From contig NZ_QWET01000012.1 of the NCBI RefSeq assembly GCF_003573545.1, forward strand, positions 62,001-126,000: a stretch of DNA of 64,000 nt. Direction: 5' to 3'. The notes under the pieces were generated by a model. It had not been told where the DNA came from. It saw only the letters and a program-made list of their open reading frames with translations, and did not search any database. Origin of the DNA: Mariniphaga sediminis. GTDB lineage: Bacteria; Bacteroidota; Bacteroidia; Bacteroidales; Prolixibacteraceae. This document shows positions 1-64,000 of the stretch, in pieces. How positions within the stretch are numbered: position 1 is the stretch's first letter; each line of letters begins with the position of its first letter. Position numbers and translations under genes: made by a program.

Positions 1-401
1 TTTCCATGCGACACCCTGACCTGTTTTCGTCATGCGTTGCTCTCAGCGCCGGCACATTTACCGATGAAGAAATACTAACCGGTAGTGCATACGAGCGTTA
101 TTTCGGAAATATTTTTGGTCCGAAACCGACTGACGGCAAAGTGACCGATTACTGGAAATCTTACAGTCCGCTGCACCTGCTGGAAACCGTGGATGCAGAC
201 AAACTAAAATCCATCCGGTTTTACATTGACTGTGGCGACGATGATTTTCTTTACAAAGGCAATTCGGCTCTTCATGTAAAAATGCGCAACCTGGGTATTC
301 CTCATGAATACCGTGTACGCGACGGTGCTCACCGATGGGAATACTGGCGCACAGGGCTATACGACGGACTAAAATTTATCTCAGAAAAATTTCACCGGTA
401 A
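1..401 (+). CDS. Esterase-family (alpha/beta hydrolase) protein, C-terminal part
   Basis: This is the 3' end of a gene cut by the left edge of the window; the frame is open from the first bases, so the Met at position 6 is probably internal. The visible ~131 residues resemble the end of the putative esterase family (esterase D-like, PF00756). A CGDDD segment after a beta strand fits the acid residue of the catalytic triad, and the later GAHRWEYW segment fits the catalytic His. The nucleophile Ser lies outside the window. Such proteins hydrolyse acyl or feruloyl/acetyl esters and are often exported in Bacteroidota, but the N-terminus that would show export is missing. The next gene is convergent. 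Confidence 0.7.
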   Translation, partial: SMRHPDLFSSCVALSAGTFTDEEILTGSAYERYFGNIFGPKPTDGKVTDYWKSYSPLHLLETVDADKLKSIRFYIDCGDDDFLYKGNSALHVKMRNLGIPHEYRVRDGAHRWEYWRTGLYDGLKFISEKFHR

Positions 402-472
402 AACCTGCCGGCAATTCTAAATTGAATGTGTAGAATTTTCCCAGCCTTTGGGACAACCTACATGGAAAAGCG

Positions 473-1003
473 CTACGAATAATGCTGCTTAAATTCTTCC
501 CAATGAACGATTTCTTCCAACTGTTTACGTTTCTTGGGAGGAATTTTTTCTTCTTCCGGATAACCTAACGGTATCATAGCTACCGGCACAATATAACCCG
601 GAAGTTTCAATGCCTCCGCACTGCGCTGCGTATCAAAATTGCACACCCAGCAGGTCCCCAATCCCAGTTCGGCTGCCTGAAGGGTCAGGTGGTCAATGGC
701 AATGGCAACGTCAATTTCTGCTGAATCTTTCCCGTCAATACTCCTTTTCCACGATTGCGAATGATCGGCACAGGCCAAGATAACAACCGGCGCTGTTTTA
801 AACCAGTCGCGTTGATAAGCATTATGTAATTTGACCAAATTCTCCGTTTTTTTTATCACAATAAAATGCCATGGTTGAAAATTTACAGCCGATGGCGCCA
901 GTCTGGCTGCCTCCAGTATTTGCAGTATTTTTTTATCATCTACAGGCGTGTCTTTATAACTCCTGACGGAATAACGGCGGTTTATAAGCTCAGCAAACTT
1001 CAT
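473..1003 (-). CDS. Nitroreductase family protein
   Basis: A 176-residue FMN-dependent nitroreductase-fold protein. The N-terminal RRYSVRSY segment followed by ARLAPSAVNFQPWHF is the typical FMN-phosphate-binding start of the family. The later LGLGTCWVCNF and IPLGYPEEE segments are typical of the C-terminal half. These enzymes use NAD(P)H to reduce nitro compounds, quinones or flavins; the physiological substrate cannot be read from sequence. The start was set at the ATG at 1003 (MKFAEL), because the longer frame begins with a TTG at 1024. It is monocistronic and divergent from the exported protein at 1146. Confidence 0.88.
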   Translation of the reverse strand: MKFAELINRRYSVRSYKDTPVDDKKILQILEAARLAPSAVNFQPWHFIVIKKTENLVKLHNAYQRDWFKTAPVVILACADHSQSWKRSIDGKDSAEIDVAIAIDHLTLQAAELGLGTCWVCNFDTQRSAEALKLPGYIVPVAMIPLGYPEEEKIPPKKRKQLEEIVHWEEFKQHYS

Positions 1004-1145
1004 AATTTCTTCATTACAGATCAAAACCGGAAAAATATGCTTTTTTTAATAAAATCAAGATTTTTTTGTAACGATTTTCCAATCCGGTCGTCTCATTCTA
1101 TGTTCAGAATAACAAAAACTATTTTTTTAATTAAAATTGGAAACC

Positions 1146-1616
1146 ATGAAAAAATTAAATGTATTGAGTTTGTTCGTCCTTTGTTGCCTCTTTCTCCCGG
1201 CTCTTGCCAATGCCATTGATTTTAGCACTAAAATTATAAACTATGAGATAGAGGCCGTTGAAAATGTAACGCCTGATAAATCAGTTGAAAAAGTTTGGAA
1301 CCTGACCTATGAGGGCTCTGACAAACCGGTTACTGTAGTAAAGCGTAGTACTGCCAAAGGAGTTGTTTACATAGCCACTACATCTTTTTTTGAAGTATGC
1401 TACGGCTGTTCACAAAAAGGATTTGGCGTCAGGCCCATAAAGAAAACATGGAGCACTGTTCCCACCGAAATTAACGACGCCGTCCTGAATGCTGACGAAG
1501 TAAAAAGACAGGAAGTTATTACTCCCCAAAAAATAGATGACGAAAAAGCATTGGGATTAATTGCCAATTACCTGCCCAATTTACTCAACGGCAACTATAA
1601 ACACCTGTTAAACTAA
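1146..1616 (+). CDS. Small exported protein of unknown function
   Basis: A 156-residue protein that starts with a clear Sec signal peptide (MKKLNVL, hydrophobic core, then ALANA before the mature part), so it should be periplasmic or outside. The mature part has about 130 residues with two close cysteines (CYGC, near residue 88) that could form a disulfide or bind metal, and alternating beta-like segments. I do not recognise the family. The longer frame begins at a TTG (1137), so the ATG at 1146 is preferred. It lies divergently from the nitroreductase and is followed by about 200 bp without a gene. Confidence 0.7.
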   Translation: MKKLNVLSLFVLCCLFLPALANAIDFSTKIINYEIEAVENVTPDKSVEKVWNLTYEGSDKPVTVVKRSTAKGVVYIATTSFFEVCYGCSQKGFGVRPIKKTWSTVPTEINDAVLNADEVKRQEVITPQKIDDEKALGLIANYLPNLLNGNYKHLLN

Positions 1617-1820
1617 AAATCCAGGTTATAATCTGAAAGTAACAGGGTAACCAGAAAAACGGGCCATAGCCAAAATCCTGCCTGAACAAGGGCAAAATTC
1701 ATAGCAGGAAATGACGTAAAAAAACGGGGAAGTTAGCAGGCATAAAAGTAACCAGACTGAGTATCAGACACGAGTAAAGAACATAAAATACTTAGAAAAG
1801 AAAGATTCTTCCAGAGCATT

Positions 1821-2279
1821 TTATGTACCGGAAAAGGGAAAATGAAAAAATTTGTAATCTGCTGAAAACTTCCCCGGCCCGTTTACCAGCAGAAAAATAA
1901 GCAACATGGCCATGGCAAAATCCGTACGGGCAGCATGGGCCATAAACCAGAATCCTTCATTCAGCAGAATGGGGATTTTTGTTGTAATCAGGGCTGTTGC
2001 CATAATTGTTAACAACGGAATAGTTGCGAGCCTTGTCAGCAGTCCGGTTAGTATGAATACTCCGCAAACAACCTCGAAGCTTGCAACAAAATATGCCCAG
2101 AATTCCGGGTTTTCGAAACCGATATTTTCAAAGCGGCCTACTCCTACCATTTCAGGATAAAGAAACTTCTGAATGCCTTCGGAGAGGAAAACCAGCCCCA
2201 CTATAATACGCGGAATCATCGATCGGTTGTCATTGTCCGAACTCCAAAGCCACGCTCCAATCTTTTTTATTGAATTCAT
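1821..2279 (-). CDS. DoxX family membrane protein
   Basis: A 152-residue integral membrane protein with four predicted hydrophobic helices. It shows the DoxX pattern: an early PRIIVGLVFLSEGIQKFLYP helix, a middle FEVVCGVFILTGL helix, and a later ARTDFAMAMLLIFLLV helix. DoxX proteins are small quinone/redox-associated membrane proteins, sometimes linked to thiosulfate oxidation or oxidative stress. It is the downstream gene of a two-gene operon, starting 12 bp after the TauE/SafE gene. That pairing fits a role in sulfur-compound or redox handling, but this is inference. Confidence 0.85.
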   Translation of the reverse strand: MNSIKKIGAWLWSSDNDNRSMIPRIIVGLVFLSEGIQKFLYPEMVGVGRFENIGFENPEFWAYFVASFEVVCGVFILTGLLTRLATIPLLTIMATALITTKIPILLNEGFWFMAHAARTDFAMAMLLIFLLVNGPGKFSADYKFFHFPFSGT

Positions 2280-2291
2280 AATACCCTCATT

Positions 2292-3068
2292 TTAAATGAG
2301 TCCTGCACCCAAACCAATGGAAATAAAAGTAAGCATTACAGCCACTAAAACCTGAACGAACCGGAAAGTTACTTTTTTGAGCAGCCTGCTCCCGGCAAAA
2401 GCGCCGGCAATGGCAGCAAGAGTTGCAGAAACAAGCAATGTCAAATTCTCAGACAAGCCGGAAGTCGTAAATCGCGAAGCATAAACCGACAACCTTGTAA
2501 TGTCAACCAACGACGCAATAATTACCCCGGTGGCAATAAATGCTTCTTTGGAAAGCCCGCTTTTTATAAGAAAAGCACTCCGCAAAGCCCCCTGAACACC
2601 TGCCAGCCCCCCGAAAAAACCACTCAACAAACCGCCAAAAATCAACCTGTTACCTCCCATCTGGATCTTTTGCATCGCCGGCAAAATTTCAGACACGGAA
2701 AAGAACAACAAAAGAACGGCAATGATTAGCTTCACCGGTGTTATCTGAAACATTCTACCCCAAAGCTCATATTCATAAACAGAAGGTAAACCGGTTATTT
2801 TTAGTAACAGCCATGCTCCAATAAAAGATGCCATAACAGCCGGAATACCAAACCTGATTAGAACCGGCCTGCTGGCCATTTTCCCTACCAGGCCCATTTT
2901 GAAAATATTATTGGCAAAATGTACGACGCCGGTTAAGGCAATGGCAATCTCCACCGGAAAAAACAGGGCGAATACAGGCATTAAAATGGTTCCCAATCCA
3001 AACCCGGAAAAAAAGGTAAGTATGGCAGTAAAAAAGGCGGTAAAACATATGACTGTAATTTCCAGCAT
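2292..3068 (-). CDS. Sulfite exporter TauE/SafE family protein (TSUP)
   Basis: A 258-residue protein with about seven or eight transmembrane helices and the repeated GFGLGTILMP / GFFGGLAGVQGAL arrangement of the TSUP (TauE/SafE, formerly DUF81) family. Members move small organosulfur or sulfur oxyanions such as sulfite or sulfoacetate across the inner membrane. A longer reading of 306 residues exists. The ATG at 3068 is chosen because the family begins directly with the first helix and a purine-rich stretch precedes this codon. It is upstream of doxX on the same strand with a 12-bp gap, so the two are probably cotranscribed. Confidence 0.85.
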   Translation of the reverse strand: MLEITVICFTAFFTAILTFFSGFGLGTILMPVFALFFPVEIAIALTGVVHFANNIFKMGLVGKMASRPVLIRFGIPAVMASFIGAWLLLKITGLPSVYEYELWGRMFQITPVKLIIAVLLLFFSVSEILPAMQKIQMGGNRLIFGGLLSGFFGGLAGVQGALRSAFLIKSGLSKEAFIATGVIIASLVDITRLSVYASRFTTSGLSENLTLLVSATLAAIAGAFAGSRLLKKVTFRFVQVLVAVMLTFISIGLGAGLI

Positions 3069-3337
3069 TTTTTCTCTTTTCTGTCCGCATGTAAAACATA
3101 CGGGTTCAATAAATATACGAATAAAAATAAAAGACAAAATGATATTAAAATCAATTCGATTAATAAATTTTGCCTGGAAAGCCCGCCCTTCTTCTATAAA
3201 TATTGTCAGCAAAAACAGGAAAAATTGCAGTGATGTCTCTCAATGGTTTTACTGCATTTATCCTGTTAGAGTGACGTTAAAGATGCAGGAGGTTCTTAAA
3301 AATTACTTACATTTACCGTTTACAAAACTTAATAAAT

Positions 3338-3985
3338 ATGAATCAGCTTTTCGTAAAAGAAATTAAAACTCAGAAGTCGGTTAGTTTCTCTGAAGCAGAA
3401 CATTTACTGGAGAAGCATTGTGTTTCCAATCCTATTCAGATTTTAAACTGGAAAGATTTTAGTTATATGCCGAAAGTCAATTTTCGGATAGGGCACACAG
3501 GAGATGAAATCTGGCTAAAATACTATGTAAAAGAAAAACACATCAGGGCCAGGGAAACCCGCACTAACGGTGATGTTTACAAAGACAGTTGTGTGGAATT
3601 TTTCATTTCGCCCGGAGAGAAAAATTATTACAATTTCGAGTTTAGCTGTATTGGCACCATCCACCTTGGCTATGGCCCGGGAAGAGGCAACCGGAAATTT
3701 GTCGATCCAAAAATTATTGAAAAGATTGATATTAAATCGTCGCTGGGAAGCGCTCCGTTCAATGACAAATCAGGAAACTTTGAATGGGAAATGATGATTC
3801 GGATTCCGATTGAATCTTTTGCTTACAGCAACCTGAAAACCTTTAAAGGATTGAATGCAGAAGCCAATTTTTACAAATGCGGAGAAGAAACAGCTGTGAT
3901 GCATTATGTTACGTGGAACCCCATCAAAACTGAAAATCCGGATTACCATCGCCCCGAGTTCTTTGGGAAGGTGCAATTCGAATAA
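3338..3985 (+). CDS. CBM9-like / DOMON-fold carbohydrate-binding protein
   Basis: A 215-residue protein matching the carbohydrate-binding family-9-like domain found widely in Bacteroidota. The recognisable stretch is DSCVEFFISP, followed by YYNFEFSCIGTIHLGYG and the closing HRPEFFGKVQF. The fold is a beta sandwich that in other proteins binds sugars or haem. No signal peptide is visible, so it is either cytoplasmic or exported by an unrecognised signal. It is a stand-alone domain, not fused to an enzyme. A terminator follows directly, so it is probably monocistronic. Confidence 0.75.
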   Translation: MNQLFVKEIKTQKSVSFSEAEHLLEKHCVSNPIQILNWKDFSYMPKVNFRIGHTGDEIWLKYYVKEKHIRARETRTNGDVYKDSCVEFFISPGEKNYYNFEFSCIGTIHLGYGPGRGNRKFVDPKIIEKIDIKSSLGSAPFNDKSGNFEWEMMIRIPIESFAYSNLKTFKGLNAEANFYKCGEETAVMHYVTWNPIKTENPDYHRPEFFGKVQFE

Positions 3986-3997
3986 AATACCCAATGG

Positions 3998-4035
3998 ATT
4001 CACCCGCTGAGCCATAATCAACGGGTGAATTTTTT
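3998..4035 (+). terminator. Rho-independent terminator after the CBM9-like gene
   Basis: A 9-bp perfect stem, ATTCACCCG paired with CGGGTGAAT across a 15-nt loop, is followed by a run of six Ts. It starts 13 bp after the stop codon of the CBM9-like gene. Confidence 0.85.
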
Positions 4036-4159
4036 GTTTATCCAACGCACTCGCTGAAATTAACTTCCGTAACCGGTTCTTTTGACAAAAAAAAACGATA
4101 CCGGAGATGGGAAACTTACGCCTTTTCCAAAAACATTTTCAAATTCAAGCAAAAAGCCT

Positions 4160-4189
4160 TTTGTTTCAAACATAAGTTCATTATATTTG
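4160..4189 (+). promoter_or_regulatory. Bacteroidota-type promoter of the DUF5320 gene
   Basis: TTTG at 4160-4163 and TATATTTG at 4182-4189 are separated by 18 bp. They match the -33 TTTG and -7 TAnnTTTG consensus of Bacteroidota primary promoters exactly. Transcription would start near 4196, giving a leader of about 23 nt that contains the GGAGG ribosome site. Confidence 0.7.
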
Positions 4190-4218
4190 TAGTGTATTAA
4201 TTAAAAATGGAGGTTATT

Positions 4219-4542
4219 ATGCCAGGATTAAACAGAACAGGACCAATGGGTGCAGGCCGGATGACAGGGAAGCAGCTTGGCAGATGCACCGGAAGTACCC
4301 ATGACATTTCAGAGAGTAAATCCAGAAATTTCAGGCGTGGATTCCACAGTGGGTCCGGACGTGTTGGCAGACGAGGTTTTAGATTCAGATGGAGAAATCC
4401 TTATTGGAACTATCCCAAAAATCTTTGTCAGAACAGCTCAGACGAAACATTGCTCCAAAATGAAGTGTGGGTATTAAAAGACCAACTAATGAGAATTGAA
4501 AAGGAATTGAAAAAAATCCGCAAAGCCAAGAATGAAGATTGA
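4219..4542 (+). CDS. DUF5320 domain-containing small protein
   Basis: A 107-residue basic protein. It begins with the DUF5320 hallmark MPGLNRTGPMGAGRMTGK, continues through an Arg/Gly-rich section, and ends in a charged helix (about residues 80-107) likely to form a coiled coil. Family members are short proteins found near dinitrogenase-cofactor (NifX/NafY-type) or metal-binding genes in anaerobes; their function is unknown. The start at 4219 is decided by a strong GGAGG at 4209-4213, unusual in this phylum. The in-frame ATG at 4207 would overlap that ribosome site. The promoter at 4160 and terminator at 4582 delimit a single-gene unit. Confidence 0.75.
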   Translation: MPGLNRTGPMGAGRMTGKQLGRCTGSTHDISESKSRNFRRGFHSGSGRVGRRGFRFRWRNPYWNYPKNLCQNSSDETLLQNEVWVLKDQLMRIEKELKKIRKAKNED

Positions 4543-4581
4543 ACAAGTGGGTTTTGCTTCCTGAAATTATGGAAACTCATC

Positions 4582-4624
4582 ACTTTTCAGGCCTCTCAAT
4601 ATTGAGAAGCCGAAAAGTTTTTTT
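4582..4624 (+). terminator. Very strong intrinsic terminator
   Basis: Positions 4582-4618 form a nearly continuous hairpin. ACTTTTC pairs with GAAAAGT, then GGC with GCC, and the centre TCTCAATATTGAGA is itself a perfect palindrome. Seven Ts follow. It lies between the DUF5320 gene and the zinc-ribbon gene and should block or regulate read-through. Confidence 0.88.
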
Positions 4625-4685
4625 AGTTAAAATTTGACATTTATTGCAGACAAATAGTCTAAAAAAACAAACAAAAACATTTAAA

Positions 4686-4895
4686 ATGACACCGGGAAAA
4701 GGAATGGGAACTGGCGGCCACAGGGGCAGGAATAAGGGGGGAGCCTATGGCCCCGGCGGTTATTGTCTTTGCGTGAAATGCGGGCACAAAATCCCCCATA
4801 AACAGGGAATAAAATGTACCGAAATTAAATGCCCGGAATGTGGCCACACCATGGTGCGTGAGGAGCTTGTAAAAAACAAAAAACAGAAGAAGTAA
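4686..4895 (+). CDS. Small zinc-ribbon/Cys-rich protein
   Basis: A 69-residue protein with a Gly/Arg-rich, flexible N-terminus and six cysteines arranged as CxCxxCG...PH..G..C....CPxCG. That arrangement suggests one or two metal sites (zinc ribbon or rubredoxin-like). Similar small proteins occur beside DUF5320 genes in anaerobic bacteria and archaea (recalled from family knowledge). The ATG at 4686 (MTPGKG) is preferred over the TTG start at 4644. It is separated from the DUF5320 gene by a strong terminator, so it either has its own promoter or is fed by read-through. Molecular function is unknown. Confidence 0.7.
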   Translation: MTPGKGMGTGGHRGRNKGGAYGPGGYCLCVKCGHKIPHKQGIKCTEIKCPECGHTMVREELVKNKKQKK

Positions 4896-5017
4896 CCCAC
4901 CCATCTAAAACTGAGACAAATAGCTACTATTCGAAAAAAAAATATCGAAATCATCATTGGATTTATTGGCGACTTACCCTAACTTCGTCATTCATTGTAG
5001 CAGGCTTAACTATACTT

Positions 5018-5605
5018 ATGAATGTACTGGAGAAAACATTGGTCGACTCATTAAAGAAGGGAAACCACAAATCCTTTGAACTGGTATTTAAAACCTACTA
5101 TCCCCGATTGTGTACTTACGCATTCGACTACACCAAACAACTGGAGACAGCCGAGGACATTGTAAAAGATTTTTTCCTCGATTTTTGGCAAAACCGGGAA
5201 AAAATTTCCATAAAAACTTCCATGTCGGGTTACCTTTTCAGGTCGGTACACAACGCCTGCATCAACTACCTGGAAAGGGAAAAAAGAAAAAACAAGACAC
5301 TTTTGGTGGAGGATATAACGGTAGTCGAACTGAAAATCAGGCAGCCACTTTCTCCCGATTATCCCGTTGGAAATATTTTGGCCAAAGAACTGGAAGAACA
5401 GATAAACCTTCAAATCGAAAAACTTCCACCACAATGCAGGGAAATTTTTATACTGAGCCGTTTTGAAGGACTGTCGCACAAAAAAATTTCTGAAAAACTG
5501 AATATTTCTGAGAATACAGTTAAGGTTCAAATATTCAGAGCATTAAAAAACATCAAAGAAGCCCTTCCACACCTATTCATTCTTCTTTTCTCATTCTTCA
5601 AATAA
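5018..5605 (+). CDS. ECF sigma-70 factor, Bacteroidota SusC-associated type
   Basis: A 195-residue extracytoplasmic-function sigma factor. Region 2 spans about residues 22-90 (YPRLCTYAFDY, DIVKDFFLDFWQNRE) and region 4 about residues 130-185, with the helix-turn-helix LSHKKISEKLNISENTVKVQ. It belongs to the large Bacteroidota group of sigma factors that sit upstream of fecR and susC genes and activate them when the outer-membrane ligand is sensed. The FecR-like gene follows after 65 bp and susC after that, the classical trans-envelope signalling order. It would direct RNA polymerase to the susC promoter and probably its own. Confidence 0.93.
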   Translation: MNVLEKTLVDSLKKGNHKSFELVFKTYYPRLCTYAFDYTKQLETAEDIVKDFFLDFWQNREKISIKTSMSGYLFRSVHNACINYLEREKRKNKTLLVEDITVVELKIRQPLSPDYPVGNILAKELEEQINLQIEKLPPQCREIFILSRFEGLSHKKISEKLNISENTVKVQIFRALKNIKEALPHLFILLFSFFK

Positions 5606-5670
5606 AAAAAACACTCCCCCTTGTAATACCTCCAGGTAAAAATTGTGTCATCATAATTAGAAAACAAAAA

Positions 5671-6792
5671 ATGAAAGAGAACTTAAACATAACAGAAAAC
5701 GAGAAAAAAGCCCTCATCGATTATTTCTCAGGAAAACTCACATCGGAAGAATCCGGGCTACTGAACAACTGGCTTGAAAAGAGTGAAGGCAACAAGTTGC
5801 TGTTCGACCAGATGACAGATATATGGCAAGCCAGCCATTTTACCCGGATAAATGACAAAATAAATATGGAAGATGCCTGGAAGGAAATTCAGGATCAACT
5901 AAGTAAAGAAAACAAAAAACCTATTCAGAGCTGGGTTAGGTTACTCAAAGTAGCCGCCGTTTTGATACTGGTTTTCATTCTGGGAGGAATTGGTCATGCT
6001 TTGCTTCACAGCAAACCCAATATTGCAGATCCCTTTCTTGTTGAATATGTAGCCCCTCTTGGTTCACGCTCGTTTGTAAAAATGCCCGACGGTAGTAAAA
6101 TCTGGCTCAATGCCGGAACAACGCTGTCATACAATAGCCATTTCGGCATTGAAAACCGTGCAATAAACCTTTCGGGCGAAGCTTTTTTCGAAGTAGAAAA
6201 AAACCCGGCGCTTCCGTTTACAGTTCAAACCAGTGAATTAAATATTACAGCGCTCGGCACAAAGTTCGATGTAAAAGCTTACAGCGAAGAAAAAACCATT
6301 GAAACCACGTTAATTGAAGGCTCTGTCAGATTGGAAGGAAATAATTTCAAACTAACAGAAGATGTGATACTCACGAGGAACGAAAAAGCCATTTTTACAA
6401 AACATAGTAAATCCGTTGATTTTATTGATACTAATCAATCCTTAAAAGAAAATGAAACGGTGCCGAAACAAGAATCCGGATTAAAAATTATCACCTCCAT
6501 CGAACCGGATCCTATTATCTCCTGGAAAGATGAAAGGTGGATAATAAACAACGAAAAATTAGGTTCACTTTCCCAAAAACTGGAACGCCGGTATGCTGTG
6601 AACTTTATTTTCGACAACGAATTACTGAAAGAATATTCATTTGGAGGAACACTTGAAGACGAAACACTACAACAGGTGTTGGATGCTATTTGCTCAAGTT
6701 CCCCAATCAAATACGTCATTGAAGGAAAAACAGTTTACATAATGTCTGATAATCAAAAAATGGGAAAATTTAAACATTTGCTTATGAAATAA
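5671..6792 (+). CDS. FecR family anti-sigma factor
   Basis: A 373-residue inner-membrane anti-sigma regulator. The cytoplasmic N-terminal part (1-90) binds the sigma factor, and a single transmembrane helix lies at about 92-112. The FecR domain follows at about 118-225 (SRSFVKMPDGSKIWLNAGT; GEAFFEVEKN; TALGTKFDVKAY). The C-terminal domain at about 290-360 is the DUF4974 type. The periplasmic part would receive the signal from the STN domain of SusC and release or activate the upstream ECF factor. It is intact and of usual length, and lies in an operon with the sigma gene (65-bp gap). Confidence 0.93.
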   Translation: MKENLNITENEKKALIDYFSGKLTSEESGLLNNWLEKSEGNKLLFDQMTDIWQASHFTRINDKINMEDAWKEIQDQLSKENKKPIQSWVRLLKVAAVLILVFILGGIGHALLHSKPNIADPFLVEYVAPLGSRSFVKMPDGSKIWLNAGTTLSYNSHFGIENRAINLSGEAFFEVEKNPALPFTVQTSELNITALGTKFDVKAYSEEKTIETTLIEGSVRLEGNNFKLTEDVILTRNEKAIFTKHSKSVDFIDTNQSLKENETVPKQESGLKIITSIEPDPIISWKDERWIINNEKLGSLSQKLERRYAVNFIFDNELLKEYSFGGTLEDETLQQVLDAICSSSPIKYVIEGKTVYIMSDNQKMGKFKHLLMK

Positions 6793-6808
6793 AATCCGTA
6801 TTTAAAAA

Positions 6809-6877
6809 GGGAGATCAGTATGACCTCCCAAATCTTGTGTAAAGATAATGTTGCTTCATATTGGCACTATGAGGCAA
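6809..6877 (+). promoter_or_regulatory. Two hairpins in the fecR-susC gap
   Basis: Two inverted repeats occupy the short fecR-susC gap. The first is GGGAGATCA (6809-6817) with TGACCTCCC (6821-6829), with one mismatch. The second is GTTGCTTCATA (6850-6860) with TATGAGGCAAC (6867-6877), with one T-G pair. Neither is followed by a T run. They may form mRNA structures that separate or tune fecR and susC expression, or flank an ECF-dependent promoter. The role is inferred. Confidence 0.4.
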
Positions 6878-6906
6878 CACATTTTAAACCTTAACGATTC
6901 AAAAAT

Positions 6907-9900
6907 ATGAAAAATTTTTTTAAGGAACTGTCTCTTCCTTGTAAACGAGGCATTAAAAAGGTTTTACTTATGACGAAACTAACATTCTTTCTAAGCGTAT
7001 TTCTGGTCTTGCAAATGTCCGCAAGCGTGTATTCGCAAACGCGCTTGTCCATCAAATCCAAAAACAAAACAGTAAAAGAGGTATTTTGGGACATTGAGAA
7101 ACAGAGTGAGTTTCGTTTCTTTTACAACGAAGATTTTGTGGATATGAAACGCAAAGTCGACTTTAACATTGAAAACGAAACGATTACTGAAATCATGGCT
7201 CAACTTTTCGATTTTTCGAAAACCACCTATAAAATTGCAGAAAATAACCTCATTGTGATTATTCCGGCCGAAGGGCAACAGCCCCAAACGGTAAGAGGCA
7301 AAGTCACCACAGCCCAGGGAGAGCCAATTCCGGGTGTAACTGTTATGCTCAAAGGAACCAATTCCGGAACGGTTACAGATGTCAATGGAAGTTATTCCAT
7401 TACAATTCAGCAACCAAACGATGTCCTCGCATTTTCTTTCGTAGGTCTTTTAACCCAGGAGCTTGAGATTGGAGAACAATCGACGATTAATGTAACGATG
7501 AAAGAAGATATAGTGGGAGTGGATGAAGTAGTTATAGTCGGCTACGGGAGTCAAAGAAAAGTAAATCTCACCGGAGCCATTGCGACAGTTGACGGGGAAG
7601 CTCTTGCCCGGCGCCAGGTAGCTCAGTCCTCCATGGTATTACAGGGTGTTGCTCCCGGTGTGGTAGTCACTCAGCGCAGTGGTCAGCCCGGACGCGATGG
7701 CGGAGCGATCAGCATCAGGGGAAAAACAACACTGGGCAACAGCAATCCTCTCATCCTTGTTGACGGGATAGAAATGGGAATTAACAACATCGATCCTACT
7801 TTAATTGAATCCGTCTCTATATTAAAAGATGCAGCATCTTCATCCATCTATGGTTCAAGGGCTGCCAATGGTGTTATCCTGGTAACAACAAAAAGGGGGC
7901 AGCAAGACAAACTGTCTGTTTCGTACAACGGATATGTGGGAACACAACAACCTACCTTCCTTCCGAATATGGTAGGAGCCATTGACCACATGCTGCTTAC
8001 TAATGAAGCCTATGTAAACGTAGGTAAATCCCCTCTTTATTCAGAGGAATATATTGAGGAATACCGGCAGGGAATGGCAACCAATCCGGATAGGTATCCT
8101 GACACAGACTGGTACGACCAGGTCTTAACCGGTAATGGGTTAATGCAGAGTCACTTTTTAACGATGAACGGGGGAACTGAGAAAGTAAGGGTTTTGGCCT
8201 CACTCGGATACCTGGATCAAAACGGTATCATGTCAAATACCAATTTCGACCGATATACGTTACGCATCAATACCGACCTTAATTTAACCAAAAGCTTTTC
8301 AGCACAGGTTGATGCCCACATTAAACAATCTCATTTAGTTGAACCTTCAAGAGGAACAAACTCTGCAATCCACTGGTCGGGGCGCATACCCGCAAACCAG
8401 GGGGGTGTTCTTTCCAATGGGCAATGGGGCGAAGGTTGGAATGGAGATAACCCGATTGCTTTTACAAAAGACGGCGGGCTATATACCCAGGAGGCTCCTT
8501 CGTTTTCCCTGAACCTTGTTTTGAAATACCAACCCGTTGACTGGCTTTTTATGGATTTGGCCTACTCTCCAAACTACTGGCAATCCAATGTATCCGATTT
8601 TGTTAAAGCCATTCAAACCTACAGATGGGATGGCTCGGAAAGTTATAAAGCCCCCCAGAAAAGTACGCTCAACACAAGCCATAGCCGTAGTCTGCACAAT
8701 AACCTGAGAAGTACGATGACATTCAGCAAAGAATTTAAGGATCACGCGGTGAAATTACTTTTGGGTTATCAGCAGGAAGATTACCGAAACGATGCGCTAA
8801 GAGGCTACCGGGAGGTTTTTCCATTCCCTGATTATCCGGTACTGAATTCCGGTGGTGAAGAAAACCAGAAAGCTTACGGTTCGGCCAGCGAATGGGCGTT
8901 GCAGTCATTCTTTGGGAGGGTAAATTACGATTTCAAAGGACGATACCTGTTTGAAGCCAATTTCCGGCAAGATGGTTCATCGCGCTTTGTCACCGGCCGG
9001 AAATGGGGATTTTTCCCCTCATTCTCAGCAGGCTGGAGATTATCAGAAGAAAATTTCTTTGAATCACTTAGTCCTATTATAAATAATCTAAAAATCCGAG
9101 CTTCATGGGGACAATTAGGAAACCAGGATATTGGACTTTACCCGTTTTCTTCCGATGTTAATCTTGGATTGAAATATGTTTTCGACAAGCAGGTAAACAG
9201 CGGTGCAGGGATTACCAGTTTGGCCAACACCGAAATTTCGTGGGAAACGACCACAGCTTCCAATCTCGGCGTGGATCTTACTTTATTCGATCGCTTAAAT
9301 ATTGTGGCCGAATACTATTATAAAGTAACTGATGATATTCTTCTGGATCTTGATATTCCCAGGATTATTGGAATGGATGCCCCGGAACAAAACGCGGGAA
9401 AAGTTGAAAACAGAGGGTGGGACCTTGGTTTGAACTACAGCAATTGGGACAACGAATTTAAATATGAAATTGGCATCAACATTTCGGATGTAAAAAATAA
9501 GGTATTAGACTTAAAAGGCGTGAACAAAACCGGACTAACAGTTAATCACGAAGGATATCCCATGCTTTCCATATATGGTTTGGAGGCTGATGGATTTATT
9601 GAAGAGGAAGACTTTAATGAAGATGGGACATATAAATATGCCAGACAATATGGTACCATTGCACCCGGCGACATTAAATATATCGACCAGAATAATGACT
9701 CAATTATTAATGCCAGTGATTATAAAATAATTGGTGCAACAATACCCCGCTATACGTTTGGTCTCACGTTTAACGGCCAATACAAGAATTTCGATATTGG
9801 TATTTTTCTTCAGGGAGTAGGAAAGGCTGATGGAATAATCCGCGATCAGGGTATTATGCCATTTCTTATGGGAGGTACTATCCAGGAACAACACAAAGAC

Positions 9901-10215
9901 CGTTGGACCCCTGACAATAAGGATGCAACATTCCCTCGTTTTGCATTTAATGAAACCAATAATGAACAAACATCAAGTTTCTGGATGCGCAATGCGGCTT
10001 ATATGCGGCTAAAAAACCTGCAGGTTGGCTATTCCTTGCCGGCAAGTGTAACCAACCGGATAAAAGCCGAAAAGCTTCGTATTTACCTGAGTGGACAAAA
10101 CCTGCTTACCCTGGAAAACTTCTGGGATGGATACGATGTTGAGGCTCCTGTGGGTAATGGAGGTTACTATCCACAAGTAAAAACTTTCAGTATTGGTGTT
10201 GATGTCAAATTTTAA
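6907..10215 (+). CDS. SusC/RagA-family TonB-dependent outer-membrane transporter with STN domain
   Basis: A 1102-residue outer-membrane transporter. A long signal peptide ends near residue 44 (SVYSQ). An STN (secretin/TonB short N-terminal) domain at about 46-115 marks it as a transducer that signals to FecR. A carboxypeptidase-regulatory-like domain follows at about 125-205 (VRGKVTTAQGEPIPGVTV). The plug is at about 215-330 (VVIVGYGSQRKVNLTGA; PLILVDGIE; AASSSIYGSRAANGVILVTTK), and the rest is the barrel ending in IGVDVKF. It imports ligand through the outer membrane with TonB/ExbBD energy, paired with the SusD lipoprotein 12 bp downstream. The substrate cannot be told from sequence. Confidence 0.95.
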   Translation: MKNFFKELSLPCKRGIKKVLLMTKLTFFLSVFLVLQMSASVYSQTRLSIKSKNKTVKEVFWDIEKQSEFRFFYNEDFVDMKRKVDFNIENETITEIMAQLFDFSKTTYKIAENNLIVIIPAEGQQPQTVRGKVTTAQGEPIPGVTVMLKGTNSGTVTDVNGSYSITIQQPNDVLAFSFVGLLTQELEIGEQSTINVTMKEDIVGVDEVVIVGYGSQRKVNLTGAIATVDGEALARRQVAQSSMVLQGVAPGVVVTQRSGQPGRDGGAISIRGKTTLGNSNPLILVDGIEMGINNIDPTLIESVSILKDAASSSIYGSRAANGVILVTTKRGQQDKLSVSYNGYVGTQQPTFLPNMVGAIDHMLLTNEAYVNVGKSPLYSEEYIEEYRQGMATNPDRYPDTDWYDQVLTGNGLMQSHFLTMNGGTEKVRVLASLGYLDQNGIMSNTNFDRYTLRINTDLNLTKSFSAQVDAHIKQSHLVEPSRGTNSAIHWSGRIPANQGGVLSNGQWGEGWNGDNPIAFTKDGGLYTQEAPSFSLNLVLKYQPVDWLFMDLAYSPNYWQSNVSDFVKAIQTYRWDGSESYKAPQKSTLNTSHSRSLHNNLRSTMTFSKEFKDHAVKLLLGYQQEDYRNDALRGYREVFPFPDYPVLNSGGEENQKAYGSASEWALQSFFGRVNYDFKGRYLFEANFRQDGSSRFVTGRKWGFFPSFSAGWRLSEENFFESLSPIINNLKIRASWGQLGNQDIGLYPFSSDVNLGLKYVFDKQVNSGAGITSLANTEISWETTTASNLGVDLTLFDRLNIVAEYYYKVTDDILLDLDIPRIIGMDAPEQNAGKVENRGWDLGLNYSNWDNEFKYEIGINISDVKNKVLDLKGVNKTGLTVNHEGYPMLSIYGLEADGFIEEEDFNEDGTYKYARQYGTIAPGDIKYIDQNNDSIINASDYKIIGATIPRYTFGLTFNGQYKNFDIGIFLQGVGKADGIIRDQGIMPFLMGGTIQEQHKDRWTPDNKDATFPRFAFNETNNEQTSSFWMRNAAYMRLKNLQVGYSLPASVTNRIKAEKLRIYLSGQNLLTLENFWDGYDVEAPVGNGGYYPQVKTFSIGVDVKF

Positions 10216-10227
10216 TTGTAAAAAAAT

Positions 10228-11925
10228 ATGAAATCAAAAATAAAATATTCCATTTTAACCATTTTACTAACATTTGCGTTGGTATCATGCGAAGATTATC
10301 TGGAAAAATATCCGCTAAATAATCCATCTGACGCCACATTTTTATCTAACGAAACAGAGCTGAAGATGGCAGTGGCCGGTTGCTACAACATATTATGGTC
10401 GCGAGTACAATCAATGCCATTTGTTCCTGTTTTCGATCAAGTATCTGATATTGGCTGGGACAGGAATGGTTCTCCGCTTCAGGCAGCAGGGCGTGGTGAC
10501 GCTGATTCAAGAAATGCCGATTTGTTAGGCCTTTGGACAAATTTATACCAAGGCATATCAAGATGCAATTATTTGATTACAAACATGGAAAGAGGACAAG
10601 AAAACATACCGGCTCAGGTTTTTGCACAGAGCAAAGCAGAAGCCCGATTTCTTAGAGCACTCTATTACCATTATCTAATAGAACTTTGGGGTGGAGTTCC
10701 ATTGGTAACAACTCCTTTATCTCTGTCTGAGTCTAATGTTCCAAGAGCTACAAAATCGGACATCGCTGACTTTCTGATTACTGAATTGAACGAATGCGCC
10801 AATGATTTGCCGCAAGAAACCAATCCTTTATCGGGAAGAGCTTCAAAAGCAGCAGCGTGGGCACTCGTATCAAGAATAGCTTTGTATAATGAACGTTGGA
10901 GCGATGCTATTTCTGCTGCGCAAAAAGTAATGGCCATGGAAGGCACAGAAGTACTTTTACATGACAACTATATGGATCTTTTCCAATATGCCGGGCAGGA
11001 TTCAAAAGAAATAATTTTTTCTGTTCAATTCCTGAAAGGAGAACAGATGCACTCTATGTTTCGCTTCTTTGGTACCCGAAATGCAAAAGGACATACCAAT
11101 AAGAAGCCAAGTTACCAAACTGCTGACACGTGGGAATGTATTGACGGACTTCAGATTGATGAATCGCCATTGTATGATCCGCAAAATCCATTTGCAAACA
11201 GAGACCCCAGGTTAAATTTTACGCTTTCATTGCCTGGTTCTATCTTTTTGGGATTTCAGTATGAAACCCACGGCGACAGCCTTTATTGCTGGAATTACAA
11301 TGTGGATCCGCCGCAAAGAATACCCAACCTGGAAGCCACTCACGCTTATGCCACATTTACCGGAATTGGCTGGCGAAAATATGCCGATAACCTGGATAAA
11401 GATGCTGTAAACGACAGTGAGCTGAATATGATTGTAATGCGCTATGCTGAAGTCTTGCTTAACTACGCTGAAGCAAAAATTGAAGCCGGTCAAATAGACC
11501 AGTCTGTTCTTGATGCCATCAACAAAGTGAGACAGCGTCCAACAGTTGAGATGCCTCCAATTACAACCACTGATCAAACAGAACTGAGGTATGCAGTAAG
11601 ACGCGAAAGAAAATATGAATTGTCTTGTGAAGGACTCCGTCTTTTCGATATCCGCAGGTGGAAAATTGCAGAGAATGTTATGAATCTGCCTGTTCTGGGT
11701 CGTATGAAAAAAGCGTATCCAGCTATTGCCCCAAGAGTAGACGAACACGGAACATCGTATTACGACAATATTCCGATAGCTCAGCAGGGAGAATCAGCAG
11801 ACTTTAAAATGCGCGTGGTGGAGATTCGCTCTTTTGATAAAAATCGCGACTATTTATGGCCGATTCCTTATGTTGAAATGGATACAAATTCAGAAATGAC
11901 ACAAAATCCCGGATACGGGGATTAG
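10228..11925 (+). CDS. RagB/SusD family nutrient-binding outer-membrane lipoprotein
   Basis: A 565-residue SusD-like lipoprotein with lipobox Cys at residue 21 (ALVSCEDY). It shows the family landmarks EKYPLNNPSDATFLSNE, the TPR-like AEARFLRALYYHYLIELWGGVPLV, and the C-terminal RRERKYELSCEGLRLFDIRRWK with the ending QNPGYG. It caps the SusC barrel and binds substrate at the cell surface. It is cotranscribed with susC (12-bp gap), and a strong terminator follows 16 bp after the stop. The downstream flavoprotein genes therefore need read-through or their own promoter. Confidence 0.95.
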   Translation: MKSKIKYSILTILLTFALVSCEDYLEKYPLNNPSDATFLSNETELKMAVAGCYNILWSRVQSMPFVPVFDQVSDIGWDRNGSPLQAAGRGDADSRNADLLGLWTNLYQGISRCNYLITNMERGQENIPAQVFAQSKAEARFLRALYYHYLIELWGGVPLVTTPLSLSESNVPRATKSDIADFLITELNECANDLPQETNPLSGRASKAAAWALVSRIALYNERWSDAISAAQKVMAMEGTEVLLHDNYMDLFQYAGQDSKEIIFSVQFLKGEQMHSMFRFFGTRNAKGHTNKKPSYQTADTWECIDGLQIDESPLYDPQNPFANRDPRLNFTLSLPGSIFLGFQYETHGDSLYCWNYNVDPPQRIPNLEATHAYATFTGIGWRKYADNLDKDAVNDSELNMIVMRYAEVLLNYAEAKIEAGQIDQSVLDAINKVRQRPTVEMPPITTTDQTELRYAVRRERKYELSCEGLRLFDIRRWKIAENVMNLPVLGRMKKAYPAIAPRVDEHGTSYYDNIPIAQQGESADFKMRVVEIRSFDKNRDYLWPIPYVEMDTNSEMTQNPGYGD

Positions 11926-11941
11926 CTTAGTTTAGTTCATT

Positions 11942-11977
11942 GTGGTTCCCCGGCGAAACCCAGGGAACCACTTTTTT
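11942..11977 (+). terminator. Intrinsic terminator after susD
   Basis: GTGGTTCCC (11942-11950) pairs perfectly with GGGAACCAC (11963-11971) across a 12-nt loop, followed by six Ts and more T-rich sequence. It separates the sus genes from the flavoprotein genes. Confidence 0.9.
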
Positions 11978-12118
11978 CTTTTTGTTCTCAAAAAAATAGG
12001 AAGAATAGTACTATACCCGTTATATTAGCGCCAAACATTAAGTAATGTTTAAACCGCTTAATTTTCTAACTGTTTTATTTATTAAAATTTCATTTATTTC
12101 GGATTTAATGAATGGGAG

Positions 12119-12148
12119 TTTGGATATAATACCCTTTTCCTAATTTAT
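12119..12148 (+). promoter_or_regulatory. Possible promoter for the flavoprotein genes
   Basis: TTTG at 12119-12122 followed after 18 bp by TAATTTAT (12141-12148) is a partial match to the Bacteroidota TTTG/TAnnTTTG promoter; the last two bases of the -7 element deviate. It lies in the 220-bp gap between the susD terminator and the first FAD gene. A promoter is expected there, but this placement is tentative. Confidence 0.3.
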
Positions 12149-12197
12149 TCTAGAAATACTAAAAAATGTAATCATTATTAACCATTAAGATATTACT

Positions 12198-13904
12198 ATG
12201 TTTGCTACAAAAAAATTTCTGACAATTATTCTTGCACTGATTGTGTCATCAATATTTCCATTCGATGCCCAAAGTCAAACAAAGGAGTACGACATTGTAA
12301 TTTACGGGGGAACCTCTGCCGGGATTGCGGCAGCCATTCAAAGTTCGCGTATGGGGAAATCGGTAGTGGTAATTGAACCATCCACACGACTCGGAGGATT
12401 AACCACCGGCGGGCTGGGAGCCACTGACATTGGTAACAAACAGGCCGTTGGCGGAATTTCCCGTGAGTTTTACCAGAATATTAAAAGGTATTACGAAAAA
12501 CCGGAAAACTGGAAATGGCAGAAACCGGAAGAATACCGACAAAGCAGAAACAAAAAAGGAGAAGATGCGATGTGGACTTTTGAACCGTCAGTTGCATTAA
12601 AAGTATATGAAAAAATGATGGCAGCCGAAAAAATCGATGTGGTCTATGAGCAACGGCTGAACCGAAAAAACGGTGTAAAGAAACAGGCAAAAAAGATTGT
12701 GGAAATTGAAATGGAAGGCGGACAGAAATACCGTGGAAAAATGTTTATCGACGCCACTTACGAGGGTGACTTAATGGCAACTGCCGGTGTTAGTTACACC
12801 TACGGCCGTGAATCAAACAAGGAATATGGCGAAACATTGAATGGGGTTCAGGCCAATGATATTGGCATAACCCTCAAAAGGGGCGTTTCACTCAACAGCA
12901 TTCACCACAATTTTATTGATGGCGTTGATCCCTACGTTGTACAAGGCGATCCTTCGAGCGGATTATTGCCGTTTATTGTTGAAGGTGGCCCCGGTATTGA
13001 CGGGCGTGGCGACAAAGGTATTCAGGCCTACTGTTTCCGTATGACCCTGACCGACCATCCGGACAACCGCATTCCTTTTAAAAAGCCTGTTGGGTACAAC
13101 GAACTGGAATATGAACTCCTTTTCCGGAATTATGAAGCTGCCGAAGGGCCGATTGAAGAAATGTACCATTACGGCGATCCACTGGTTCCCTGGATAAATT
13201 CAGCGATGCCTAACCGGAAAACCGACACCAACAACCAGAAGGGTTTCTCTACCGATTTTATCGGGCAGAACTGGGATTATCCGGAAGGCAGCTATGAAGA
13301 ACGTGAAAAAATTATCGAACGGCACCGGTCGTACCAGCAGGGATTAATGTGGACCCTGGCCTACCATCCGCGTATTCCGGAGAAAGTAAGAGACGCCGTT
13401 TCGAAATGGGGAACCTGCAAAGATGAGTACGAACGGGAAGACGGTTGGCAGCAGCAGTTGTATATCCGCGAAGCACGCCGGATGATTAGCGATTATGTAA
13501 TGACCCAACGCCACTGCGAAGGATTGGATGTGGCTGAAGATCCGGTTAGCCTGGCAGCCTACGGAATGGATTCGCACCAGGTGCAACGCTATGTAGATGC
13601 CAATGGTTATGTCCAGAACGAAGGCAACGTGGAAGCACATGGATTTTCACCCTACCCTATCAGCTACCGTTCCATCATTCCCAAAAAAGAAGAATGCAAC
13701 AACCTGCTGGTACCTGTTTGCGTAAGTTCGACCCACATTGCTTTCGGCTCCATTCGTATGGAACCTGTCTTTATGATTTTGGGCCAGTCGGCAGCCACTG
13801 CAGCGGCTTTGGCCATCGAAAACAAAACAGATGTACATGCACTGGACTACAACATTCTGAAAAGCCGTTTGCTGGAAGACAAACAAATTCTGGCACACGA
13901 ATGA
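12198..13904 (+). CDS. Exported FAD-dependent oxidoreductase (FAD_oxidored family), Sec signal
   Basis: A 568-residue flavoprotein of the PF12831-type FAD-dependent oxidoreductase family. A Sec signal peptide (about 1-27) is followed directly by the dinucleotide-binding strand [17 protein letters not shown] (about 30-46). The motif GGLTTGGLG (about 66-74) and a C-terminal flavin-contact segment, [20 protein letters not shown], complete the fold. It should bind FAD in the periplasm or outside. The substrate is unknown; relatives are often annotated only as FAD-dependent oxidoreductase or, weakly, xanthan lyase. The next gene, 38 bp downstream, is a clear paralogue. The location behind susC/D suggests it acts on the imported ligand. 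Confidence 0.88.
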
Positions 13905-13942
13905 GATAAAGTTTCTTTCAATACTTACTAAAACGAAATAAA

Positions 13943-15637
13943 ATGAAGTCGAATCATAAATACCTGTTTGGGGCAACAACATTCCTGGGACTCCTTTTTA
14001 TACTATTCATATTCCAGGGATGTAAAAATCAGCCCGCCCATACTTTTGAGGCCGACGTAGTTATTTACGGAGGCACATCGGCTGCTGTTATCGCCGCAGT
14101 TGAGGTGGCTCAATCGGGCAAATCCGTCATTGTCGTTTCTCCCGACATTCATTTGGGAGGACTGACCGCAGGTGGACTGGGTTGGACTGACACCGGCAAA
14201 AAAGAGACCATTGGCGGGCTGGCCCGAAATTTTTACCACCGCGTGTACAACCATTACCAACAGGACGAGGCCTGGAAATGGATGCAAAAGGAAGAATACG
14301 GGAATACCGGCCAGGGAACTCCTGCCATTGACGGGGACATGCGTACTATGTGGATTTTTGAGCCGCACATTGCCGAACAGGTTTTTGAAGAGCTGATTCA
14401 GGAAAATAACATTGAATTGTATCGTGATGAATGGCTCGACCGGAAAAACGGAGTAAAAAAGACCGATGGAAAGATTACTTCTATCACCACACTTTCCGGC
14501 AAAACATTCCAGGGAAAAATGTTTATGGATGCCACTTACGAAGGCGATTTGCTGGCTTCGGCCGGGGTTAGTTACCACGTGGGCCGCGAAGGCACCAATG
14601 TTTACGGGGAAGAGTGGAACGGAGTACAAACAGGGGTTTACCACCACCGGCACCATTTTAAAGTACTTGCCCAGCCTATCGACCCCTATTGGGAGCCGGG
14701 GAATCCGGTAAGCGGACTGCTACCACGCATTAGCCCCGACCCACCGGGAGAAAAAGGCGAAGGCGATAACCGGATACAGGCATACTGTTTCAGGGTATGC
14801 ATGACCAACCATCCTGAAAACCGCATCCCTTTTCCCAAACCTGAAGGCTACGATTCCACCCAGTATGAATTGTTGGTGCGTATTTTTGATGCCGGCTGGC
14901 GCGAATGGTTCGGGAAGTTCGACGCCATTCCCAACCGGAAAACCGACACCAACAACCACGGCCCTTTTAGCAGCGACAATATCGGAATGAATTACGATTA
15001 CCCCGAAGCCAGCTACGAACGCCGCAGGGAAATCATCAAAGAACATGAAACTTACCAAAAGGGACTCCTTTGGTTTGTAGCTAACGACAAGCGGGTTCCC
15101 GAAGACATTCAGACAGAAATGAAAAAATGGGGCCTGCCAAAAGATGAGTTTACAGACAACGGGCATTGGCCTCATCAAATCTATGTACGTGAAGCCCGGC
15201 GAATGATTGGCAAATTTGTGATGACAGAAAACGAGTTGCTGAAGCGCACTCCCACTCCCCAATCGGTAGGGATGGGTTCCTACACCATTGATTCCCACAA
15301 TGTGCAACGATATGTAGATGAAAACGGACACGTTCATAATGAAGGCGATATCGGTGTTTCACTACCCGGTCCCTACGAAATTGCCTATGGCGCCCTGGTC
15401 CCTAAAAAAGAAGAGTGCCAGAACCTGCTGGTTCCGGTCTGTGCATCTGCCAGCCACATTGCTTTTGGCTCCATTCGGATGGAACCGGTATTTATGATTC
15501 TTGGCCAGTCGGCGGCAGTAGCTGCCTGCATGGCTATCGACAAAAACAGTGCTGTTCAGGATGTGGAGTACGAAAAACTAAAAAAACGGCTGTTGCATAA
15601 AGGACAGGTATTAACCCTGGAAAATATCATTCAATAA
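13943..15637 (+). CDS. FAD-dependent oxidoreductase lipoprotein, paralogue of the previous gene
   Basis: A 564-residue paralogue of the preceding flavoprotein, with the same domain order and many shared blocks ([33 protein letters not shown], the [19 protein letters not shown] end). The N-terminus differs: a hydrophobic helix ends in FQGC, with the lipobox Cys at residue 27, so this copy should be membrane-anchored by lipidation. The FAD-binding YGGTSAAVIAA segment follows at about 42-52. Tandem duplication with a change of export signal is the simplest explanation. It is presumably cotranscribed with both neighbours (38 and 53-bp gaps). Substrate unknown. Confidence 0.88.
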   Translation: MKSNHKYLFGATTFLGLLFILFIFQGCKNQPAHTFEADVVIYGGTSAAVIAAVEVAQSGKSVIVVSPDIHLGGLTAGGLGWTDTGKKETIGGLARNFYHRVYNHYQQDEAWKWMQKEEYGNTGQGTPAIDGDMRTMWIFEPHIAEQVFEELIQENNIELYRDEWLDRKNGVKKTDGKITSITTLSGKTFQGKMFMDATYEGDLLASAGVSYHVGREGTNVYGEEWNGVQTGVYHHRHHFKVLAQPIDPYWEPGNPVSGLLPRISPDPPGEKGEGDNRIQAYCFRVCMTNHPENRIPFPKPEGYDSTQYELLVRIFDAGWREWFGKFDAIPNRKTDTNNHGPFSSDNIGMNYDYPEASYERRREIIKEHETYQKGLLWFVANDKRVPEDIQTEMKKWGLPKDEFTDNGHWPHQIYVREARRMIGKFVMTENELLKRTPTPQSVGMGSYTIDSHNVQRYVDENGHVHNEGDIGVSLPGPYEIAYGALVPKKEECQNLLVPVCASASHIAFGSIRMEPVFMILGQSAAVAACMAIDKNSAVQDVEYEKLKKRLLHKGQVLTLENIIQ

Positions 15638-15690
15638 CGGGCAAATAAAATCAGACCCGGTTCTGATTTGCGAAAAAATATAAAACCATA

Positions 15691-18600
15691 ATGATGAAAC
15701 GACGAAACTTTGTAAAAACCGCGGCAGCCGGGTCAGCATTTTTGCTGACCCCGGGGGCATTTGCTTTTAACTACTCCTCGAATCCGGACGAAAAAAAATA
15801 TTGCTACCAGTCGGAACGAAAAATACCGGTGGCTTACAACGTAGATGTAGTTGTTATCGGCGGATCGCTGGCAGCCGTGGCAGCAGCGACAGATGCCGCA
15901 CAGAACGGGGCAAAAGTTTTCCTCGTCGCCCAGGAACCTTACCTCGGTGAAGATATTTGCGGAACATACCGTTTGTGGACGAGCGATCAAAGCATTTTAA
16001 ATACCGAACTGGGCAAGAAAATTTTCGGAGAAGGCCTGCCCACCCCGATGCATGTAAAACGTACTCTCGACAATGAACTGATTAATAACAATGTCGACTT
16101 CCTTTATTCCAGTTATGTAACCGATATTCTGAACGATAAGAATGACCAACCTGCCGGAGTTGTCATCTCCAACCGTTCCGGAAGACAGGCCATCTTTGCA
16201 AAAACAATTATCGACGCTACCCCGCGGGCTTTGGTGGCCCGAATGGCTGGAGCGCAGTTCGGAAGTTATCCTTCGGGAAAGCAAACCTTCAAATTTACCG
16301 TTGTGGGAAACAAGTTGAAGCAAACGCCCGGACTCACCGGAAAAATTCACGACGAGCAGGTGCAGCTAAAATTTGTGTCAACAGGGAATACACAGGGGAG
16401 TGGTTTTTCCGATGCCGATATCCGTTACAATGCCATAGAGTATACCATTCAGATTGACATGAAAGACGGCAGTTGGGCTTCGTTTGCCGAAGCAGAGCAA
16501 ATGGCCCGCGACCTAACCTGGGACTCAGATCAGGTAGAGTCGGCAGATCTCCTTTTCCAAAATCCACCGGACAAAATGGTGGGGCAAAAAAGGTGGAACA
16601 ATGCCAGCGTAGATTTGGAAAACATCAACCTGAAAGTTTTTCAGCCACGAAAGCCAGAAAACATTTTTGTGTTGAGCGGAAGCGCTAATTTGAGCGATGC
16701 AGCAGCAGAAACCTTGCTCCAGCCGGGCAAACTTATCCGGATTGGAGAACGGATTGGGAAAGAGGCCGCAACGATTGCCAGCACGTTAACCAAAATACAA
16801 TCGGCTAAAATAAAAGGCATCAACCAACAAAATATACTGCCTGGTGATGTGGGCGAGATTTTGGAAGGACTACGCCCGTCACTGAACCTGGACGAAGTGG
16901 TTGCCGAAGAGACAACCTTGCCTGTTTTGGGCACTTACGATGTAGTAGTAATGGGCGGCGGAACAGCCGGCGCTCCCGCGGCAGTTGGCGCATCTCAACA
17001 GGGAGCAAAAACATTGGTGCTCGACTACATGCACGGAATGGGGGGCATGGGAACCCTGGGCATGATCGGAAAATATTACCACGGGTACCGGAAAGGGTAC
17101 ACCAACATTGTAGATCTCGGTGTTAAAAATATAGACCCGGATAATCCCCGAAAAAAGAAGTCACTCGGCGAATGGGTTTTCGACTGGAAAACAGAATATT
17201 TCCGGAAAGAAATCCGTAATGCAGGTGGCGATATCTGGTTTGGGGTGCTGGGCAGTGGAGCCTATGTGGAAAACGGACAGGTGAAAGGTGTAGTGGTGGC
17301 AACCCCGGAAGGCAAAGGGGTGGTGCTTGCCCACACGGTGATCGATTCGACCGGAAGTGCGGATATTGCCATTGCGGCAGGAGCAGAATATAGCTATACC
17401 GACGGACTTTCAGTGGCAGTGCAGGGGGCAGGTTTACCCTTTAAAAATCCCGACGATTTTTATAATAACACCGACTGGACATTCATCAGCGACTCCGACA
17501 TGCTGGATGTGTGGCGGGCATTTATTGTGGCCAAAGATAAATTCAAAGAACAATACGACATCGGAAAGATACCACAAACCCGCGAGCGCCGGCGAATGGT
17601 GGGCGATTTCACAGTGGGCGTGCTTGATGTTTACAACCACCGAACATATCCTGATACCATTTCGGCACATCTTAGCTCGTTCGACACGCATGGGTTTACC
17701 GAGGATCCGTTCTTCTCGTTAAAACCTCCGGCTCACAGCGGAGTGGATGTTCTGGCATTTGTCCCCTTCAGGGCACTTCTTCCCAAAGGACTGGAAGGGA
17801 TTGCTGTTACGGGACTGGGGGCAAGCGCCCACCGGGATGCCATGCCGGTTATCCGCATGCAGCCCTGCTTGCAAAACCAGGGATATGCCGTAGGAATGGC
17901 TGCCGCATGGGCAAAATTTAACAACCAAAAAATCCGGTACGTTGATGTAAAAGCGCTGCAAAAAGAGCTGGTACAAATTGAAAGTTTGCCGGAGCATGTG
18001 CTTACTGACGTGGACAATTTTCCACCGCCCTACGAAAAAATTCAGCAGGCTGCCCAAACAGTGGTGAATGACCTGGAAGGGCTGGAAATTATTTTATGGG
18101 ATAAAGAAAGAGGAATTACGGCATTAACGGATAAATTTCATTTGTCTCAAAACGAAGAACACAAACTTGTTTATGCGCGCATTCTCGGCATGCTGGGGGA
18201 ACAGGACGGCTGGCAGGAACTGATTGCCGCCCTTGATAGCTACGACGATTGGGATGAAGGCTGGAATTTCACCGGCATGGGCCAGTTCGGAAAGAGTATC
18301 AGCTACCTCGACAGCCTGATTATCGCTACCGGAAGGACGGGAAGAACAGAGGCACTTCCATCCATCATTCGCCTGGCAGAAAAGCTAACACCCGAAAGCC
18401 ACTTCTCACACTTCAGGGCTGTTGCCATTGCCCTGGAAACCATTGGCGATCCCAAAGGAGCTGAACCGCTTTTCAAAATACTGGAATTGCCCGGTGTACG
18501 GGGACATACAATGCCTGATATCAAAACAGCGAAAGAACGCACTCCCGCCCATAAAAACGATGTTTCAACCCGAAACAATTCATTGCGGGAACTAATATTG

Positions 18601-18753
18601 GGCCGTGCGCTATACAAATGTGGCGACTACAATGGTGTAGGGAACCAGATTCTGAACGATTACTCCAAAGACCTGCGCGGACATTATTTCCGCCATGCCA
18701 ATGGAGTTCTTCAGCTATTTTCAGGACAAAAGGAAAAAGAAATAGAGTTATAA
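15691..18753 (+). CDS. Tat-exported double-FAD-domain oxidoreductase with HEAT-like C-terminus
   Basis: A 1020-residue protein with a twin-arginine signal (MMKRRNFVKTAAAG), implying export in a folded, cofactor-loaded state. Two consecutive FAD-binding modules are visible. The first starts at about residue 50 (NVDVVVIGGSLAAVAAA) and the second at about 416 (YDVVVMGGGTAGAPAA, then GMGGMGTLGMIG). Residues from about 820 form an all-helical tail with HEAT-like repeats (LPSIIRLAEKL; AVAIALETIGDPKGAEPLFKIL). The first module is shorter and may be partly degenerate. It is the third gene of the flavoprotein set. Start choice between the Met codons at 15691 and 15694 is arbitrary. Substrate unknown. 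Confidence 0.85.
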   Translation: MMKRRNFVKTAAAGSAFLLTPGAFAFNYSSNPDEKKYCYQSERKIPVAYNVDVVVIGGSLAAVAAATDAAQNGAKVFLVAQEPYLGEDICGTYRLWTSDQSILNTELGKKIFGEGLPTPMHVKRTLDNELINNNVDFLYSSYVTDILNDKNDQPAGVVISNRSGRQAIFAKTIIDATPRALVARMAGAQFGSYPSGKQTFKFTVVGNKLKQTPGLTGKIHDEQVQLKFVSTGNTQGSGFSDADIRYNAIEYTIQIDMKDGSWASFAEAEQMARDLTWDSDQVESADLLFQNPPDKMVGQKRWNNASVDLENINLKVFQPRKPENIFVLSGSANLSDAAAETLLQPGKLIRIGERIGKEAATIASTLTKIQSAKIKGINQQNILPGDVGEILEGLRPSLNLDEVVAEETTLPVLGTYDVVVMGGGTAGAPAAVGASQQGAKTLVLDYMHGMGGMGTLGMIGKYYHGYRKGYTNIVDLGVKNIDPDNPRKKKSLGEWVFDWKTEYFRKEIRNAGGDIWFGVLGSGAYVENGQVKGVVVATPEGKGVVLAHTVIDSTGSADIAIAAGAEYSYTDGLSVAVQGAGLPFKNPDDFYNNTDWTFISDSDMLDVWRAFIVAKDKFKEQYDIGKIPQTRERRRMVGDFTVGVLDVYNHRTYPDTISAHLSSFDTHGFTEDPFFSLKPPAHSGVDVLAFVPFRALLPKGLEGIAVTGLGASAHRDAMPVIRMQPCLQNQGYAVGMAAAWAKFNNQKIRYVDVKALQKELVQIESLPEHVLTDVDNFPPPYEKIQQAAQTVVNDLEGLEIILWDKERGITALTDKFHLSQNEEHKLVYARILGMLGEQDGWQELIAALDSYDDWDEGWNFTGMGQFGKSISYLDSLIIATGRTGRTEALPSIIRLAEKLTPESHFSHFRAVAIALETIGDPKGAEPLFKILELPGVRGHTMPDIKTAKERTPAHKNDVSTRNNSLRELILGRALYKCGDYNGVGNQILNDYSKDLRGHYFRHANGVLQLFSGQKEKEIEL

Positions 18754-18871
18754 ACTACTCGTTCAAAACAGCGTACTCAAAATAAAATTACAGGGATTTA
18801 TTGTTCCGCTGGAAGAGACAATAATATATCTGGCGAATCAAGAGTTGATATTAGCTAATTATCAGTAATTC

Positions 18872-19045
18872 AACCCACTTTGGGGTTTCGTCTTTACCCC
18901 GCATTGCCTTCCCCGAGCTTCGCATGGGGCTATTTTAATTTATGTCCTTCGGACACTTCTTTATCCCGAAAGGGATTAAATAATAATAGCCATGGGTAAA
19001 ACCCGTGGTAATAAAGTGGATATGATAAGAACCCCGAAGTGGGTT
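18872..19045. repeat. Hairpin-rich REP/MITE-like intergenic element
   Basis: The element is bounded by a 16-bp inverted repeat with one mismatch: AACCCACTTTGGGGTT (18872-18887) and AACCCCGAAGTGGGTT (19030-19045). Between these ends lie several smaller hairpins: GTCC-ttc-GGAC, ATCCC-gaaa-GGGAT (18963-18976) and CCATGGG-taaa-ACCCGTGG. It fills most of the 311-bp gap between the flavoprotein locus and the convergent editing-domain gene. Nested GC-rich hairpins of this style are dispersed in many Bacteroidota genomes and resemble REP/MITE elements. Only one copy is visible in this window, so mobility is inferred. Confidence 0.55.
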
Positions 19046-19064
19046 CAGCCCTTCGAATATATCA

Positions 19065-19478
19065 TCAGAGCGTAGCCCAAATCCGGGCCAGTGAGTGGCC
19101 GGACGCCTTCAGTTGCAAATCAAGAAAATAACCGAAAGGTGTTTGTGCTGTAGTGTATCCGCCGTTTTGCAACCGCTTTTCTGCCAAATCGAAAACCTCC
19201 CTGGTAAATTCCACGGAGGCTTTGGAATCGGAAAGATGCGCAAACGAATGCAGAATTATTTTTGTGCAGTTGTTTTTGCGGGCGGTCCACTTCAGATGGT
19301 TTACCAGCTTTTTCTCCCGGCTTTTTACATCGTTATCTTCATCTGTCTTTTCTATCTGGATAAATGCCAGAACAGAATCTGTAAAGCTGGCCCCTTCTGT
19401 TATTTCTTCTGCCGAATCCAGGTTTTTCTGCGCAGGAGTGTAACTGAATTCATCCACATACATCACAAGAACCTTCAT
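19065..19478 (-). CDS. Stand-alone threonyl-tRNA synthetase editing domain protein
   Basis: A 137-residue protein resembling the archaeal-type ThrRS editing domain (tRNA-Thr_ED, D-aminoacyl-tRNA-deacylase-like fold). It begins MKVLVMYVDEFSYTP, has a central strand KIILHSFAHLSDSK, and ends with TPFGYFLDLQLKASGHSLAR. In archaea this domain removes Ser or D-amino acids mischarged on tRNA-Thr; a free-standing bacterial copy could be a trans-editing factor. It directly abuts the upstream haem-binding gene (0-bp gap), so they share a transcript, an odd pairing. Function assignment rests on motif recognition only. Confidence 0.7.
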   Translation of the reverse strand: MKVLVMYVDEFSYTPAQKNLDSAEEITEGASFTDSVLAFIQIEKTDEDNDVKSREKKLVNHLKWTARKNNCTKIILHSFAHLSDSKASVEFTREVFDLAEKRLQNGGYTTAQTPFGYFLDLQLKASGHSLARIWATL

Positions 19479-19949
19479 CTATTCCTCCATTTCTGTAAGC
19501 AATTCTTCACTCAGTTTTCCGGTCCATTCACACAACAAAGCCTTCTGTTCTTCCGACAATCTTGCACCGGGATACATTAGCTTGTATGACTTGAGAGGCA
19601 TTTTCCCGTCCTCCACCTCTTCACACATTTTGTCCAGGGCAGATATCTTCTCCAACACATCCATATTGCCCCATTCCGATAAGTTTAATTCCTCCTTGCC
19701 GTTCACAACATGGCTGTTTACAAGCCATGAAGCCGGAGCAATGTGATTGTACCACCTGTACTTGGTTTGATTGGAATGGCAATCGAGACAGGAAGTTTTC
19801 AGCAGCGTTTTGATATCTTCCGGAACATCGGTTACTTCGAAAAGATGATCCCCTGTCATTTCTCCCTGGTTTTTCTCCGGTTGAAAAAACTGGATTACAA
19901 CAAGAGCTGTGATAAACAGAATAATAACGATGCGCAGAATTTTTTTCAT
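19479..19949 (-). CDS. Haem-binding-domain protein (c-type, CxxCH)
   Basis: A 156-residue protein of the Haem_bd type. An N-terminal uncleaved or cleavable hydrophobic helix (about 5-22) is followed by TSCLDCHSNQTKYRWYN with one c-type haem motif. A DGKMPLKSY segment supplies a possible distal Met. The start and end are unambiguous. It should be held in the periplasm at the inner membrane. It is the first gene of a pair with the editing-domain gene. A second, shorter haem-binding protein lies about 200 bp upstream on the same strand. These proteins may be small electron carriers; the partner is unknown. Confidence 0.83.
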   Translation of the reverse strand: MKKILRIVIILFITALVVIQFFQPEKNQGEMTGDHLFEVTDVPEDIKTLLKTSCLDCHSNQTKYRWYNHIAPASWLVNSHVVNGKEELNLSEWGNMDVLEKISALDKMCEEVEDGKMPLKSYKLMYPGARLSEEQKALLCEWTGKLSEELLTEMEE

Positions 19950-20142
19950 CTCATTTGGATTGTTATTTCTAAAAATATTTATCTCATTTTATCAGATATT
20001 TTAATGGGTATCCGATAAAGTGCACAAGCTCATTTCAATGGCCTCCCGGAAAATCATAACACTCCCCGCACACACAAAAAAGGCCAACGATAGTGGTTCC
20101 CCTAACGGGAAATGATTTTGTAACGCATTAAGAACTTAACAA

Positions 20143-20532
20143 TTAGCTCCCAATAAGCTTTTTAGCTTCTTTTTCAGCCCACTCTGTTAAAATTTTAATC
20201 TGCTCTTCCGTAAGTTTTTTTTCCGGTCTTTTTTCCAGGAATTTTTTAGGCGGCATATCCCCTTCTTCCACCACCTTGGCAATATCTTTCAATTTTGTGA
20301 TTTTACGAACTTTCTGTAAGTCATCAAGCGTTTTAAAATCAAGTTCTTCCCGGGCATCCTCGTTCTGCGAATCAGTATTGTGACATCCAAAGCACGACTG
20401 ATCGATAATGGCATTCACCTCCTTGGGCATTGTCGTTTTACTCTTATCAGAAACTGTTCTAAAAGATGTATTCAGAATAAGAATGCCGGAAAAAACTGTT
20501 GCAATCAAAAAAACGGGGAATAATACTTTCAT
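20143..20532 (-). CDS. Haem-binding-domain protein, short (CxxCH)
   Basis: A 129-residue protein with an N-terminal hydrophobic segment (about 4-24), one c-type haem motif in DQSCFGCHNTDSQ, and the family pattern EEGDMPPKKF followed by a helical end LTEEQIKILTEWAEKEAKKL. It is related to the 156-residue neighbour but lacks the KYRWYNHIAP block. It is probably periplasmic and membrane-tethered. It lies divergently from the protease operon at 20706, with a 173-bp intergenic region between. Role in electron transfer is inferred. Confidence 0.82.
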   Translation of the reverse strand: MKVLFPVFLIATVFSGILILNTSFRTVSDKSKTTMPKEVNAIIDQSCFGCHNTDSQNEDAREELDFKTLDDLQKVRKITKLKDIAKVVEEGDMPPKKFLEKRPEKKLTEEQIKILTEWAEKEAKKLIGS

Positions 20533-20705
20533 AATTCATTTCGTTTTAAGTGAAGATAATTTTTGTTTAATATACGGTATAATTTAAAAAAACACAATAG
20601 AGGCCGGAAAGTTGACTCCATTTTCCTTCATGGGGTGAATTTTAAAACCGATAAAAGTGCTCTCTGATTTTAAATATTAACTTTGGCGAAAAAGTATAAG
20701 AAAGG

Positions 20706-22889
20706 ATGCGTTGGTTTTTTTTGACAGTGTTTTTCCTGTTTTCAACAACCTGTGTTGTAACAGGTCAGGTTTCAAGTGGGGGCACCCCCCTCAAAGTTCC
20801 GATACTAAAAAGCCGTGGAATCCCTGTAAAAACAATGCCAGAGTTGAACAACAAAGCGTTGCAGCAACAGGCAGCTGAACAGCGCCAGCAGGGAAACAGA
20901 CTGAAAGCCTTTCAGTTTGCCCATACGTTTCAGGTACATCTTTCGCCCGAAACAGATGGTTTATGGACAAACAATATCGATGGATTTGACATTTGGCAAT
21001 TGAAAATCCGTTCAAAAGATGCCTTTTCTATACAACTGATTTTTGATCGGTTTAAACTCCCGTACAATGCCCGGCTGTTCCTTTTCAGCGAAAAAGAAGG
21101 GAAACACCTTGGGGCATTTACTTCAATCAACAACAAGGCCTCGGGAAAATTTGCCGTGGCGCCCCTGGCTGGCGATGAACTGGTTGTTCAGTATGAAGTG
21201 CCGGCCGGCCACAACGGTAAAAATGATTTTGTCATTTCCAATGTAAACCACGATTTTATAGGAATTTTAAAATTTAGCGACCGGCGCCCATTGGGGACCG
21301 CAGCGGGTGAATGCAATATCGATATCCATTGTGAAGCAGGAAGCGACTGGGAAGATCCCAAAGATGCCGTTTGCCGGATAATAACCACAAAAAACAACAA
21401 AGCAGAGATTTGTACAGGTACGCTGATAAACAATACGGCCGAAGATCAAAAACCGTATGTTATTACAGCCGCCCATTGTATTGAGAAGGCCCAATTTGCC
21501 GAAACATCCGTTTTTACGTTTAATTACGAAAGTCCTTACTGTGCCCCGCTGGATGGCGATCCGGGGAATTCGGTATCGAACGCTGTGCTGCGGGCCATTT
21601 CCGACAGCCTCGATTTTGCCCTGGTAGAACTAAGCCTGGTTCCTCCTCCTGAATATCGGCCTTACTATGCCGGATGGGATAACCGTCAGGTTTTACCCGA
21701 TTCTTCTACCAGTATCCACCATCCGCAGGGCGACATTAAAAAAATTGCTTACGACAGTGATTCGCCTGTTTATTCCAATTTTCTTTCTGACTACACACCC
21801 AAAGGGTTTATACGCATTTTACGATGGGATGGCGGTGTCACTGAACATGGCTCTTCAGGCGGGCCATTATTCAATCCCGACCAAAACCTGATCGGAACCC
21901 TTACCGGCGGGTCCGCCCTTTGCAGCGATCCCCGGAACGACTATTTCTCGCGTTTTGAAATGGCCTGGGAATTTCGGGCTGATATTTCCAAACAGTTAAA
22001 ACACTGGCTCGACCCACTTAATTCCGGCGCTACTATTTTGCAAGGGAAGAGGTTTTATACCGACGAAGAACTGTGCATGGCTTTTACCAACCTGGAGGAT
22101 TTTGATGAACATGAAAATATTGTCCTGCAAAACGAAAATCAGTTTGCCGGATACTGGGGTGGAACCAACAACATTGGAATTACCGGGTTTGCCGAACGGT
22201 TTTCCATCCCGGGAAATGAACAGTTCTACGGTGTATCCCTTGGAGTTGGAAAAGTAATACTCTCGGGCGGCACCGACAGTGAAATTACGGTAACTGTTTA
22301 CAATGGAAATTCTCCTGGTACAGTTATCCATTCAGAAACAGTTAAAATAAACAGCCTTGTTTCCGATGCCATGAATTTTATCGGGTTCTCCGAAATGGTG
22401 GAGCCTGCCGATACCTTTTTTGTGGGATTTGAGTTAAGCAACCTGGCTCCTCAGGATACTTTTGTGGTGTATCAATCATTACGGCAACCCGAAAAGGAAA
22501 ACTTTTTCTGGTTCAAACAAAATAACGAATGGTACAATTTCCAGACATCCAACAATGACAACTATTGCATCGCAAATGCATTTGAACTGATTGCCTGCAA
22601 CGTGGATGCACTGGCCAACGATACGCCATTGGTAAATAACCCGACAGATGCGCTGATTTATCCCAACCCGGCCCACTCCGGTTTTACCTTTGAAGCCGGG
22701 CAGGAAATCGATCCCGAAAATATCCGCGTATTCAATCTTATTGGGCAGGAGGTTCAGGCGAAACTGGGAAACCACCGGAATAAAAAAATTCAAATTGATT
22801 TGTCGGGTAACATTCCGGGCGTTTACTTTGTCCGCTTAAAAACCGGGGAGGGAATGGTGTCGAAAAAGGTTACCTATATGCCCTGGTAA
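20706..22889 (+). CDS. T9SS-secreted trypsin-like serine endopeptidase (lysyl-endopeptidase-like)
   Basis: A 727-residue secreted protease. A signal peptide (about 1-20) is followed by a propeptide-like region. A chymotrypsin-fold catalytic domain at about 215-440 has the triad His257 (ITAAHC), Asp303 (SLDFALVEL) and Ser384 (GSSGGPL). The spacing fits family S1, and the CRIITTKNN / CTGTLINN context resembles lysyl endopeptidases. A beta-rich middle follows, then a C-terminal T9SS type-A sorting domain starting YPNPAHSGFTFE and ending in GVYFVRLKTGEGMVSKKV. It should be secreted across the outer membrane and anchored or released. A TAACTTTG -7-like element at 20678 may drive it. The ABC importer follows after 10 bp. 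Confidence 0.88.
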   Translation: MRWFFLTVFFLFSTTCVVTGQVSSGGTPLKVPILKSRGIPVKTMPELNNKALQQQAAEQRQQGNRLKAFQFAHTFQVHLSPETDGLWTNNIDGFDIWQLKIRSKDAFSIQLIFDRFKLPYNARLFLFSEKEGKHLGAFTSINNKASGKFAVAPLAGDELVVQYEVPAGHNGKNDFVISNVNHDFIGILKFSDRRPLGTAAGECNIDIHCEAGSDWEDPKDAVCRIITTKNNKAEICTGTLINNTAEDQKPYVITAAHCIEKAQFAETSVFTFNYESPYCAPLDGDPGNSVSNAVLRAISDSLDFALVELSLVPPPEYRPYYAGWDNRQVLPDSSTSIHHPQGDIKKIAYDSDSPVYSNFLSDYTPKGFIRILRWDGGVTEHGSSGGPLFNPDQNLIGTLTGGSALCSDPRNDYFSRFEMAWEFRADISKQLKHWLDPLNSGATILQGKRFYTDEELCMAFTNLEDFDEHENIVLQNENQFAGYWGGTNNIGITGFAERFSIPGNEQFYGVSLGVGKVILSGGTDSEITVTVYNGNSPGTVIHSETVKINSLVSDAMNFIGFSEMVEPADTFFVGFELSNLAPQDTFVVYQSLRQPEKENFFWFKQNNEWYNFQTSNNDNYCIANAFELIACNVDALANDTPLVNNPTDALIYPNPAHSGFTFEAGQEIDPENIRVFNLIGQEVQAKLGNHRNKKIQIDLSGNIPGVYFVRLKTGEGMVSKKVTYMPW

Positions 22890-22899
22890 AAAAACAGAT

Positions 22900-24024
22900 A
22901 TGAACCGCTTGATATTTTTTATTCTATCGCTCTACATTTTCACAGGCTGCGCAAATCCGGAAAAAAAACCGGATAGAAGAGTCAGTTCCAATCAAAATGC
23001 ACATGGTTTTCAGATAGAAAAGTCCGGAGAACTGACCCGGCTTACTGTTTTTAATCCATGGGAAAAGGCAGAAAATGTTTCATTCGAATATTTTTTAGTA
23101 AAAAAAACGGCAACAATACCTGATTCTCTCACAGGGAGAAGAGTCATTAAAACCCCGGTAGAACGTGTTATTTGTCTTTCTACCACTCACCTGGCATTTT
23201 TGGAAGCGCTTAACGAAACCATGGCGGTTTCAGGCATTTCAGGACGGCAATATGTTTCAAACCAAAAAATAAGGGCCCGGATGGATCAGGGCGAGGTTCC
23301 GGATGTGGGGTATGGCCAGAATCTCAACTACGAGCTGATTCTAAACCAGAAGCCCGAACTGATAATGGTTTACGGGATTGGAAGTGAAGTAACAAGCCAC
23401 ACCCAAAAGCTGGAAGAATTGGGAGTTCCTGTAATTATGGTAGCGGAATACCTGGAAGAAACGCCGCTTGGAAAAGCAGAGTGGATAAAGTTTATAGGAA
23501 CACTTTTTCAAAAAGAAAAAGAAGCGGAAGAATATTTTCGTCAGGTAGCAGAAGAATACAATCGCCTGAAGAAGCTGGCCGCCGGGAAAACAGACAAACC
23601 CAAAGTACTGGTAGGGTCGCCGTATCGCGATACCTGGTGGGTGCCAGGGGGAAATAATTACCTGGCCAATTTGATTGCCGATGCCGGGGGTCTTTATCTC
23701 GGAAAGGAAAACCCTTCGCATGAAAGTTATGTCATTTCATTTGAAAATGCCCTGGCCTGGGGCAATGAGGCTGATGTTTGGATTAACATGAGCAACCTGG
23801 CTTCCAAAGAAGAGATCCTGTCAGTGGATCAGCGATTCAAAAGTTTCAGCGTGTTTAATGAAGGCAAAATATACAACAATATCAAGCGGCTTAGTAATCA
23901 TGGCGGAAATGACTTCTGGGAAAGCGGCACGATAAATCCCCACATCGTGTTGCGCGATTTAATTACTATTTTTCATCCGGATTTGACGGAAAAAGAAACG
24001 ACATATTATCAGGAAATTGAATGA
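22900..24024 (+). CDS. ABC transporter substrate-binding lipoprotein (BtuF/FecB-like)
   Basis: A 374-residue periplasmic-binding lipoprotein with lipobox Cys17 (IFTGCANP). It has the class III (Peripla_BP_2) pattern: VERVICLSTTHLAFLEAL, VSGISGRQYV, the KPELIMVYG turn, and a long helix linking two lobes. Members bind cobalamin, haem or ferric siderophores. It forms an operon with the permease (ATGA overlap) and ATPase genes downstream. No cobalamin riboswitch is visible upstream, since the preceding protease gene ends 10 bp away, so the substrate is left open among haem, siderophore and corrinoid. Confidence 0.88.
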   Translation: MNRLIFFILSLYIFTGCANPEKKPDRRVSSNQNAHGFQIEKSGELTRLTVFNPWEKAENVSFEYFLVKKTATIPDSLTGRRVIKTPVERVICLSTTHLAFLEALNETMAVSGISGRQYVSNQKIRARMDQGEVPDVGYGQNLNYELILNQKPELIMVYGIGSEVTSHTQKLEELGVPVIMVAEYLEETPLGKAEWIKFIGTLFQKEKEAEEYFRQVAEEYNRLKKLAAGKTDKPKVLVGSPYRDTWWVPGGNNYLANLIADAGGLYLGKENPSHESYVISFENALAWGNEADVWINMSNLASKEEILSVDQRFKSFSVFNEGKIYNNIKRLSNHGGNDFWESGTINPHIVLRDLITIFHPDLTEKETTYYQEIE

Positions 24025-25073
24025 AACCTTTAACCCAACATAAAAAACAACCATTGGGGCTGATGTTTTTTATACTCGCCATTCTATTTGTGTTGTTTTT
24101 CATTGCCGATTTATTGCTGGGTTCCATCATCATCCCGGTAAAGCAGGTACTCCTGGCTCTTTTTACTTCTCCGGCTGATTCCGGGGAAACGTTCCGCACG
24201 ATTATTCTCGACTTCCGGTTGCCCAAAGCACTGACGGCCGTACTTACCGGCGCCGCGCTATCGCTGAGCGGCCTGCAAATGCAGACTGTCTTTCGCAACC
24301 CACTTGCCGGGCCTTATGTACTGGGGATTAGCGCCGGGGCCAGCCTGGGTGTTGCCTTATTTGTTCTGGCATTCTCATCGGTAATGGCATGGGGCATCTT
24401 CTCTTCTACCGGGGCATGGTCGCTGGCCCTCGTTGCCTGGGCTGGTTCGTTTCTGGTAATGTTGCTGGTGCTGTATGTTTCCGCCCGGGTAAACGATATT
24501 ATGACGCTACTTATCCTTGGCATCCTGTTTTCGAGCGCAGTAGCTGCCATTGTCAGTATTTTACAATATTTTAGCAATGAGTCTATGCTAAAGGCATTCA
24601 TTATCTGGACAATGGGAAGCCTTGGAAGCGTTACCAAATCGCAACTCATGGTATTGGCGCCGGCCATTGGCGCCGGTATTCTTTTGGCATTTATGAAAAT
24701 CAAAGATTTAAATGCATTCCTTTTGGGAGAAGATTATGCGCGTTCGTTGGGGGTTTCCATTAAAACCAGCCGCATTATTATTTTCCTGAGCACCAGCTTA
24801 CTGGCCGGAACCATCACGGCTTTCTGCGGCCCTATCGGTTTTATCGGGATTGCGGTTCCACACATTTGCCGTGTTATTTTTAAAACAGCCAACCACCTGG
24901 TGCTTGTCCCGGCCGTCATTTTAACAGGAAGTACTGTAATGCTTTTCAGCGACATTGTTTCGCAGCTTCCGGGTATGCAAACCACGCTGCCTGTCAATTC
25001 GGTGACAGCCCTTATTGGCATTCCCATTATTGTTTGGATGATCGTTAAAAACAGAAAATTTGTTTCAGTTTAA
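24021..25073 (+). CDS. FecCD/BtuC-family ABC transporter permease
   Basis: A 350-residue inner-membrane permease with about ten helices. It carries the FecCD landmarks LDFRLPKALTAVLTGAALSLSGLQMQT, FRNPLAGPYVLGISAGASLG and GPIGFIGIAVPHICR. It is the channel half of the importer, acting as a homodimer with the downstream ATPase. The start codon overlaps the stop of the binding-protein gene (ATGA at 24021-24024), and its own stop overlaps the next start (TAATG). All three are therefore translationally coupled. Confidence 0.93.
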   Translation: MKPLTQHKKQPLGLMFFILAILFVLFFIADLLLGSIIIPVKQVLLALFTSPADSGETFRTIILDFRLPKALTAVLTGAALSLSGLQMQTVFRNPLAGPYVLGISAGASLGVALFVLAFSSVMAWGIFSSTGAWSLALVAWAGSFLVMLLVLYVSARVNDIMTLLILGILFSSAVAAIVSILQYFSNESMLKAFIIWTMGSLGSVTKSQLMVLAPAIGAGILLAFMKIKDLNAFLLGEDYARSLGVSIKTSRIIIFLSTSLLAGTITAFCGPIGFIGIAVPHICRVIFKTANHLVLVPAVILTGSTVMLFSDIVSQLPGMQTTLPVNSVTALIGIPIIVWMIVKNRKFVSV

Positions 25074-26068
25074 TGAAAAAAGAGAAGATTAATATTGAAC
25101 TGAAACAGCTTTCAGTAGGTTACAAGCAGCCCGGAGAAGCCCCGCTGGAGATACTGAAAAATGTAAACCTGACGGCAGCCCCCGGAGAAATGGTAGCGTT
25201 AATCGGCAGTAACGGAATTGGCAAAAGTACCCTGCTGCGCACCCTGGCCGGTTTTCAGCCCTGGTTTGCCGGAGGTATCCGAATCGGAGACAAAGGACTA
25301 AAAGCGCTTGGTCCTAAAGAAACAGCCCAAACCATAAGTTTTGTTTCTACCGAAAATATCCGTGTGCCCAATCTTTCGGTTTTCGATTTGGTGGCTTTTG
25401 GACGTTTCCCTTATACCAACTGGATCGGGATGCTTTCGGAGGAGGACACATCCATTGTTGAAGAAGCTATTGAGAAGGTGGGACTTTGTGGATTTGAACA
25501 CCGGTCGGTTATGCAAATCAGCGACGGTGAAAGGCAGCGGGCCATGATTGCCCGGGCGCTGGCGCAGGATACGCCGGTGATTATACTGGATGAACCAACT
25601 GCTTATCTTGATGTAAGCAACAAGTACGAAATTTTCCATCTGCTCCAGCTGCTGGCAGGCGAAAAAGGAAAAACAGTTGTGCTCTCCACGCACGACCTGA
25701 ATATTGCCCTGCGCGAAGTAGATAAGCTTTGGATTGTTACTGAATCCGGGAATTACCAGGGGGCGCCCGAAGATGCTGCACTGAAAGGATGGCTCAACCA
25801 TCTTTTCAAAAATGAAAACATTGGCTTTGATGAGAAAGAAGGCGAGTTTTTCTTTAAAAAAGAATTTAGGGCCAAAGTAAGAGTAGAGGGCGAAGGACTG
25901 CCGCTCATCTGGACCCTGCGCGCCCTCAACCGGAAAGGATACCAGATTGTAATGCAGGCTGAACCCGATTTCCGGGTAGTGGTAAAAGAAAACTGCTGGC
26001 AACTGGAATCCGGCAATACAACAATAGAATTCCAGAGTATTTACCGGCTTCTGGCTTTTTTGGAATAA
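25073..26068 (+). CDS. ABC transporter ATP-binding protein of the BtuFCD-like importer
   Basis: A 331-residue ATPase. Walker A is GSNGIGKS at residues 45-52. The signature reads ISDGERQR, with Asp in place of the second Gly of LSGGQ. Walker B is VIILDEPT, and the H-loop is STHDLN. It powers the FecCD-type permease. After residue ~245 it carries an extension of about 85 residues beyond a normal BtuD/FecE length. This part includes beta-like FFFKKEFRAKVRVEGEG and GYQIVMQAEPDFRVVVKE and may be a regulatory domain. The start overlaps the permease stop. Confidence 0.92.
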   Translation: MKKEKINIELKQLSVGYKQPGEAPLEILKNVNLTAAPGEMVALIGSNGIGKSTLLRTLAGFQPWFAGGIRIGDKGLKALGPKETAQTISFVSTENIRVPNLSVFDLVAFGRFPYTNWIGMLSEEDTSIVEEAIEKVGLCGFEHRSVMQISDGERQRAMIARALAQDTPVIILDEPTAYLDVSNKYEIFHLLQLLAGEKGKTVVLSTHDLNIALREVDKLWIVTESGNYQGAPEDAALKGWLNHLFKNENIGFDEKEGEFFFKKEFRAKVRVEGEGLPLIWTLRALNRKGYQIVMQAEPDFRVVVKENCWQLESGNTTIEFQSIYRLLAFLE

Positions 26069-26238
26069 AAAATATTTTAACCGAAATTTCACGCCTGAAC
26101 CAAACACAAAAAAGTTTTATAGCCGCAACAATGATTGTGTCTTTCACATTATTTTGAACCTGTACTACTCCCTTTCCTCTTTGTAGCCATAGCATATTCC
26201 AAACATTTAGTAATTTTACCTTTTTAGAAATCACAACA

Positions 26239-27903
26239 ATGAAAGAAATAGAAATCTATTGCCACAACACACGCTCAAAACACACCTATCCGATGGGCGC
26301 CTCCCTTATGGACATAAGCCGTGATTTGAACATTCAATTAAAAAACGTTGTATGCGGAGCCATAGTAAACAACCAGGTACGCGAACTCTCCTTTTGCTTG
26401 GTAAAACCAAAGCACATTGAATTTTTCGACGTTTCGCACCCCGACGGGATACGCATGTATATCCGCAGTTTGATTTTTGTATTGTACGCTGCAGTAAAGG
26501 AATCATTTCCTCATGTTTTGCTGCGCATTCGCAAAGGTATATCAAACGGTTATTTTTGCGAACTCTCCGGTTTTGGCAGGGAAATTACCGAACCTGATAT
26601 CCATGCTATAAAAAACGAGATGCACGAACTGATTGCCCAAAACATTCCTTTCATAAAAAAAGGACTGCTTACAGAAGATGTGGTAGATCATTTGGTTAAG
26701 GAAGGTCTGGAAGAAAAAGCCCAGCTTTTTGAACAGAAGGGACATTTATATTCCAGTCTTTATTTTCTGAACGATTTGGGAAATTATTTTTACGGTCACC
26801 TGCTGCCCTCAACAGGCTACATCAGCAATTTCGACCTGGTTAAATATTTCGACGGTTTGCTGTTGCGGGTTCCCAACCCCGATAATTTTAACGAGTTGCA
26901 GGAAGCGCCGGAACAAAAAAAACTATTTGAAATTTACCAGGAACACAAAGACTGGGCGCAAATTTTGGACGTGGCAACCGTTTCAAACCTCAATGAATTC
27001 ACCCTGAAGAAAAAAGGCGGGTACATTATAAAAATTTCCGAAGCGCTGCATGAAAAGAAAATCGCCGAAATTGCCAACCAAATTCATGAACGCGACGGAG
27101 ATATACGCATGGTGTTGGTGGCTGGTCCGTCAGCCTCCGGAAAAACAACCTTTAGCAAACGACTGGGCGTACAACTGGCGGTGAACGGACTTCGTCCTTT
27201 CCAGGTTTCACTCGACGATTATTTTGTTGACCGGGAACATACCCCTCGTGACGAACATGGAAATTTTGATTTTGAATCTCTGGATGCCATCGACATTGAT
27301 TTCTTTAACGAACAGCTTCTTGATTTACTGAAGGGGAAAGAGGTGCAACTTCCCAAGTTTGATTTTCACAGGGGGCGGCGTTTTATGAATGGAGATCATC
27401 TGCGATTGCGTACCGGTGACATCCTGATTGTTGAGGGAATTCATGGCATGAACCCACGACTGCTTCCCAGGATCGAAGAAAAAAGCACCTTCAAAATTTT
27501 CATTTCAGCGCTTACCCAGATCTCCATGGACGAACATACCCACATTTCCACTTCCGACAACCGACTGATCCGCCGGATAATTCGCGACAGCAAATACCGC
27601 GGTTACGGGGCTGCCGAAACCATTAAACGCTGGCCTTCGGTAAGAAAAGGGGAAGAGCGGAATATTTTCCCTTATCAGGAGAATGCCGATGTGATGTTTA
27701 ACTCAGCCACCCCGTATGAACTTGGCGTGCTGAAAAAATATGCAGATCCGTTGCTGAAACTGGTACTTGAAAACCAAACGGAATACATGGAAGCTATGCG
27801 GCTACTGAAATTTCTGTCATTTTTCAAACCCATCGACGATGAGGAAATACCCCCAACTTCTCTCATCAGAGAGTTTTTGGGAGGAAGTAGCTTTTTGTAT
27901 TAA
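26239..27903 (+). CDS. Nucleoside (uridine-type) kinase with TGS-like N-terminus
   Basis: A 554-residue protein of the large Bacteroidota nucleoside kinase type. An N-terminal TGS-like domain (about 1-65) and a tRNA-synthetase-second-domain-like region (to about 220) precede a P-loop kinase domain from about residue 285. That domain has the Walker A loop AGPSASGKTTFSK, then SLDDYFVDREHTP and the DILIVEGIHGMNP strand of uridine kinase/PRK families. It should phosphorylate uridine or a related nucleoside, while the N-terminal domains have unclear roles. Cytoplasmic. It is on the same strand as sodB, 56 bp upstream, but probably separately transcribed. Confidence 0.88.
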   Translation: MKEIEIYCHNTRSKHTYPMGASLMDISRDLNIQLKNVVCGAIVNNQVRELSFCLVKPKHIEFFDVSHPDGIRMYIRSLIFVLYAAVKESFPHVLLRIRKGISNGYFCELSGFGREITEPDIHAIKNEMHELIAQNIPFIKKGLLTEDVVDHLVKEGLEEKAQLFEQKGHLYSSLYFLNDLGNYFYGHLLPSTGYISNFDLVKYFDGLLLRVPNPDNFNELQEAPEQKKLFEIYQEHKDWAQILDVATVSNLNEFTLKKKGGYIIKISEALHEKKIAEIANQIHERDGDIRMVLVAGPSASGKTTFSKRLGVQLAVNGLRPFQVSLDDYFVDREHTPRDEHGNFDFESLDAIDIDFFNEQLLDLLKGKEVQLPKFDFHRGRRFMNGDHLRLRTGDILIVEGIHGMNPRLLPRIEEKSTFKIFISALTQISMDEHTHISTSDNRLIRRIIRDSKYRGYGAAETIKRWPSVRKGEERNIFPYQENADVMFNSATPYELGVLKKYADPLLKLVLENQTEYMEAMRLLKFLSFFKPIDDEEIPPTSLIREFLGGSSFLY

Positions 27904-27959
27904 TTTTCTTTACCTTTAAACAAAAATCAAAAAATATTTCACCTTTAAACTGATATATT

Positions 27960-28541
27960 ATGGCATTTGAATTACCAAAATTACCGTACGGGAAAGGTTC
28001 GCTGGAACCTTTCATTAGCGAAAAAACCATTGATTTTCATTATGGCAAGCATCATCAGGCCTATGTAAACAATTTGAACAACCTGGTTCCCGGAACTGAA
28101 TTTGAGAATGCTTCCCTCGAAGAAATCATCCAAAAAGCAGAAGGCGGAATTTTCAATAATGGAGCACAAGTTTGGAACCACACGTTTTATTTCTACCAGT
28201 TTAACCCGATTGGATGTCATGAGCCGAAAGATGAAATGAAAGCTGCCCTTGAGGCAAAATGGGGTACCGTGGAAGCATTTAAGGAAGAATTCTCCAAAGC
28301 AGCAGCTACCCTGTTTGGTTCGGGATGGGCCTGGCTCGTACAGAATGAAGCGGGAGAGCTTGAAATAGTACAAACAGGCAATGCCGGAAATCCTTTACGA
28401 GAGGGAAAAACTCCTCTGCTCACCTGCGATGTGTGGGAACATGCTTATTATCTGGATAAGCAGAATGCCCGTCCGAAGTACATTGAAGATTTCTGGAGAA
28501 TCATCGACTGGAAAGTAATCTCAGAACGGCTTACAAAGTAG
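27960..28541 (+). CDS. sodB: Superoxide dismutase, Fe-type (Fe/Mn family)
   Basis: A 193-residue superoxide dismutase with all four metal ligands in canonical positions: His27, His74, Asp157 and His161. Gln70 in AQVWNHTFY is the residue that typically distinguishes iron from manganese enzymes (Mn forms use a Gln from another place). It is therefore called Fe-type, although cambialistic activity is common in Bacteroidota. It converts superoxide to hydrogen peroxide and oxygen in the cytoplasm. The usual GGGEP loop is replaced by GCHEP (85-89). A small winged-helix gene follows after 47 bp. Confidence 0.95.
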   Translation: MAFELPKLPYGKGSLEPFISEKTIDFHYGKHHQAYVNNLNNLVPGTEFENASLEEIIQKAEGGIFNNGAQVWNHTFYFYQFNPIGCHEPKDEMKAALEAKWGTVEAFKEEFSKAAATLFGSGWAWLVQNEAGELEIVQTGNAGNPLREGKTPLLTCDVWEHAYYLDKQNARPKYIEDFWRIIDWKVISERLTK

Positions 28542-28588
28542 CAATACACTTTAAGACTCATTGAGACAGGTTACTAAAAATCAAAAAC

Positions 28589-28762
28589 ATGAGTACAGAA
28601 AAAGTATTTGAAACCATGAAAGCTACCGGCAAACCGATGAAAGCCGGTGAGATTGCAGAGGCTGCCGGCCTTGATAAAAAAGAGGTGGATAAAGCGATGA
28701 AAGTCCTTAAAAAAGAAGGAAGAATAGAATCGCCCAAAGTGTGCTACTGGCAACCTAAGTAA
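28589..28762 (+). CDS. 57-residue winged-helix-like small protein
   Basis: A short gene starting ATG at 28589. It encodes 57 residues with the pattern of a minimal winged helix-turn-helix: [20 protein letters not shown], then [20 protein letters not shown], then a wing ending VCYWQPK. Similar stand-alone mini-HTH proteins in Bacteroidota are annotated as transcriptional regulators or DNA-binding proteins of unknown target. Codon use matches neighbouring genes. It lies 47 bp after sodB, and a strong bidirectional terminator begins 8 bp past its stop, so it may be cotranscribed with sodB. Confidence 0.72.
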
Positions 28763-28770
28763 AAAACAAA

Positions 28771-28808
28771 AAAAGGCAGTTGGTAAATGAATGTACCAAC
28801 TGCCTTTT
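28771..28808. terminator. Bidirectional terminator between the mini-HTH gene and the xyl operon
   Basis: A perfect 15-bp stem, AAAAGGCAGTTGGTA (28771-28785) with TACCAACTGCCTTTT (28794-28808), closes an 8-nt loop. On the minus strand it is followed by a long T-rich run, making it the likely terminator of the xylose operon. On the plus strand it has a shorter T4. Confidence 0.92.
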
Positions 28809-28848
28809 CAACTTACAAAAGTGTTAGCCTGTTTCGTTTTGAACGAAA

Positions 28849-30228
28849 TCATTTCTCCCACAATTGTTCCATTTCCTCCAATGTTTTTCCCTTGGTTTCC
28901 GGAACCATTTTCCACACGAAAAGAAGGGATAAAATGCTCATCAATCCGTAAAATCCATAAGTGAAGCCTCCGCTAAATTCCATCATGGCCGGGTAGGTAG
29001 ATGATATAAAATAATTGGCCGCCCATTGTGCTGCAACGGCAACCGCAACAGCTTTTCCCCTTACCTTGTTGGGAAAAATTTCGGAAATAAGAACCCAGGT
29101 AATCGGCCCCCACGACATCATAAACGAAGCCGTATAAATAATGATAAATACCAATGTCCCTATGCCGATAACCTGCATAAAAGCCAGCGCTGAAATGGCA
29201 AACATCCCCAGCGCCATGCCAGCAGAACCAACGATAAGCAGCGGTTTTCTCCCCCATTTATCAACCGTAAAAATAGCTACAACGGTAAAAATCACATTTA
29301 CGATGCCCATGATAACGGTTTGCATCAAAGAAGCATCTTTAGCGGCTCCCATGCTTTCAAAAATTCGCGGCGCATAATACAACGCAACGTTTATTCCCAC
29401 AAACTGCTGAAAAACGGAAAGCAGAACACCTATAATGATAACTTTTCTTCCGAATGAAAATAACTTACGGGATGCATGATGTTTTAGGCTTCCTTTAATC
29501 TCTTCCAGAATATCACCTGCAATTTTCGGCCCGTTGATTCGGGTCAGGATTTTTAAAGCCTCCTCATTTCTGTTGGATAATGAAAGGTATCTTGGTGTTT
29601 CCGGAACAAAAAAAAGCAGGATTCCAAACAGGCCGGCCGGAATGGTTTCCGAAAGAAACATGCGTCGCCAGCCTATATTATTAATCCACTCCAGTGTTTG
29701 CCCGTTGGCGATGCCCCAGTTTACGAAATAAACGACCAGCATTCCAAAAATAATGGCAAACTGGTTCAGTGAAACAAGCTGCCCCCGTATTTTGGCCGGG
29801 GCAATTTCTCCAATATACATCGGGCATACCGCTGAAGCCAGTCCAACTCCCATTCCCCCAATGATTCTGTAGAAATTAAAAACCAGCAATAGCCCGATAG
29901 ATGGTTCGCCCCGCTGAAAAAACAGAAACTCAGGGAACCCAGACCCCAGCGCCGAAAGAAAAAATAAAATGGCTGCCAACATAAGGGTCCTTTTCCTTCC
30001 AAATTTTGATGCGAATACCCCTGAAGCTAACCCGCCTATAATACAACCAATTAATGCGCTTGAAGTAGTCAATCCATGAATCAGCGTACTAAGCCCCTGA
30101 CTTTCTATCAAGTAGGCTTGTATTGACTTTTCCGCACCTGAAATAACTGCCGTATCGTAGCCAAAAAGCAACCCTCCCAGTGTAGCTACAATAGTGAGGG
30201 CGACAACATACAATTTATTCTGGCTCAT
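28849..30228 (-). CDS. xylE: Sugar porter MFS transporter, xylose/H+ symporter type
   Basis: A 459-residue sugar-porter-family (MFS) symporter with twelve helices and the signatures GGLLFGYDTAVISGA (helix 1), GRKRTLM (loop 2-3), RIIGGMGVGLASAVCPMYIGEIAPAKIRG, VPETPRYL and the closing VPETKGKTLEEME. In this family the last gene of a xylose operon usually imports D-xylose with protons. It starts 4 bp after the xylose isomerase stop, so the genes are cotranscribed. Substrate is inferred from the operon; closely related proteins also carry glucose or arabinose. Confidence 0.88.
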   Translation of the reverse strand: MSQNKLYVVALTIVATLGGLLFGYDTAVISGAEKSIQAYLIESQGLSTLIHGLTTSSALIGCIIGGLASGVFASKFGRKRTLMLAAILFFLSALGSGFPEFLFFQRGEPSIGLLLVFNFYRIIGGMGVGLASAVCPMYIGEIAPAKIRGQLVSLNQFAIIFGMLVVYFVNWGIANGQTLEWINNIGWRRMFLSETIPAGLFGILLFFVPETPRYLSLSNRNEEALKILTRINGPKIAGDILEEIKGSLKHHASRKLFSFGRKVIIIGVLLSVFQQFVGINVALYYAPRIFESMGAAKDASLMQTVIMGIVNVIFTVVAIFTVDKWGRKPLLIVGSAGMALGMFAISALAFMQVIGIGTLVFIIIYTASFMMSWGPITWVLISEIFPNKVRGKAVAVAVAAQWAANYFISSTYPAMMEFSGGFTYGFYGLMSILSLLFVWKMVPETKGKTLEEMEQLWEK

Positions 30229-30232
30229 ACCA

Positions 30233-31558
30233 TTAGATGTACCAGTTTATCAACTGCTCCAGCAACTCCTGTTTTCCGCTAATCTGCATTGGTTCGCCTA
30301 CTTTACCTGCCATTCGGTACAAATCTTCGAGGGTAAGTTTTCCTTTTTCGAAATCAGCGCCTTGTCCGCTATCAAACGAAGCATAACGGGTTTCCCGCAT
30401 TTTCAGGTAATCGGATTCATTCAGGATTCTGTCAGCAATAATCAGCGCCCGCGCAAAAGTATCCATACCCGAAATATGCGCAATAAAAATATCCTCCAGG
30501 TCAGTAGAATTTCTTCGTGTTTTAGCATCGAAATTGATTCCTCCGGTATCAAATCCGCCGGCCTGGATAATTTCCAGCATAGCTTCTGTCACTTCATATA
30601 CATTGGTTGGAAATTCGTCGGTATCCCATCCGTTCTGATAGTCGCCTTTATTGGCATCAATAGACCCCAGTAACCCAACATCAGCCGCCATACGCAGGTC
30701 GTGTGCAAATGTGTGCCCTGCCAGTGTGGCATGGTTCACTTCAATATTTATTTTGAAATCTTTATCGAGTCCGAAGTGGCGCAAAAATCCGATTACAGTT
30801 TGTGCATCGTAGTCGTATTGATGTTTGGTAGGTTCCATCGGCTTGGGCTCCACAAGGAATGTTCCTTTAAAACCCTGCTTACGGCCGTAATCGCGCGCCA
30901 TTCCGAGGAATCGTCCCAGGTGTTCCATTTCACGCCTGGTATCTGTATTGTGCAGGGTCATGTAGCCTTCTCGGCCACCCCAAAAAACATAATTTGAGCC
31001 TCCCAAAACAACCGTGGCATCAATGGCATTCTTAACCTGAACAGCAGCATGGGAGACTACATTAAAATCGGGATTTGTTGCAGCGCCATTCATGTAGCGT
31101 GGATTGGAAAACACGTTGGCCGTACCCCAAAGTAATTTTACACCCGAGGCTTCCTGTTTTTGTCGGGCAACTTCTACCATCTTTTCCATCCGTTTTTCGA
31201 TTTCGAAAACGGTTCCGTTGCCCACCATATCCACATCGTGAAAACAATAAAACGGGATGTTCATTTTTGTAATAAACTCAAATGCGGCATCCATCCGTTC
31301 TTTGGCTGCATCAAGCGGGTCGGAAGCTCCGTCCCACGAAAAAATTTGTGTACCGGGACCGAAGGGATCCTCGCCTGTCCCGCAGAACGTATGCCAGTAA
31401 GCCACTGCAAAGCGCAGGTGCTCCTTCATCGACTTTCCTGCCACCACCCGGTTTTCGTCGTACCACCTAAAAGCCAGCGGATTTCTTGATTCCGGGCCTT
31501 CATACTTTATCTGGCCAATGCCTTTAAAATACTCTTTGTTCCCTTTTAATACTTCCAT
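30233..31558 (-). CDS. xylA: Xylose isomerase
   Basis: A 441-residue class II xylose isomerase, the usual length for the family. Visible motifs are YCFHDVDM (catalytic His and Asp in the barrel), [25 protein letters not shown] with the metal-binding Glu, [12 protein letters not shown], and GSIDANKGD. It isomerises D-xylose to D-xylulose with divalent metal ions in the cytoplasm. It is the middle gene of the operon xylB-xylA-transporter, 79 bp after xylB. Confidence 0.97.
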
Positions 31559-31637
31559 CTTATCTGATTTTAATGAATATTCTTACACAAACGGTTCAAC
31601 AAATGACTTCAGATCACTGGAGAACAAGCCGGAAAAA

Positions 31638-33119
31638 TCAAATTACCTGCTTCAATACCTGTTTCCAGTTTTCGTATGCTTCCTGGTACTCTTCGGCTTT
31701 TGATTCATCAGGCTCCACTGTTTCCAGTTTGGTCAGACTCGCAAAGGCTTCTTTTGGTGAAGCGTAATAGCCGGAGCCAATGCCTGCTCCCCTTGCCGCC
31801 CCCACCGAACCATCGGTATTGTATAGTTCAATGGTGGCTCCGGTTATCCCGGCCAGTGTATCCCGGAAAACCGGACTGAGAAACATATTGGCTTTTCCTG
31901 CGCGGATAACAGATGCCTGGATACCTGTATTTTGCATAATGTCCATTCCGTATTTAAATGAAAATACAATTCCCTCCTGGGCAGCCCTCAGCAAATGTCC
32001 TTTTTGGTGTATGTTAAAATTAATACCGTTAAAAACCGACCCGATATTCCGGTTGTTCAACACCCGTTCGGCACCGTTGCCAAAAGGCAGAATCGTAAGG
32101 CCTTTCGAGCCGACAGGTATGGTTGCAGCCAACCGGTTCATTTCTTCGTAATCCAGGTTTTCTCCTGTCATCCGTTTCATCCAGGCATTTAAAATACCTG
32201 TGCCGTTAATGCAGAGAAGAACACCCAGTCTTGGATTTTCGGGTGAATGATTTACGTGGGTAAAGGTGTTTACCCGGGACTGCGGGTCGTACCTGATTTC
32301 GTCACTTACGCCATAAACCACGCCCGAAGTGCCGGCGGTAGCTGCAATTTCACCCGGATTCAGAACATTCAGAGACAGTGCATTGTTGGGCTGATCTCCG
32401 GCGCGGTAGCTCACTTTTGTTTCGGGCGAAAGTCCCAGTTCAGCCGCAACTTTCCGATCCAGTTTCCCCTGTACTGCAAAAGTTGGAACTATTTCCGGAA
32501 TAATTTCCGAAGGAAACCCATAGGTTTCGAATAACATTCCGGCCACGCTGTTTTCCTTAAAATTCCACATTATGCCTTCTGAAAGGCCACTCACAGTGGT
32601 TTGTATTTCACCGGTTAATTTCATGGCAATGTAATCGCCCGGCAACATTATTTTATATATTTTCCCGAAAAGTTCAGGCTCATTGTCCTTCACCCACTTT
32701 AATTTCGATGCTGTAAAGTTACCCGGAGAATTCAGCAGGTTGGCCAGACAACGTTCAGCTCCCAAAGCTTCAAAAGCCTGATCTCCGATAGAAGCAGCGC
32801 GACTGTCGCACCATATAATGGAAGGGCGGATGACCTCTTGTTTATTGTCCACCATTACCAGACCATGCATTTGGTAAGAAATACCAATAGATCCGATTGC
32901 TTCCGGATCGACCTGCGATTCTTTCAAAACCTCGGCCAATGCACATTTCAGATTTTGCCACCACAACTGTGGTTCCTGCTCAGCCCAGCCTGCCCGATGC
33001 GCCGTTATCGGCATCTCTGTCTTTGGATAAAAGGAGGTAGCCACACAATCGCCGTTTTCCCCGTTAACCAGTGAAACTTTCACAGAGGAGCTTCCAATAT
33101 CGAATCCAAGTAAATACAT
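31638..33119 (-). CDS. xylB: Xylulokinase
   Basis: A 493-residue FGGY-family carbohydrate kinase. The N-terminal phosphate loop is LGFDIGSSSVKVSLV, the substrate-side segment is ISYQMHGLVMVD, and the ATP-domain segments are AATAGTSGVVYGVSD and GAARGAGIGSG. It phosphorylates D-xylulose to xylulose-5-phosphate for the pentose phosphate pathway. It is the first gene of the xylose operon. A full Bacteroidota promoter with an overlapping perfect palindrome sits about 50-90 bp upstream, suggesting xylose-dependent control. Confidence 0.95.
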   Translation of the reverse strand: MYLLGFDIGSSSVKVSLVNGENGDCVATSFYPKTEMPITAHRAGWAEQEPQLWWQNLKCALAEVLKESQVDPEAIGSIGISYQMHGLVMVDNKQEVIRPSIIWCDSRAASIGDQAFEALGAERCLANLLNSPGNFTASKLKWVKDNEPELFGKIYKIMLPGDYIAMKLTGEIQTTVSGLSEGIMWNFKENSVAGMLFETYGFPSEIIPEIVPTFAVQGKLDRKVAAELGLSPETKVSYRAGDQPNNALSLNVLNPGEIAATAGTSGVVYGVSDEIRYDPQSRVNTFTHVNHSPENPRLGVLLCINGTGILNAWMKRMTGENLDYEEMNRLAATIPVGSKGLTILPFGNGAERVLNNRNIGSVFNGINFNIHQKGHLLRAAQEGIVFSFKYGMDIMQNTGIQASVIRAGKANMFLSPVFRDTLAGITGATIELYNTDGSVGAARGAGIGSGYYASPKEAFASLTKLETVEPDESKAEEYQEAYENWKQVLKQVI

Positions 33120-33166
33120 AATGTTTAATAGTTTATACCTTCATAAATTATCGAACTGTTCTGTTC

Positions 33167-33208
33167 TGGTATGATACCAAAAGTAATTTCAAAATACGGG
33201 GATTCAAA
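33167..33208 (-). promoter_or_regulatory. xyl operon promoter with overlapping palindromic operator
   Basis: On the minus strand, TTTG (33208-33205), a 19-bp spacer and TACTTTTG (33185-33178) match the Bacteroidota -33/-7 promoter exactly. A perfect 13-bp palindrome TGGTATGATACCA at 33167-33179 overlaps the end of the -7 element and the expected start site near 33172. A repressor bound there would block transcription. The xylB start lies about 50 bp downstream. Confidence 0.65.
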
Positions 33209-33360
33209 ATTCAAAAAAATGTTATAGAACATGTTTCGAAAGAGGGAATCGCTCACATTACGTCCCCTCCCAGGCAATGTGGTCAAATGACAACCACCTG
33301 AATTCCTGTTCATCCTTTCTGCCACAACACAAGGCATATAAGTCGCAGCAGCAAATAATA

Positions 33361-33801
33361 TTAACCATCAAAGTCCATCCCGGTACTGATTGCTACCCGG
33401 TTCCATGCATTGATGGCAACCACCGCCATAATTAACAAAGCCAGGTAGTTCGGACCAAACAGCGTTTCTGCTTTCTGGTAGGTTTCATCTGAAAGGCCCC
33501 CATTACTTATCAAGGTAACTTCTTCTGTCAATGCCAAAATTGTTTTTTCTTCTTCCGTAAATAATTTGGTTTCGCGCCAGGCATTGAGCATATAAATGCG
33601 CTGTTCACTTTCACCATTTTTTCTTGCATCTTCCGTGTGCATGTTAATACAAAAGGCACAACCATTGATTTGCGAAGCCCTGATTTTAATTAACTCAAAG
33701 TGCTCCCCCAGTAATGCGGAAGTTTGAAGATAATTTTCCAGTTTATACAAGCCTTCGTAGGCAGCAGATTCCAACTCTTTAATTCTGATTCGTGCTTTCA
33801 T
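33361..33801 (-). CDS. Carboxymuconolactone decarboxylase / AhpD-like protein
   Basis: A 146-residue protein of the carboxymuconolactone decarboxylase (AhpD-like) family. It carries the redox motif NGCAFCINMHTEDAR (CxxC followed by His) and the later LALTEEVTLIS and LIMAVVAINAWNRVA helices. AhpD-type members act as peroxiredoxin partners with disulfide chemistry; many are uncharacterised. The ATG at 33801 is preferred over the TTG start at 33825. It lies 61 bp downstream of the Crp/Fnr-type regulator on the same strand and may be under its control. Confidence 0.87.
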   Translation of the reverse strand: MKARIRIKELESAAYEGLYKLENYLQTSALLGEHFELIKIRASQINGCAFCINMHTEDARKNGESEQRIYMLNAWRETKLFTEEEKTILALTEEVTLISNGGLSDETYQKAETLFGPNYLALLIMAVVAINAWNRVAISTGMDFDG

Positions 33802-33862
33802 TGTTTTGCTTTTATGTTTGTGCAAAGGTTAAAGACACGCTTCAAAAAAATATTAAACTGGT

Positions 33863-34447
33863 TTAAGATCGTTTTTTGTTCCGTATTTCACTCAAATACT
33901 CGGGAGTAATGCCCAGGTAGGAAGCGAGCATATACTGAGGAACCCGCTGCACAAACTCCGGAAAATTATCGTAAAAATGATTAAAAAGCTCTTCCCGTGA
34001 AAAGTCTTGTAAGTACATTTCCTTCATTTGGGCAGCGGCATATGCCCTTTGGTAAATTATCCTAAAATACTTTTCCATTTCAGGATACCGGTCAAGCAAT
34101 TCATTTTGCCGGCTATAATTGAGAAAAAGAACAATTGATTTTTCAACAGACTGAATGTAAAATCCGGTACGCGACTGGTTCAAAAAAGATAAATGATCGG
34201 TTATCCACCAATTTTCAATGGCAAACTGGGTAGTATGCTCCATGCCCTTTTCATCAATAAAATACATACGAAGGCATCCGCTTTCAACAAAAAAATGCTC
34301 CTGACAAACCTGTCCTGCAGTCATCAGACTCTCTTTTTTCCGGTAACTGGCCCTTTCAAAAAAGGAAAGAATGCCTGGAATATGCTGTGGTTCGATACGC
34401 CCATATTTCTTCAGGTGCTGAATAAAAATCTCAGAATTTTGTATCAT
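33863..34447 (-). CDS. Crp/Fnr family transcriptional regulator
   Basis: A 194-residue regulator with an N-terminal cyclic-nucleotide-binding-like beta roll (about 20-115; FVESGCLRMYFIDEKGMEHTT) and a C-terminal DNA-binding end. The usual Crp helix-turn-helix is recognisable as QYMLASYLGITPEYLSEIRNK. No cysteine cluster for an Fe-S centre is seen. This form is common in Bacteroidota and often sits beside AhpD-like or small redox genes that it regulates. The AhpD-like gene follows on the same strand. Confidence 0.87.
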   Translation of the reverse strand: MIQNSEIFIQHLKKYGRIEPQHIPGILSFFERASYRKKESLMTAGQVCQEHFFVESGCLRMYFIDEKGMEHTTQFAIENWWITDHLSFLNQSRTGFYIQSVEKSIVLFLNYSRQNELLDRYPEMEKYFRIIYQRAYAAAQMKEMYLQDFSREELFNHFYDNFPEFVQRVPQYMLASYLGITPEYLSEIRNKKRS

Positions 34448-34685
34448 CTCCGGTTTACTTAAAATCCATTGCAGGGATAGTTTCTTGTTTTTATACCAGA
34501 TTTCTTAGAGCTCCCATGTAAATAACAACTGGTACTACGTGTTTACTGGCTGTTATTCTTCTCTGTTGAATTATAAACAAGATGTTTTGAAAAAAGTTAT
34601 GCCTCTTTGAGACTTGTAACCGGAAAACCGAATGGGGTAACAATACATATACACCTTCCCGTTATGATAATGAAGACAAAAAAAA

Positions 34686-34860
34686 TTGCTGGCCCGCTGC
34701 AAATATCTGTTATTCAAATCTGATGAAAAATGGAGCCAGTCAAAAAAGGAATACTTCTGCCGAATCATTCAAAGCCAAATTAAAAGCTTTCAGAGTTACA
34801 CTAAGAGGTGTTTGCGATGTCAAGTTCTTCCTTTTTAGGGTAGCTAATATTATTGCCTGA
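34686..34860 (+). pseudogene. Degenerate transposase fragment (ISAon1-like), copy 1
   Basis: The plus strand first reads LLARCKYLLFKSDEKWSQS in one frame. It then continues, after a frame change near 34750, as NTSAESFKAKLKAFRVTLRG and on to RVANIIA with a stop at 34858-34860. These are an internal and the C-terminal part of a DDE transposase of the ISAon1-like kind common in Bacteroidota (family named from memory). They are joined by a large, out-of-frame internal deletion. No start or catalytic core remains. It is the first member of a 188-bp tandem array. Confidence 0.65.
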
Positions 34861-34895
34861 AAAACTAAATCCACCGGATTTTCAAGATGAGCCCT

Positions 34896-35048
34896 CATTA
34901 CAGGGAAATCTTAAACTTCTTTGAAAATAGAAGTACAAACGCATCTGCTGAATCTTTTAATGCGAAGTTGAAAGCTTTCAGAGCTACACTAAGAGGTGTT
35001 TGCGATGTCAAGTTCTTCCTTTTTAGGGTAGCTAATATTATTGCCTGA
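34896..35048 (+). pseudogene. Transposase C-terminal remnant, copy 2
   Basis: Fifty codons and a stop, beginning HYREILNFFENRSTNASAES and ending FFLFRVANIIA. This is the final part of an ISAon1-like transposase with no upstream gene body. It directly follows the IS end sequence of copy 1. Identical to copy 3 except at the last few codons. Confidence 0.7.
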
Positions 35049-35083
35049 AAAACTAAATCCACCGGATTTTCAAGATGAGCCCT

Positions 35084-35236
35084 CATTACAGGGAAATCTT
35101 AAACTTCTTTGAAAATAGAAGTACAAACGCATCTGCTGAATCTTTTAATGCGAAGTTGAAAGCTTTCAGAGCTACACTAAGAGGTGTTTGCGATGTCAAG
35201 TTCTTCCTTTTTAGGGTAGCTAAAATTTTTGCTTAA
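35084..35236 (+). pseudogene. Transposase C-terminal remnant, copy 3
   Basis: A third copy of the 50-codon transposase end, exactly 188 bp after copy 2. The 5' part is identical, but the last codons read RVAKIFA with a TAA stop. The following end sequence also differs slightly (aaggtgagcc instead of aagatgagcc). It ends about 60 bp before the terminator of tRNA-Asp. Confidence 0.7.
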
Positions 35237-35290
35237 AAAACTAAATCCACCGGATTTTTAAGGTGAGCCTTTATGAAGGTTATCAGTAAA

Positions 35291-35326
35291 AACAAAAAAC
35301 CGTCCCAAAAACTTGTTTTGAAACGG
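35291..35326 (-). terminator. Intrinsic terminator of tRNA-Asp
   Basis: On the minus strand CCGTTTCAAAA pairs with TTTTGGGACGG (two G-U pairs) across a short loop, followed by a run of six Ts. It starts 9 bp after the tRNA 3' end. Confidence 0.8.
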
Positions 35327-35334
35327 CTCTTTTG

Positions 35335-35408
35335 CGGTGACGACGAGACTCGAACTCGCGACCTCCGGCGTGACAGGCCGGCATTCTAACCAACTGAACT
35401 ACGCCACC
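35335..35408 (-). tRNA. tRNA-Asp (GTC anticodon)
   Basis: Read on the minus strand this 74-nt sequence folds as a full cloverleaf. The acceptor GGTGGCG pairs with CGTCACC (one G-U pair), the D arm carries AGTTGGTTAGA, and the anticodon stem CCGGC encloses the loop CTGTCAC with anticodon GTC. The T arm has GTTCGAGTC. The discriminator base is G, as expected for Asp. The 3' CCA is not encoded. A terminator follows. It lies next to the IS relics. Confidence 0.96.
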
Positions 35409-35565
35409 TTTTTTTTACAATTCTTTTTAAGAACTCCCTTTTCTTTGGCTGTTACCATTTGATAAGGTGCTGCAAATATATACTTTCTTTTTTTTCCTGC
35501 AATACAAAAAAACAACATTTTTAAAATTAGTCAAAACCAACTGACACACAAAAACTTAACACAAA

Positions 35566-36486
35566 TTATTTCACCATCCTGACAAGATTCCGGGGTAAAA
35601 GGGAAGCTTCCCCGTTCCATCTGTAAGCCAGTAACGACCTGCTCCCGGTAACACAACCGTCGATACAACAGATATTTGGCCGGATAATGTGCGGGCCGTT
35701 GCCCCGGCAGTAGTGCCCGAAAAATACAATCGGAGCTTCTTCGGTATAAGGAAGACCGGACGGAAGAATTTGAGGAGGCACCGAATAATCGGGAAGGTGA
35801 AATTTACTTTCAAATGAGAGTTCCTCAAACGTTTTTCCGGCGGGTTCTTCCCACCAACGCATCCTGAATGAACGGGGCGAAACCCCTTTATTGTTGATGA
35901 TTTTTAAATCGCCCGGCATTTTAAACTGTGGCCCCTTTGTGAGAAGCCAAATATTCTGCGCCAGCTCTGAACCAGGATTTTTGTGTACCCGCCGGAAAGT
36001 CTCCTTTTTAATTCTACCCGCAGGGAGACTGTTTTTCAGGTATTCCACCGCTTCATCCGACCAGCAGGCATGTACCACCCTGATTTCATCCAGTTCAAGG
36101 AACAGCGGAAGAGAGCGAAGCCATTTCAAATGTCCTGTCCACTCTTCGGAATACCCTGCAAATTCATTCATGGTTTTCAGTACCGAAATGAAATTTTTAA
36201 ACGGAGGTTTTATCATGGCAATGCCATTTTTATCTTTCAGGTGTGCAATAATCGCATTGATTTCATGATTTCCCAGAACGGCCAAGGCATTTCCGTTTTC
36301 CACCATGGTACGTATCATACGCATGGTTTTGCGAATTTGAGGGCCGCGGTTAATGAAATCGCCCACAAAAACTGCTTTTCTTCCCGGGTGCGAGTACCCG
36401 TCAGACGTCTTATTGTAGCCCAGTTTCAACAGCAGTTGTTTCAATAACTGCGCATGTCCGTGAACATCTCCAATAATATCATACAT
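35566..36486 (-). CDS. Metallophosphoesterase (serine/threonine phosphatase / PrpE-ApaH-like)
   Basis: A 306-residue calcineurin-like phosphoesterase. The metal-binding motifs appear in order: MYDIIGDVHGHAQLL at the start, VFVGDFINRGP, LGNHEINAI, and later a FGHYCRG His segment. This is the layout of bacterial PPP-type phosphatases and diadenosine-tetraphosphatase-like enzymes. Substrate could be phosphoprotein or a dinucleotide. The ATG at 36486 is used; the longer reading starts with TTG. Single gene, with a 240-bp gap and no visible features before the NUDIX regulator gene upstream. Confidence 0.88.
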   Translation of the reverse strand: MYDIIGDVHGHAQLLKQLLLKLGYNKTSDGYSHPGRKAVFVGDFINRGPQIRKTMRMIRTMVENGNALAVLGNHEINAIIAHLKDKNGIAMIKPPFKNFISVLKTMNEFAGYSEEWTGHLKWLRSLPLFLELDEIRVVHACWSDEAVEYLKNSLPAGRIKKETFRRVHKNPGSELAQNIWLLTKGPQFKMPGDLKIINNKGVSPRSFRMRWWEEPAGKTFEELSFESKFHLPDYSVPPQILPSGLPYTEEAPIVFFGHYCRGNGPHIIRPNICCIDGCVTGSRSLLAYRWNGEASLLPRNLVRMVK

Positions 36487-36732
36487 AGGCAAACAGTAAA
36501 ATCCGAAAATAAAAAACAGTTATCAGAATCGATATCTGTTTTTGGTATTATTTTTTTCTCTTACCAAAAATAGGCATAGAAAACGAAAACAACAGCAATA
36601 ATTGTCACCTGATTAATCACACACCAACGATTTCAAGAAGCGCATATTTTAGTTCATTGCTCCTTCGTCCACCATCCGGTCAGGTGCCGATACCGAAATG
36701 GTTATTTTTAACATACTCACCGGGAATATCCG

Positions 36733-37413
36733 TTAGTATTTGACAATTCTTTCCAGTTCCTCTTCTACCCTGTTGGGTTTCACTTTGTAGTAATAAGCTC
36801 CCTTTTTCGATTCGGTAGAGTTTTTCTGATCCAGCTTTTCCAGGACACCCAGCGATAACACTTTTTTACGGAAGTTTCCGGGATCGAATGTGCGCTGATA
36901 AATAGCTTCATACAATTTGCGTAACTGGAGCAAGGTAAACCGGGAAGGCAGCAATTCACTTCCCACAAGGCTTGATCCCGCTTTTTGCTCAAGTCTTCTG
37001 AGCGACTGTGCAACCACTTCATTGTGATCGAAAATAAGCGGAGGCAATTCGTTAATGGGCCACCACTTTGCACCAAATGAGTCGGTATTGTTTCTTTTGT
37101 AACGGTCAATTCGAATAAGCGCAAAATAAGTAATACTGATAACCCTTTCCACCGATTCCCGTGTCGGGTTTGAAAAGGTATAAACCTGCTCCAAAAAAAT
37201 ATTGTCGAGACCGGTTGTTTGGCAAAGTACCCTGTGTGCAGCCTCCTCCGCCGACTCATTTTCCCGGACAAAACCGCCCATCAACGACCATTCTCCTTTC
37301 ACCGGTTCAAAAGCACGGGGGTAAAGTAATAGTTTTAATTCACCCGCTTCATAACCGAAAACCACACAGTCTACTGCTGTTAAAAACCGGGGATGTTGTT
37401 TGTAATATTCCAT
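36733..37413 (-). CDS. NUDIX-fold sugar-responsive transcriptional regulator (NrtR/AraR-like)
   Basis: A 226-residue protein with an N-terminal NUDIX fold (about 8-145) and a C-terminal winged helix (about 155-226; FTLLQLRKLYEAIY, then NFRKKVLSLGVLEKL). This is the build of NrtR-type regulators, which in Bacteroides include the arabinose regulator AraR. The Nudix box starts at Gly47 and keeps Glu53 and Arg61. However, the catalytic REUxEE glutamates are replaced (Val62, Gln65, Thr66), so hydrolysis should be lost and the domain likely senses a sugar effector. A 12-bp inverted repeat lies just upstream of its start. Targets may include the nearby xylose genes or itself. Confidence 0.85.
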   Translation of the reverse strand: MEYYKQHPRFLTAVDCVVFGYEAGELKLLLYPRAFEPVKGEWSLMGGFVRENESAEEAAHRVLCQTTGLDNIFLEQVYTFSNPTRESVERVISITYFALIRIDRYKRNNTDSFGAKWWPINELPPLIFDHNEVVAQSLRRLEQKAGSSLVGSELLPSRFTLLQLRKLYEAIYQRTFDPGNFRKKVLSLGVLEKLDQKNSTESKKGAYYYKVKPNRVEEELERIVKY

Positions 37414-37424
37414 TTCGCTCCAAA

Positions 37425-37468
37425 AAAATGTAAAACTAAAAAAAGTGCCTTTTACCGTTTTACATTTT
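37425..37468. promoter_or_regulatory. Perfect 12-bp inverted repeat upstream of the NUDIX regulator
   Basis: AAAATGTAAAAC (37425-37436) and GTTTTACATTTT (37457-37468) are perfect inverted copies separated by 20 bp. They lie 11-55 bp upstream of the regulator's start codon and in the divergent gap with the exported isomerase. The spacing of about three helical turns between half-site centres suits two bound dimers or a looped operator. An autoregulatory operator is inferred. Confidence 0.5.
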
Positions 37469-37600
37469 CTACTGTTTTTCAAAAAAAATTGCTGTCCGAC
37501 AGAAAGTAGCCGCACTTTTTCAGCAAATCGTCAGTCTGTTCCATAAAATTCAGACAAATGCATTATTTTTACAGAGATTTAAATCAACAAAACAACTAAT

Positions 37601-38599
37601 ATGAGTAAAAAGACAAACACGAAGAGTGGATTATCACGTCGAAAATTTATTGGAACAACAGCCACTGCAGCAGCGGCTTTCTCAATGATACCGGCAGGTT
37701 TTGCCAGTGCGCTTGTTTCACCGCGAAAACCGAATTCCAGATTTGGGGGAGTCCAGATAGGAGCCATAACGTACAGCTGGCGTAGCATGCCGTCAACGGC
37801 ACAGGATATTTTGGATTATTGCGTTGAAGCAGGTATCAGCTCCATTGAGTTAATGGGCAATGTAGTCGAAGAGTTTGCCGGTATTCCTCCCATGCCTCCC
37901 CGGCCGCCACGGGAAGCTCATGAAAACGAACAGGCCCTTTATCGACAAAAAGCAGAAGTGGCTCAAAGCAAACAGCGCAATTGGCGGCTTTCGGCGTCGA
38001 TGAAAAAGTATGTGGAGCTAAGAAAAATGTTCAATGCGGCCGGTGTAAATATCCATATTGTAAAATTTTCACCTGCCAAATGGAGTGAAGGAGAAATAGA
38101 TTACGCATTTAAAGCAGCCAAAACACTTGGAGCCAAAGGCATTTCAAATGAAATCGGGCACGAAGCCTGCGCCCGGTTGGGAAAATTTGCAGAAAGGCAC
38201 AACATGTACGCCATTTTCCACAACCACTTGCAACCCGGAGAACCCGGATTCAGTTTCGATGAATTTCTTTCCTATTCGTCGAAAAACATGCTAAACTTCG
38301 ATGTGGGACATTACTGGGGGGCTACCGGTAAACATCCGAATGAAGTGATTGAAAAGTTTCATAATCGTATTTTCAGTCTTCACTTAAAAGACAAAACCGG
38401 AAAAAATACCAATCCGGCGAACACCAACATGCCTTGGGGTGAGGGAGATACACCCATTGCAGATATTTTGCAACTGATTCAGAAAAACAAATGGCCCATT
38501 TACTGCGACATTGAATTGGAGTATCCGGTTCCGGAGGATTCAAATGCCCAGAAAGAGATAATCAATTGTGTAGAATATTGTAAAAATATTTTAGCCTAA
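37601..38599 (+). CDS. Tat-exported sugar phosphate isomerase/epimerase-like TIM-barrel protein
   Basis: A 332-residue protein with a twin-arginine signal (LSRRKFIGTTATAAAAF), so it should be exported folded. The mature part is a xylose-isomerase-like TIM barrel of the AP-endonuclease-2 superfamily, with EAGISSIELMGN, NMYAIFHNHLQPGE, NFDVGHYWGATG, IFSLHLKDKTG and CDIELEYP. His, Glu and Asp residues at strand ends would bind metal. Members isomerise or epimerise sugars, or act in 3-keto-sugar pathways with Gfo/Idh oxidoreductases. Divergent from the NUDIX regulator. A hairpin terminator follows. Confidence 0.85.
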   Translation: MSKKTNTKSGLSRRKFIGTTATAAAAFSMIPAGFASALVSPRKPNSRFGGVQIGAITYSWRSMPSTAQDILDYCVEAGISSIELMGNVVEEFAGIPPMPPRPPREAHENEQALYRQKAEVAQSKQRNWRLSASMKKYVELRKMFNAAGVNIHIVKFSPAKWSEGEIDYAFKAAKTLGAKGISNEIGHEACARLGKFAERHNMYAIFHNHLQPGEPGFSFDEFLSYSSKNMLNFDVGHYWGATGKHPNEVIEKFHNRIFSLHLKDKTGKNTNPANTNMPWGEGDTPIADILQLIQKNKWPIYCDIELEYPVPEDSNAQKEIINCVEYCKNILA

Positions 38600-38607
38600 A
38601 TAAAACA

Positions 38608-38636
38608 GAAGCCGGTGGTTTAATCCTACCGGCTTC
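38608..38636. terminator. Hairpin terminator between convergent genes
   Basis: GAAGCCGGT (38608-38616) pairs perfectly with ACCGGCTTC (38628-38636) across an 11-nt loop. On the minus strand a T-rich tail follows, making it the likely end of the SirB1-like transcript. It also sits 9 bp after the isomerase gene stop. Confidence 0.7.
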
Positions 38637-38689
38637 CATACTTTAGCCCACTTTTATCTTCCTCCTTTTATCTTTGGATTCGATATAAA

Positions 38690-39577
38690 TTACTTTTCTC
38701 CCATTGTCCCTTTAAAAAGCGACAGCAGCTCTTCAATCCTTTCCTCTTTTTCAGCAAATCCGACCGACCGGAATGAATCACATAATGTTTCCAACAGCCG
38801 GTGAATAAACGATAAGTCGGACAATGGTTCGATAAATTTTTCCACCGGGGTATAATTATTTTTTTTCAGGTGATAGTTAACTTCTTTCCGGCTGGCAATG
38901 GATCCTTTATTGGATGCATTAATATAAAACAGCACATCGGAGGGAGTATCTTTTCCATGCACCCTTTTTGCCAAATCTCCATCTACAATGGCAATCAGCG
39001 GGTTTTTCGGAAAGTCGGTAAACCGAGCCGGCAGGCCCAGTTGGCGTGCAACAATGGTATAAAACAAGCTGAGGGAAAGCGGATTTCCTTTTTTTGTATC
39101 GAGCAACTGGTTCAGATAACAATTCTGAGGCGACTGAAGGTTATTATGGTTAATTGAAAAACCGTGAATATTAAAAAGAAAGTGGTTCAGAATAGTTGTC
39201 TTTTCCAGTAAGGTCAGTGAATCGTTCAATTCCAGCCAAACCTCGTTTTTTAGTTTCTCGATTTTATGCCGGACCCCGGCTTGATTAACGTCGGGATACT
39301 GAAACCTGTCGATGGTTAAAAAACCTTCCAGCAAGTCCTTCTCCCTCGAAAACATCCAGCTTTTCAGCAGGTTTTTAGTTTTCTTAAACTGCAAATCCTG
39401 TATCAGGTTTTCAATACGCTCCTGGCAGGTTTCATCGAAACTGTTTTCCCATTTCTCTTCCAGTGCAGGAATGATAGAATAGTTTTCTTTCAACAATTCT
39501 CTTTCAACCGATTCAAAAACCAGGTTGTCGGGGTCGTCCAGCAAATCGATCAATGCCTTCAGCCTGCTTTTTCTCAT
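38690..39577 (-). CDS. Transglutaminase-like SirB1 family protein
   Basis: A 295-residue protein with the Transglut_core2 (SirB1/TPR-associated) domain. The recognisable block is the NHFLFNIHGFSINHNNLQ segment followed by GNPLSLSLFYTIVARQLGLP. The catalytic Cys of true transglutaminases is not evident at that position (Ser/Leu occupy the block), so enzymatic activity is doubtful. The N-terminus is helical and charged. It starts 6 bp after the nucleoside phosphorylase gene and is cotranscribed with it. Function unknown. Confidence 0.82.
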   Translation of the reverse strand: MRKSRLKALIDLLDDPDNLVFESVERELLKENYSIIPALEEKWENSFDETCQERIENLIQDLQFKKTKNLLKSWMFSREKDLLEGFLTIDRFQYPDVNQAGVRHKIEKLKNEVWLELNDSLTLLEKTTILNHFLFNIHGFSINHNNLQSPQNCYLNQLLDTKKGNPLSLSLFYTIVARQLGLPARFTDFPKNPLIAIVDGDLAKRVHGKDTPSDVLFYINASNKGSIASRKEVNYHLKKNNYTPVEKFIEPLSDLSFIHRLLETLCDSFRSVGFAEKEERIEELLSLFKGTMGEK

Positions 39578-39583
39578 TAATAT

Positions 39584-40453
39584 TTATTTGGTTAAACAGT
39601 CCAGTACCATTTTTATCAACTTCTTCATTTCCGGCCTGTAATTTTCATTTGCCTGTCCGGTAAACCGGTTGGCAATAATCAGGCAAATCGTAAGAGCCTG
39701 GTGTCCCAGCATTTTCGACAGCCCGTAAATAGCCGAGCTTTCCATTTCAAAATTGGTAATTTTCCAATCTTCGAACCGGAACTGTTCAATCAGCTTGTTC
39801 AGTTGGGGCATAGCCAGTGGCAGACGGAGTACCCGACCCTGCGGCCCGTAAAATCCGGGAGCGGAAATGGTCACTCCTTTTCTGAATTCAGCCCCGTTAA
39901 ACCTGTCTGCTAACCGCTTTGAGGCATCCACAACATAAGCATCGGGCAATGTATCTTTCCAGCCGGTAAATTGTTTGAAGGCTTTTTCAAATGGCAAATC
40001 ACAAAATGGTTCGCTATGGGCATAAAACTTCAGCATGCCGTCGAACCCAATTGACTTTTGCGAAACCACATACGCATTTACGGGAATATCTTCCTGCAAT
40101 GCGCCCGAAGTACCAATACGAACAATTTTAAGCGAACGTTTCTCCTTTTTAATTTCCCGTTTTTCCAAATCGATATTCACCAAAGCATCCAGTTCGTTTA
40201 AAACAATATCAATATTATCTGTACCTATTCCGGTAGAAATTACTGAAAACCGTTGATTATTATATCTGCCTGTCACCGTATGGAACTCGCGGTTTTGAGC
40301 GGAGAAATCGATGGTATCGAAAAAATCAGCCACCGTCTTTACTCTTGCCTGATCACCCACCAAAATAACCTGGTCTGCTAAATTTTCAGGTTTCAGGTGT
40401 AAATGAAATATGGTACCATCGCTATTTAGTATTAGTTCCGATTGTTGTATCAT
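39584..40453 (-). CDS. Nucleoside phosphorylase (uridine/purine type)
   Basis: A 289-residue member of the PNP/UDP phosphorylase superfamily. It shows the phosphate-binding VILVGDQARVKTV near the start and a later VISTGIGTDNIDIVLNEL. RIGTSGALQEDIPVNAYVVSQ follows, and then the ribose-contact Glu segment NFEMESSAIYGLSKMLGHQALTICLI. It cleaves nucleosides with phosphate to the base and ribose-1-phosphate in salvage. A minus-strand TAGTTTTG (40480-40473) fits a -7 element just upstream. It is first of a two-gene unit with the SirB1-like gene. Confidence 0.9.
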   Translation of the reverse strand: MIQQSELILNSDGTIFHLHLKPENLADQVILVGDQARVKTVADFFDTIDFSAQNREFHTVTGRYNNQRFSVISTGIGTDNIDIVLNELDALVNIDLEKREIKKEKRSLKIVRIGTSGALQEDIPVNAYVVSQKSIGFDGMLKFYAHSEPFCDLPFEKAFKQFTGWKDTLPDAYVVDASKRLADRFNGAEFRKGVTISAPGFYGPQGRVLRLPLAMPQLNKLIEQFRFEDWKITNFEMESSAIYGLSKMLGHQALTICLIIANRFTGQANENYRPEMKKLIKMVLDCLTK

Positions 40454-40666
40454 ATTATTATGATTAGACCGTCAAAACTATTCAAAACAAGATGAATAGA
40501 CAATTTTTAACTGAAAAACATATAAACAACCAGGGAGGTAACATTATCTGAAATGCTTAATATTGTTAACAACTTGGAAGGATAATGTCGTGCAGAATTA
40601 CATAATTATTAGATTATAATCGCTTAAATTTCTATTTTTGAACATGTAAAACCAAAAACTAGGCTC

Positions 40667-42493
40667 ATGTCGTTTAAAATATTTTCCCTTCAGCTTACAG
40701 GTAAAATTAAGCCGGTGGAGAAGACGGAACAACAACGTCAAACATTGTACAACGATTACCTTGAATTTATAAAAACAGACAAATCGGAAGAGCTGACCTC
40801 TTTTCTGGAGCTGGAAAAGGAAATAAATTCTGCTGCATTTAAAAACAGGAAGAATGAAATTCAGTCGCTGCAGTTTAAAGACAGTGAGGAACATAACCTG
40901 CTGAAAGAATTTGAAAAACTAAAAAGCACCAAAAAAATAAAGAAATACCTTGCAACGGAAGGCTCGGAAGCCTTGAAACGTTTTGAGGCTTTAAAAGAAT
41001 CTGAAAAAATCAAATCTTACTATCAGCTTTGGGAATATGTAAAAGAAGGCGATTTTGAAAAAGAAAAAAAGGAGATACAAAGCCAGGTTTATAAAGGCTC
41101 AACAGAAGAAAGGCATTTTCTCGATTACAATAAACTTTTAAAATCGCCTGGCATTAAAGCCTACATGGAATTGGCCGGTTCGCAGGCCCTTGCTGCCCAC
41201 GAAAACTTTGCCGGTTCGGAAAAACTAAAAAAATATCTTGAGCTGAAAAATACCCCTGAAAGAGATAAACAAAAACGAAAGGAGTTTAAAATCCTGAAAA
41301 AGGAACCGGAAATAAAATCCTATTTCAAATTCGAACACTCAAAAAAATTAAAACTTTACCACGAAACAGCGGGTAGCTACAACCTGAAAAAGCTGGAGGA
41401 GTTAAAAGCTTACGTAGAGAACGATTCGTTCAAAGAAAGAGTGGCCCACCTGAAGGATAAACAGAAATTTGAAAAAAGCGAGGCTTTCAAAAAATGGCAA
41501 AATTTCAAACAACTGGCTGCTGACCAAGACGTAAAGTTCTATTTGAAATTTGAAAAATCAGCAGACAATTTGAATTACCTTGATGTAAAAAATTCATTCG
41601 AGCTTAAACGGTACTTTGAATTAAAAAATATTGTCTCTTCCGAAGATTTCCAGAAAAGGAAGGCATACCTTGAAGACAAGAAGAAATGGGAAAAATCGGA
41701 AGAATACGCCAGGGAACAGAAATACTTAGAGATGAAACAATGGCCGCATCTCTTAAACTATTTTAAATATAAAGGAACCAATACATTCGATTTTTTTGAA
41801 ACGTGGGAAGTAAGTTTTGAAGACGATTTTGCCGGAAGCCATCTTAACGCTGAAAAGTGGTCAACCTCGTCGTTATGGGCGGAGAAAGCCCTGGGACGTA
41901 ACTACTCCATGCCAGGCGATTTACACCTGTTCACCGAAGGTAAGAACATACAAACCGGCGGAAAACTGGTCATTGAAACGCGCAAAGCAAAAGCCGATGG
42001 AATGGTCTGGCAAATGCCCGCCGGATTTGTTCCTGCAACATTCGATTACACATCGGGAATTGCGTCTTCTGCCAAAAGCCTTAGCCAGGAAGACGGTATT
42101 TTCGAGGCAAAAATAAAGTTCGAACCGGAAAAGGAGGTGGTAAGTTCTTTCAGCTTACAGGGTGAAAAAAGTTTCCCGGCGATCTACCTGCCGGAAATGG
42201 GCGCCAAAAACCGGATAGGGGTTGCCACACTGGATGCAAACGGCAAACTGCAAATGAACGGTCTCGACATTTCGAACCTGAAAAAAGGGAAATGGTACAT
42301 TTTCACCTTCGAAAAATCAGGAAAAAGTTTAAGCTGGAAAATCAACGACACCGAAGTGCTCAGAATGGACCAACAAAACATCGACTTTCCTTTACACATT
42401 CATTTACAGAGTATCGTATTAAGTCAAATTTCAGGCTCAAAACTGCCAGTCCGGTTCCAAACCGGATGGATAAAATGCTATAAGAAAAAATAG
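40667..42493 (+). CDS. Repeat-rich protein with C-terminal GH16-like jelly-roll domain
   Basis: A 608-residue protein without a visible signal peptide. Residues ~30-370 contain many imperfect, lysine/glutamate-rich helical repeats of the type SEKIKSYxELK (e.g. STKKIKKYLATEGSEALKRF, GSEKLKKYLELKN, SFELKRYFELKN). Residues ~378-608 resemble a glycoside hydrolase family 16 / LamG beta sandwich (FEDDFAGSHLNAEKWS ... RFQTGWIKCYKK). The GH16 catalytic ExDxxE motif is absent where it is expected after FPAIYLPEMG, so it is probably a binding protein rather than an enzyme. A TATTTTTG element at 40633 could be its -7 promoter. Monocistronic. Confidence 0.68.
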   Translation: MSFKIFSLQLTGKIKPVEKTEQQRQTLYNDYLEFIKTDKSEELTSFLELEKEINSAAFKNRKNEIQSLQFKDSEEHNLLKEFEKLKSTKKIKKYLATEGSEALKRFEALKESEKIKSYYQLWEYVKEGDFEKEKKEIQSQVYKGSTEERHFLDYNKLLKSPGIKAYMELAGSQALAAHENFAGSEKLKKYLELKNTPERDKQKRKEFKILKKEPEIKSYFKFEHSKKLKLYHETAGSYNLKKLEELKAYVENDSFKERVAHLKDKQKFEKSEAFKKWQNFKQLAADQDVKFYLKFEKSADNLNYLDVKNSFELKRYFELKNIVSSEDFQKRKAYLEDKKKWEKSEEYAREQKYLEMKQWPHLLNYFKYKGTNTFDFFETWEVSFEDDFAGSHLNAEKWSTSSLWAEKALGRNYSMPGDLHLFTEGKNIQTGGKLVIETRKAKADGMVWQMPAGFVPATFDYTSGIASSAKSLSQEDGIFEAKIKFEPEKEVVSSFSLQGEKSFPAIYLPEMGAKNRIGVATLDANGKLQMNGLDISNLKKGKWYIFTFEKSGKSLSWKINDTEVLRMDQQNIDFPLHIHLQSIVLSQISGSKLPVRFQTGWIKCYKKK

Positions 42494-43092
42494 TTGGAAT
42501 TTAGGTCCCACTCCAACTTGAACCTAAGACATAGAATCCGGAAGATATTTTCGAGCTAAGGCTGACTTTTATCTTCGTCCAAATTTTTTTCAAAACTAAC
42601 TTTGAAGGAGTGATTATATTTCACGAAACAACATGAGTTCGATGTAAGAAACTTTACTTACAAAACCTTATTCATAACAACAGACTGGTTATCCACGTGT
42701 TTGAGGCTTTGCCCCAAACCCCACTTCATTTTTCTCCTAGATGAGAAAAACGAAACACGAGGAAGGCATTTCCGAGCATCATGTCAAAATTAACCTTTGC
42801 GTTTTTTCAATCTGGCGAACTGGCCCGACTGACGGAATTTTGACACAGCCCGCATCAGGTACAGCTAAAGCCAGGAATTGATAGAATAAGCTGGTCCACA
42901 AATGAACATTTATGGCTAAATAAAGCATATCGCCGTGATGGTCTCGGTCGGTAAGCCATTTTCCTTCGCCGGGAAGTTTCCCTAGCGTATTATACCTAGC
43001 CTGCAGCAAGCAGGACAGGCTGCATAATAACTAAAAGTCCGAAAGGATTAATTATACAGGAACAAAATGTTGCTTTTACCCAAAAATCAAAT
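42494..43092. other. Intergenic region with no confident gene
   Basis: About 600 bp between the GH16-like gene and the YhcH gene. A short minus-strand open frame at 42779-43009 (TTG start, 76 codons; contains TDRDHHGDMLYLAINVHLW) has protein-like composition but no ATG start and no family that I recognise. It may be a gene relic. Small inverted repeats occur at 43000-43025. A dispersed-looking segment around 42700-42735 (GGCTTTGCCCCAAACCCC) is typical intergenic sequence. Confidence 0.4.
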
Positions 43093-43707
43093 TCAGTTAA
43101 TTCTGACTTTTACAACCACCTTTCTCACTTTTCCATTTTCACCTGACTTCAGGCAGGGACGGTGGGCATCGTCCGGAAAAAAGACAAAAAACTTTTCAGA
43201 ATTTGCAAGCCGGTAGTTGTTTTGCTCTGCCTCAAAAAAAGCAACATCTTTTTCTCCGTCATAAGGTTCAGTTACCGAAGTATTCTCCAGAGGGGTCACC
43301 CCTATTTTTTCCTCTCCTGTAACCAAATACTGAATATCGGCATACTTCTGATGGGCTTCAAAACGGGTATCTTCCTCGTTTCTGGTGACGTACTCATCCA
43401 CATTAATAAACAAGTCTGCTCCTTCCAGTTCATAGCGTCCCGGAGACAGAGCTGCCAAATCTTCATTTTTCAAAAAGGTAAAAGCCTTTTGCCAGCGCTG
43501 GGAATTTTTAAAATACTGCACTGCCATTTCTTTCCGGTCTACAGTTTCATCGGGTTGAACCTCCCATTCTTCTCTCCACTCCCCTTTTGCATACCATTCA
43601 TTCAACTCCTTTTCGTCCCAGTTTTCAGGGTTCACCTTTTTCGACTGATTACATGCTGCGATCATAATAACTAAAATTATCAAGACATTAATTGATTGTT
43701 TTTTCAT
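43093..43707 (-). CDS. YhcH/YjgK/YiaL family lipoprotein
   Basis: A 204-residue protein whose C-terminal ~150 residues are a YhcH/YiaL (DUF386) cupin-like domain. Its marks are FEAHQKYADIQYLVTGEEKIG, and the closing FFPDDAHRPCL with a His typical of the family's metal site. The N-terminus is a lipoprotein signal with Cys at about residue 19 (IMIAACNQ). E. coli members are cytoplasmic proteins linked to sialic-acid or alginate-type sugar metabolism, so a lipidated envelope form is notable. Its role is probably sugar-derivative binding or isomerisation outside the cytoplasm; this is inference. Confidence 0.85.
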   Translation of the reverse strand: MKKQSINVLIILVIMIAACNQSKKVNPENWDEKELNEWYAKGEWREEWEVQPDETVDRKEMAVQYFKNSQRWQKAFTFLKNEDLAALSPGRYELEGADLFINVDEYVTRNEEDTRFEAHQKYADIQYLVTGEEKIGVTPLENTSVTEPYDGEKDVAFFEAEQNNYRLANSEKFFVFFPDDAHRPCLKSGENGKVRKVVVKVRIN

Positions 43708-44216
43708 TTTATTTTCATTTTGTTAAAACAGTTTGTTTAATGCGATTCCAGTAAATTCCAACAGTAAAAATTGCCGCGGCACCAAAATACTTTTAACAAA
43801 TAATTATGAAAAGAATCCTTTTCGTAAAAAAACAAAAGCCTTTTTCGGTAATCCTTACCTGATTTGGAAACATGTAACATTGAACAGAAACGTACGCTGT
43901 TCCAAAATCCTGTAAATATAGTAAAACAAGCCATAAATACGTACCATCCAAAATATGAAACCGGCTCATTCGGCACCAAAATTTTTCACACCGATTTTTT
44001 GATTTTAACGACAACCTGACTAAATGCACCTCTCCTTTTGTTTCAAAAGGGAACTTTCGCCCTCCATTCAGGTACGCACTTTTTGTTCAGTAACCTTTTC
44101 TCCAGCAGGCTGAAAAATACTTTTTCCTTTCTAAAAAAAAACCGGGCCTGTATTAAACCGGACTATATTTCACAGAGCATCCTTCTATCAGAAAAAACGA
44201 TGCAAAATCCAATCTG
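43708..44216. other. Intergenic region, no gene seen
   Basis: About 510 bp between two minus-strand genes. Only short shadow frames are present. The one clear structure is a perfect hairpin CCTTTTG-TTT-CAAAAGG at 44034-44050 without a T run. The phrase GGCACCAAAA occurs twice (near 43777 and 43972). It probably holds the promoter of the YhcH gene and the 3' end of the next unit. Confidence 0.4.
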
Positions 44217-45833
44217 TTAACTTAAAAGAATAACTTCTGCGTTTAATCCTTCTACATCAACGTTAAACCGTTTATCCCCGTAAACAATTGTCAATTTTTC
44301 CGGGGTTTCCGACAGGTTCCACAACAACATTGAATTTATCGACGGATACCATGCACAAGCTATGGGTAAATCTTCCTCCACATAAGGGACATTAGTCAGG
44401 CTGGATATAATTTCGCGCTTAAATGAAAATATATCATCCATGGTTTCGGGAACATATTTCATGGCAGTCACATCCTTATACTCCGCTTTATTATGAATGA
44501 GTTTTGTTCCCCGGTTTTTTAGCTTTCCCTCCATTACCGACCGTGCGTCAAATTCTGAAAGGAACGTCCAGCCATCTTCGCTTAAAACATCAGTAACCTC
44601 AAACGGCACGCCTGATGCAAGGAATAAACTGTTTGGCTTATCTGTACTTATAAAGCGGCTCGCTTCTCCCCAATAATGTTTAAAAGGTCCGCTGGGCTTT
44701 TGCCCGGCAATTTTTGCATGAAGATCTGCACTTTTCTTCATCGCCGGCGAAAGCGTTGACCAGTACTCCGGAGGGAAAGTAGTCAACCCGCTCATAAACA
44801 TTGTATTTCGCACATCGCTCAACAGCGAAACATTTAACTTGGCAGCCAGATTTTTTGCCGACAGGTTTTCTGGCGGGTAAGCTGTTGTTTCGCTAAATGC
44901 AAGTTCAGGAGCCACGTAACGCCTGTGAAAAAGAGAACTGAAAAGTTCATCGGTTTTACCTTTAACTCTTCCAAATGAATCATCACCGAACATCATTTCG
45001 CCCACACGCATAAGAGAGCCTTTATAATCGGCTAGCCGGATCCCTGATTTTTCAGCCCCCATGTACATGACCATTATCCCCAGTTGAATATCAGGCACAG
45101 CCGATTGCATCTGTTTATATGCCGCAGAAAGCCGGTCGCAGGTATAGTTTACCCAGGAATATAAGGTATCGGTAATTTCACGTTGTTTTATATTATCAAG
45201 CAGGTCATTCCATGCATTTTCGTTGTACCCGTATTTAGCAAGGAACTCCTGTTTATGTTCCGGACAAAAACATCCCCCGACCATACCGGGATAAATTCCA
45301 AGTCTGTAATCGTCATCCAGAAATACCTTTTTAAAACCAATCCCTTTGGCTCTTTTCATCGCTTCAATATTCTCTTCAACAATTGGAGGATGAATGGAAA
45401 CGCCGGAATATAAAGTTCCGTTACTTGTTGTTTTTTTCTTCCAGTGCTTTGGCGTAATATTGGGAATTTCACCTTCTATCCCCAATGCACTGCCTGCTTT
45501 AGATGCCGACAAATCAGCAGGATGCCCCAATGGTACGTTTAAAATATGAGCAGCGATCCCTTTTTCAAGAAAACGTTTTCTCCAAAACTCAATTCTTTCA
45601 ACCGGATAATACCAGTATCCATTAAGCCATCCGGCCAACCAGGCATCTGTTATCCCGCTTTCAGCAATAACATCAAAGAGATCCGGATTTTGATCTAATA
45701 CTCCCGTGCTTACGCACAAACTGTATCTTCGAATACTTTGGGATTTGTTTTGAGAACAGCCCGTAAGAAAACTGCTTAAATATGCTCCTGCTCCAATACT
45801 GGCACACGAACTTAGGAACCTTCTTCTTTTCAT
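44217..45833 (-). CDS. Putative glycoside-hydrolase-like lipoprotein of unknown specificity
   Basis: A 538-residue protein beginning MKRRRFLSSCASIG and continuing to FLTGCSQN. The signal combines twin arginines with a lipobox Cys (about residue 26), so it should be an exported lipoprotein, possibly by Tat. The body looks like a TIM-barrel glycosidase: KVFLDDDYRLG, GGCFCPEHKQEFLAKYGYN (a pattern common in GH42-like and related barrels), ADYKGSLMRVGEMMFGDD, AFSETTAYP. A C-terminal beta domain (about 480-538) follows. No exact family is recognised. The ATG at 45833 is used, since the longer frame lacks a signal. Substrate unknown. Confidence 0.62.
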   Translation of the reverse strand: MKRRRFLSSCASIGAGAYLSSFLTGCSQNKSQSIRRYSLCVSTGVLDQNPDLFDVIAESGITDAWLAGWLNGYWYYPVERIEFWRKRFLEKGIAAHILNVPLGHPADLSASKAGSALGIEGEIPNITPKHWKKKTTSNGTLYSGVSIHPPIVEENIEAMKRAKGIGFKKVFLDDDYRLGIYPGMVGGCFCPEHKQEFLAKYGYNENAWNDLLDNIKQREITDTLYSWVNYTCDRLSAAYKQMQSAVPDIQLGIMVMYMGAEKSGIRLADYKGSLMRVGEMMFGDDSFGRVKGKTDELFSSLFHRRYVAPELAFSETTAYPPENLSAKNLAAKLNVSLLSDVRNTMFMSGLTTFPPEYWSTLSPAMKKSADLHAKIAGQKPSGPFKHYWGEASRFISTDKPNSLFLASGVPFEVTDVLSEDGWTFLSEFDARSVMEGKLKNRGTKLIHNKAEYKDVTAMKYVPETMDDIFSFKREIISSLTNVPYVEEDLPIACAWYPSINSMLLWNLSETPEKLTIVYGDKRFNVDVEGLNAEVILLS

Positions 45834-46071
45834 TGTTTTATTGGAATTAATTGTTTGCAATTTTACAAAAAATAGATATCCGTAAAACAGAATTCGTATG
45901 AGTTCGTAACCAAATTTTTGAAATCCCTGAATGTGTATTGAATCCGAATATTTGTTTCTACGCTGTTTTGACTTTCTGCTATTTTCAACAAGACCCCATG
46001 GAATAAAAAAATGGGCTGTTACCACTCTCGTGTTTTGTACTATGTTATAGCATTCGATAGAATTTGCCCGT

Positions 46072-46950
46072 TCATTTCAGCACCTTGTAATTCCTGTACT
46101 CGAACAACCTGACACCGAATGTTTTCTCAATGAAGTAAAGCACCCGGTATTTCAGTTTCATTTTTACCTTTTTCACATCAACATAAACCTGCCAGTTCAT
46201 CCGGTCAATTCTATCCTGCATCACACGGGGATGGCTGCCGTCAAATTTGGCCAGCGCATCGTATTTTCCACTGTAGTTGAATTCTTTTTCGCCCGCAATT
46301 TTTTTGGCTTCAGCAGTAGAAATTCCATCGTAAAACCTGCGTACCTCGTTAATTTTATCCTGCATAAATTTTGGGGGACGTACCCAGCCGTAGTGGTAAA
46401 TCTCTGCGCCAGTAGGTACCACATTCAGTTTGCGTCCCTTTTTACGAAAGCCTTGGGCATCACGGTAGGAACGAATGGTTTTATCGTTTCGGATTATCCG
46501 GATTTCGTTCCGGTACCATTTACGCGAATTGCCCACATAATCATACGTGCCGTAAAAATGTTTGTATCCGAAGAGCAATCCCTCCACTTGCTTCTGGCGC
46601 AAATTATCGCGCATGGCCCGTTCAATGGGGAAAAGGTATTTTTCATGCACCACTTCGTCTCCCTGAATGTAAAAACACCAGTCAAACTCCGGAGGAATGG
46701 CATCAAAAGCTTTATCGGTTTCGGCAGCGTAAACCGCGCCGCCTTTTTGCAGTGTTTGATCCCAAACCGTATCAACAATGGTAATTTTGTCCGGATCAAT
46801 CTTTTCAATCATTTGGCGGGTCTTATCCTCTGAATTTCCTACCGCCACTACAAAATGGTCACAAAGGGGCATAATGGAAGTGATGGCTTCCACCACCGGA
46901 AAATCAAACTTTTCCGCATTCCGAATAAATGTAAATCCACAGACCTTCAT
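46072..46950 (-). CDS. Glycosyltransferase family 2-like protein
   Basis: A 292-residue GT-A-type glycosyltransferase. It begins KVCGFTFIRNAEKFDFPVVEA, has HFVVAVGNSEDKTRQMI and, after FDWCFYIQGDEVVHEKYL, a DxD-like acidic motif, and later conserved aromatic segments (EIYHYGWVRPPKFM). It lacks transmembrane helices. The start at 46950 forms an ATGA overlap with the stop of the upstream membrane-protein gene, indicating translational coupling. The likely role is adding a sugar to a lipid or glycan intermediate; donor and acceptor are not evident. Confidence 0.85.
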   Translation of the reverse strand: MKVCGFTFIRNAEKFDFPVVEAITSIMPLCDHFVVAVGNSEDKTRQMIEKIDPDKITIVDTVWDQTLQKGGAVYAAETDKAFDAIPPEFDWCFYIQGDEVVHEKYLFPIERAMRDNLRQKQVEGLLFGYKHFYGTYDYVGNSRKWYRNEIRIIRNDKTIRSYRDAQGFRKKGRKLNVVPTGAEIYHYGWVRPPKFMQDKINEVRRFYDGISTAEAKKIAGEKEFNYSGKYDALAKFDGSHPRVMQDRIDRMNWQVYVDVKKVKMKLKYRVLYFIEKTFGVRLFEYRNYKVLK

Positions 46951-47558
46951 ACTGCTTCTTTTTTTCGCAGGTTCCAAAAAACAAGGGCAAATTCAATGGC
47001 CGAAATCAGCATTAAGCCATTCCCTAACAGTTCAATTCCTTCTTCGGCTGCAGCCTTTGCCAGACGGTAGTTATCTGCATCGTACATGAGTAACCAAAAC
47101 CCGGAACGCCCCATAAGCCGGCTAAAAATATAGGTGACCAGAAATCCGGCAAAGAACCAGGCAGAAGCTGGTTGTGCAAAAAACGTCTGCGTAGGTTTTC
47201 CCATTTTTTTATAATCACGAACTACCAGCCATATAATAATGAAAAGCACCAGCAAAGAAGGGTAAAACCACCAATCAATTAAAAAATTGAATTCGCGAAT
47301 AAAGGAAATGAGGAAAAAAAGTGACACGATATTGGTCACCGGCTGAACAGGACGATGTCTGTATCCCAGCAATAAGTAAAAACCAAACAAGATAAACAGG
47401 ATAATTTCCTGGGAGATTTCAGTAAAACTGATTTCCCCGAAATAGCCCTCTTCCATCGGATATTTTGCATCGAGCCTGACAATTTCTGCCAACCCGACAA
47501 CCAGTAACGAATAAAAAATGACCTTAACGGCAACAGCCAGCGTGGTATGGTTTTTCAT
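46947..47558 (-). CDS. Multipass membrane protein of unknown function
   Basis: A 203-residue protein with five or six hydrophobic helices (about 8-28, 47-65, 76-92, 100-116, 135-155, 175-195) and conserved-looking polar loops (RHRPVQPVTN; FSRLMGRSGFWLLMYDAD). I do not recognise the family. It is the first gene of a two-gene unit whose stop overlaps the start of a glycosyltransferase gene. It could serve as a membrane partner of that enzyme, but this rests on context only. Confidence 0.72.
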   Translation of the reverse strand: MKNHTTLAVAVKVIFYSLLVVGLAEIVRLDAKYPMEEGYFGEISFTEISQEIILFILFGFYLLLGYRHRPVQPVTNIVSLFFLISFIREFNFLIDWWFYPSLLVLFIIIWLVVRDYKKMGKPTQTFFAQPASAWFFAGFLVTYIFSRLMGRSGFWLLMYDADNYRLAKAAAEEGIELLGNGLMLISAIEFALVFWNLRKKEAV

Positions 47559-47701
47559 GCTCCCTTTTTGATTGGGCTAAATTAAACTTTTTAGCACGCA
47601 TAAAAAATACAGGATACTTTTAAAATGACACAAATTCCGATTCACTGCGCATAAATTATCAGCGAACCGGTATTCTCACACCCTCAAGGCTAAATATTCC
47701 T

Positions 47702-50515
47702 TTAGTTCTCGCTCGCTTCTGCCGGTTCCAGCGCAACACTTATATAATTTTCAAAATCGAAATACTTTTTAAATGCTTTTTGCATGGATTCTATCGTAAG
47801 ACTGTTGACCAAATCATTGTACGTTCCAAACCCGGAGAAATCACCTTCCTTCAGGTAATAGGTGTTACTCAGGACAGACAGCCAGAAACCGTTTTCACGC
47901 AAAGCAATTTCACGTTCACGCAACATCTTTTCTTTGGCTTTTGCCAACTCTTCCTCACTGGGACCATGCTGAATAAAATCTTTAATCTCGTCAAAAACAG
48001 CTTCCTCCAGCTCTTCCAGTTTTTGAGGATCGGTTCCATAGCGAATAGAAACGGTGTATTCTTCATCGGGATATTTCGAAGAAGAGGGCCTTGCACTAAT
48101 ACTGTACACGCTACTTTTATCTTCACGGATAACTTCCAGCAGGCGGGTCGAAAGAATCCGGCCCAAAGCATCCAATTCAATGGCATTTGCGGATGAATAC
48201 TCAAAATCTCCATGAAACACAATGTATTGAATACTTTTATCTTCCTGCCCTCTTTTAACTGTCTTTTTCACAACACCCTGAGGCGCTTCAATCCCAAGAT
48301 CTTTCCAATTCTCCTTTTCATCGAAATAGGGAATCCCTCCAATATATTTTTCTACCAGCGGCCTCAACGTAGCTGTGTCAATATTTCCTACAAAAAAGAA
48401 ATTAAAATCGGCAGCATTACGAAAACGCTCCTGCCCAATTGCTTTCATACGTTGCAGGTCGGCCTCATCAAGCAGGTCAACAGACATTGGCCGGGCACGC
48501 TTATGATAATTGGCCATTACCGATTTTAAGGTATCCTGAAATACTGCTTCGGGCGAGGCAGCTTTATTTTGTAATACACCATTCAGACGGGTCATGTAAG
48601 CCTGGTAGCTCGTTTCGTCAAAGCGTGGTTCGGTAAAGTACAGGTAAACTACCTGCAAAAGCGTCTCCAAATCCTTCACGGAAGAATTCCCGCTGAAACC
48701 TTCACGCAGTTGAGAAATATAGGGCGACAGATTAAAAACTTTATCGGACAACATTTTATTGAGTGTAATTTTATCGAAACCGGCAATTCCGCTCATTGCC
48801 ATAATGGTGGCAGCAAAATCGGCTGACACATCGTCTTTTTGTCCGTAAAGGGAAGTTCCTCCCGGGCTCCAGGCGCTAAACAAAATTTCGTCTTCTTTAA
48901 AATCAGTGGTTTTGATGATAACTTTTGCCCCGTTTTGCAACGTCCATTCTACTGCCTCTACCTTTTCCAGGTTCTTTTTTTCAACCACAGAACTTGGCCA
49001 GGGTTCCTCTGCTACCAGCGGAACATCGGAAACAACATCTTCATACAGTTCTATTTCGGACTGCTCCACTTCCTGAAGCAAGGCAAGCACCTCCTCTTTG
49101 GAAGGTACCTTTACCCCTTCAATCTCAGGGGCGGTAATCACAACAACCCGGTTTTCTCCGATCACCCATTTCTCCGCCAGTTGGTTCACTTCATCCAGCG
49201 AAATGCCGGGTAAAAAAGTTTTAAAATATTCAAACTCTCTTTCAATTCCCGGAATGGGCTCTTCCGTCATCAAAAAATTGCGCTTATACTCTCCCGCATA
49301 ACCAATAGATTTTTGCTTATCGCGCTCATTGTATGCTTTCTCAATATAGTTTAACAAGGCTGTTTTCTGCCGTTCAAGTTCAGTTTGGGTAAAACCAAAT
49401 TTTTTCACCCGCTCATTTTCCAGCAAAACGGCCTCCAGGCCTTCTTCAATTTTTCCGTTATTGCAAACCGCCACCGATTGATAGACACTTACCGGCCCAA
49501 ACAGTTCGGAGAAAGACGACTGGCCGATGATAAACGGTGGCTCAGCTTCCTGTGTTTTTTCCGACAGGCGACTATTAATCATCGAATTATACAGACTGTG
49601 CAAAATGGATTTCCGGTAATCTCCGATCGTTTTCGCTTTTTCCAGCGGATGTTTGTAAAAAACATACGCTACCGGGTACTGCGCTTCCTTGTCAGTAGCA
49701 ATGCTTACCAACGTTTCTTTATGTGGCGGAATTCCAAAAAACTCTTTTTCGCGCAGATTATCGGCTACCGGTATTTGTGAAAACTTCGCTTTTACCTTTT
49801 CTACCATCACATCCTGATCGAAATCGCCCACAACAATAACTGCCTGCAAACCGGGACGGTACCAATCATTCCGGAAACGACGCAAGGCTTTGGGAGGTGC
49901 ATTTTCAATGATATCCACTTCGCCAATCGGAAGCCTGTTGGCATATTTCGAATTGTGCAGGAATACAGGAAGCCACTCCTGTTGCATACGAAAGTTGGCA
50001 TTTCGTCCGCCGCGTAACTCTTCACGAATCACTCCGCGTTCCTTCTCAATTTCCTCATCGGAATCGGTTACCTGGCAGGCCCAGTCGTACAGTACCTGTA
50101 ACCCTTTTTCCATGTAAAGTGCCGAATCGAGCGGAACTTTCAGCATGTAAACGGTTTCGTCAAAGCTGGTGTAGGCATTAATTTCCGGACCGAATTCCAT
50201 CCCAATCGACTCAAAATATTTTATCAGTTCATTTTTGGGAAAATTCTCGGTACCATTAAATGCCATGTGCTCGGCAAAATGCGCCAGTCCTTTCTGGTCA
50301 TCATCCTCATCGATGGAGCCGGCCCGCACCACCAGCATCAATTCGGCCCTGTTCCGGGGTTCACTGTTGGCCCGCACATAATATGTCAGTCCATTCTCCA
50401 AAACACCTTTTGAAATTCTTGAATCAATGGGGATCGGGTCATTCAAATCAAAATCCTGTTGTGCACCCGAGAGCAAAGAAAACGCTAAGAAAGTTACAAC
50501 TAATATATTCTTCAT
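47702..50515 (-). CDS. M16 (insulinase/PqqL-like) zinc metallopeptidase
   Basis: A 937-residue exported protease with a signal peptide (about 1-18). The inverted zinc motif is H79-F-A-E82-H83 in GLAHFAEHMAFNG, with the third ligand Glu near residue 159 in EEIEKERGVIREE. A second M16-like, catalytically inactive half follows the linker (about residue 510 on). This two-domain form (pitrilysin/PqqL type) degrades peptides in the periplasm of Gram-negatives. It is monocistronic on the minus strand. Confidence 0.94.
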   Translation of the reverse strand: MKNILVVTFLAFSLLSGAQQDFDLNDPIPIDSRISKGVLENGLTYYVRANSEPRNRAELMLVVRAGSIDEDDDQKGLAHFAEHMAFNGTENFPKNELIKYFESIGMEFGPEINAYTSFDETVYMLKVPLDSALYMEKGLQVLYDWACQVTDSDEEIEKERGVIREELRGGRNANFRMQQEWLPVFLHNSKYANRLPIGEVDIIENAPPKALRRFRNDWYRPGLQAVIVVGDFDQDVMVEKVKAKFSQIPVADNLREKEFFGIPPHKETLVSIATDKEAQYPVAYVFYKHPLEKAKTIGDYRKSILHSLYNSMINSRLSEKTQEAEPPFIIGQSSFSELFGPVSVYQSVAVCNNGKIEEGLEAVLLENERVKKFGFTQTELERQKTALLNYIEKAYNERDKQKSIGYAGEYKRNFLMTEEPIPGIEREFEYFKTFLPGISLDEVNQLAEKWVIGENRVVVITAPEIEGVKVPSKEEVLALLQEVEQSEIELYEDVVSDVPLVAEEPWPSSVVEKKNLEKVEAVEWTLQNGAKVIIKTTDFKEDEILFSAWSPGGTSLYGQKDDVSADFAATIMAMSGIAGFDKITLNKMLSDKVFNLSPYISQLREGFSGNSSVKDLETLLQVVYLYFTEPRFDETSYQAYMTRLNGVLQNKAASPEAVFQDTLKSVMANYHKRARPMSVDLLDEADLQRMKAIGQERFRNAADFNFFFVGNIDTATLRPLVEKYIGGIPYFDEKENWKDLGIEAPQGVVKKTVKRGQEDKSIQYIVFHGDFEYSSANAIELDALGRILSTRLLEVIREDKSSVYSISARPSSSKYPDEEYTVSIRYGTDPQKLEELEEAVFDEIKDFIQHGPSEEELAKAKEKMLREREIALRENGFWLSVLSNTYYLKEGDFSGFGTYNDLVNSLTIESMQKAFKKYFDFENYISVALEPAEASEN

Positions 50516-50694
50516 GCTTTTATAATTGTTGATTTACAATAATAAAACATGCCTGTTTGGCTTGTACATGCAGCATAGGAACCTGACATTCTTAAAATAA
50601 TACTGCATGAAAAAACTTCACTCACGGCACGTTTCATAACATAAATACTACATTTCAAAATAGGTAGTCAAATTCCGGTAAATATTACAACAAA

Positions 50695-51528
50695 TTATTC
50701 CAGTAAGGGTTGAACAGCGTGGGCAAAGGCATCGTCTTCGTTGGAAGGGACAGCATGAAACCGGCTTTTAATTTGTTCTGGTGCATTCTCTGTAAGGAAC
50801 GAATGTGCTGTAAAATCCAGCAAATCGAGATCATTATAATCGTTTCCAATACCGAATGTTTCGCCGGGATGGATATGAAGCAAATTGCAAACATGTTTCA
50901 CCCCATTTCCTTTTGAAACCTCCCGGTGAAAAACTTCCACCCAAATGTACCCTTTGGTAACAGGCGAAGAAGAACGGATTACCCTGATTTCATTGTGTTG
51001 TCCCTCAATTTCATTTTTTACTTGTTCAAAAATGGAATCGTCTTCCGGAATAATCAGCATAAACTGGCAAAGCCCGCTTTCCCACTTTCCATTTTCAGGC
51101 AGTGGTTCCGAAAATGAATTATGAAATGAAAAATAGCGGTTGAATTCTTCGCAATCCTGCGTGCCTTTGTGATACCACAACCGATGATTTTCGGGGGCGG
51201 GAGCAAAAGCATAAAAGTTGTAATCCTTTTGCCTGAAATATTCGACGAGGTGGCTGGCGGTTTCCTGTCCGATATTTTGATGGAAAATGTGCTCCTGTTT
51301 TTTCCAGTCGAAAATACCGGCTCCCGAAGAGTAAACAATATAGTCGAACGGCACATCGCGGGCAATCACCTCGGTAACTTTCCGCAAGTTTCTGCCGGTG
51401 GCCACCACCCTAACAATCTGCTTTTTCCCCAGCAGGTGCAGCGCCCTCAAATTTTCCTGACTCACTGAACGGTCGTCTTTCAAAAAAGTACCGTCGAGAT
51501 CGGTTGCTACCAATTTTATATTTTTCAT
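50695..51528 (-). CDS. Cof-type HAD-IIB family phosphatase
   Basis: A 277-residue haloacid-dehalogenase-superfamily phosphatase. Motif I is ATDLDGTFLKDD near the start, motif II lies in VVATGRNLRKV, and motif III/IV is FGIGNDYNDLDLLDF. The IIB cap lies between. Such enzymes dephosphorylate sugar phosphates, flavin or other small phosphoesters in the cytoplasm. The ATG at 51528 (MKNIKLV) is preferred over upstream options. It is flanked by gaps of 180 and 185 bp and transcribed alone. Substrate unknown. Confidence 0.9.
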   Translation of the reverse strand: MKNIKLVATDLDGTFLKDDRSVSQENLRALHLLGKKQIVRVVATGRNLRKVTEVIARDVPFDYIVYSSGAGIFDWKKQEHIFHQNIGQETASHLVEYFRQKDYNFYAFAPAPENHRLWYHKGTQDCEEFNRYFSFHNSFSEPLPENGKWESGLCQFMLIIPEDDSIFEQVKNEIEGQHNEIRVIRSSSPVTKGYIWVEVFHREVSKGNGVKHVCNLLHIHPGETFGIGNDYNDLDLLDFTAHSFLTENAPEQIKSRFHAVPSNEDDAFAHAVQPLLE

Positions 51529-51713
51529 GTCCATAAGCCCAAAAATAATGCTTTTTATTGAATACTTTTTTTCTCCGAACTGCCCCCAGGTCATAAAATA
51601 CCTTGTTCAGTCAGAACAAAAAATAAATATTCCACCGCATTACCTGTATTCAAATCTTCTGCAACTTCGCAGAAAAGATTCCGGGTACTGGCAGGACATT
51701 ACACTATTTTCTC

Positions 51714-53132
51714 TTACAGCATATAAGGTTTCCTGTACTCTTTCGAAAACATCCGGTTGGCCTCCTCGTCATTTATAACACTGAAAGTTACCGGATCGAT
51801 ATTCAAGGTACGCCCCAGCCGGTGAGAAATGTTAGCAAGGTGAATTAACGCACAGGAGTAAAAGCCCTCTTCAATAGGCGCTGTCAGCAACCCCGGATCG
51901 TCTGCCCTGATGGCATCCACAAAATTCTGATAGTGGTTCCCCTCGCCCGCACCGGAAGCACCGGGCTCTCTCTCTTTTCCCATAAAAGTTTGCCAGCCTG
52001 ATACATCCTTCAGCATGTAACCTTCCGAGCCATAAAAAATATTGCCTATCACGTTGGAAGAACTGGTCATATAGGTGTTTTTCAAACTCTCGCCCGACCC
52101 CAGATTATTTCCTTCCGGGTTGGTCATCCAGTGCCTCACTTCAAACTGCATCACTTTCTTTTTATCTCCTCCACCTTCCGGATTGGGAAATTCAAATACC
52201 GCCATCAATACATTTGGGGTCTCCTGGGCATCGTCAAAAAGAAGGTGTCCTCCCATGGCACTCACCCTTGTAGGAATTTTCACCCCCAATCCCCAACGGG
52301 CAATATCCATCTCGTGAACACCCTGGTTTCCCAGGTCTCCGTTTCCATAGTCCCAGTTCCAGTGCCAGTTATAATGAAAACGGTTACGGTTAAAAGGCCG
52401 TTTGGGCGCCGGTCCCAGCCACATATCGTAATTCACTTTCTCCATGTACTCTTTTGTAAACGGCTCAATCCAGGAGGTACTATTCACTGTGCTGGCATAT
52501 TTCTCGCCCTCTGCCATATAACCATCCGGGTACCTGCCAATTGAATCGCGCCATTTGTAGCACACTCCTTTCGCCAGGTAAACCTCTCCCAGCTTGCCAT
52601 CGCGCATAAACTGAACCGCTGATTGGGCGCCCGGATTACTGCGCTGCTCCGCTCCGTCCTGAACAACGAGGTTATATCTTTTTGCTGCTTCCACCAGCTT
52701 TTGCCCTTCTTCAATGGTATGGCACGATGGCTTTTCGATACTGGCATGTTTCCCGGCCTGAAGAGCCCAGATTCCGGCCAGGGCATGCCAGTGGTTCGGT
52801 GTGACTACCGAGACCGCATCGATTGATTTATCTTCAAAAAGCCTGCGCATGTCGTTATAAAGCGTTGGCTTTCGCAAACCTTTATCGGTATAATATTCTT
52901 TTACACGCCCGGCAAAAAGATTTTCATCTACATCGCACAAAGCGGCCACTTCAACATTCTTTAAATTTTGGTATTCCCGGATGTGTGACTGCCCCATTCC
53001 CCGGATACCGATAACTGCCACGTTCACCCGGTCGTTGGCACCCTTCCAGTTTGAATTCGAAAAAATAAGTGGTGCGGCGCCCAAAGCCATTGCACCCTTT
53101 GCCGTTTTTTGAATAAATTTTCTTCGTTCCAT
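51714..53132 (-). CDS. Tat-exported Gfo/Idh/MocA family oxidoreductase
   Basis: A 472-residue NAD(P)-dependent oxidoreductase with a twin-arginine signal (MERRKFIQKTAKGAMALG). The Rossmann start is VAVIGIRGMGQSHIREYQ, and the conserved EKPSCHTIEEG segment carries the catalytic-region Lys. The C-terminal part is the usual alpha/beta substrate domain. In planctomycetes and Bacteroidota, exported family members oxidise or reduce sugars or inositols. It is the last gene of the four-gene operon and starts 11 bp after the UroD-like gene. Confidence 0.9.
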   Translation of the reverse strand: MERRKFIQKTAKGAMALGAAPLIFSNSNWKGANDRVNVAVIGIRGMGQSHIREYQNLKNVEVAALCDVDENLFAGRVKEYYTDKGLRKPTLYNDMRRLFEDKSIDAVSVVTPNHWHALAGIWALQAGKHASIEKPSCHTIEEGQKLVEAAKRYNLVVQDGAEQRSNPGAQSAVQFMRDGKLGEVYLAKGVCYKWRDSIGRYPDGYMAEGEKYASTVNSTSWIEPFTKEYMEKVNYDMWLGPAPKRPFNRNRFHYNWHWNWDYGNGDLGNQGVHEMDIARWGLGVKIPTRVSAMGGHLLFDDAQETPNVLMAVFEFPNPEGGGDKKKVMQFEVRHWMTNPEGNNLGSGESLKNTYMTSSSNVIGNIFYGSEGYMLKDVSGWQTFMGKEREPGASGAGEGNHYQNFVDAIRADDPGLLTAPIEEGFYSCALIHLANISHRLGRTLNIDPVTFSVINDEEANRMFSKEYRKPYML

Positions 53133-53143
53133 AATTAATCAAT

Positions 53144-54310
53144 TTAAGCATACGAATATTTTCCAAACTCCTGCAACGCTTCCCACATTGCCATAATGTT
53201 TTCGGGGGGCACCTCGGCCTGAATGTTATGTACCGTATTAAATACAAAACCTCCGCCAGGCGCCAGCACTTCAATATTTCGTTTTACGTCATCCTTCACA
53301 TTTTGTGGCGTACCATTTGGCAAAACGTTTTGCGTATCTACTCCCCCGCCCCAAAAAACAAGGTCTTTGCCAAAATCTTTTTTTAGTTGTACCGGTTCCA
53401 TTCCATTGGCTCTAACGTGAACGGGATTCAATATATCCACACCCATTTCAATTAAGTCGGGAAGAATGGGGCGCACATTTCCGCAGGAATGAAACATGAT
53501 TTTCAGATGAGGACTTTTCTTCTTAATAAAGTCCAGCACCCGCATAAAATGAGGTTTGTAATACGCTCTGAAATGCTCCGGATCGATCAATTGCGATTGC
53601 TGTGTACCGTAATCGTCGCCTTCGCCAATAATATCAACCACATCCCCGGCCTCGTCTAACAACGCATCCCAAAACTCAATCTTCAAATCAGCCAGTTTTC
53701 CGATCAGTTTATCCGAATTCTCCGGAAACATAAACGCATCGAGCATGGCATTCTCCATTCCCCTCACGCGCTGATGCATTTCAAACAACCCGGCACACAG
53801 CCCTTTCGTAAAAACCACTTTATCGCTATTCCGGTACTCAATTGCTTTTTTGCGCAGCCCGGCAAAACGTTGCTTATCTCCGGCATTAGGCCAGGGGTAT
53901 TTTCCGACAATATCACTTTCTGAAAAATCACTTTCGTCCATCGGACTTTTTACCAGGGAAAACCAAAAGCCGTTTTTGGGGAACCGGTGGGTAAATCCCC
54001 ATTCATCAAAATATTCCCAAAAATCGCCCTTGTCTTTCAATTTTGCCCAGACGTCCCAGTTGTGGCTTGTCAACGGGAAAACCCCGCGCACATCCACATT
54101 CAACCGGTCTAATATTTCTTCGGAAGGAATCACAATCTGCTGAATCACATCGGACCAAACCGGCTCTTCGGGCTCCATTCCCAAAAATTTCCGCAGATTC
54201 TGATATGCTGTGTTGGTAATTCCTGTCCAGGTTGAACTTGCCAAATCATAGGGAACCCGATCCGGTTCCTCATGATTCAGCGCTTTAAAAATCCGTTCTC
54301 TTGAATTCAT
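53144..54310 (-). CDS. Uroporphyrinogen decarboxylase-fold protein, likely methyltransferase-type
   Basis: A 388-residue UroD-superfamily protein. Its MFHSCGNVRPILPDLIEMGVDILNPV region gives the zinc His/Cys pair used by MtaA/CmuA-type corrinoid methyltransferases, whereas true HemE lacks it. It also lacks the classical HemE N-terminal PxWxMRQAGR. It probably moves methyl groups from a methylated substrate or serves a related catabolic role. It is the third gene of the operon (6-bp gap from the transporter gene, 11 bp to the oxidoreductase gene). No corrinoid-protein gene is seen in the window. Confidence 0.75.
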   Translation of the reverse strand: MNSRERIFKALNHEEPDRVPYDLASSTWTGITNTAYQNLRKFLGMEPEEPVWSDVIQQIVIPSEEILDRLNVDVRGVFPLTSHNWDVWAKLKDKGDFWEYFDEWGFTHRFPKNGFWFSLVKSPMDESDFSESDIVGKYPWPNAGDKQRFAGLRKKAIEYRNSDKVVFTKGLCAGLFEMHQRVRGMENAMLDAFMFPENSDKLIGKLADLKIEFWDALLDEAGDVVDIIGEGDDYGTQQSQLIDPEHFRAYYKPHFMRVLDFIKKKSPHLKIMFHSCGNVRPILPDLIEMGVDILNPVHVRANGMEPVQLKKDFGKDLVFWGGGVDTQNVLPNGTPQNVKDDVKRNIEVLAPGGGFVFNTVHNIQAEVPPENIMAMWEALQEFGKYSYA

Positions 54311-54316
54311 AATTAA

Positions 54317-55591
54317 TTATTTGTTGATTGAAACAGGTTTCATTCCAGGCGATAACAAATGGATAACCAGTATTCCGACGAGATAGCCAAATGCAGCAAT
54401 TACAAACGGAAACACATAGCCGTCGACACCCGATTCATTTAAAGCATAACCGATAAGCAAAGCCGTTCCCATGGCCGCAATGGAGCTCACCGTGGTAGAA
54501 AACCCGATAACCGAACCGACAATTTTTTTTGGGAACAGGTCGGAAGCGATGGTAAAAATATTGGCCGACCATGAGTTGTGGGCAGCGGCAGCAAGGGCAA
54601 TCAGCCCCACACAAACCGGAAGCGAATCGACAAAAGGAACTATCATTACCGGCAAAACCAGTAAGGCCGTCCCGACCATCGTTATTTTCCGGGCGAAATT
54701 GGGAGATTTCCCCTTTTTCAGCAGAAACGAGGACACAGCGCCACCTGCCATCCCGCCCCCCCAAGCCAAAACATAAATGACTATTAATGGCAAAGCCAAA
54801 CCTTTTAATTCCACACCGAACCGGGCATTTAAAAACTTCGCTCCCCAAAAAAGGTAAAAATACCACACGGGGTCAGCAAACAGTTTGCCCAATGCAACCA
54901 CCCAGGTTTGGCGGTATTTCACCAGCTTCTTCCACGGTACTTTCACTTTTTCCAGATCGCCGCTGTCACTTCGGATATATTCCCGCTCTGCGTCATTGAC
55001 AAACCGGCTTTCCCGGGGCGATTTAAAAAATATCAGCCATAACACCAGCCAGACAGCGCTTAATACCAATGACAACACAAATACATACCTCCACGAAGTA
55101 AAAAAATAAAGCACAACAGGAATAAGTAGCGGTGCCGCCACCTGTCCAATATTGGATCCTCCGTTAAAAACACCTGTGGCATATGCTCTTTCCTTTTGCG
55201 GGAACCATTCTGCAACGGTTTTAATACTTGCCGGGAAATTCGCCGACTGCCCGATTCCCAGTCCCAAACGTGCGATGGCAAACCCCAGCCAACTGCGCGC
55301 AGCAGCGTGTGACAAACTGAAAAATGCCCACACTATCACCGCCAGCGAAAATCCCCAACGGGTTCCTAAGCGGTCAATGACGTAGCCAATAAACAGGGGC
55401 CCGATCGCATACGTTAACTGAAAAGCAAAAACCACATACCCATATTCCTGTTCGCTCCATCCGATTTCTTCCGTAATGAAAGGAGCCAGGATTCCCAGGA
55501 TAACCCGGTCGAAATAAACGATAGTAGTGGAGTAAAATAAAAGGGTGACAATTACCCAGCGAAAGTTGGTTTTTTTGTTTGATGTCTGCAT
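54317..55591 (-). CDS. MFS transporter, anion:cation symporter (ExuT-like) family
   Basis: A 424-residue twelve-helix transporter with ACS-family marks: YFDRVILGILAPFITEEIGWSE, FIGYVIDRLGTRWGF, GLGIGQSANFPASIKTVAEWFP and GVFNGGSNIGQVAAP. Close family members import hexuronates, phthalate or other organic acids. It starts 2 bp after the GntR gene stop and is followed 6 bp later by the UroD-like gene, so it is the importer of the operon's substrate. An acidic sugar or aromatic acid is suggested, not shown. Confidence 0.88.
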   Translation of the reverse strand: MQTSNKKTNFRWVIVTLLFYSTTIVYFDRVILGILAPFITEEIGWSEQEYGYVVFAFQLTYAIGPLFIGYVIDRLGTRWGFSLAVIVWAFFSLSHAAARSWLGFAIARLGLGIGQSANFPASIKTVAEWFPQKERAYATGVFNGGSNIGQVAAPLLIPVVLYFFTSWRYVFVLSLVLSAVWLVLWLIFFKSPRESRFVNDAEREYIRSDSGDLEKVKVPWKKLVKYRQTWVVALGKLFADPVWYFYLFWGAKFLNARFGVELKGLALPLIVIYVLAWGGGMAGGAVSSFLLKKGKSPNFARKITMVGTALLVLPVMIVPFVDSLPVCVGLIALAAAAHNSWSANIFTIASDLFPKKIVGSVIGFSTTVSSIAAMGTALLIGYALNESGVDGYVFPFVIAAFGYLVGILVIHLLSPGMKPVSINK

Positions 55592-55593
55592 TT

Positions 55594-56583
55594 CTAAAAA
55601 GAATTTCGTTTTATCAATTTTATCGGTATTATTTTTTGAACGGAGATCCGGTTCTTTATAAAAGCTGCCATCTCAGCCGCCATTTCCCCAAAGTTGCAGG
55701 AGATAACAGTAATTCCGTTTCTGATGACTTCTTTCAGAGGGGTTTCGTTATACGAAAGAACCCCCACATCGCGGCCTGGTTCCCAACCTCTTATTTTACA
55801 AACCTTGAGTAGTTTCACCAGGTCGGAATCGTCGATGACCAAAAAAGCATCTCCTTTCCCGATTTCCTTGTTCTCCAGTGAATTCACTATTTTATGCGGA
55901 ACGGAAAAATCATTGCAAAACTGCAAAAACGCATTTTTTAGAGTTTCCGGATGTCCCCCTTTTTCCGGAAAACTTAATTGCACATTTCTGTATTTTGCAA
56001 TCTGTTCTTTTGCTGAGCATAACGACTGATAAGTGCCCTCAAAAAAATCCTGGACAATCGTATTGTATTTATTCCCTAACCGGTCGTTTCGGGAAATAAT
56101 CAAAACTTTACCTGCCGGTATCCGGCCAATTATATTCGAAACTTTAGGATGATTAAAAGAAGAAATAATATACATATCATAGTCCGAAATATTTCGGCTG
56201 ATAATCAATTCAAGAATTTTCGGATTATAGTGATGAAAATAAATTTCGATCTCACACAACCCTTCTACCTGTTTCCGGAATTCATTGTAGAGTATTTCAA
56301 AATGAGCTTCAAAACTATGCAAAAGCAATAACACTTTGAGCTTTGCATTCGGTTGTCGGTCAACCACAAAGAAGCCTCTTCGGTGATGCGATTCAATAAA
56401 CCCCTGATCGGCAAGCTTTTGGTAGGCCCGGACAACCGTTTTCCGTGCAACATTGTATCTTTCAGAGGCAGCATTAATGCTTGGTATTGCCTGTCCTTTT
56501 GCCAGACTACCTTCCCGAATTTGATCAATGATTTCAGCTACTATCCTGTCTGATTTCGACGGTGTCCCAAATTGTCGGTTCAT
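55594..56583 (-). CDS. GntR-family regulator with LacI-type sensor domain
   Basis: A 329-residue regulator. A winged helix at about 10-75 has the GntR pattern IREGSLAKGQAIPSINAASERYNVARKTVVRAYQKLADQGFIE, here split by the signal-free start. Residues ~80-320 form a periplasmic-binding-protein-like sensor as in LacI (VLLLLHSFEAHFEILYNEF ... GVLSYNETPLKEVI). It would bind a small carbohydrate-like effector and control the operon it heads. The ATG at 56583 is used because the longer frame begins with TTG. A perfect 17-bp palindrome about 70 bp upstream is its likely operator. Confidence 0.88.
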   Translation of the reverse strand: MNRQFGTPSKSDRIVAEIIDQIREGSLAKGQAIPSINAASERYNVARKTVVRAYQKLADQGFIESHHRRGFFVVDRQPNAKLKVLLLLHSFEAHFEILYNEFRKQVEGLCEIEIYFHHYNPKILELIISRNISDYDMYIISSFNHPKVSNIIGRIPAGKVLIISRNDRLGNKYNTIVQDFFEGTYQSLCSAKEQIAKYRNVQLSFPEKGGHPETLKNAFLQFCNDFSVPHKIVNSLENKEIGKGDAFLVIDDSDLVKLLKVCKIRGWEPGRDVGVLSYNETPLKEVIRNGITVISCNFGEMAAEMAAFIKNRISVQKIIPIKLIKRNSF

Positions 56584-56648
56584 ATAGTTATCAGGTTGAT
56601 AAAGGGAAGCCAAATCTATACTACAAAAAATAAACTGTGCTACCCTGT

Positions 56649-56665
56649 TATACTTTTCAAGTATA
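56649..56665. promoter_or_regulatory. Candidate GntR operator palindrome
   Basis: TATACTT-TTC-AAGTATA is a perfect 17-bp inverted repeat 66 bp upstream of the gntR start, with a second TATACTT half-site at 56691-56697. Its size and position suit autoregulation by the GntR-type protein. A minus-strand TAGATTTG (56618-56611) -7-like element lies between it and the start codon. Confidence 0.5.
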
Positions 56666-56839
56666 TGAATTTAATAGATTTAAAAAAACATATACTTATA
56701 ATTTAGAATGATTTTAAACTAAAAAAAGAAGGCTCAATGACCTTTTCTAAAACATGCTTTTCTGTTGCCATTTATCGTAACTTTTTGTGCATAAAACAGG
56801 TAAAATCGATAAACTTCTGTTCAATAAATAAAAAAAGCC

Positions 56840-57535
56840 ATGAAACCGGGAAAAACATTAAAAGTTTGCGGGTCGATCACAAAAAAGGAATCCCTGGCAA
56901 AATTCACGGGCAGTGTACTGGATCATACCACGGTAGCCGAGGCCGACCACCCCTACTCCGGTTACTATGGACGGATTCCTGACAAGCCAAAGCCCAACTC
57001 TCTCTTCCTGTTTACCGAGAGGTATTACACCCTTGAGGAAGCGCTCAGATTAACTCAAAACATTGACATCTGTGCTAAAAACAAGGTGAATGTAGCCAGT
57101 GCAATATTTCTTTTAAAAAATCACCGGGTACCTGCTATTCGCATTCGCAATTTTCCTGATTACCAACACGTGGGAATGTTGCAGCAATGTTATATCAATC
57201 AGGGAGTCAGGTTCTCACGAAAGGTAGACCTTGAAAACGAGGCTGTGGTCACAGTAAACAAATGCTTCTTACTGAAAAGTACAGACGATGGGCTCTACTC
57301 CGATAAGAATGAAAAAAACGAAGGGTACATCAAGGTACCCAAACGCCTTGAATTACTAAAATTTGAGGAATTGTTCCAAAACGTTCGAAACAACAGCAAC
57401 TGCCTGCTTTTTGACGCTGCCATGGGAGGATTTATTATTGACGGGTTTGTGGAGGATATTATCCGGATTTATTCCGACCACCTCAATACAGACCTGTTAA
57501 AATGTATCAAAACCCAGATTCTTAAATGGATGTAG
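56840..57535 (+). CDS. Conserved-looking protein of unknown function
   Basis: A 231-residue soluble protein starting MKPGKTLKVCGSITKKES. It has a mixed alpha/beta composition, no signal peptide and no transmembrane segment. Notable segments are YYTLEEALRLTQNID and FFDAAMGG-like LLFDAAMGGFIIDG. The ATG start and codon use are sound. I do not recognise a family. It lies divergently from the GntR operon across a 256-bp gap, and convergently with the repeat protein (33 bp between stops). Confidence 0.65.
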   Translation: MKPGKTLKVCGSITKKESLAKFTGSVLDHTTVAEADHPYSGYYGRIPDKPKPNSLFLFTERYYTLEEALRLTQNIDICAKNKVNVASAIFLLKNHRVPAIRIRNFPDYQHVGMLQQCYINQGVRFSRKVDLENEAVVTVNKCFLLKSTDDGLYSDKNEKNEGYIKVPKRLELLKFEELFQNVRNNSNCLLFDAAMGGFIIDGFVEDIIRIYSDHLNTDLLKCIKTQILKWM

Positions 57536-57568
57536 AAAAATGAACCTCGCAGGAACTTCTTCTGTATC

Positions 57569-60500
57569 TTACTTAAGTTCATTTTCAATCTTCAGAAGCC
57601 CCTCTTTTGCGGTCTCATCATCGGGCCGTAATTCCAAAGCCTTTTTGTACCAAAAGCGGGCAACGTTGTAATTTCCATTCTCAAAAGCTGCTGTTGCTTT
57701 CTGTATATGACTGTTGAACTGTTCTCCTGAACGACCGGCCATTCGTTCGGCAATCAGGTTGGCAATGGCCTGTAGCTGTTCTTTCGGATAACCTTCATTG
57801 GGTTTAACTGAAAGCGCACGGTTATACCAGCCGCGGGAAACCGCCAATTGATTTGCTCGGAACGTAGAGTCTGCCAGATCCACAAAACTTTGGTAATCGC
57901 GGTCGCGCTGACTTAGCAGTAATCCGCCCACCAGTTTGTTAATTTCGGCTATCCTTTGAGGAGGATATGCTTCTTCCGGTTTTACATCCCAGGCCTTGTA
58001 ATACCAGGCACGGGAAACATTGTAACGCTTGTTATCAAAAAATCCGTCTGCCAGGGAAATGTATTCATTATACAACTGATCCAATCCTGCATCGCTCATT
58101 TCCTGCCGTTCACTCATTTGCTGACGGCGCTGCTCAATTTCAGCTTGCCGCCGTTCCATATCTTCTGCCGCGCGTTGCTCTGCCAGCGCACGTTCCTGCT
58201 GCTGCATCAAAAGATTATCAATTTTCTCAATTTGACTTCGTGGATAGCTTTCATTCGGTTTTAAACCCAGCGCCTTTTCGTATTCCGATTTTGCTTCACT
58301 CCACGCCTCCGTGCGGAAATGCCCGTCGGCTGCCAAAACAATAGTCCGGTATTCTTCATCCAGCTTTTGCTGTTCCAGGATACGATCTATTTCAGCAATC
58401 TTCTCTCGCGGATAATCTTCTTCTTTCATTTCCAATGCTTTCGAATAATTTATCCGCGACTCGCTGTAATTTCGTGCATTGAACTGTTGATCAGCCAAAC
58501 GAATAGCATTTTGATATTCCCTGTTTATTCGATCCTGCTCCTGTTGGGCCAACTCCATTTGCTGCAAAATATCTCTAATCTCATCTATCCGTTGCTGCGG
58601 GTAGGCCTCTTCCTGTTTCACCTGTAAGGCCGACTGGTAAGCATTTCGTGAAGGTTCGTATTCTTTCAGGGAGAACAGGCTGTCGCCACGGGAAACAGCC
58701 ACACTGTACTGCCGGTCTTTTTCTGCCTGTAAAGCAGCCAGGCGGGCCTGCTCTGCGGCCTCGGCTTCGGCCGTCAGACGGGCACGGGTTTCCACAATGC
58801 TGTCGATTTTAGCCAGCTGTTCCGACGGGTAAGTTTCTGACGGTTTGGCCTGCTGTGCGGCGGTGTATCCGGCTTTTGCCTCATCAAATGCTTCACGTTG
58901 GAATTCCCGATCTGCACGAGTGATGGCCGCATCATAAGCTTCCTGCGCGCTAGCCAATTGGGCCACTATCTGGTCAATCTCATCAATCCGTTGTTGTGGG
59001 TAGGTCTCTTCCGGCTTTACCTGCAATGCCGACTGGTAAGCTGTCCGTGAAGGTTCGTATTCGTTCAGGGAGAACAGGCTGTCGCCACGGGAAACGGCCA
59101 CTGTGTACTGCCGGTCTTTTTCTGCCTGCAACGCAGCAAGGCGGGCCTGCTCTGCGGCCTCGGCTTCGGCAGCCAGACGGGCGCGGGTTTCCACAATGCT
59201 GTCGATTTTGGCCAGTTGTTCCGACGGGTAAGTTTCTGATGGCTTGGCCTGCTGTGCGGCGGTGTATCCGGCTTTTGCCTCATCAAATGCTTCACGCTGG
59301 AAATCCCGGTCTGCACGAGTGATGGCTGCATCATAAGCTTCCTGTGCGCTAGCCAATTGGGCCACTATCTGGTCAATCTCATCAATCCGTTGTTGTGGGT
59401 AGGTTTCTTCCGGCTTTACCTGCAATGCCGACTGGTAAGCTGTCCGTGAAGGTTCGTATTCTTTCAGGGTGAACAGGCTGTCGCCACGGGAAACGGCCAC
59501 TCTGTACTGCCGGTCTTTTTCTGCCTGTAAAGCAGCCAGGCGGGCCTGCTCTGCGGCCTCGGCTTCGGCTGCCAGACGGGCACGGGTTTCCACAATGCTG
59601 TCGATTTTAGCCAGCTGCTCCGACGGGTAAGTTTCTGACGGTTTGGCCTGCTGTGCGGTGGTGTATCCGGCTTTTGCCTCATCAAATGCTTCGCGCTGGA
59701 AGTCCCGGTCGGCGCGGGCGATGGCAGCATCATAAGCTTCCTGCGCACCAGCCAGTTGGGCCACTATCTGGTCAATCTCATCAACACGTTGTTGTGGATA
59801 AGTTTCTTCCGGTTTCACCTGCAATGCCGACTGGTAAGCAGTTCGTGAAGGTTCGTATTCTTTCAGGGTGAACAGGCTGTCACCACGGGAAACGGCAACA
59901 GTGTACTGCCGGTCTTTTTCTGCCTGCAACGCAGCCAGGCGAGCCTGCTCTGCGGCTTCGGCTTCGGCAGTCAGACGGGCACGGGTTTCCACAATGCTGT
60001 CGATTTTAGCCAGCTGTTCCGATGGGTAGGTTTCTGACGGCTTGGCCTGCTGTGCGGTGGTGTAACCGGCTTTTGCCTCATCAAATGCTTCGCGCTGGAA
60101 GTCCCGGTCTGCACGGGCGATAGCTGCATCATAAGCTGCCTGCGCGCTAGCCAATTGGACCACTATCTGGTCAATCTCATCAATACGTTGCTGCGGGTAG
60201 GTCTCTTCCGGTTTTACCTGCAATGCCGACTGGTAAGCTGTCCGTGAAGGTTCGTATTCTTTCAGGGTGAACAGGCTGTCGCCACGGGAAACGGCAACAG
60301 TGTACTGCCGGTCTTTTTCTGCCTGCAATGCGGCAAGTTTAGCTTGTTCTGCAGCTGCTGCTTCCGCAGCCAGACGGGCGCGGGTTTCCACAATGCTGTC
60401 GATTTTAGCCAGCTGTTCCGATGGGTAGGTTTCTAACGGCTTGGCCTGCTGTGCGGCGGTGTAACCGGCTTTCGCCTCATCAAATGCTTCACGCTGGAAA

Positions 60501-62614
60501 TCCCGGTCTGCGCGGGCGATAGCTGCATCATAAGATTCCTGTGCGGCTTGCCTGCTGCTGATCATTCCCCTGATTTCCTCAATCCGCGTAATGGGATATT
60601 GCTCCTGAGGTTTTACATCGAGCGCCTCCCTGAATTTCCCGACTGCTGCCACCAACTCATCGTTTTCAGCAAGGCGATCTGCTTCATCAATGGTTTGCTT
60701 ATACTTTTCTTCGAGTGCCAGTTTTTCAGCTTCGAGACGTGCGAGTTCTGCGGCTTCGGCTTCGGCAGCCAGACGGGCGCGGGTTTCCACAATGCTGTCG
60801 ATTTTAGCCAGCTGTTCCGACGGGTAGGTTTCTGACGGTTTGGCCTGCTGTGCGGTGGTGTAACCGGCTTTCGCCTCATCAAATGCTTCACGCTGGAAAT
60901 CCCGGTCTGCGCGGGCGATAGCTGCATCATAAGTTTCCTGTGCGGCTTGCCTGCTGCTGATCATTCCCCTGATTTCCTCAATCCGCGTAATGGGATATTG
61001 CTCCTGAGGTTTTACATCGAGCGCCTCCCTGAATTTCCCGACTGCAGCCACCAACTCATCGTTTTCAGCAAGGCGATCCGCTTCATCAATGGTTTGCTTA
61101 TACTTTTCTTCGAGTGCCAATTTTTCAGCTTCGAGACGAGCGAGTTCTGCAGCCTCTGCTTCAGCCTTCAACCGGGCTTCTTCAGCAAAAATTTCATTTA
61201 TTCTCTCTATTTGTTTCTGTGGATATTCTTCAGAAGGTAACAATTCAGTTGCGTGTTCATATTCGGCCAGCGCCTCCGGATATTGTTTCCGTTGAAATGC
61301 CCGGTCGGCTGTTTTTATCCGCCGATCATACAACGTACGGTTAGCCAGCTCGTTCATCAAGTCCTTAATCTCCTGAATCCTTTGCGTGGCAACATTGTCA
61401 CCCGGTTTGTATGTCAGTGCATTTTCATAAAAGGAAATGGCCCGTTCGTAGAACTGCTTTTCGAAATTCACCTCCGCCTGAAAAATGGATTCCTCATAAC
61501 TTTTCAGTTTTTCGGCATTTTCTGACTGCTTTGCCAGAATATCATTTATCTCACTGATTTTTTGTCTTGGGTACGCTTCATTTTCTCTCAGTTGCAATGC
61601 CTGTTCATACGCATTCTTTGCATCAACATAGAGCAACTCTTTAAACGAATTGTCGGCCTGTGCAATCAAATTTTGATATTCCTGTTCTGCCTGTTGCTGT
61701 TTGATAATGGCATTGATCTCTTCTACTCTTTGTTGCGCATGGCGGTTTGCAGGATCCACAGACAAAGCTCTCCGGTAGGCATTGCGGGCTTCGGAATATT
61801 TTTTTTCAGCATATAATGCATCGGCCCGGCCTATTAATTTCTCCAACCTTTCAGCCAGCGCCGTTTGCATCTCTTCGGCCACCATTAGCAAACCAAGTAA
61901 ATCGTTGATTTCGGCAATGCGATCTTTCGGATATTGTTCTTTGGGAAAAATCTTACTGGCTGCCTTGTAACCGTCCAACGCTGAAAGAAATTCCTCTTTT
62001 TGATATTCAACTTCTGCCTCTTTTATCAATTGATCGTACTCTTTTCTGAGTTCTGCCAACTCTGCCTTGGTAAGGTTCGCCAGGAAATCGGCTTCCTTTC
62101 CAATCCGCTGAGATTGCAGAATGGCCTGATCGATCAGGTGTTTAATCTGCGCTTCATTGTAATACAGATCAGAAATAAAATTATCCACCTGTTTACTGTA
62201 GTAAATTTTCATCACTGTGTTTTCGGAGAAAGTGCGATCGATGCCGGGGATTTCCGTAAACAATTTGATATTTACCGGAAACGGCGGGAAAAGCGGATCT
62301 GAGAGTAATACCTCACGCGGAACATTCGTATTGACCACGATCTTTTGCGGGAAATTTCCATCCCTGGAAAAAACAAGGGTAAATTCATGACTGTAATTCA
62401 ATTCCACCCGGTAGTTTCCGTTGGGGCCGATTCCATAATTATCAAGACGGCGTCCGTCCCGGTACATTTGAATCACTGCTCCCTCCACCGAACCTTCCTC
62501 CACACTTACCGTTCCTTCTACGGTAAGACCGTTGCTTCTCTGTGCAATCAAGGAAAGTTCAAAACAAGTCAGGAAATAAATGAAAAATATGATTTTCAGA
62601 TACATTCGTTTCAT
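57569..62614 (-). CDS. Giant exported TPR-like repeat protein with carboxypeptidase-regulatory-type N-terminus
   Basis: A 1681-residue protein. A Sec signal peptide (about 1-25) precedes a short beta domain of the CarboxypepD-regulatory/PEGA type (about 30-110). A very long array of TPR-like helical hairpins separated by Glu/Ala-rich coiled-coil segments follows. Residues ~470-1350 hold near-identical 133-residue units, each with two hairpins (e.g. GDSLFTLKEYEPSRTAYQSA and ADRDFQREAFDEAKAGYT). The C-terminus (1350-1681) holds more diverged repeats. It should be periplasmic or surface-exposed and act as a scaffold. I know no exact family name. No T9SS tail is visible. Confidence 0.75.
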   Translation of the reverse strand: MKRMYLKIIFFIYFLTCFELSLIAQRSNGLTVEGTVSVEEGSVEGAVIQMYRDGRRLDNYGIGPNGNYRVELNYSHEFTLVFSRDGNFPQKIVVNTNVPREVLLSDPLFPPFPVNIKLFTEIPGIDRTFSENTVMKIYYSKQVDNFISDLYYNEAQIKHLIDQAILQSQRIGKEADFLANLTKAELAELRKEYDQLIKEAEVEYQKEEFLSALDGYKAASKIFPKEQYPKDRIAEINDLLGLLMVAEEMQTALAERLEKLIGRADALYAEKKYSEARNAYRRALSVDPANRHAQQRVEEINAIIKQQQAEQEYQNLIAQADNSFKELLYVDAKNAYEQALQLRENEAYPRQKISEINDILAKQSENAEKLKSYEESIFQAEVNFEKQFYERAISFYENALTYKPGDNVATQRIQEIKDLMNELANRTLYDRRIKTADRAFQRKQYPEALAEYEHATELLPSEEYPQKQIERINEIFAEEARLKAEAEAAELARLEAEKLALEEKYKQTIDEADRLAENDELVAAVGKFREALDVKPQEQYPITRIEEIRGMISSRQAAQETYDAAIARADRDFQREAFDEAKAGYTTAQQAKPSETYPSEQLAKIDSIVETRARLAAEAEAAELARLEAEKLALEEKYKQTIDEADRLAENDELVAAVGKFREALDVKPQEQYPITRIEEIRGMISSRQAAQESYDAAIARADRDFQREAFDEAKAGYTAAQQAKPLETYPSEQLAKIDSIVETRARLAAEAAAAEQAKLAALQAEKDRQYTVAVSRGDSLFTLKEYEPSRTAYQSALQVKPEETYPQQRIDEIDQIVVQLASAQAAYDAAIARADRDFQREAFDEAKAGYTTAQQAKPSETYPSEQLAKIDSIVETRARLTAEAEAAEQARLAALQAEKDRQYTVAVSRGDSLFTLKEYEPSRTAYQSALQVKPEETYPQQRVDEIDQIVAQLAGAQEAYDAAIARADRDFQREAFDEAKAGYTTAQQAKPSETYPSEQLAKIDSIVETRARLAAEAEAAEQARLAALQAEKDRQYRVAVSRGDSLFTLKEYEPSRTAYQSALQVKPEETYPQQRIDEIDQIVAQLASAQEAYDAAITRADRDFQREAFDEAKAGYTAAQQAKPSETYPSEQLAKIDSIVETRARLAAEAEAAEQARLAALQAEKDRQYTVAVSRGDSLFSLNEYEPSRTAYQSALQVKPEETYPQQRIDEIDQIVAQLASAQEAYDAAITRADREFQREAFDEAKAGYTAAQQAKPSETYPSEQLAKIDSIVETRARLTAEAEAAEQARLAALQAEKDRQYSVAVSRGDSLFSLKEYEPSRNAYQSALQVKQEEAYPQQRIDEIRDILQQMELAQQEQDRINREYQNAIRLADQQFNARNYSESRINYSKALEMKEEDYPREKIAEIDRILEQQKLDEEYRTIVLAADGHFRTEAWSEAKSEYEKALGLKPNESYPRSQIEKIDNLLMQQQERALAEQRAAEDMERRQAEIEQRRQQMSERQEMSDAGLDQLYNEYISLADGFFDNKRYNVSRAWYYKAWDVKPEEAYPPQRIAEINKLVGGLLLSQRDRDYQSFVDLADSTFRANQLAVSRGWYNRALSVKPNEGYPKEQLQAIANLIAERMAGRSGEQFNSHIQKATAAFENGNYNVARFWYKKALELRPDDETAKEGLLKIENELK
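58600..61200 (-). repeat. 399-bp tandem DNA repeat inside the giant TPR gene
   Basis: A marker sequence recurs at 58706, 59105, 59504, 59903 and 60302, and another at 60542 and 60941; every spacing is exactly 399 bp (133 codons). The second half of the unit (REAFDEAKAGY) is present six times. The first half occurs as five copies of one type and two of another. Near-identity at DNA level points to recent expansion or concerted evolution. Confidence 0.93.
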
Positions 62615-62924
62615 ACATACAAACCTTCAATAAAACCAAAACGAAAATAGAAACAATTAATTATTTTTTTGTTTTAATTTGGGTAAATGATTTTTTCCTA
62701 ATGTTGTATTTACTTCAGAAAAATAAAATCCAGGCCTGTAACTATCTCATTTTTTGTCGGTATAACGAGACCTCAAAACCCTGTCAATATTCTCCAAAAG
62801 AAATTTCTCTTTAGTCCGGATAGTTGAAATATTACCTTACTTAACTGACTTTATAAAGATTGTATAATCAGATATTGCAGAGAATCCATTACATTGCAAC
62901 AATTAACTGAACAACTGTTTTTGA
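62615..62924. other. Divergent intergenic region
   Basis: A 310-bp AT-rich gap between the start of the giant repeat protein and the start of the antiporter gene. It must hold both promoters, but no full TTTG/TAnnTTTG pair could be placed. No repeats or RNA genes are seen. Confidence 0.4.
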
Positions 62925-64000
62925 ATGAAGCGTGAAGCAAGCCTGTTTACAGCGATTTTTCCTATCCTGATACTGATTGTCCTGTTAACTTCCAATGTAA
63001 TCCTGTTTGACGATACATTGTCAGGCTCCAACCAGATTGCCCTGTTGCTGGCTGCTTCCCTGGCAGGAATTATTTCTATCCGGCTGGGAGTTTCGTGGAA
63101 TAAAATCAGGGAAAAAATTGTAAGCACCATTGGTTCGGCAATGCCTTCCATTTTAATTCTATTGCTGATTGGTTCACTTGCCGGAACATGGATGATTAGT
63201 GGCGTGGTTCCCGCCATGATATATTACGGGCTGGACATCATTAGCCCTAAAATGTTCCTGTTCACGGCTGTGGTGGTGAGCTCCATTGTAAGTGTGGGCA
63301 CCGGCAGTTCGTGGTCTACCATTGCCACCATTGGTGTGGCATTACTGGGAATTGGCAAAGCACTGGGAATAAACGAAGCAGTGGTGGCAGGGGCTATCAT
63401 TAGCGGAGCATATTTTGGCGATAAAATTTCTCCCCTGAGCGACACAACCAACCTGGCTCCTGCCATGGCCGGAACCGATTTGTTCACCCACATAAAATAC
63501 ATGTTTTACACGACCGTTCCTTCGATGACCCTGACCCTGATTATTTTCCTTGCCATCGGGCTCAGTAGTGACTACACCAGCGCCCTGGGAAATATTGAAA
63601 CGGTAAAGGCAACTATCGACGGTACTTTTAACACCAACCCCCTGCTGTTTCTTGTGCCGGTTATTTTGATTACTATCATCATTCTGAAAGTTCCACCCCT
63701 GCCGTCATTGCTGGCAGGAACACTTCTCGGAGGCATTTTTGCCATTCTATTTCAACCCGAAATAATCAGGGAAGTTTCCGGCGTTGCTGAAGATTACCTC
63801 AAGGCATCCTACATTTCTGTAATGCAGGCCATGTTTGGCAATATATCAGTCACTACCTCCAACCAGGATGTGAACGAACTGCTGAGCACTTCGGGCATGC
63901 GGGGAATGCTTGATACCGTCTGGCTTATTCTGTCGGCTATGGTATTCGGGGGTGTGATGGAATCTGCAGGCCTGCTGCGTCGTATTACACAGCCAATTGT
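62925..64000 (+). CDS. nhaC: NhaC-type Na+/H+ antiporter, N-terminal part
   Basis: A reading frame starting ATG at 62925 (MKREASLFTAIFPILILIVL) and still open at the right edge of the window, so only ~358 residues are seen. It is a multipass protein with NhaC marks: SSIVSVGTGSSWSTIATIGVALLG and GAIISGAYFGDKISPLSDTTNLAPAM, where the conserved Asp/Ser cluster is in the ion path. It exchanges sodium for protons across the inner membrane; some members also exchange malate/lactate. The first hydrophobic helix lies at about 6-24. It is divergent from the giant repeat gene. Confidence 0.92.
   Translation, partial: MKREASLFTAIFPILILIVLLTSNVILFDDTLSGSNQIALLLAASLAGIISIRLGVSWNKIREKIVSTIGSAMPSILILLLIGSLAGTWMISGVVPAMIYYGLDIISPKMFLFTAVVVSSIVSVGTGSSWSTIATIGVALLGIGKALGINEAVVAGAIISGAYFGDKISPLSDTTNLAPAMAGTDLFTHIKYMFYTTVPSMTLTLIIFLAIGLSSDYTSALGNIETVKATIDGTFNTNPLLFLVPVILITIIILKVPPLPSLLAGTLLGGIFAILFQPEIIREVSGVAEDYLKASYISVMQAMFGNISVTTSNQDVNELLSTSGMRGMLDTVWLILSAMVFGGVMESAGLLRRITQPI

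Follow-up and report, generated by a model that had tools for sequence, protein, structure and literature searches.

A SusC/SusD locus with three exported PF12831 flavoproteins: a candidate oxidative route of carbohydrate utilisation in Prolixibacteraceae and gut Parabacteroides

What might a SusC/SusD import locus do when the genes behind its importer encode flavoproteins? This question is raised by seven intact open reading frames that lie in a row on the + strand at 5018-18753 of the window, the 64,000-nucleotide stretch of Mariniphaga sediminis DNA that we analysed: ECF sigma, FecR, SusC, SusD and three flavoproteins designated F1, F2 and F3. The answer we favour, with a probability of just under one half (about 0.48), is that these genes form a TonB-dependent carbohydrate-utilisation locus that would work by oxidation.

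Gene content of the locus

The first four genes, all on the + strand, encode an ECF sigma factor (5018-5605; TIGR02985, 172.9 bits; PF08281/PF04542), a FecR-type anti-sigma factor (5671-6792; PF04773 and PF16344), a SusC/RagA TonB-dependent transporter with an STN-like N-terminal region (6907-10215; TIGR04056, 958 bits) and a SusD-like lipoprotein (10228-11925; PF07980, PF14322). The sigma and FecR genes, both above cut-off, adjoin SusC, and susC and susD are adjacent, as expected of a polysaccharide utilisation locus (Pfam, NCBIfam). The gene order of the original prediction was found in full; the STN domain that it assigned to SusC scored 26.0 bits where the curated cut-off is 28.4 (PF07660), and is likely present despite this sub-threshold score. 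The best PDB sequence match of SusD was 3i4g (BF1063), and among the entries listed the PDB relatives of SusD bear generic titles, with no ligand named beyond those. Pfam and NCBIfam scans of all seven genes recognised no hydrolase, lyase or sulfatase within 5018-18753, in agreement with the prediction that the locus genes include no glycosidase, lyase or sulfatase.

A terminator-like hairpin with a U6 tail lies between susD and F1 (11942-11977, + strand), where a terminator had been predicted. It folds at -19.0 kcal/mol (z -3.4), and 0 of 200 shuffles folded as well as the hairpin itself (11942-11971), which was missing from the pattern-scan list, probably because its loop exceeds the length that the scan allows. 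In two relatives a hairpin can be seen by eye in the corresponding position, with a U-run in L111 and without one in L109. The gap between susD and the next flavoprotein gene measures 67-214 bp in 7/8 relatives from the SusD search described below, and the hairpin therefore need not separate two unrelated units.

The three remaining genes all match PF12831 above its curated cut-off of 27 bits: F1 (12198-13904, +; 568 aa; 388 bits, E 8.3e-116) carries a Sec-type signal, F2 (13943-15637, +; 564 aa; 378 bits, E 1.1e-112) a lipobox (QGC) and F3 (15691-18753, +; 1020 aa; 208 bits, E 4.1e-61) a Tat-type signal (RRNFVK). With these export signals, called by eye from sequence, the genes probably encode three exported FAD-dependent oxidoreductases, as had been proposed. 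F1 and F2 are about 50% identical, and F3 consists of two flavoprotein-like halves followed by C-terminal helical (HEAT-like) repeats, its PF12831 match falling in three stretches and HEAT_2 scoring just under cut-off. Where GxGxxG is usual, F1 and F2 have an invariant YGGTS; F3 carries two motifs of that kind, one degenerate, the other canonical. Structure models reached a pLDDT of 73.8 for F1 and 79.6 for F3. Searches of solved structures by phmmer, profile and Foldseek gave superfamily-level matches only, the latter with low TM-scores; PDB sequence searches gave no solved PF12831 structure and matched mainly in the dinucleotide-binding region, and no characterised PF12831 member was found in the literature searched.

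The genome has 12 PF12831 genes with long matches, not counting a second copy of the locus. From base 9796, the contig that holds the window (C4) is a near base-for-base repeat of the start of contig C12 in every stretch compared (all but C4:20001-54796 and C4:126001-141241), the match spanning about 151 kb, so that the second copy looks like assembly redundancy. Recent duplication was rejected as its source because the copy starts at the C12 contig end and matches in every stretch compared.

Two features outside the row were also considered. A CBM9_2 protein in which a signal peptide was not seen (3338-3985, +; PF16011, 232 bits) is a possible member of the locus, its homologues lying directly beside the F3 gene in L122 (=L161) and beside a pair of F1/F2 and CstA-type genes in L268. 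Two small CxxCH haem proteins (19479-20532) were rejected as electron acceptors, as they have no relative in the loci compared.

Conservation of the pairing and a linked transporter

The susCD-flavoprotein link across relatives is real. A SusD search of 120 family genomes, with more than 50% SusD identity as the orthologue criterion, found eight other genomes, all of which (8/8) have at least two PF12831-type genes downstream and, on the same strand, a CstA-type gene beside the flavoprotein genes; an orthologous susCD without flavoproteins, the finding that would have spoken against the original prediction, occurred in 0/8. Four further genomes (L150, L169, L196 and L206) were found via F3 or F1 and hence left out of this count; they have flavoproteins in 4/4, by selection, and CstA in 1/4. 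Within the window genome, PF12831 lies within 6 kb of 5 of the 75 distinct PF07980 SusD matches (distances from Pfam match ends; 3 of 78 matches dropped as C4/C12 duplicates). In addition, SusCD types of only 22-39% identity adjoin the same flavoproteins, gut Parabacteroides have the SusCD-flavoprotein set without CstA, and one locus (L237) has F1 without SusCD. PF12831 flavoproteins were frequent in the loci examined. One search found 193 genomic places, of which the best 80 were used.

The link to a CstA-type transporter did not figure in the original prediction. The main CstA subfamily has 42 full-length genes here, and 28 of these lie at most 12 kb (start to start) from F1/F2 or F3 genes, where about 1% would be expected by chance in genomes assumed to be 5.0 Mb; 18 F1/F2 rows, the weakest, and 4 F3 rows that were partial did not enter this count, an omission that can only lower the neighbours found. 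Among the other 16 CstA hits (13 at 53-63% identity and 3 fragments), 1 is near flavoprotein genes. The CstA-type gene of the window genome stands in a separate locus on contig C23, and the loci of Tannerella and Parabacteroides lack such a gene. Other transporters found with these flavoproteins are a sugar porter (L201) and a nucleoside-type symporter (in the genome's own C23 locus).

Proposed chemistry and competing readings

Sugar-acid operons in a few relatives are the best clue to the chemistry of the flavoproteins. One run (L274), with gaps of 3-207 bp, joins a galactonate-type MFS carrier, IclR, a sugar-acid dehydratase, SMP-30, SDR, RraA, a short KDG-kinase-like protein, a NagB-like protein and DUF4432 to an exported orthologue of F1 (66% to the F1 of the window). 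The same NagB-like family lies beside F3 in seven planctomycete loci and DUF4432 beside F3 in five. Furthermore, F3 occurs together with Gfo/Idh/MocA and a KDG-kinase-like gene in L160. Its neighbourhood in L157 includes a DASS anion symporter as well as a sugar-acid dehydratase. These contexts are few (L274, L160, L157 and the one group of planctomycete loci), their NCBIfam names score mostly below curated cut-offs, DASS excepted, and neither CstA nor c8 (see below) nor any sugar-acid gene occurs in the window locus. The few operons that combine F1 or F3 with sugar-acid enzymes support an oxidative sugar route indirectly.

In such a route, the sigma and FecR-type genes would regulate, and SusCD would import a sugar, oligosaccharide or glycoside as far as the periplasm, where F1, F2 and F3 would dehydrogenate it, giving a keto-sugar, a lactone or a sugar acid. 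The oxidised product might then be taken inwards by a CstA-family transporter of the organic-acid type, and cytoplasmic enzymes of the sugar-acid or 2-keto-3-deoxy-gluconate type would complete the breakdown, while electrons may exit via flavinylated carriers and polyferredoxins like those encoded next to some of the related genes. More tentatively, and with rather less confidence than we place in the oxidative reading itself, the loci of Prolixibacteraceae and gut Parabacteroides may form a hydrolase-free class in which a TonB-dependent importer, a periplasmic PF12831 trio that oxidises a sugar or glycoside, and an acid carrier (mostly a dedicated CstA) feed a sugar-acid pathway. If extracytoplasmic sugar oxidation is true, it would be an oxidative arm of glycan breakdown that hydrolase-based predictions miss, in common gut Parabacteroides included, and the flavoprotein-CstA pair would offer a handle on the substrate of this CstA subfamily.

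The neighbours of the flavoproteins also bear on a different proposal, namely that an ordinary glycan is cut by hydrolases encoded elsewhere and that the flavoproteins remove or alter an unusual decoration, such as a hydrolysis-blocking sugar. Relatives of the flavoproteins adjoin GH2, GH27, GH36, GH42, GH78 and GH92 genes, galactosidases and sulfatases, so that the predicted "instead of glycoside hydrolases" finds no support as a general rule. Sulfatases flank a Proteiniphilum locus (L189), in L239 (=L196) the flavoprotein run and the end of a convergent GH20 gene are 127 bp apart, and in L109 a GH2 gene, also convergent, lies two genes beyond F3; the window genome, with its 75 SusD matches, has other PF12831 loci where a sulfatase or esterase is a neighbour. 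All of these are consistent with such an accessory role. However, among the ORFs scanned, the same-strand runs of the orthologous SusCD loci and of most Parabacteroides loci contain no gene recognised as a hydrolase, although by eye an SGNH-esterase-like gene lies upstream of the sigma gene in L169. We consider this proposal unlikely.

The superfamily-level Foldseek matches can be taken in two further directions. Those of F1 include aminoacetone oxidase, sarcosine oxidase and NikD, as would fit a peptide or amine route in which SusCD resembles RagAB, the flavoproteins are amine or amino-acid oxidases and CstA is a peptide carrier, a role that has been reported for it. Two neighbours in F3 loci (L212_8 and L208_6) look peptidase-like by eye, but the recognised neighbours are mostly carbohydrate or sugar-acid enzymes and sulfatases. 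No peptidase is among the 25 of 81 families listed for one set of neighbours, in which 74 ORFs were scanned of 93 selected from 158 unlabelled operon ORFs, and such a route seems very improbable. Other matches include urocanate reductase, flavocytochrome c fumarate reductase and SDHA; as with urocanate and fumarate reductases, the imported compound might serve the flavoproteins as electron acceptor and not as food. Several host organisms of these loci are anaerobes. Flavinylated proteins often serve such reductases, according to PMC8238504. Anaerobic reduction is nevertheless improbable in our judgement: the matches are at superfamily level only, and the linked acid-type importer and KDG-type genes suggest that a product is imported and catabolised.

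In the literature searched, we recognised no paper that treats these SusCD-flavoprotein loci, and to that extent the description of the pathway as undescribed stands. The accessible parts of PMC11345257, PMC6987092 and PMC11131199 contain unrelated content or passing mentions.

Comparison with known systems

The proposed oxidative locus resembles Bacteroidota polysaccharide utilisation loci in its gene order, SusCD pair, sigma/anti-sigma genes and hairpin after susD, and differs from them in having three PF12831 flavoproteins instead of a glycoside hydrolase, lyase, esterase or sulfatase. The linked transporter resembles the CstA/BtsT organic-acid carriers in matching PF02554 and part of the NCBIfam CstA model; in contrast to them, it has 480 aa, scores 106.8 of 1188 bits, well under the equivalog cut-off, found no match in a PDB search at E 0.001, and is encoded on another contig here.

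A 3-keto-glycoside pathway, in which glycoside oxidation is an alternative to direct hydrolysis, was reportedly described by Nasseri in Nature in 2024, a paper that PMC12291463 cites. A locus for this pathway combines a PF06439 hydrolase with a dehydrogenase, the known 3-keto-glycoside dehydrogenases being of the Gfo/Idh/MocA or GMC families. The proposed oxidation in place of direct hydrolysis is a likeness, as is the PF06439 (3-keto-disaccharide hydrolase) gene that follows F1-F2-CstA by 64 bp in one relative (L262). The difference is that its dehydrogenases belong to other families, which, like PF06439, are absent from the window locus (Pfam). The window genome has 34 PF06439 matches, and a similarity search of the loci compared gave just one PF06439-like gene. 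A straightforward 3-keto pathway was rejected for the window locus, as PF06439 adjoins the module in one relative only.

Finally, PMC8238504 connects extracytosolic redox enzymes with ApbE-type flavinylation motifs and with NapH-like proteins. In the window locus Pfam recognised neither a NapH-like protein nor an ApbE-motif protein of the FMN_bind, DUF2271 or DUF3570 families, so these systems differ from it in their components, and flavinylation of the c8 proteins found near related genes is putative (no Pfam match in the two members scanned; the full [S/T]GA[S/T] motif in 3/7). The likeness to the systems covered there is that in some loci the related flavoproteins have a c8 neighbour bearing a similar motif and that, in one locus (L115), a c8 protein with a DxxSGAT motif adjoins a NapH-like polyferredoxin.

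Organisation of the locus

The genome comprises 5.8 Mb in 70 contigs, with the window being part of contig C4, and the gene order first noted was borne out by Pfam and NCBIfam identities. Seven intact, co-directional open reading frames on the forward strand encode an ECF sigma factor (5018-5605), FecR (5671-6792), SusC (6907-10215; its STN domain scores slightly under cut-off), SusD (10228-11925) and three PF12831 flavoproteins, F1 (12198-13904), F2 (13943-15637) and F3 (15691-18753). The terminator proposed after susD corresponds to a stable hairpin (-19.0 kcal/mol, z -3.4) followed by U6. F1 and F2 are ~50% identical, and F3 combines two flavoprotein-like halves with a helical region at its C-terminus. 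Export signals were predicted by eye for all three: a Sec-type start in F1, a lipobox in F2 and a Tat-type motif in F3. An RRxF-type motif occurs within the first 80 residues of 54/77 full-length F3 relatives.

Several other features of this DNA were seen. From base 9796 to its end, C4 is an almost exact repeat of contig C12 from base 1 wherever the two were compared (span ~151 kb), and one ~188-bp unit near window position 34.8 kb differs; this reads as assembly redundancy. A MITE-like dispersed structured repeat of ~215-225 bp (18834-19050) folds at z -5.3 and found no match in Rfam at E 1. The genome has ~20 more long copies, 81-93% identical, and the ends of other copies resemble terminal inverted repeats (CGAATCAA..TTGATTCG). 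On the reverse strand are a free-standing archaeal-type threonyl-tRNA synthetase editing domain in a bacterial host (19065-19478; PF08915, E 2.5e-35) and, convergent with F3, a pair of small proteins in which CxxCH haem motifs were recognised by eye (19479-19949 and 20143-20532), relatives of which were absent from the loci compared. The same strand carries consecutive genes for a sugar MFS transporter, a xylose isomerase and a xylulokinase-like protein (28849-33119, named by reading only) and a 1681-aa reading frame with internal DNA repeats ~399 bp apart, seen as self-similar matches (57569-62614).

Linkage of the flavoproteins to SusC/SusD and CstA

SusD and F3 were each searched in the same 120 family genomes, and the regions found were fetched and compared. 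We added 80 named loci (the best 80 of 193 by F3 profile) and, via F1, four regions from three further genomes; the unbiased test of conservation is the SusD search alone. Beyond the window's own genome, SusD was more than 50% identical in 8/120 genomes (loci L109, L111, L112, L113, L118, L120, L127 and L128). All eight keep at least two PF12831-type genes after susD, and the arrangement that would refute the original proposal, a homologous susCD pair lacking flavoproteins, was seen in none of them; all eight also have a same-strand gene of the CstA transporter family nearby. These genomes are related, and the eight positives are therefore not eight independent events. As a base rate, a long PF12831 match lies within 6 kb of 5/75 distinct PF07980 SusD matches in the own genome, the window's included. 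Between susD and the flavoprotein gene that follows it lie 67-214 bp in 7/8 relatives and 272 bp in the window; in L111, CstA sits between the two. A hairpin was seen by eye at the equivalent place in L109 and L111.

The F3 search was positive in 31/120 family genomes, those of L127 and L128 not among them. F1 was found at E 1e-40 in 72/120 family genomes, and at E 1e-100 in 4 of a class-wide sample of 247 genomes, the four including that of the window. Four further genomes have SusD above 50% identity: Maribellus maritimus (L150), a Tannerella MAG (L169), Parabacteroides acidifaciens (L196, identical to L239) and a Parabacteroides (L206). Searches with F3 or F1 had led to these four, whose flavoproteins therefore say nothing about linkage; only L150 has CstA. 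With more distant SusD (34-45% identical) the linkage fades gradually: a PF12831 gene of another type lies within 10 kb in L129, L131, L133 and L134, and none was seen in the compared regions of L130 and L132.

The gene most commonly joined to the flavoprotein module encodes a 480-aa CstA-family protein (PF02554), which the window locus lacks. In the reverse test, full-length CstA genes of the main subfamily (at least 72% identity to the L109 protein) numbered 42 across the 120 family genomes. Of these, 28 have F1/F2 or F3 genes no more than 12 kb away (expected ~1%), compared with one of the 16 other hits (13 at 53-63% identity, three fragments). The single CstA gene of the own genome, on contig C23, belongs to a second locus of such kind (L140; G000:C23:303000-322999), ordered FecR-SusC-SusD-PF12831-c8-CstA-nucleoside symporter-sulfatase-PhoD; it was left out of the count, its PF12831 gene belonging to a different type. 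We judge the gene arrangement to be real, conserved and tied to a specific transporter.

Hydrolases and other importers

SusC/SusD merely 22-39% identical to the window's also precede F1-F3 relatives, in Mariniphaga LH_M28, Draconibacterium mangrovi, Proteiniphilum acetatigenes and several Parabacteroides. The best 80 of 193 F3 loci, many of which lie on short contigs, were tallied for genes in the same-strand run: SusC and SusD occur in 22 loci each, F1/F2-like genes in 26, CstA in 14, a sulfatase in four, GH2 in three and GH36 in one. Among the matches listed for 74 further neighbours (25 of 81 families) were Melibiase_2, alpha-L-fucosidase and GH28 (two each) and GH42, GH92 and a GH78 rhamnosidase domain (one each). 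The hydrolase-free state is thus a property of the window-type SusCD clade and most Parabacteroides loci, in which no hydrolase was recognised among the scanned reading frames of the same-strand run, and is no general feature of the flavoproteins. Within this group, too, convergent glycosidase genes lie close by, GH20 127 bp away in L239 and GH2 two genes beyond F3 in L109. As a separate observation, a MAG labelled Diapherotrites archaeon (L175) carries sigma-FecR-SusC-SusD and F3 genes, most likely on a contaminating Bacteroidota contig.

Possible chemistry

Gene context was more telling than fold or sequence matches, though the cases are few. Most NCBIfam names in these sugar-acid contexts score under curated cut-offs. 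In L274, a predicted exported F1 orthologue (66% identical to window F1) belongs to a closely spaced gene run that also encodes a galactonate-type MFS carrier, a sugar-acid dehydratase, an SMP-30 protein, an SDR, RraA, a short KDG-kinase-like protein, a NagB-like protein and DUF4432; no signal peptide is seen in the four of these enzymes inspected at their N-termini. Seven planctomycete F3 loci also contain this NagB-like family (74-76% identical), with DUF4432 in 5/7, and the L204 run adds PfkB kinase, PIG-L, xylose-isomerase-like and mannitol-phosphate-dehydrogenase-like proteins. Gfo/Idh/MocA, KDG-kinase-like and F3 genes are consecutive in L160; a DASS anion symporter (above cut-off) and a sugar-acid dehydratase lie upstream of F3 in L157; a galactonate-type MFS gene lies past CstA in L118, one of the eight SusD-found loci; and a 3-keto-disaccharide hydrolase gene lies 64 bp after F1-F2-CstA in L262. 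The own genome has 34 matches to this hydrolase family (PF06439), and by coordinates 0/34 lie within 10 kb of long PF12831 matches. The L274, planctomycete, L160, L157, L118 and L262 contexts suggest that an exported flavoprotein may oxidise a sugar outside the cytoplasm and that an acid carrier would import the oxidised product. Counting against this reading are the sugar porter of L201 and the nucleoside-type symporter of the C23 locus.

As a lead to the electron route, the c8 family (~375 aa) is a candidate for flavinylated carriers. It occurs near CstA or PF12831 genes in 6/36 fetched loci and in the C23 locus; being absent from the window locus, it is no more than that lead. D-x-x-[ST]-x-A-T is present in 7/7 members and the full [ST]GAT in 3/7, and in L115 c8 adjoins a NapH-like polyferredoxin. 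According to one published account, [S/T]GA[S/T] is a flavinylation motif and NapH-like proteins serve extracytosolic oxidases and reductases (PMC8238504). Two c8 members scanned against Pfam and one against NCBIfam matched no family.

A carbohydrate ligand and an oxidative reaction form the best reading, at a probability of about one half (0.48). PDB sequence-search matches span chiefly the nucleotide-binding region, and Foldseek assigned F1 and F3 no more closely than to the large fold class of succinate dehydrogenase, fumarate reductase, oxidases and monooxygenases (TM-scores to query 0.13-0.31 among the matches listed). The flavoproteins might otherwise be accessories that de-decorate a glycan, which we consider rather unlikely; that they carry out an anaerobic reduction appears improbable, and a peptide route is the least probable of these accounts. 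The locus is a variant of a known locus type, centred on the PF12831 enzyme family, for which literature and PDB searches found no tested function.
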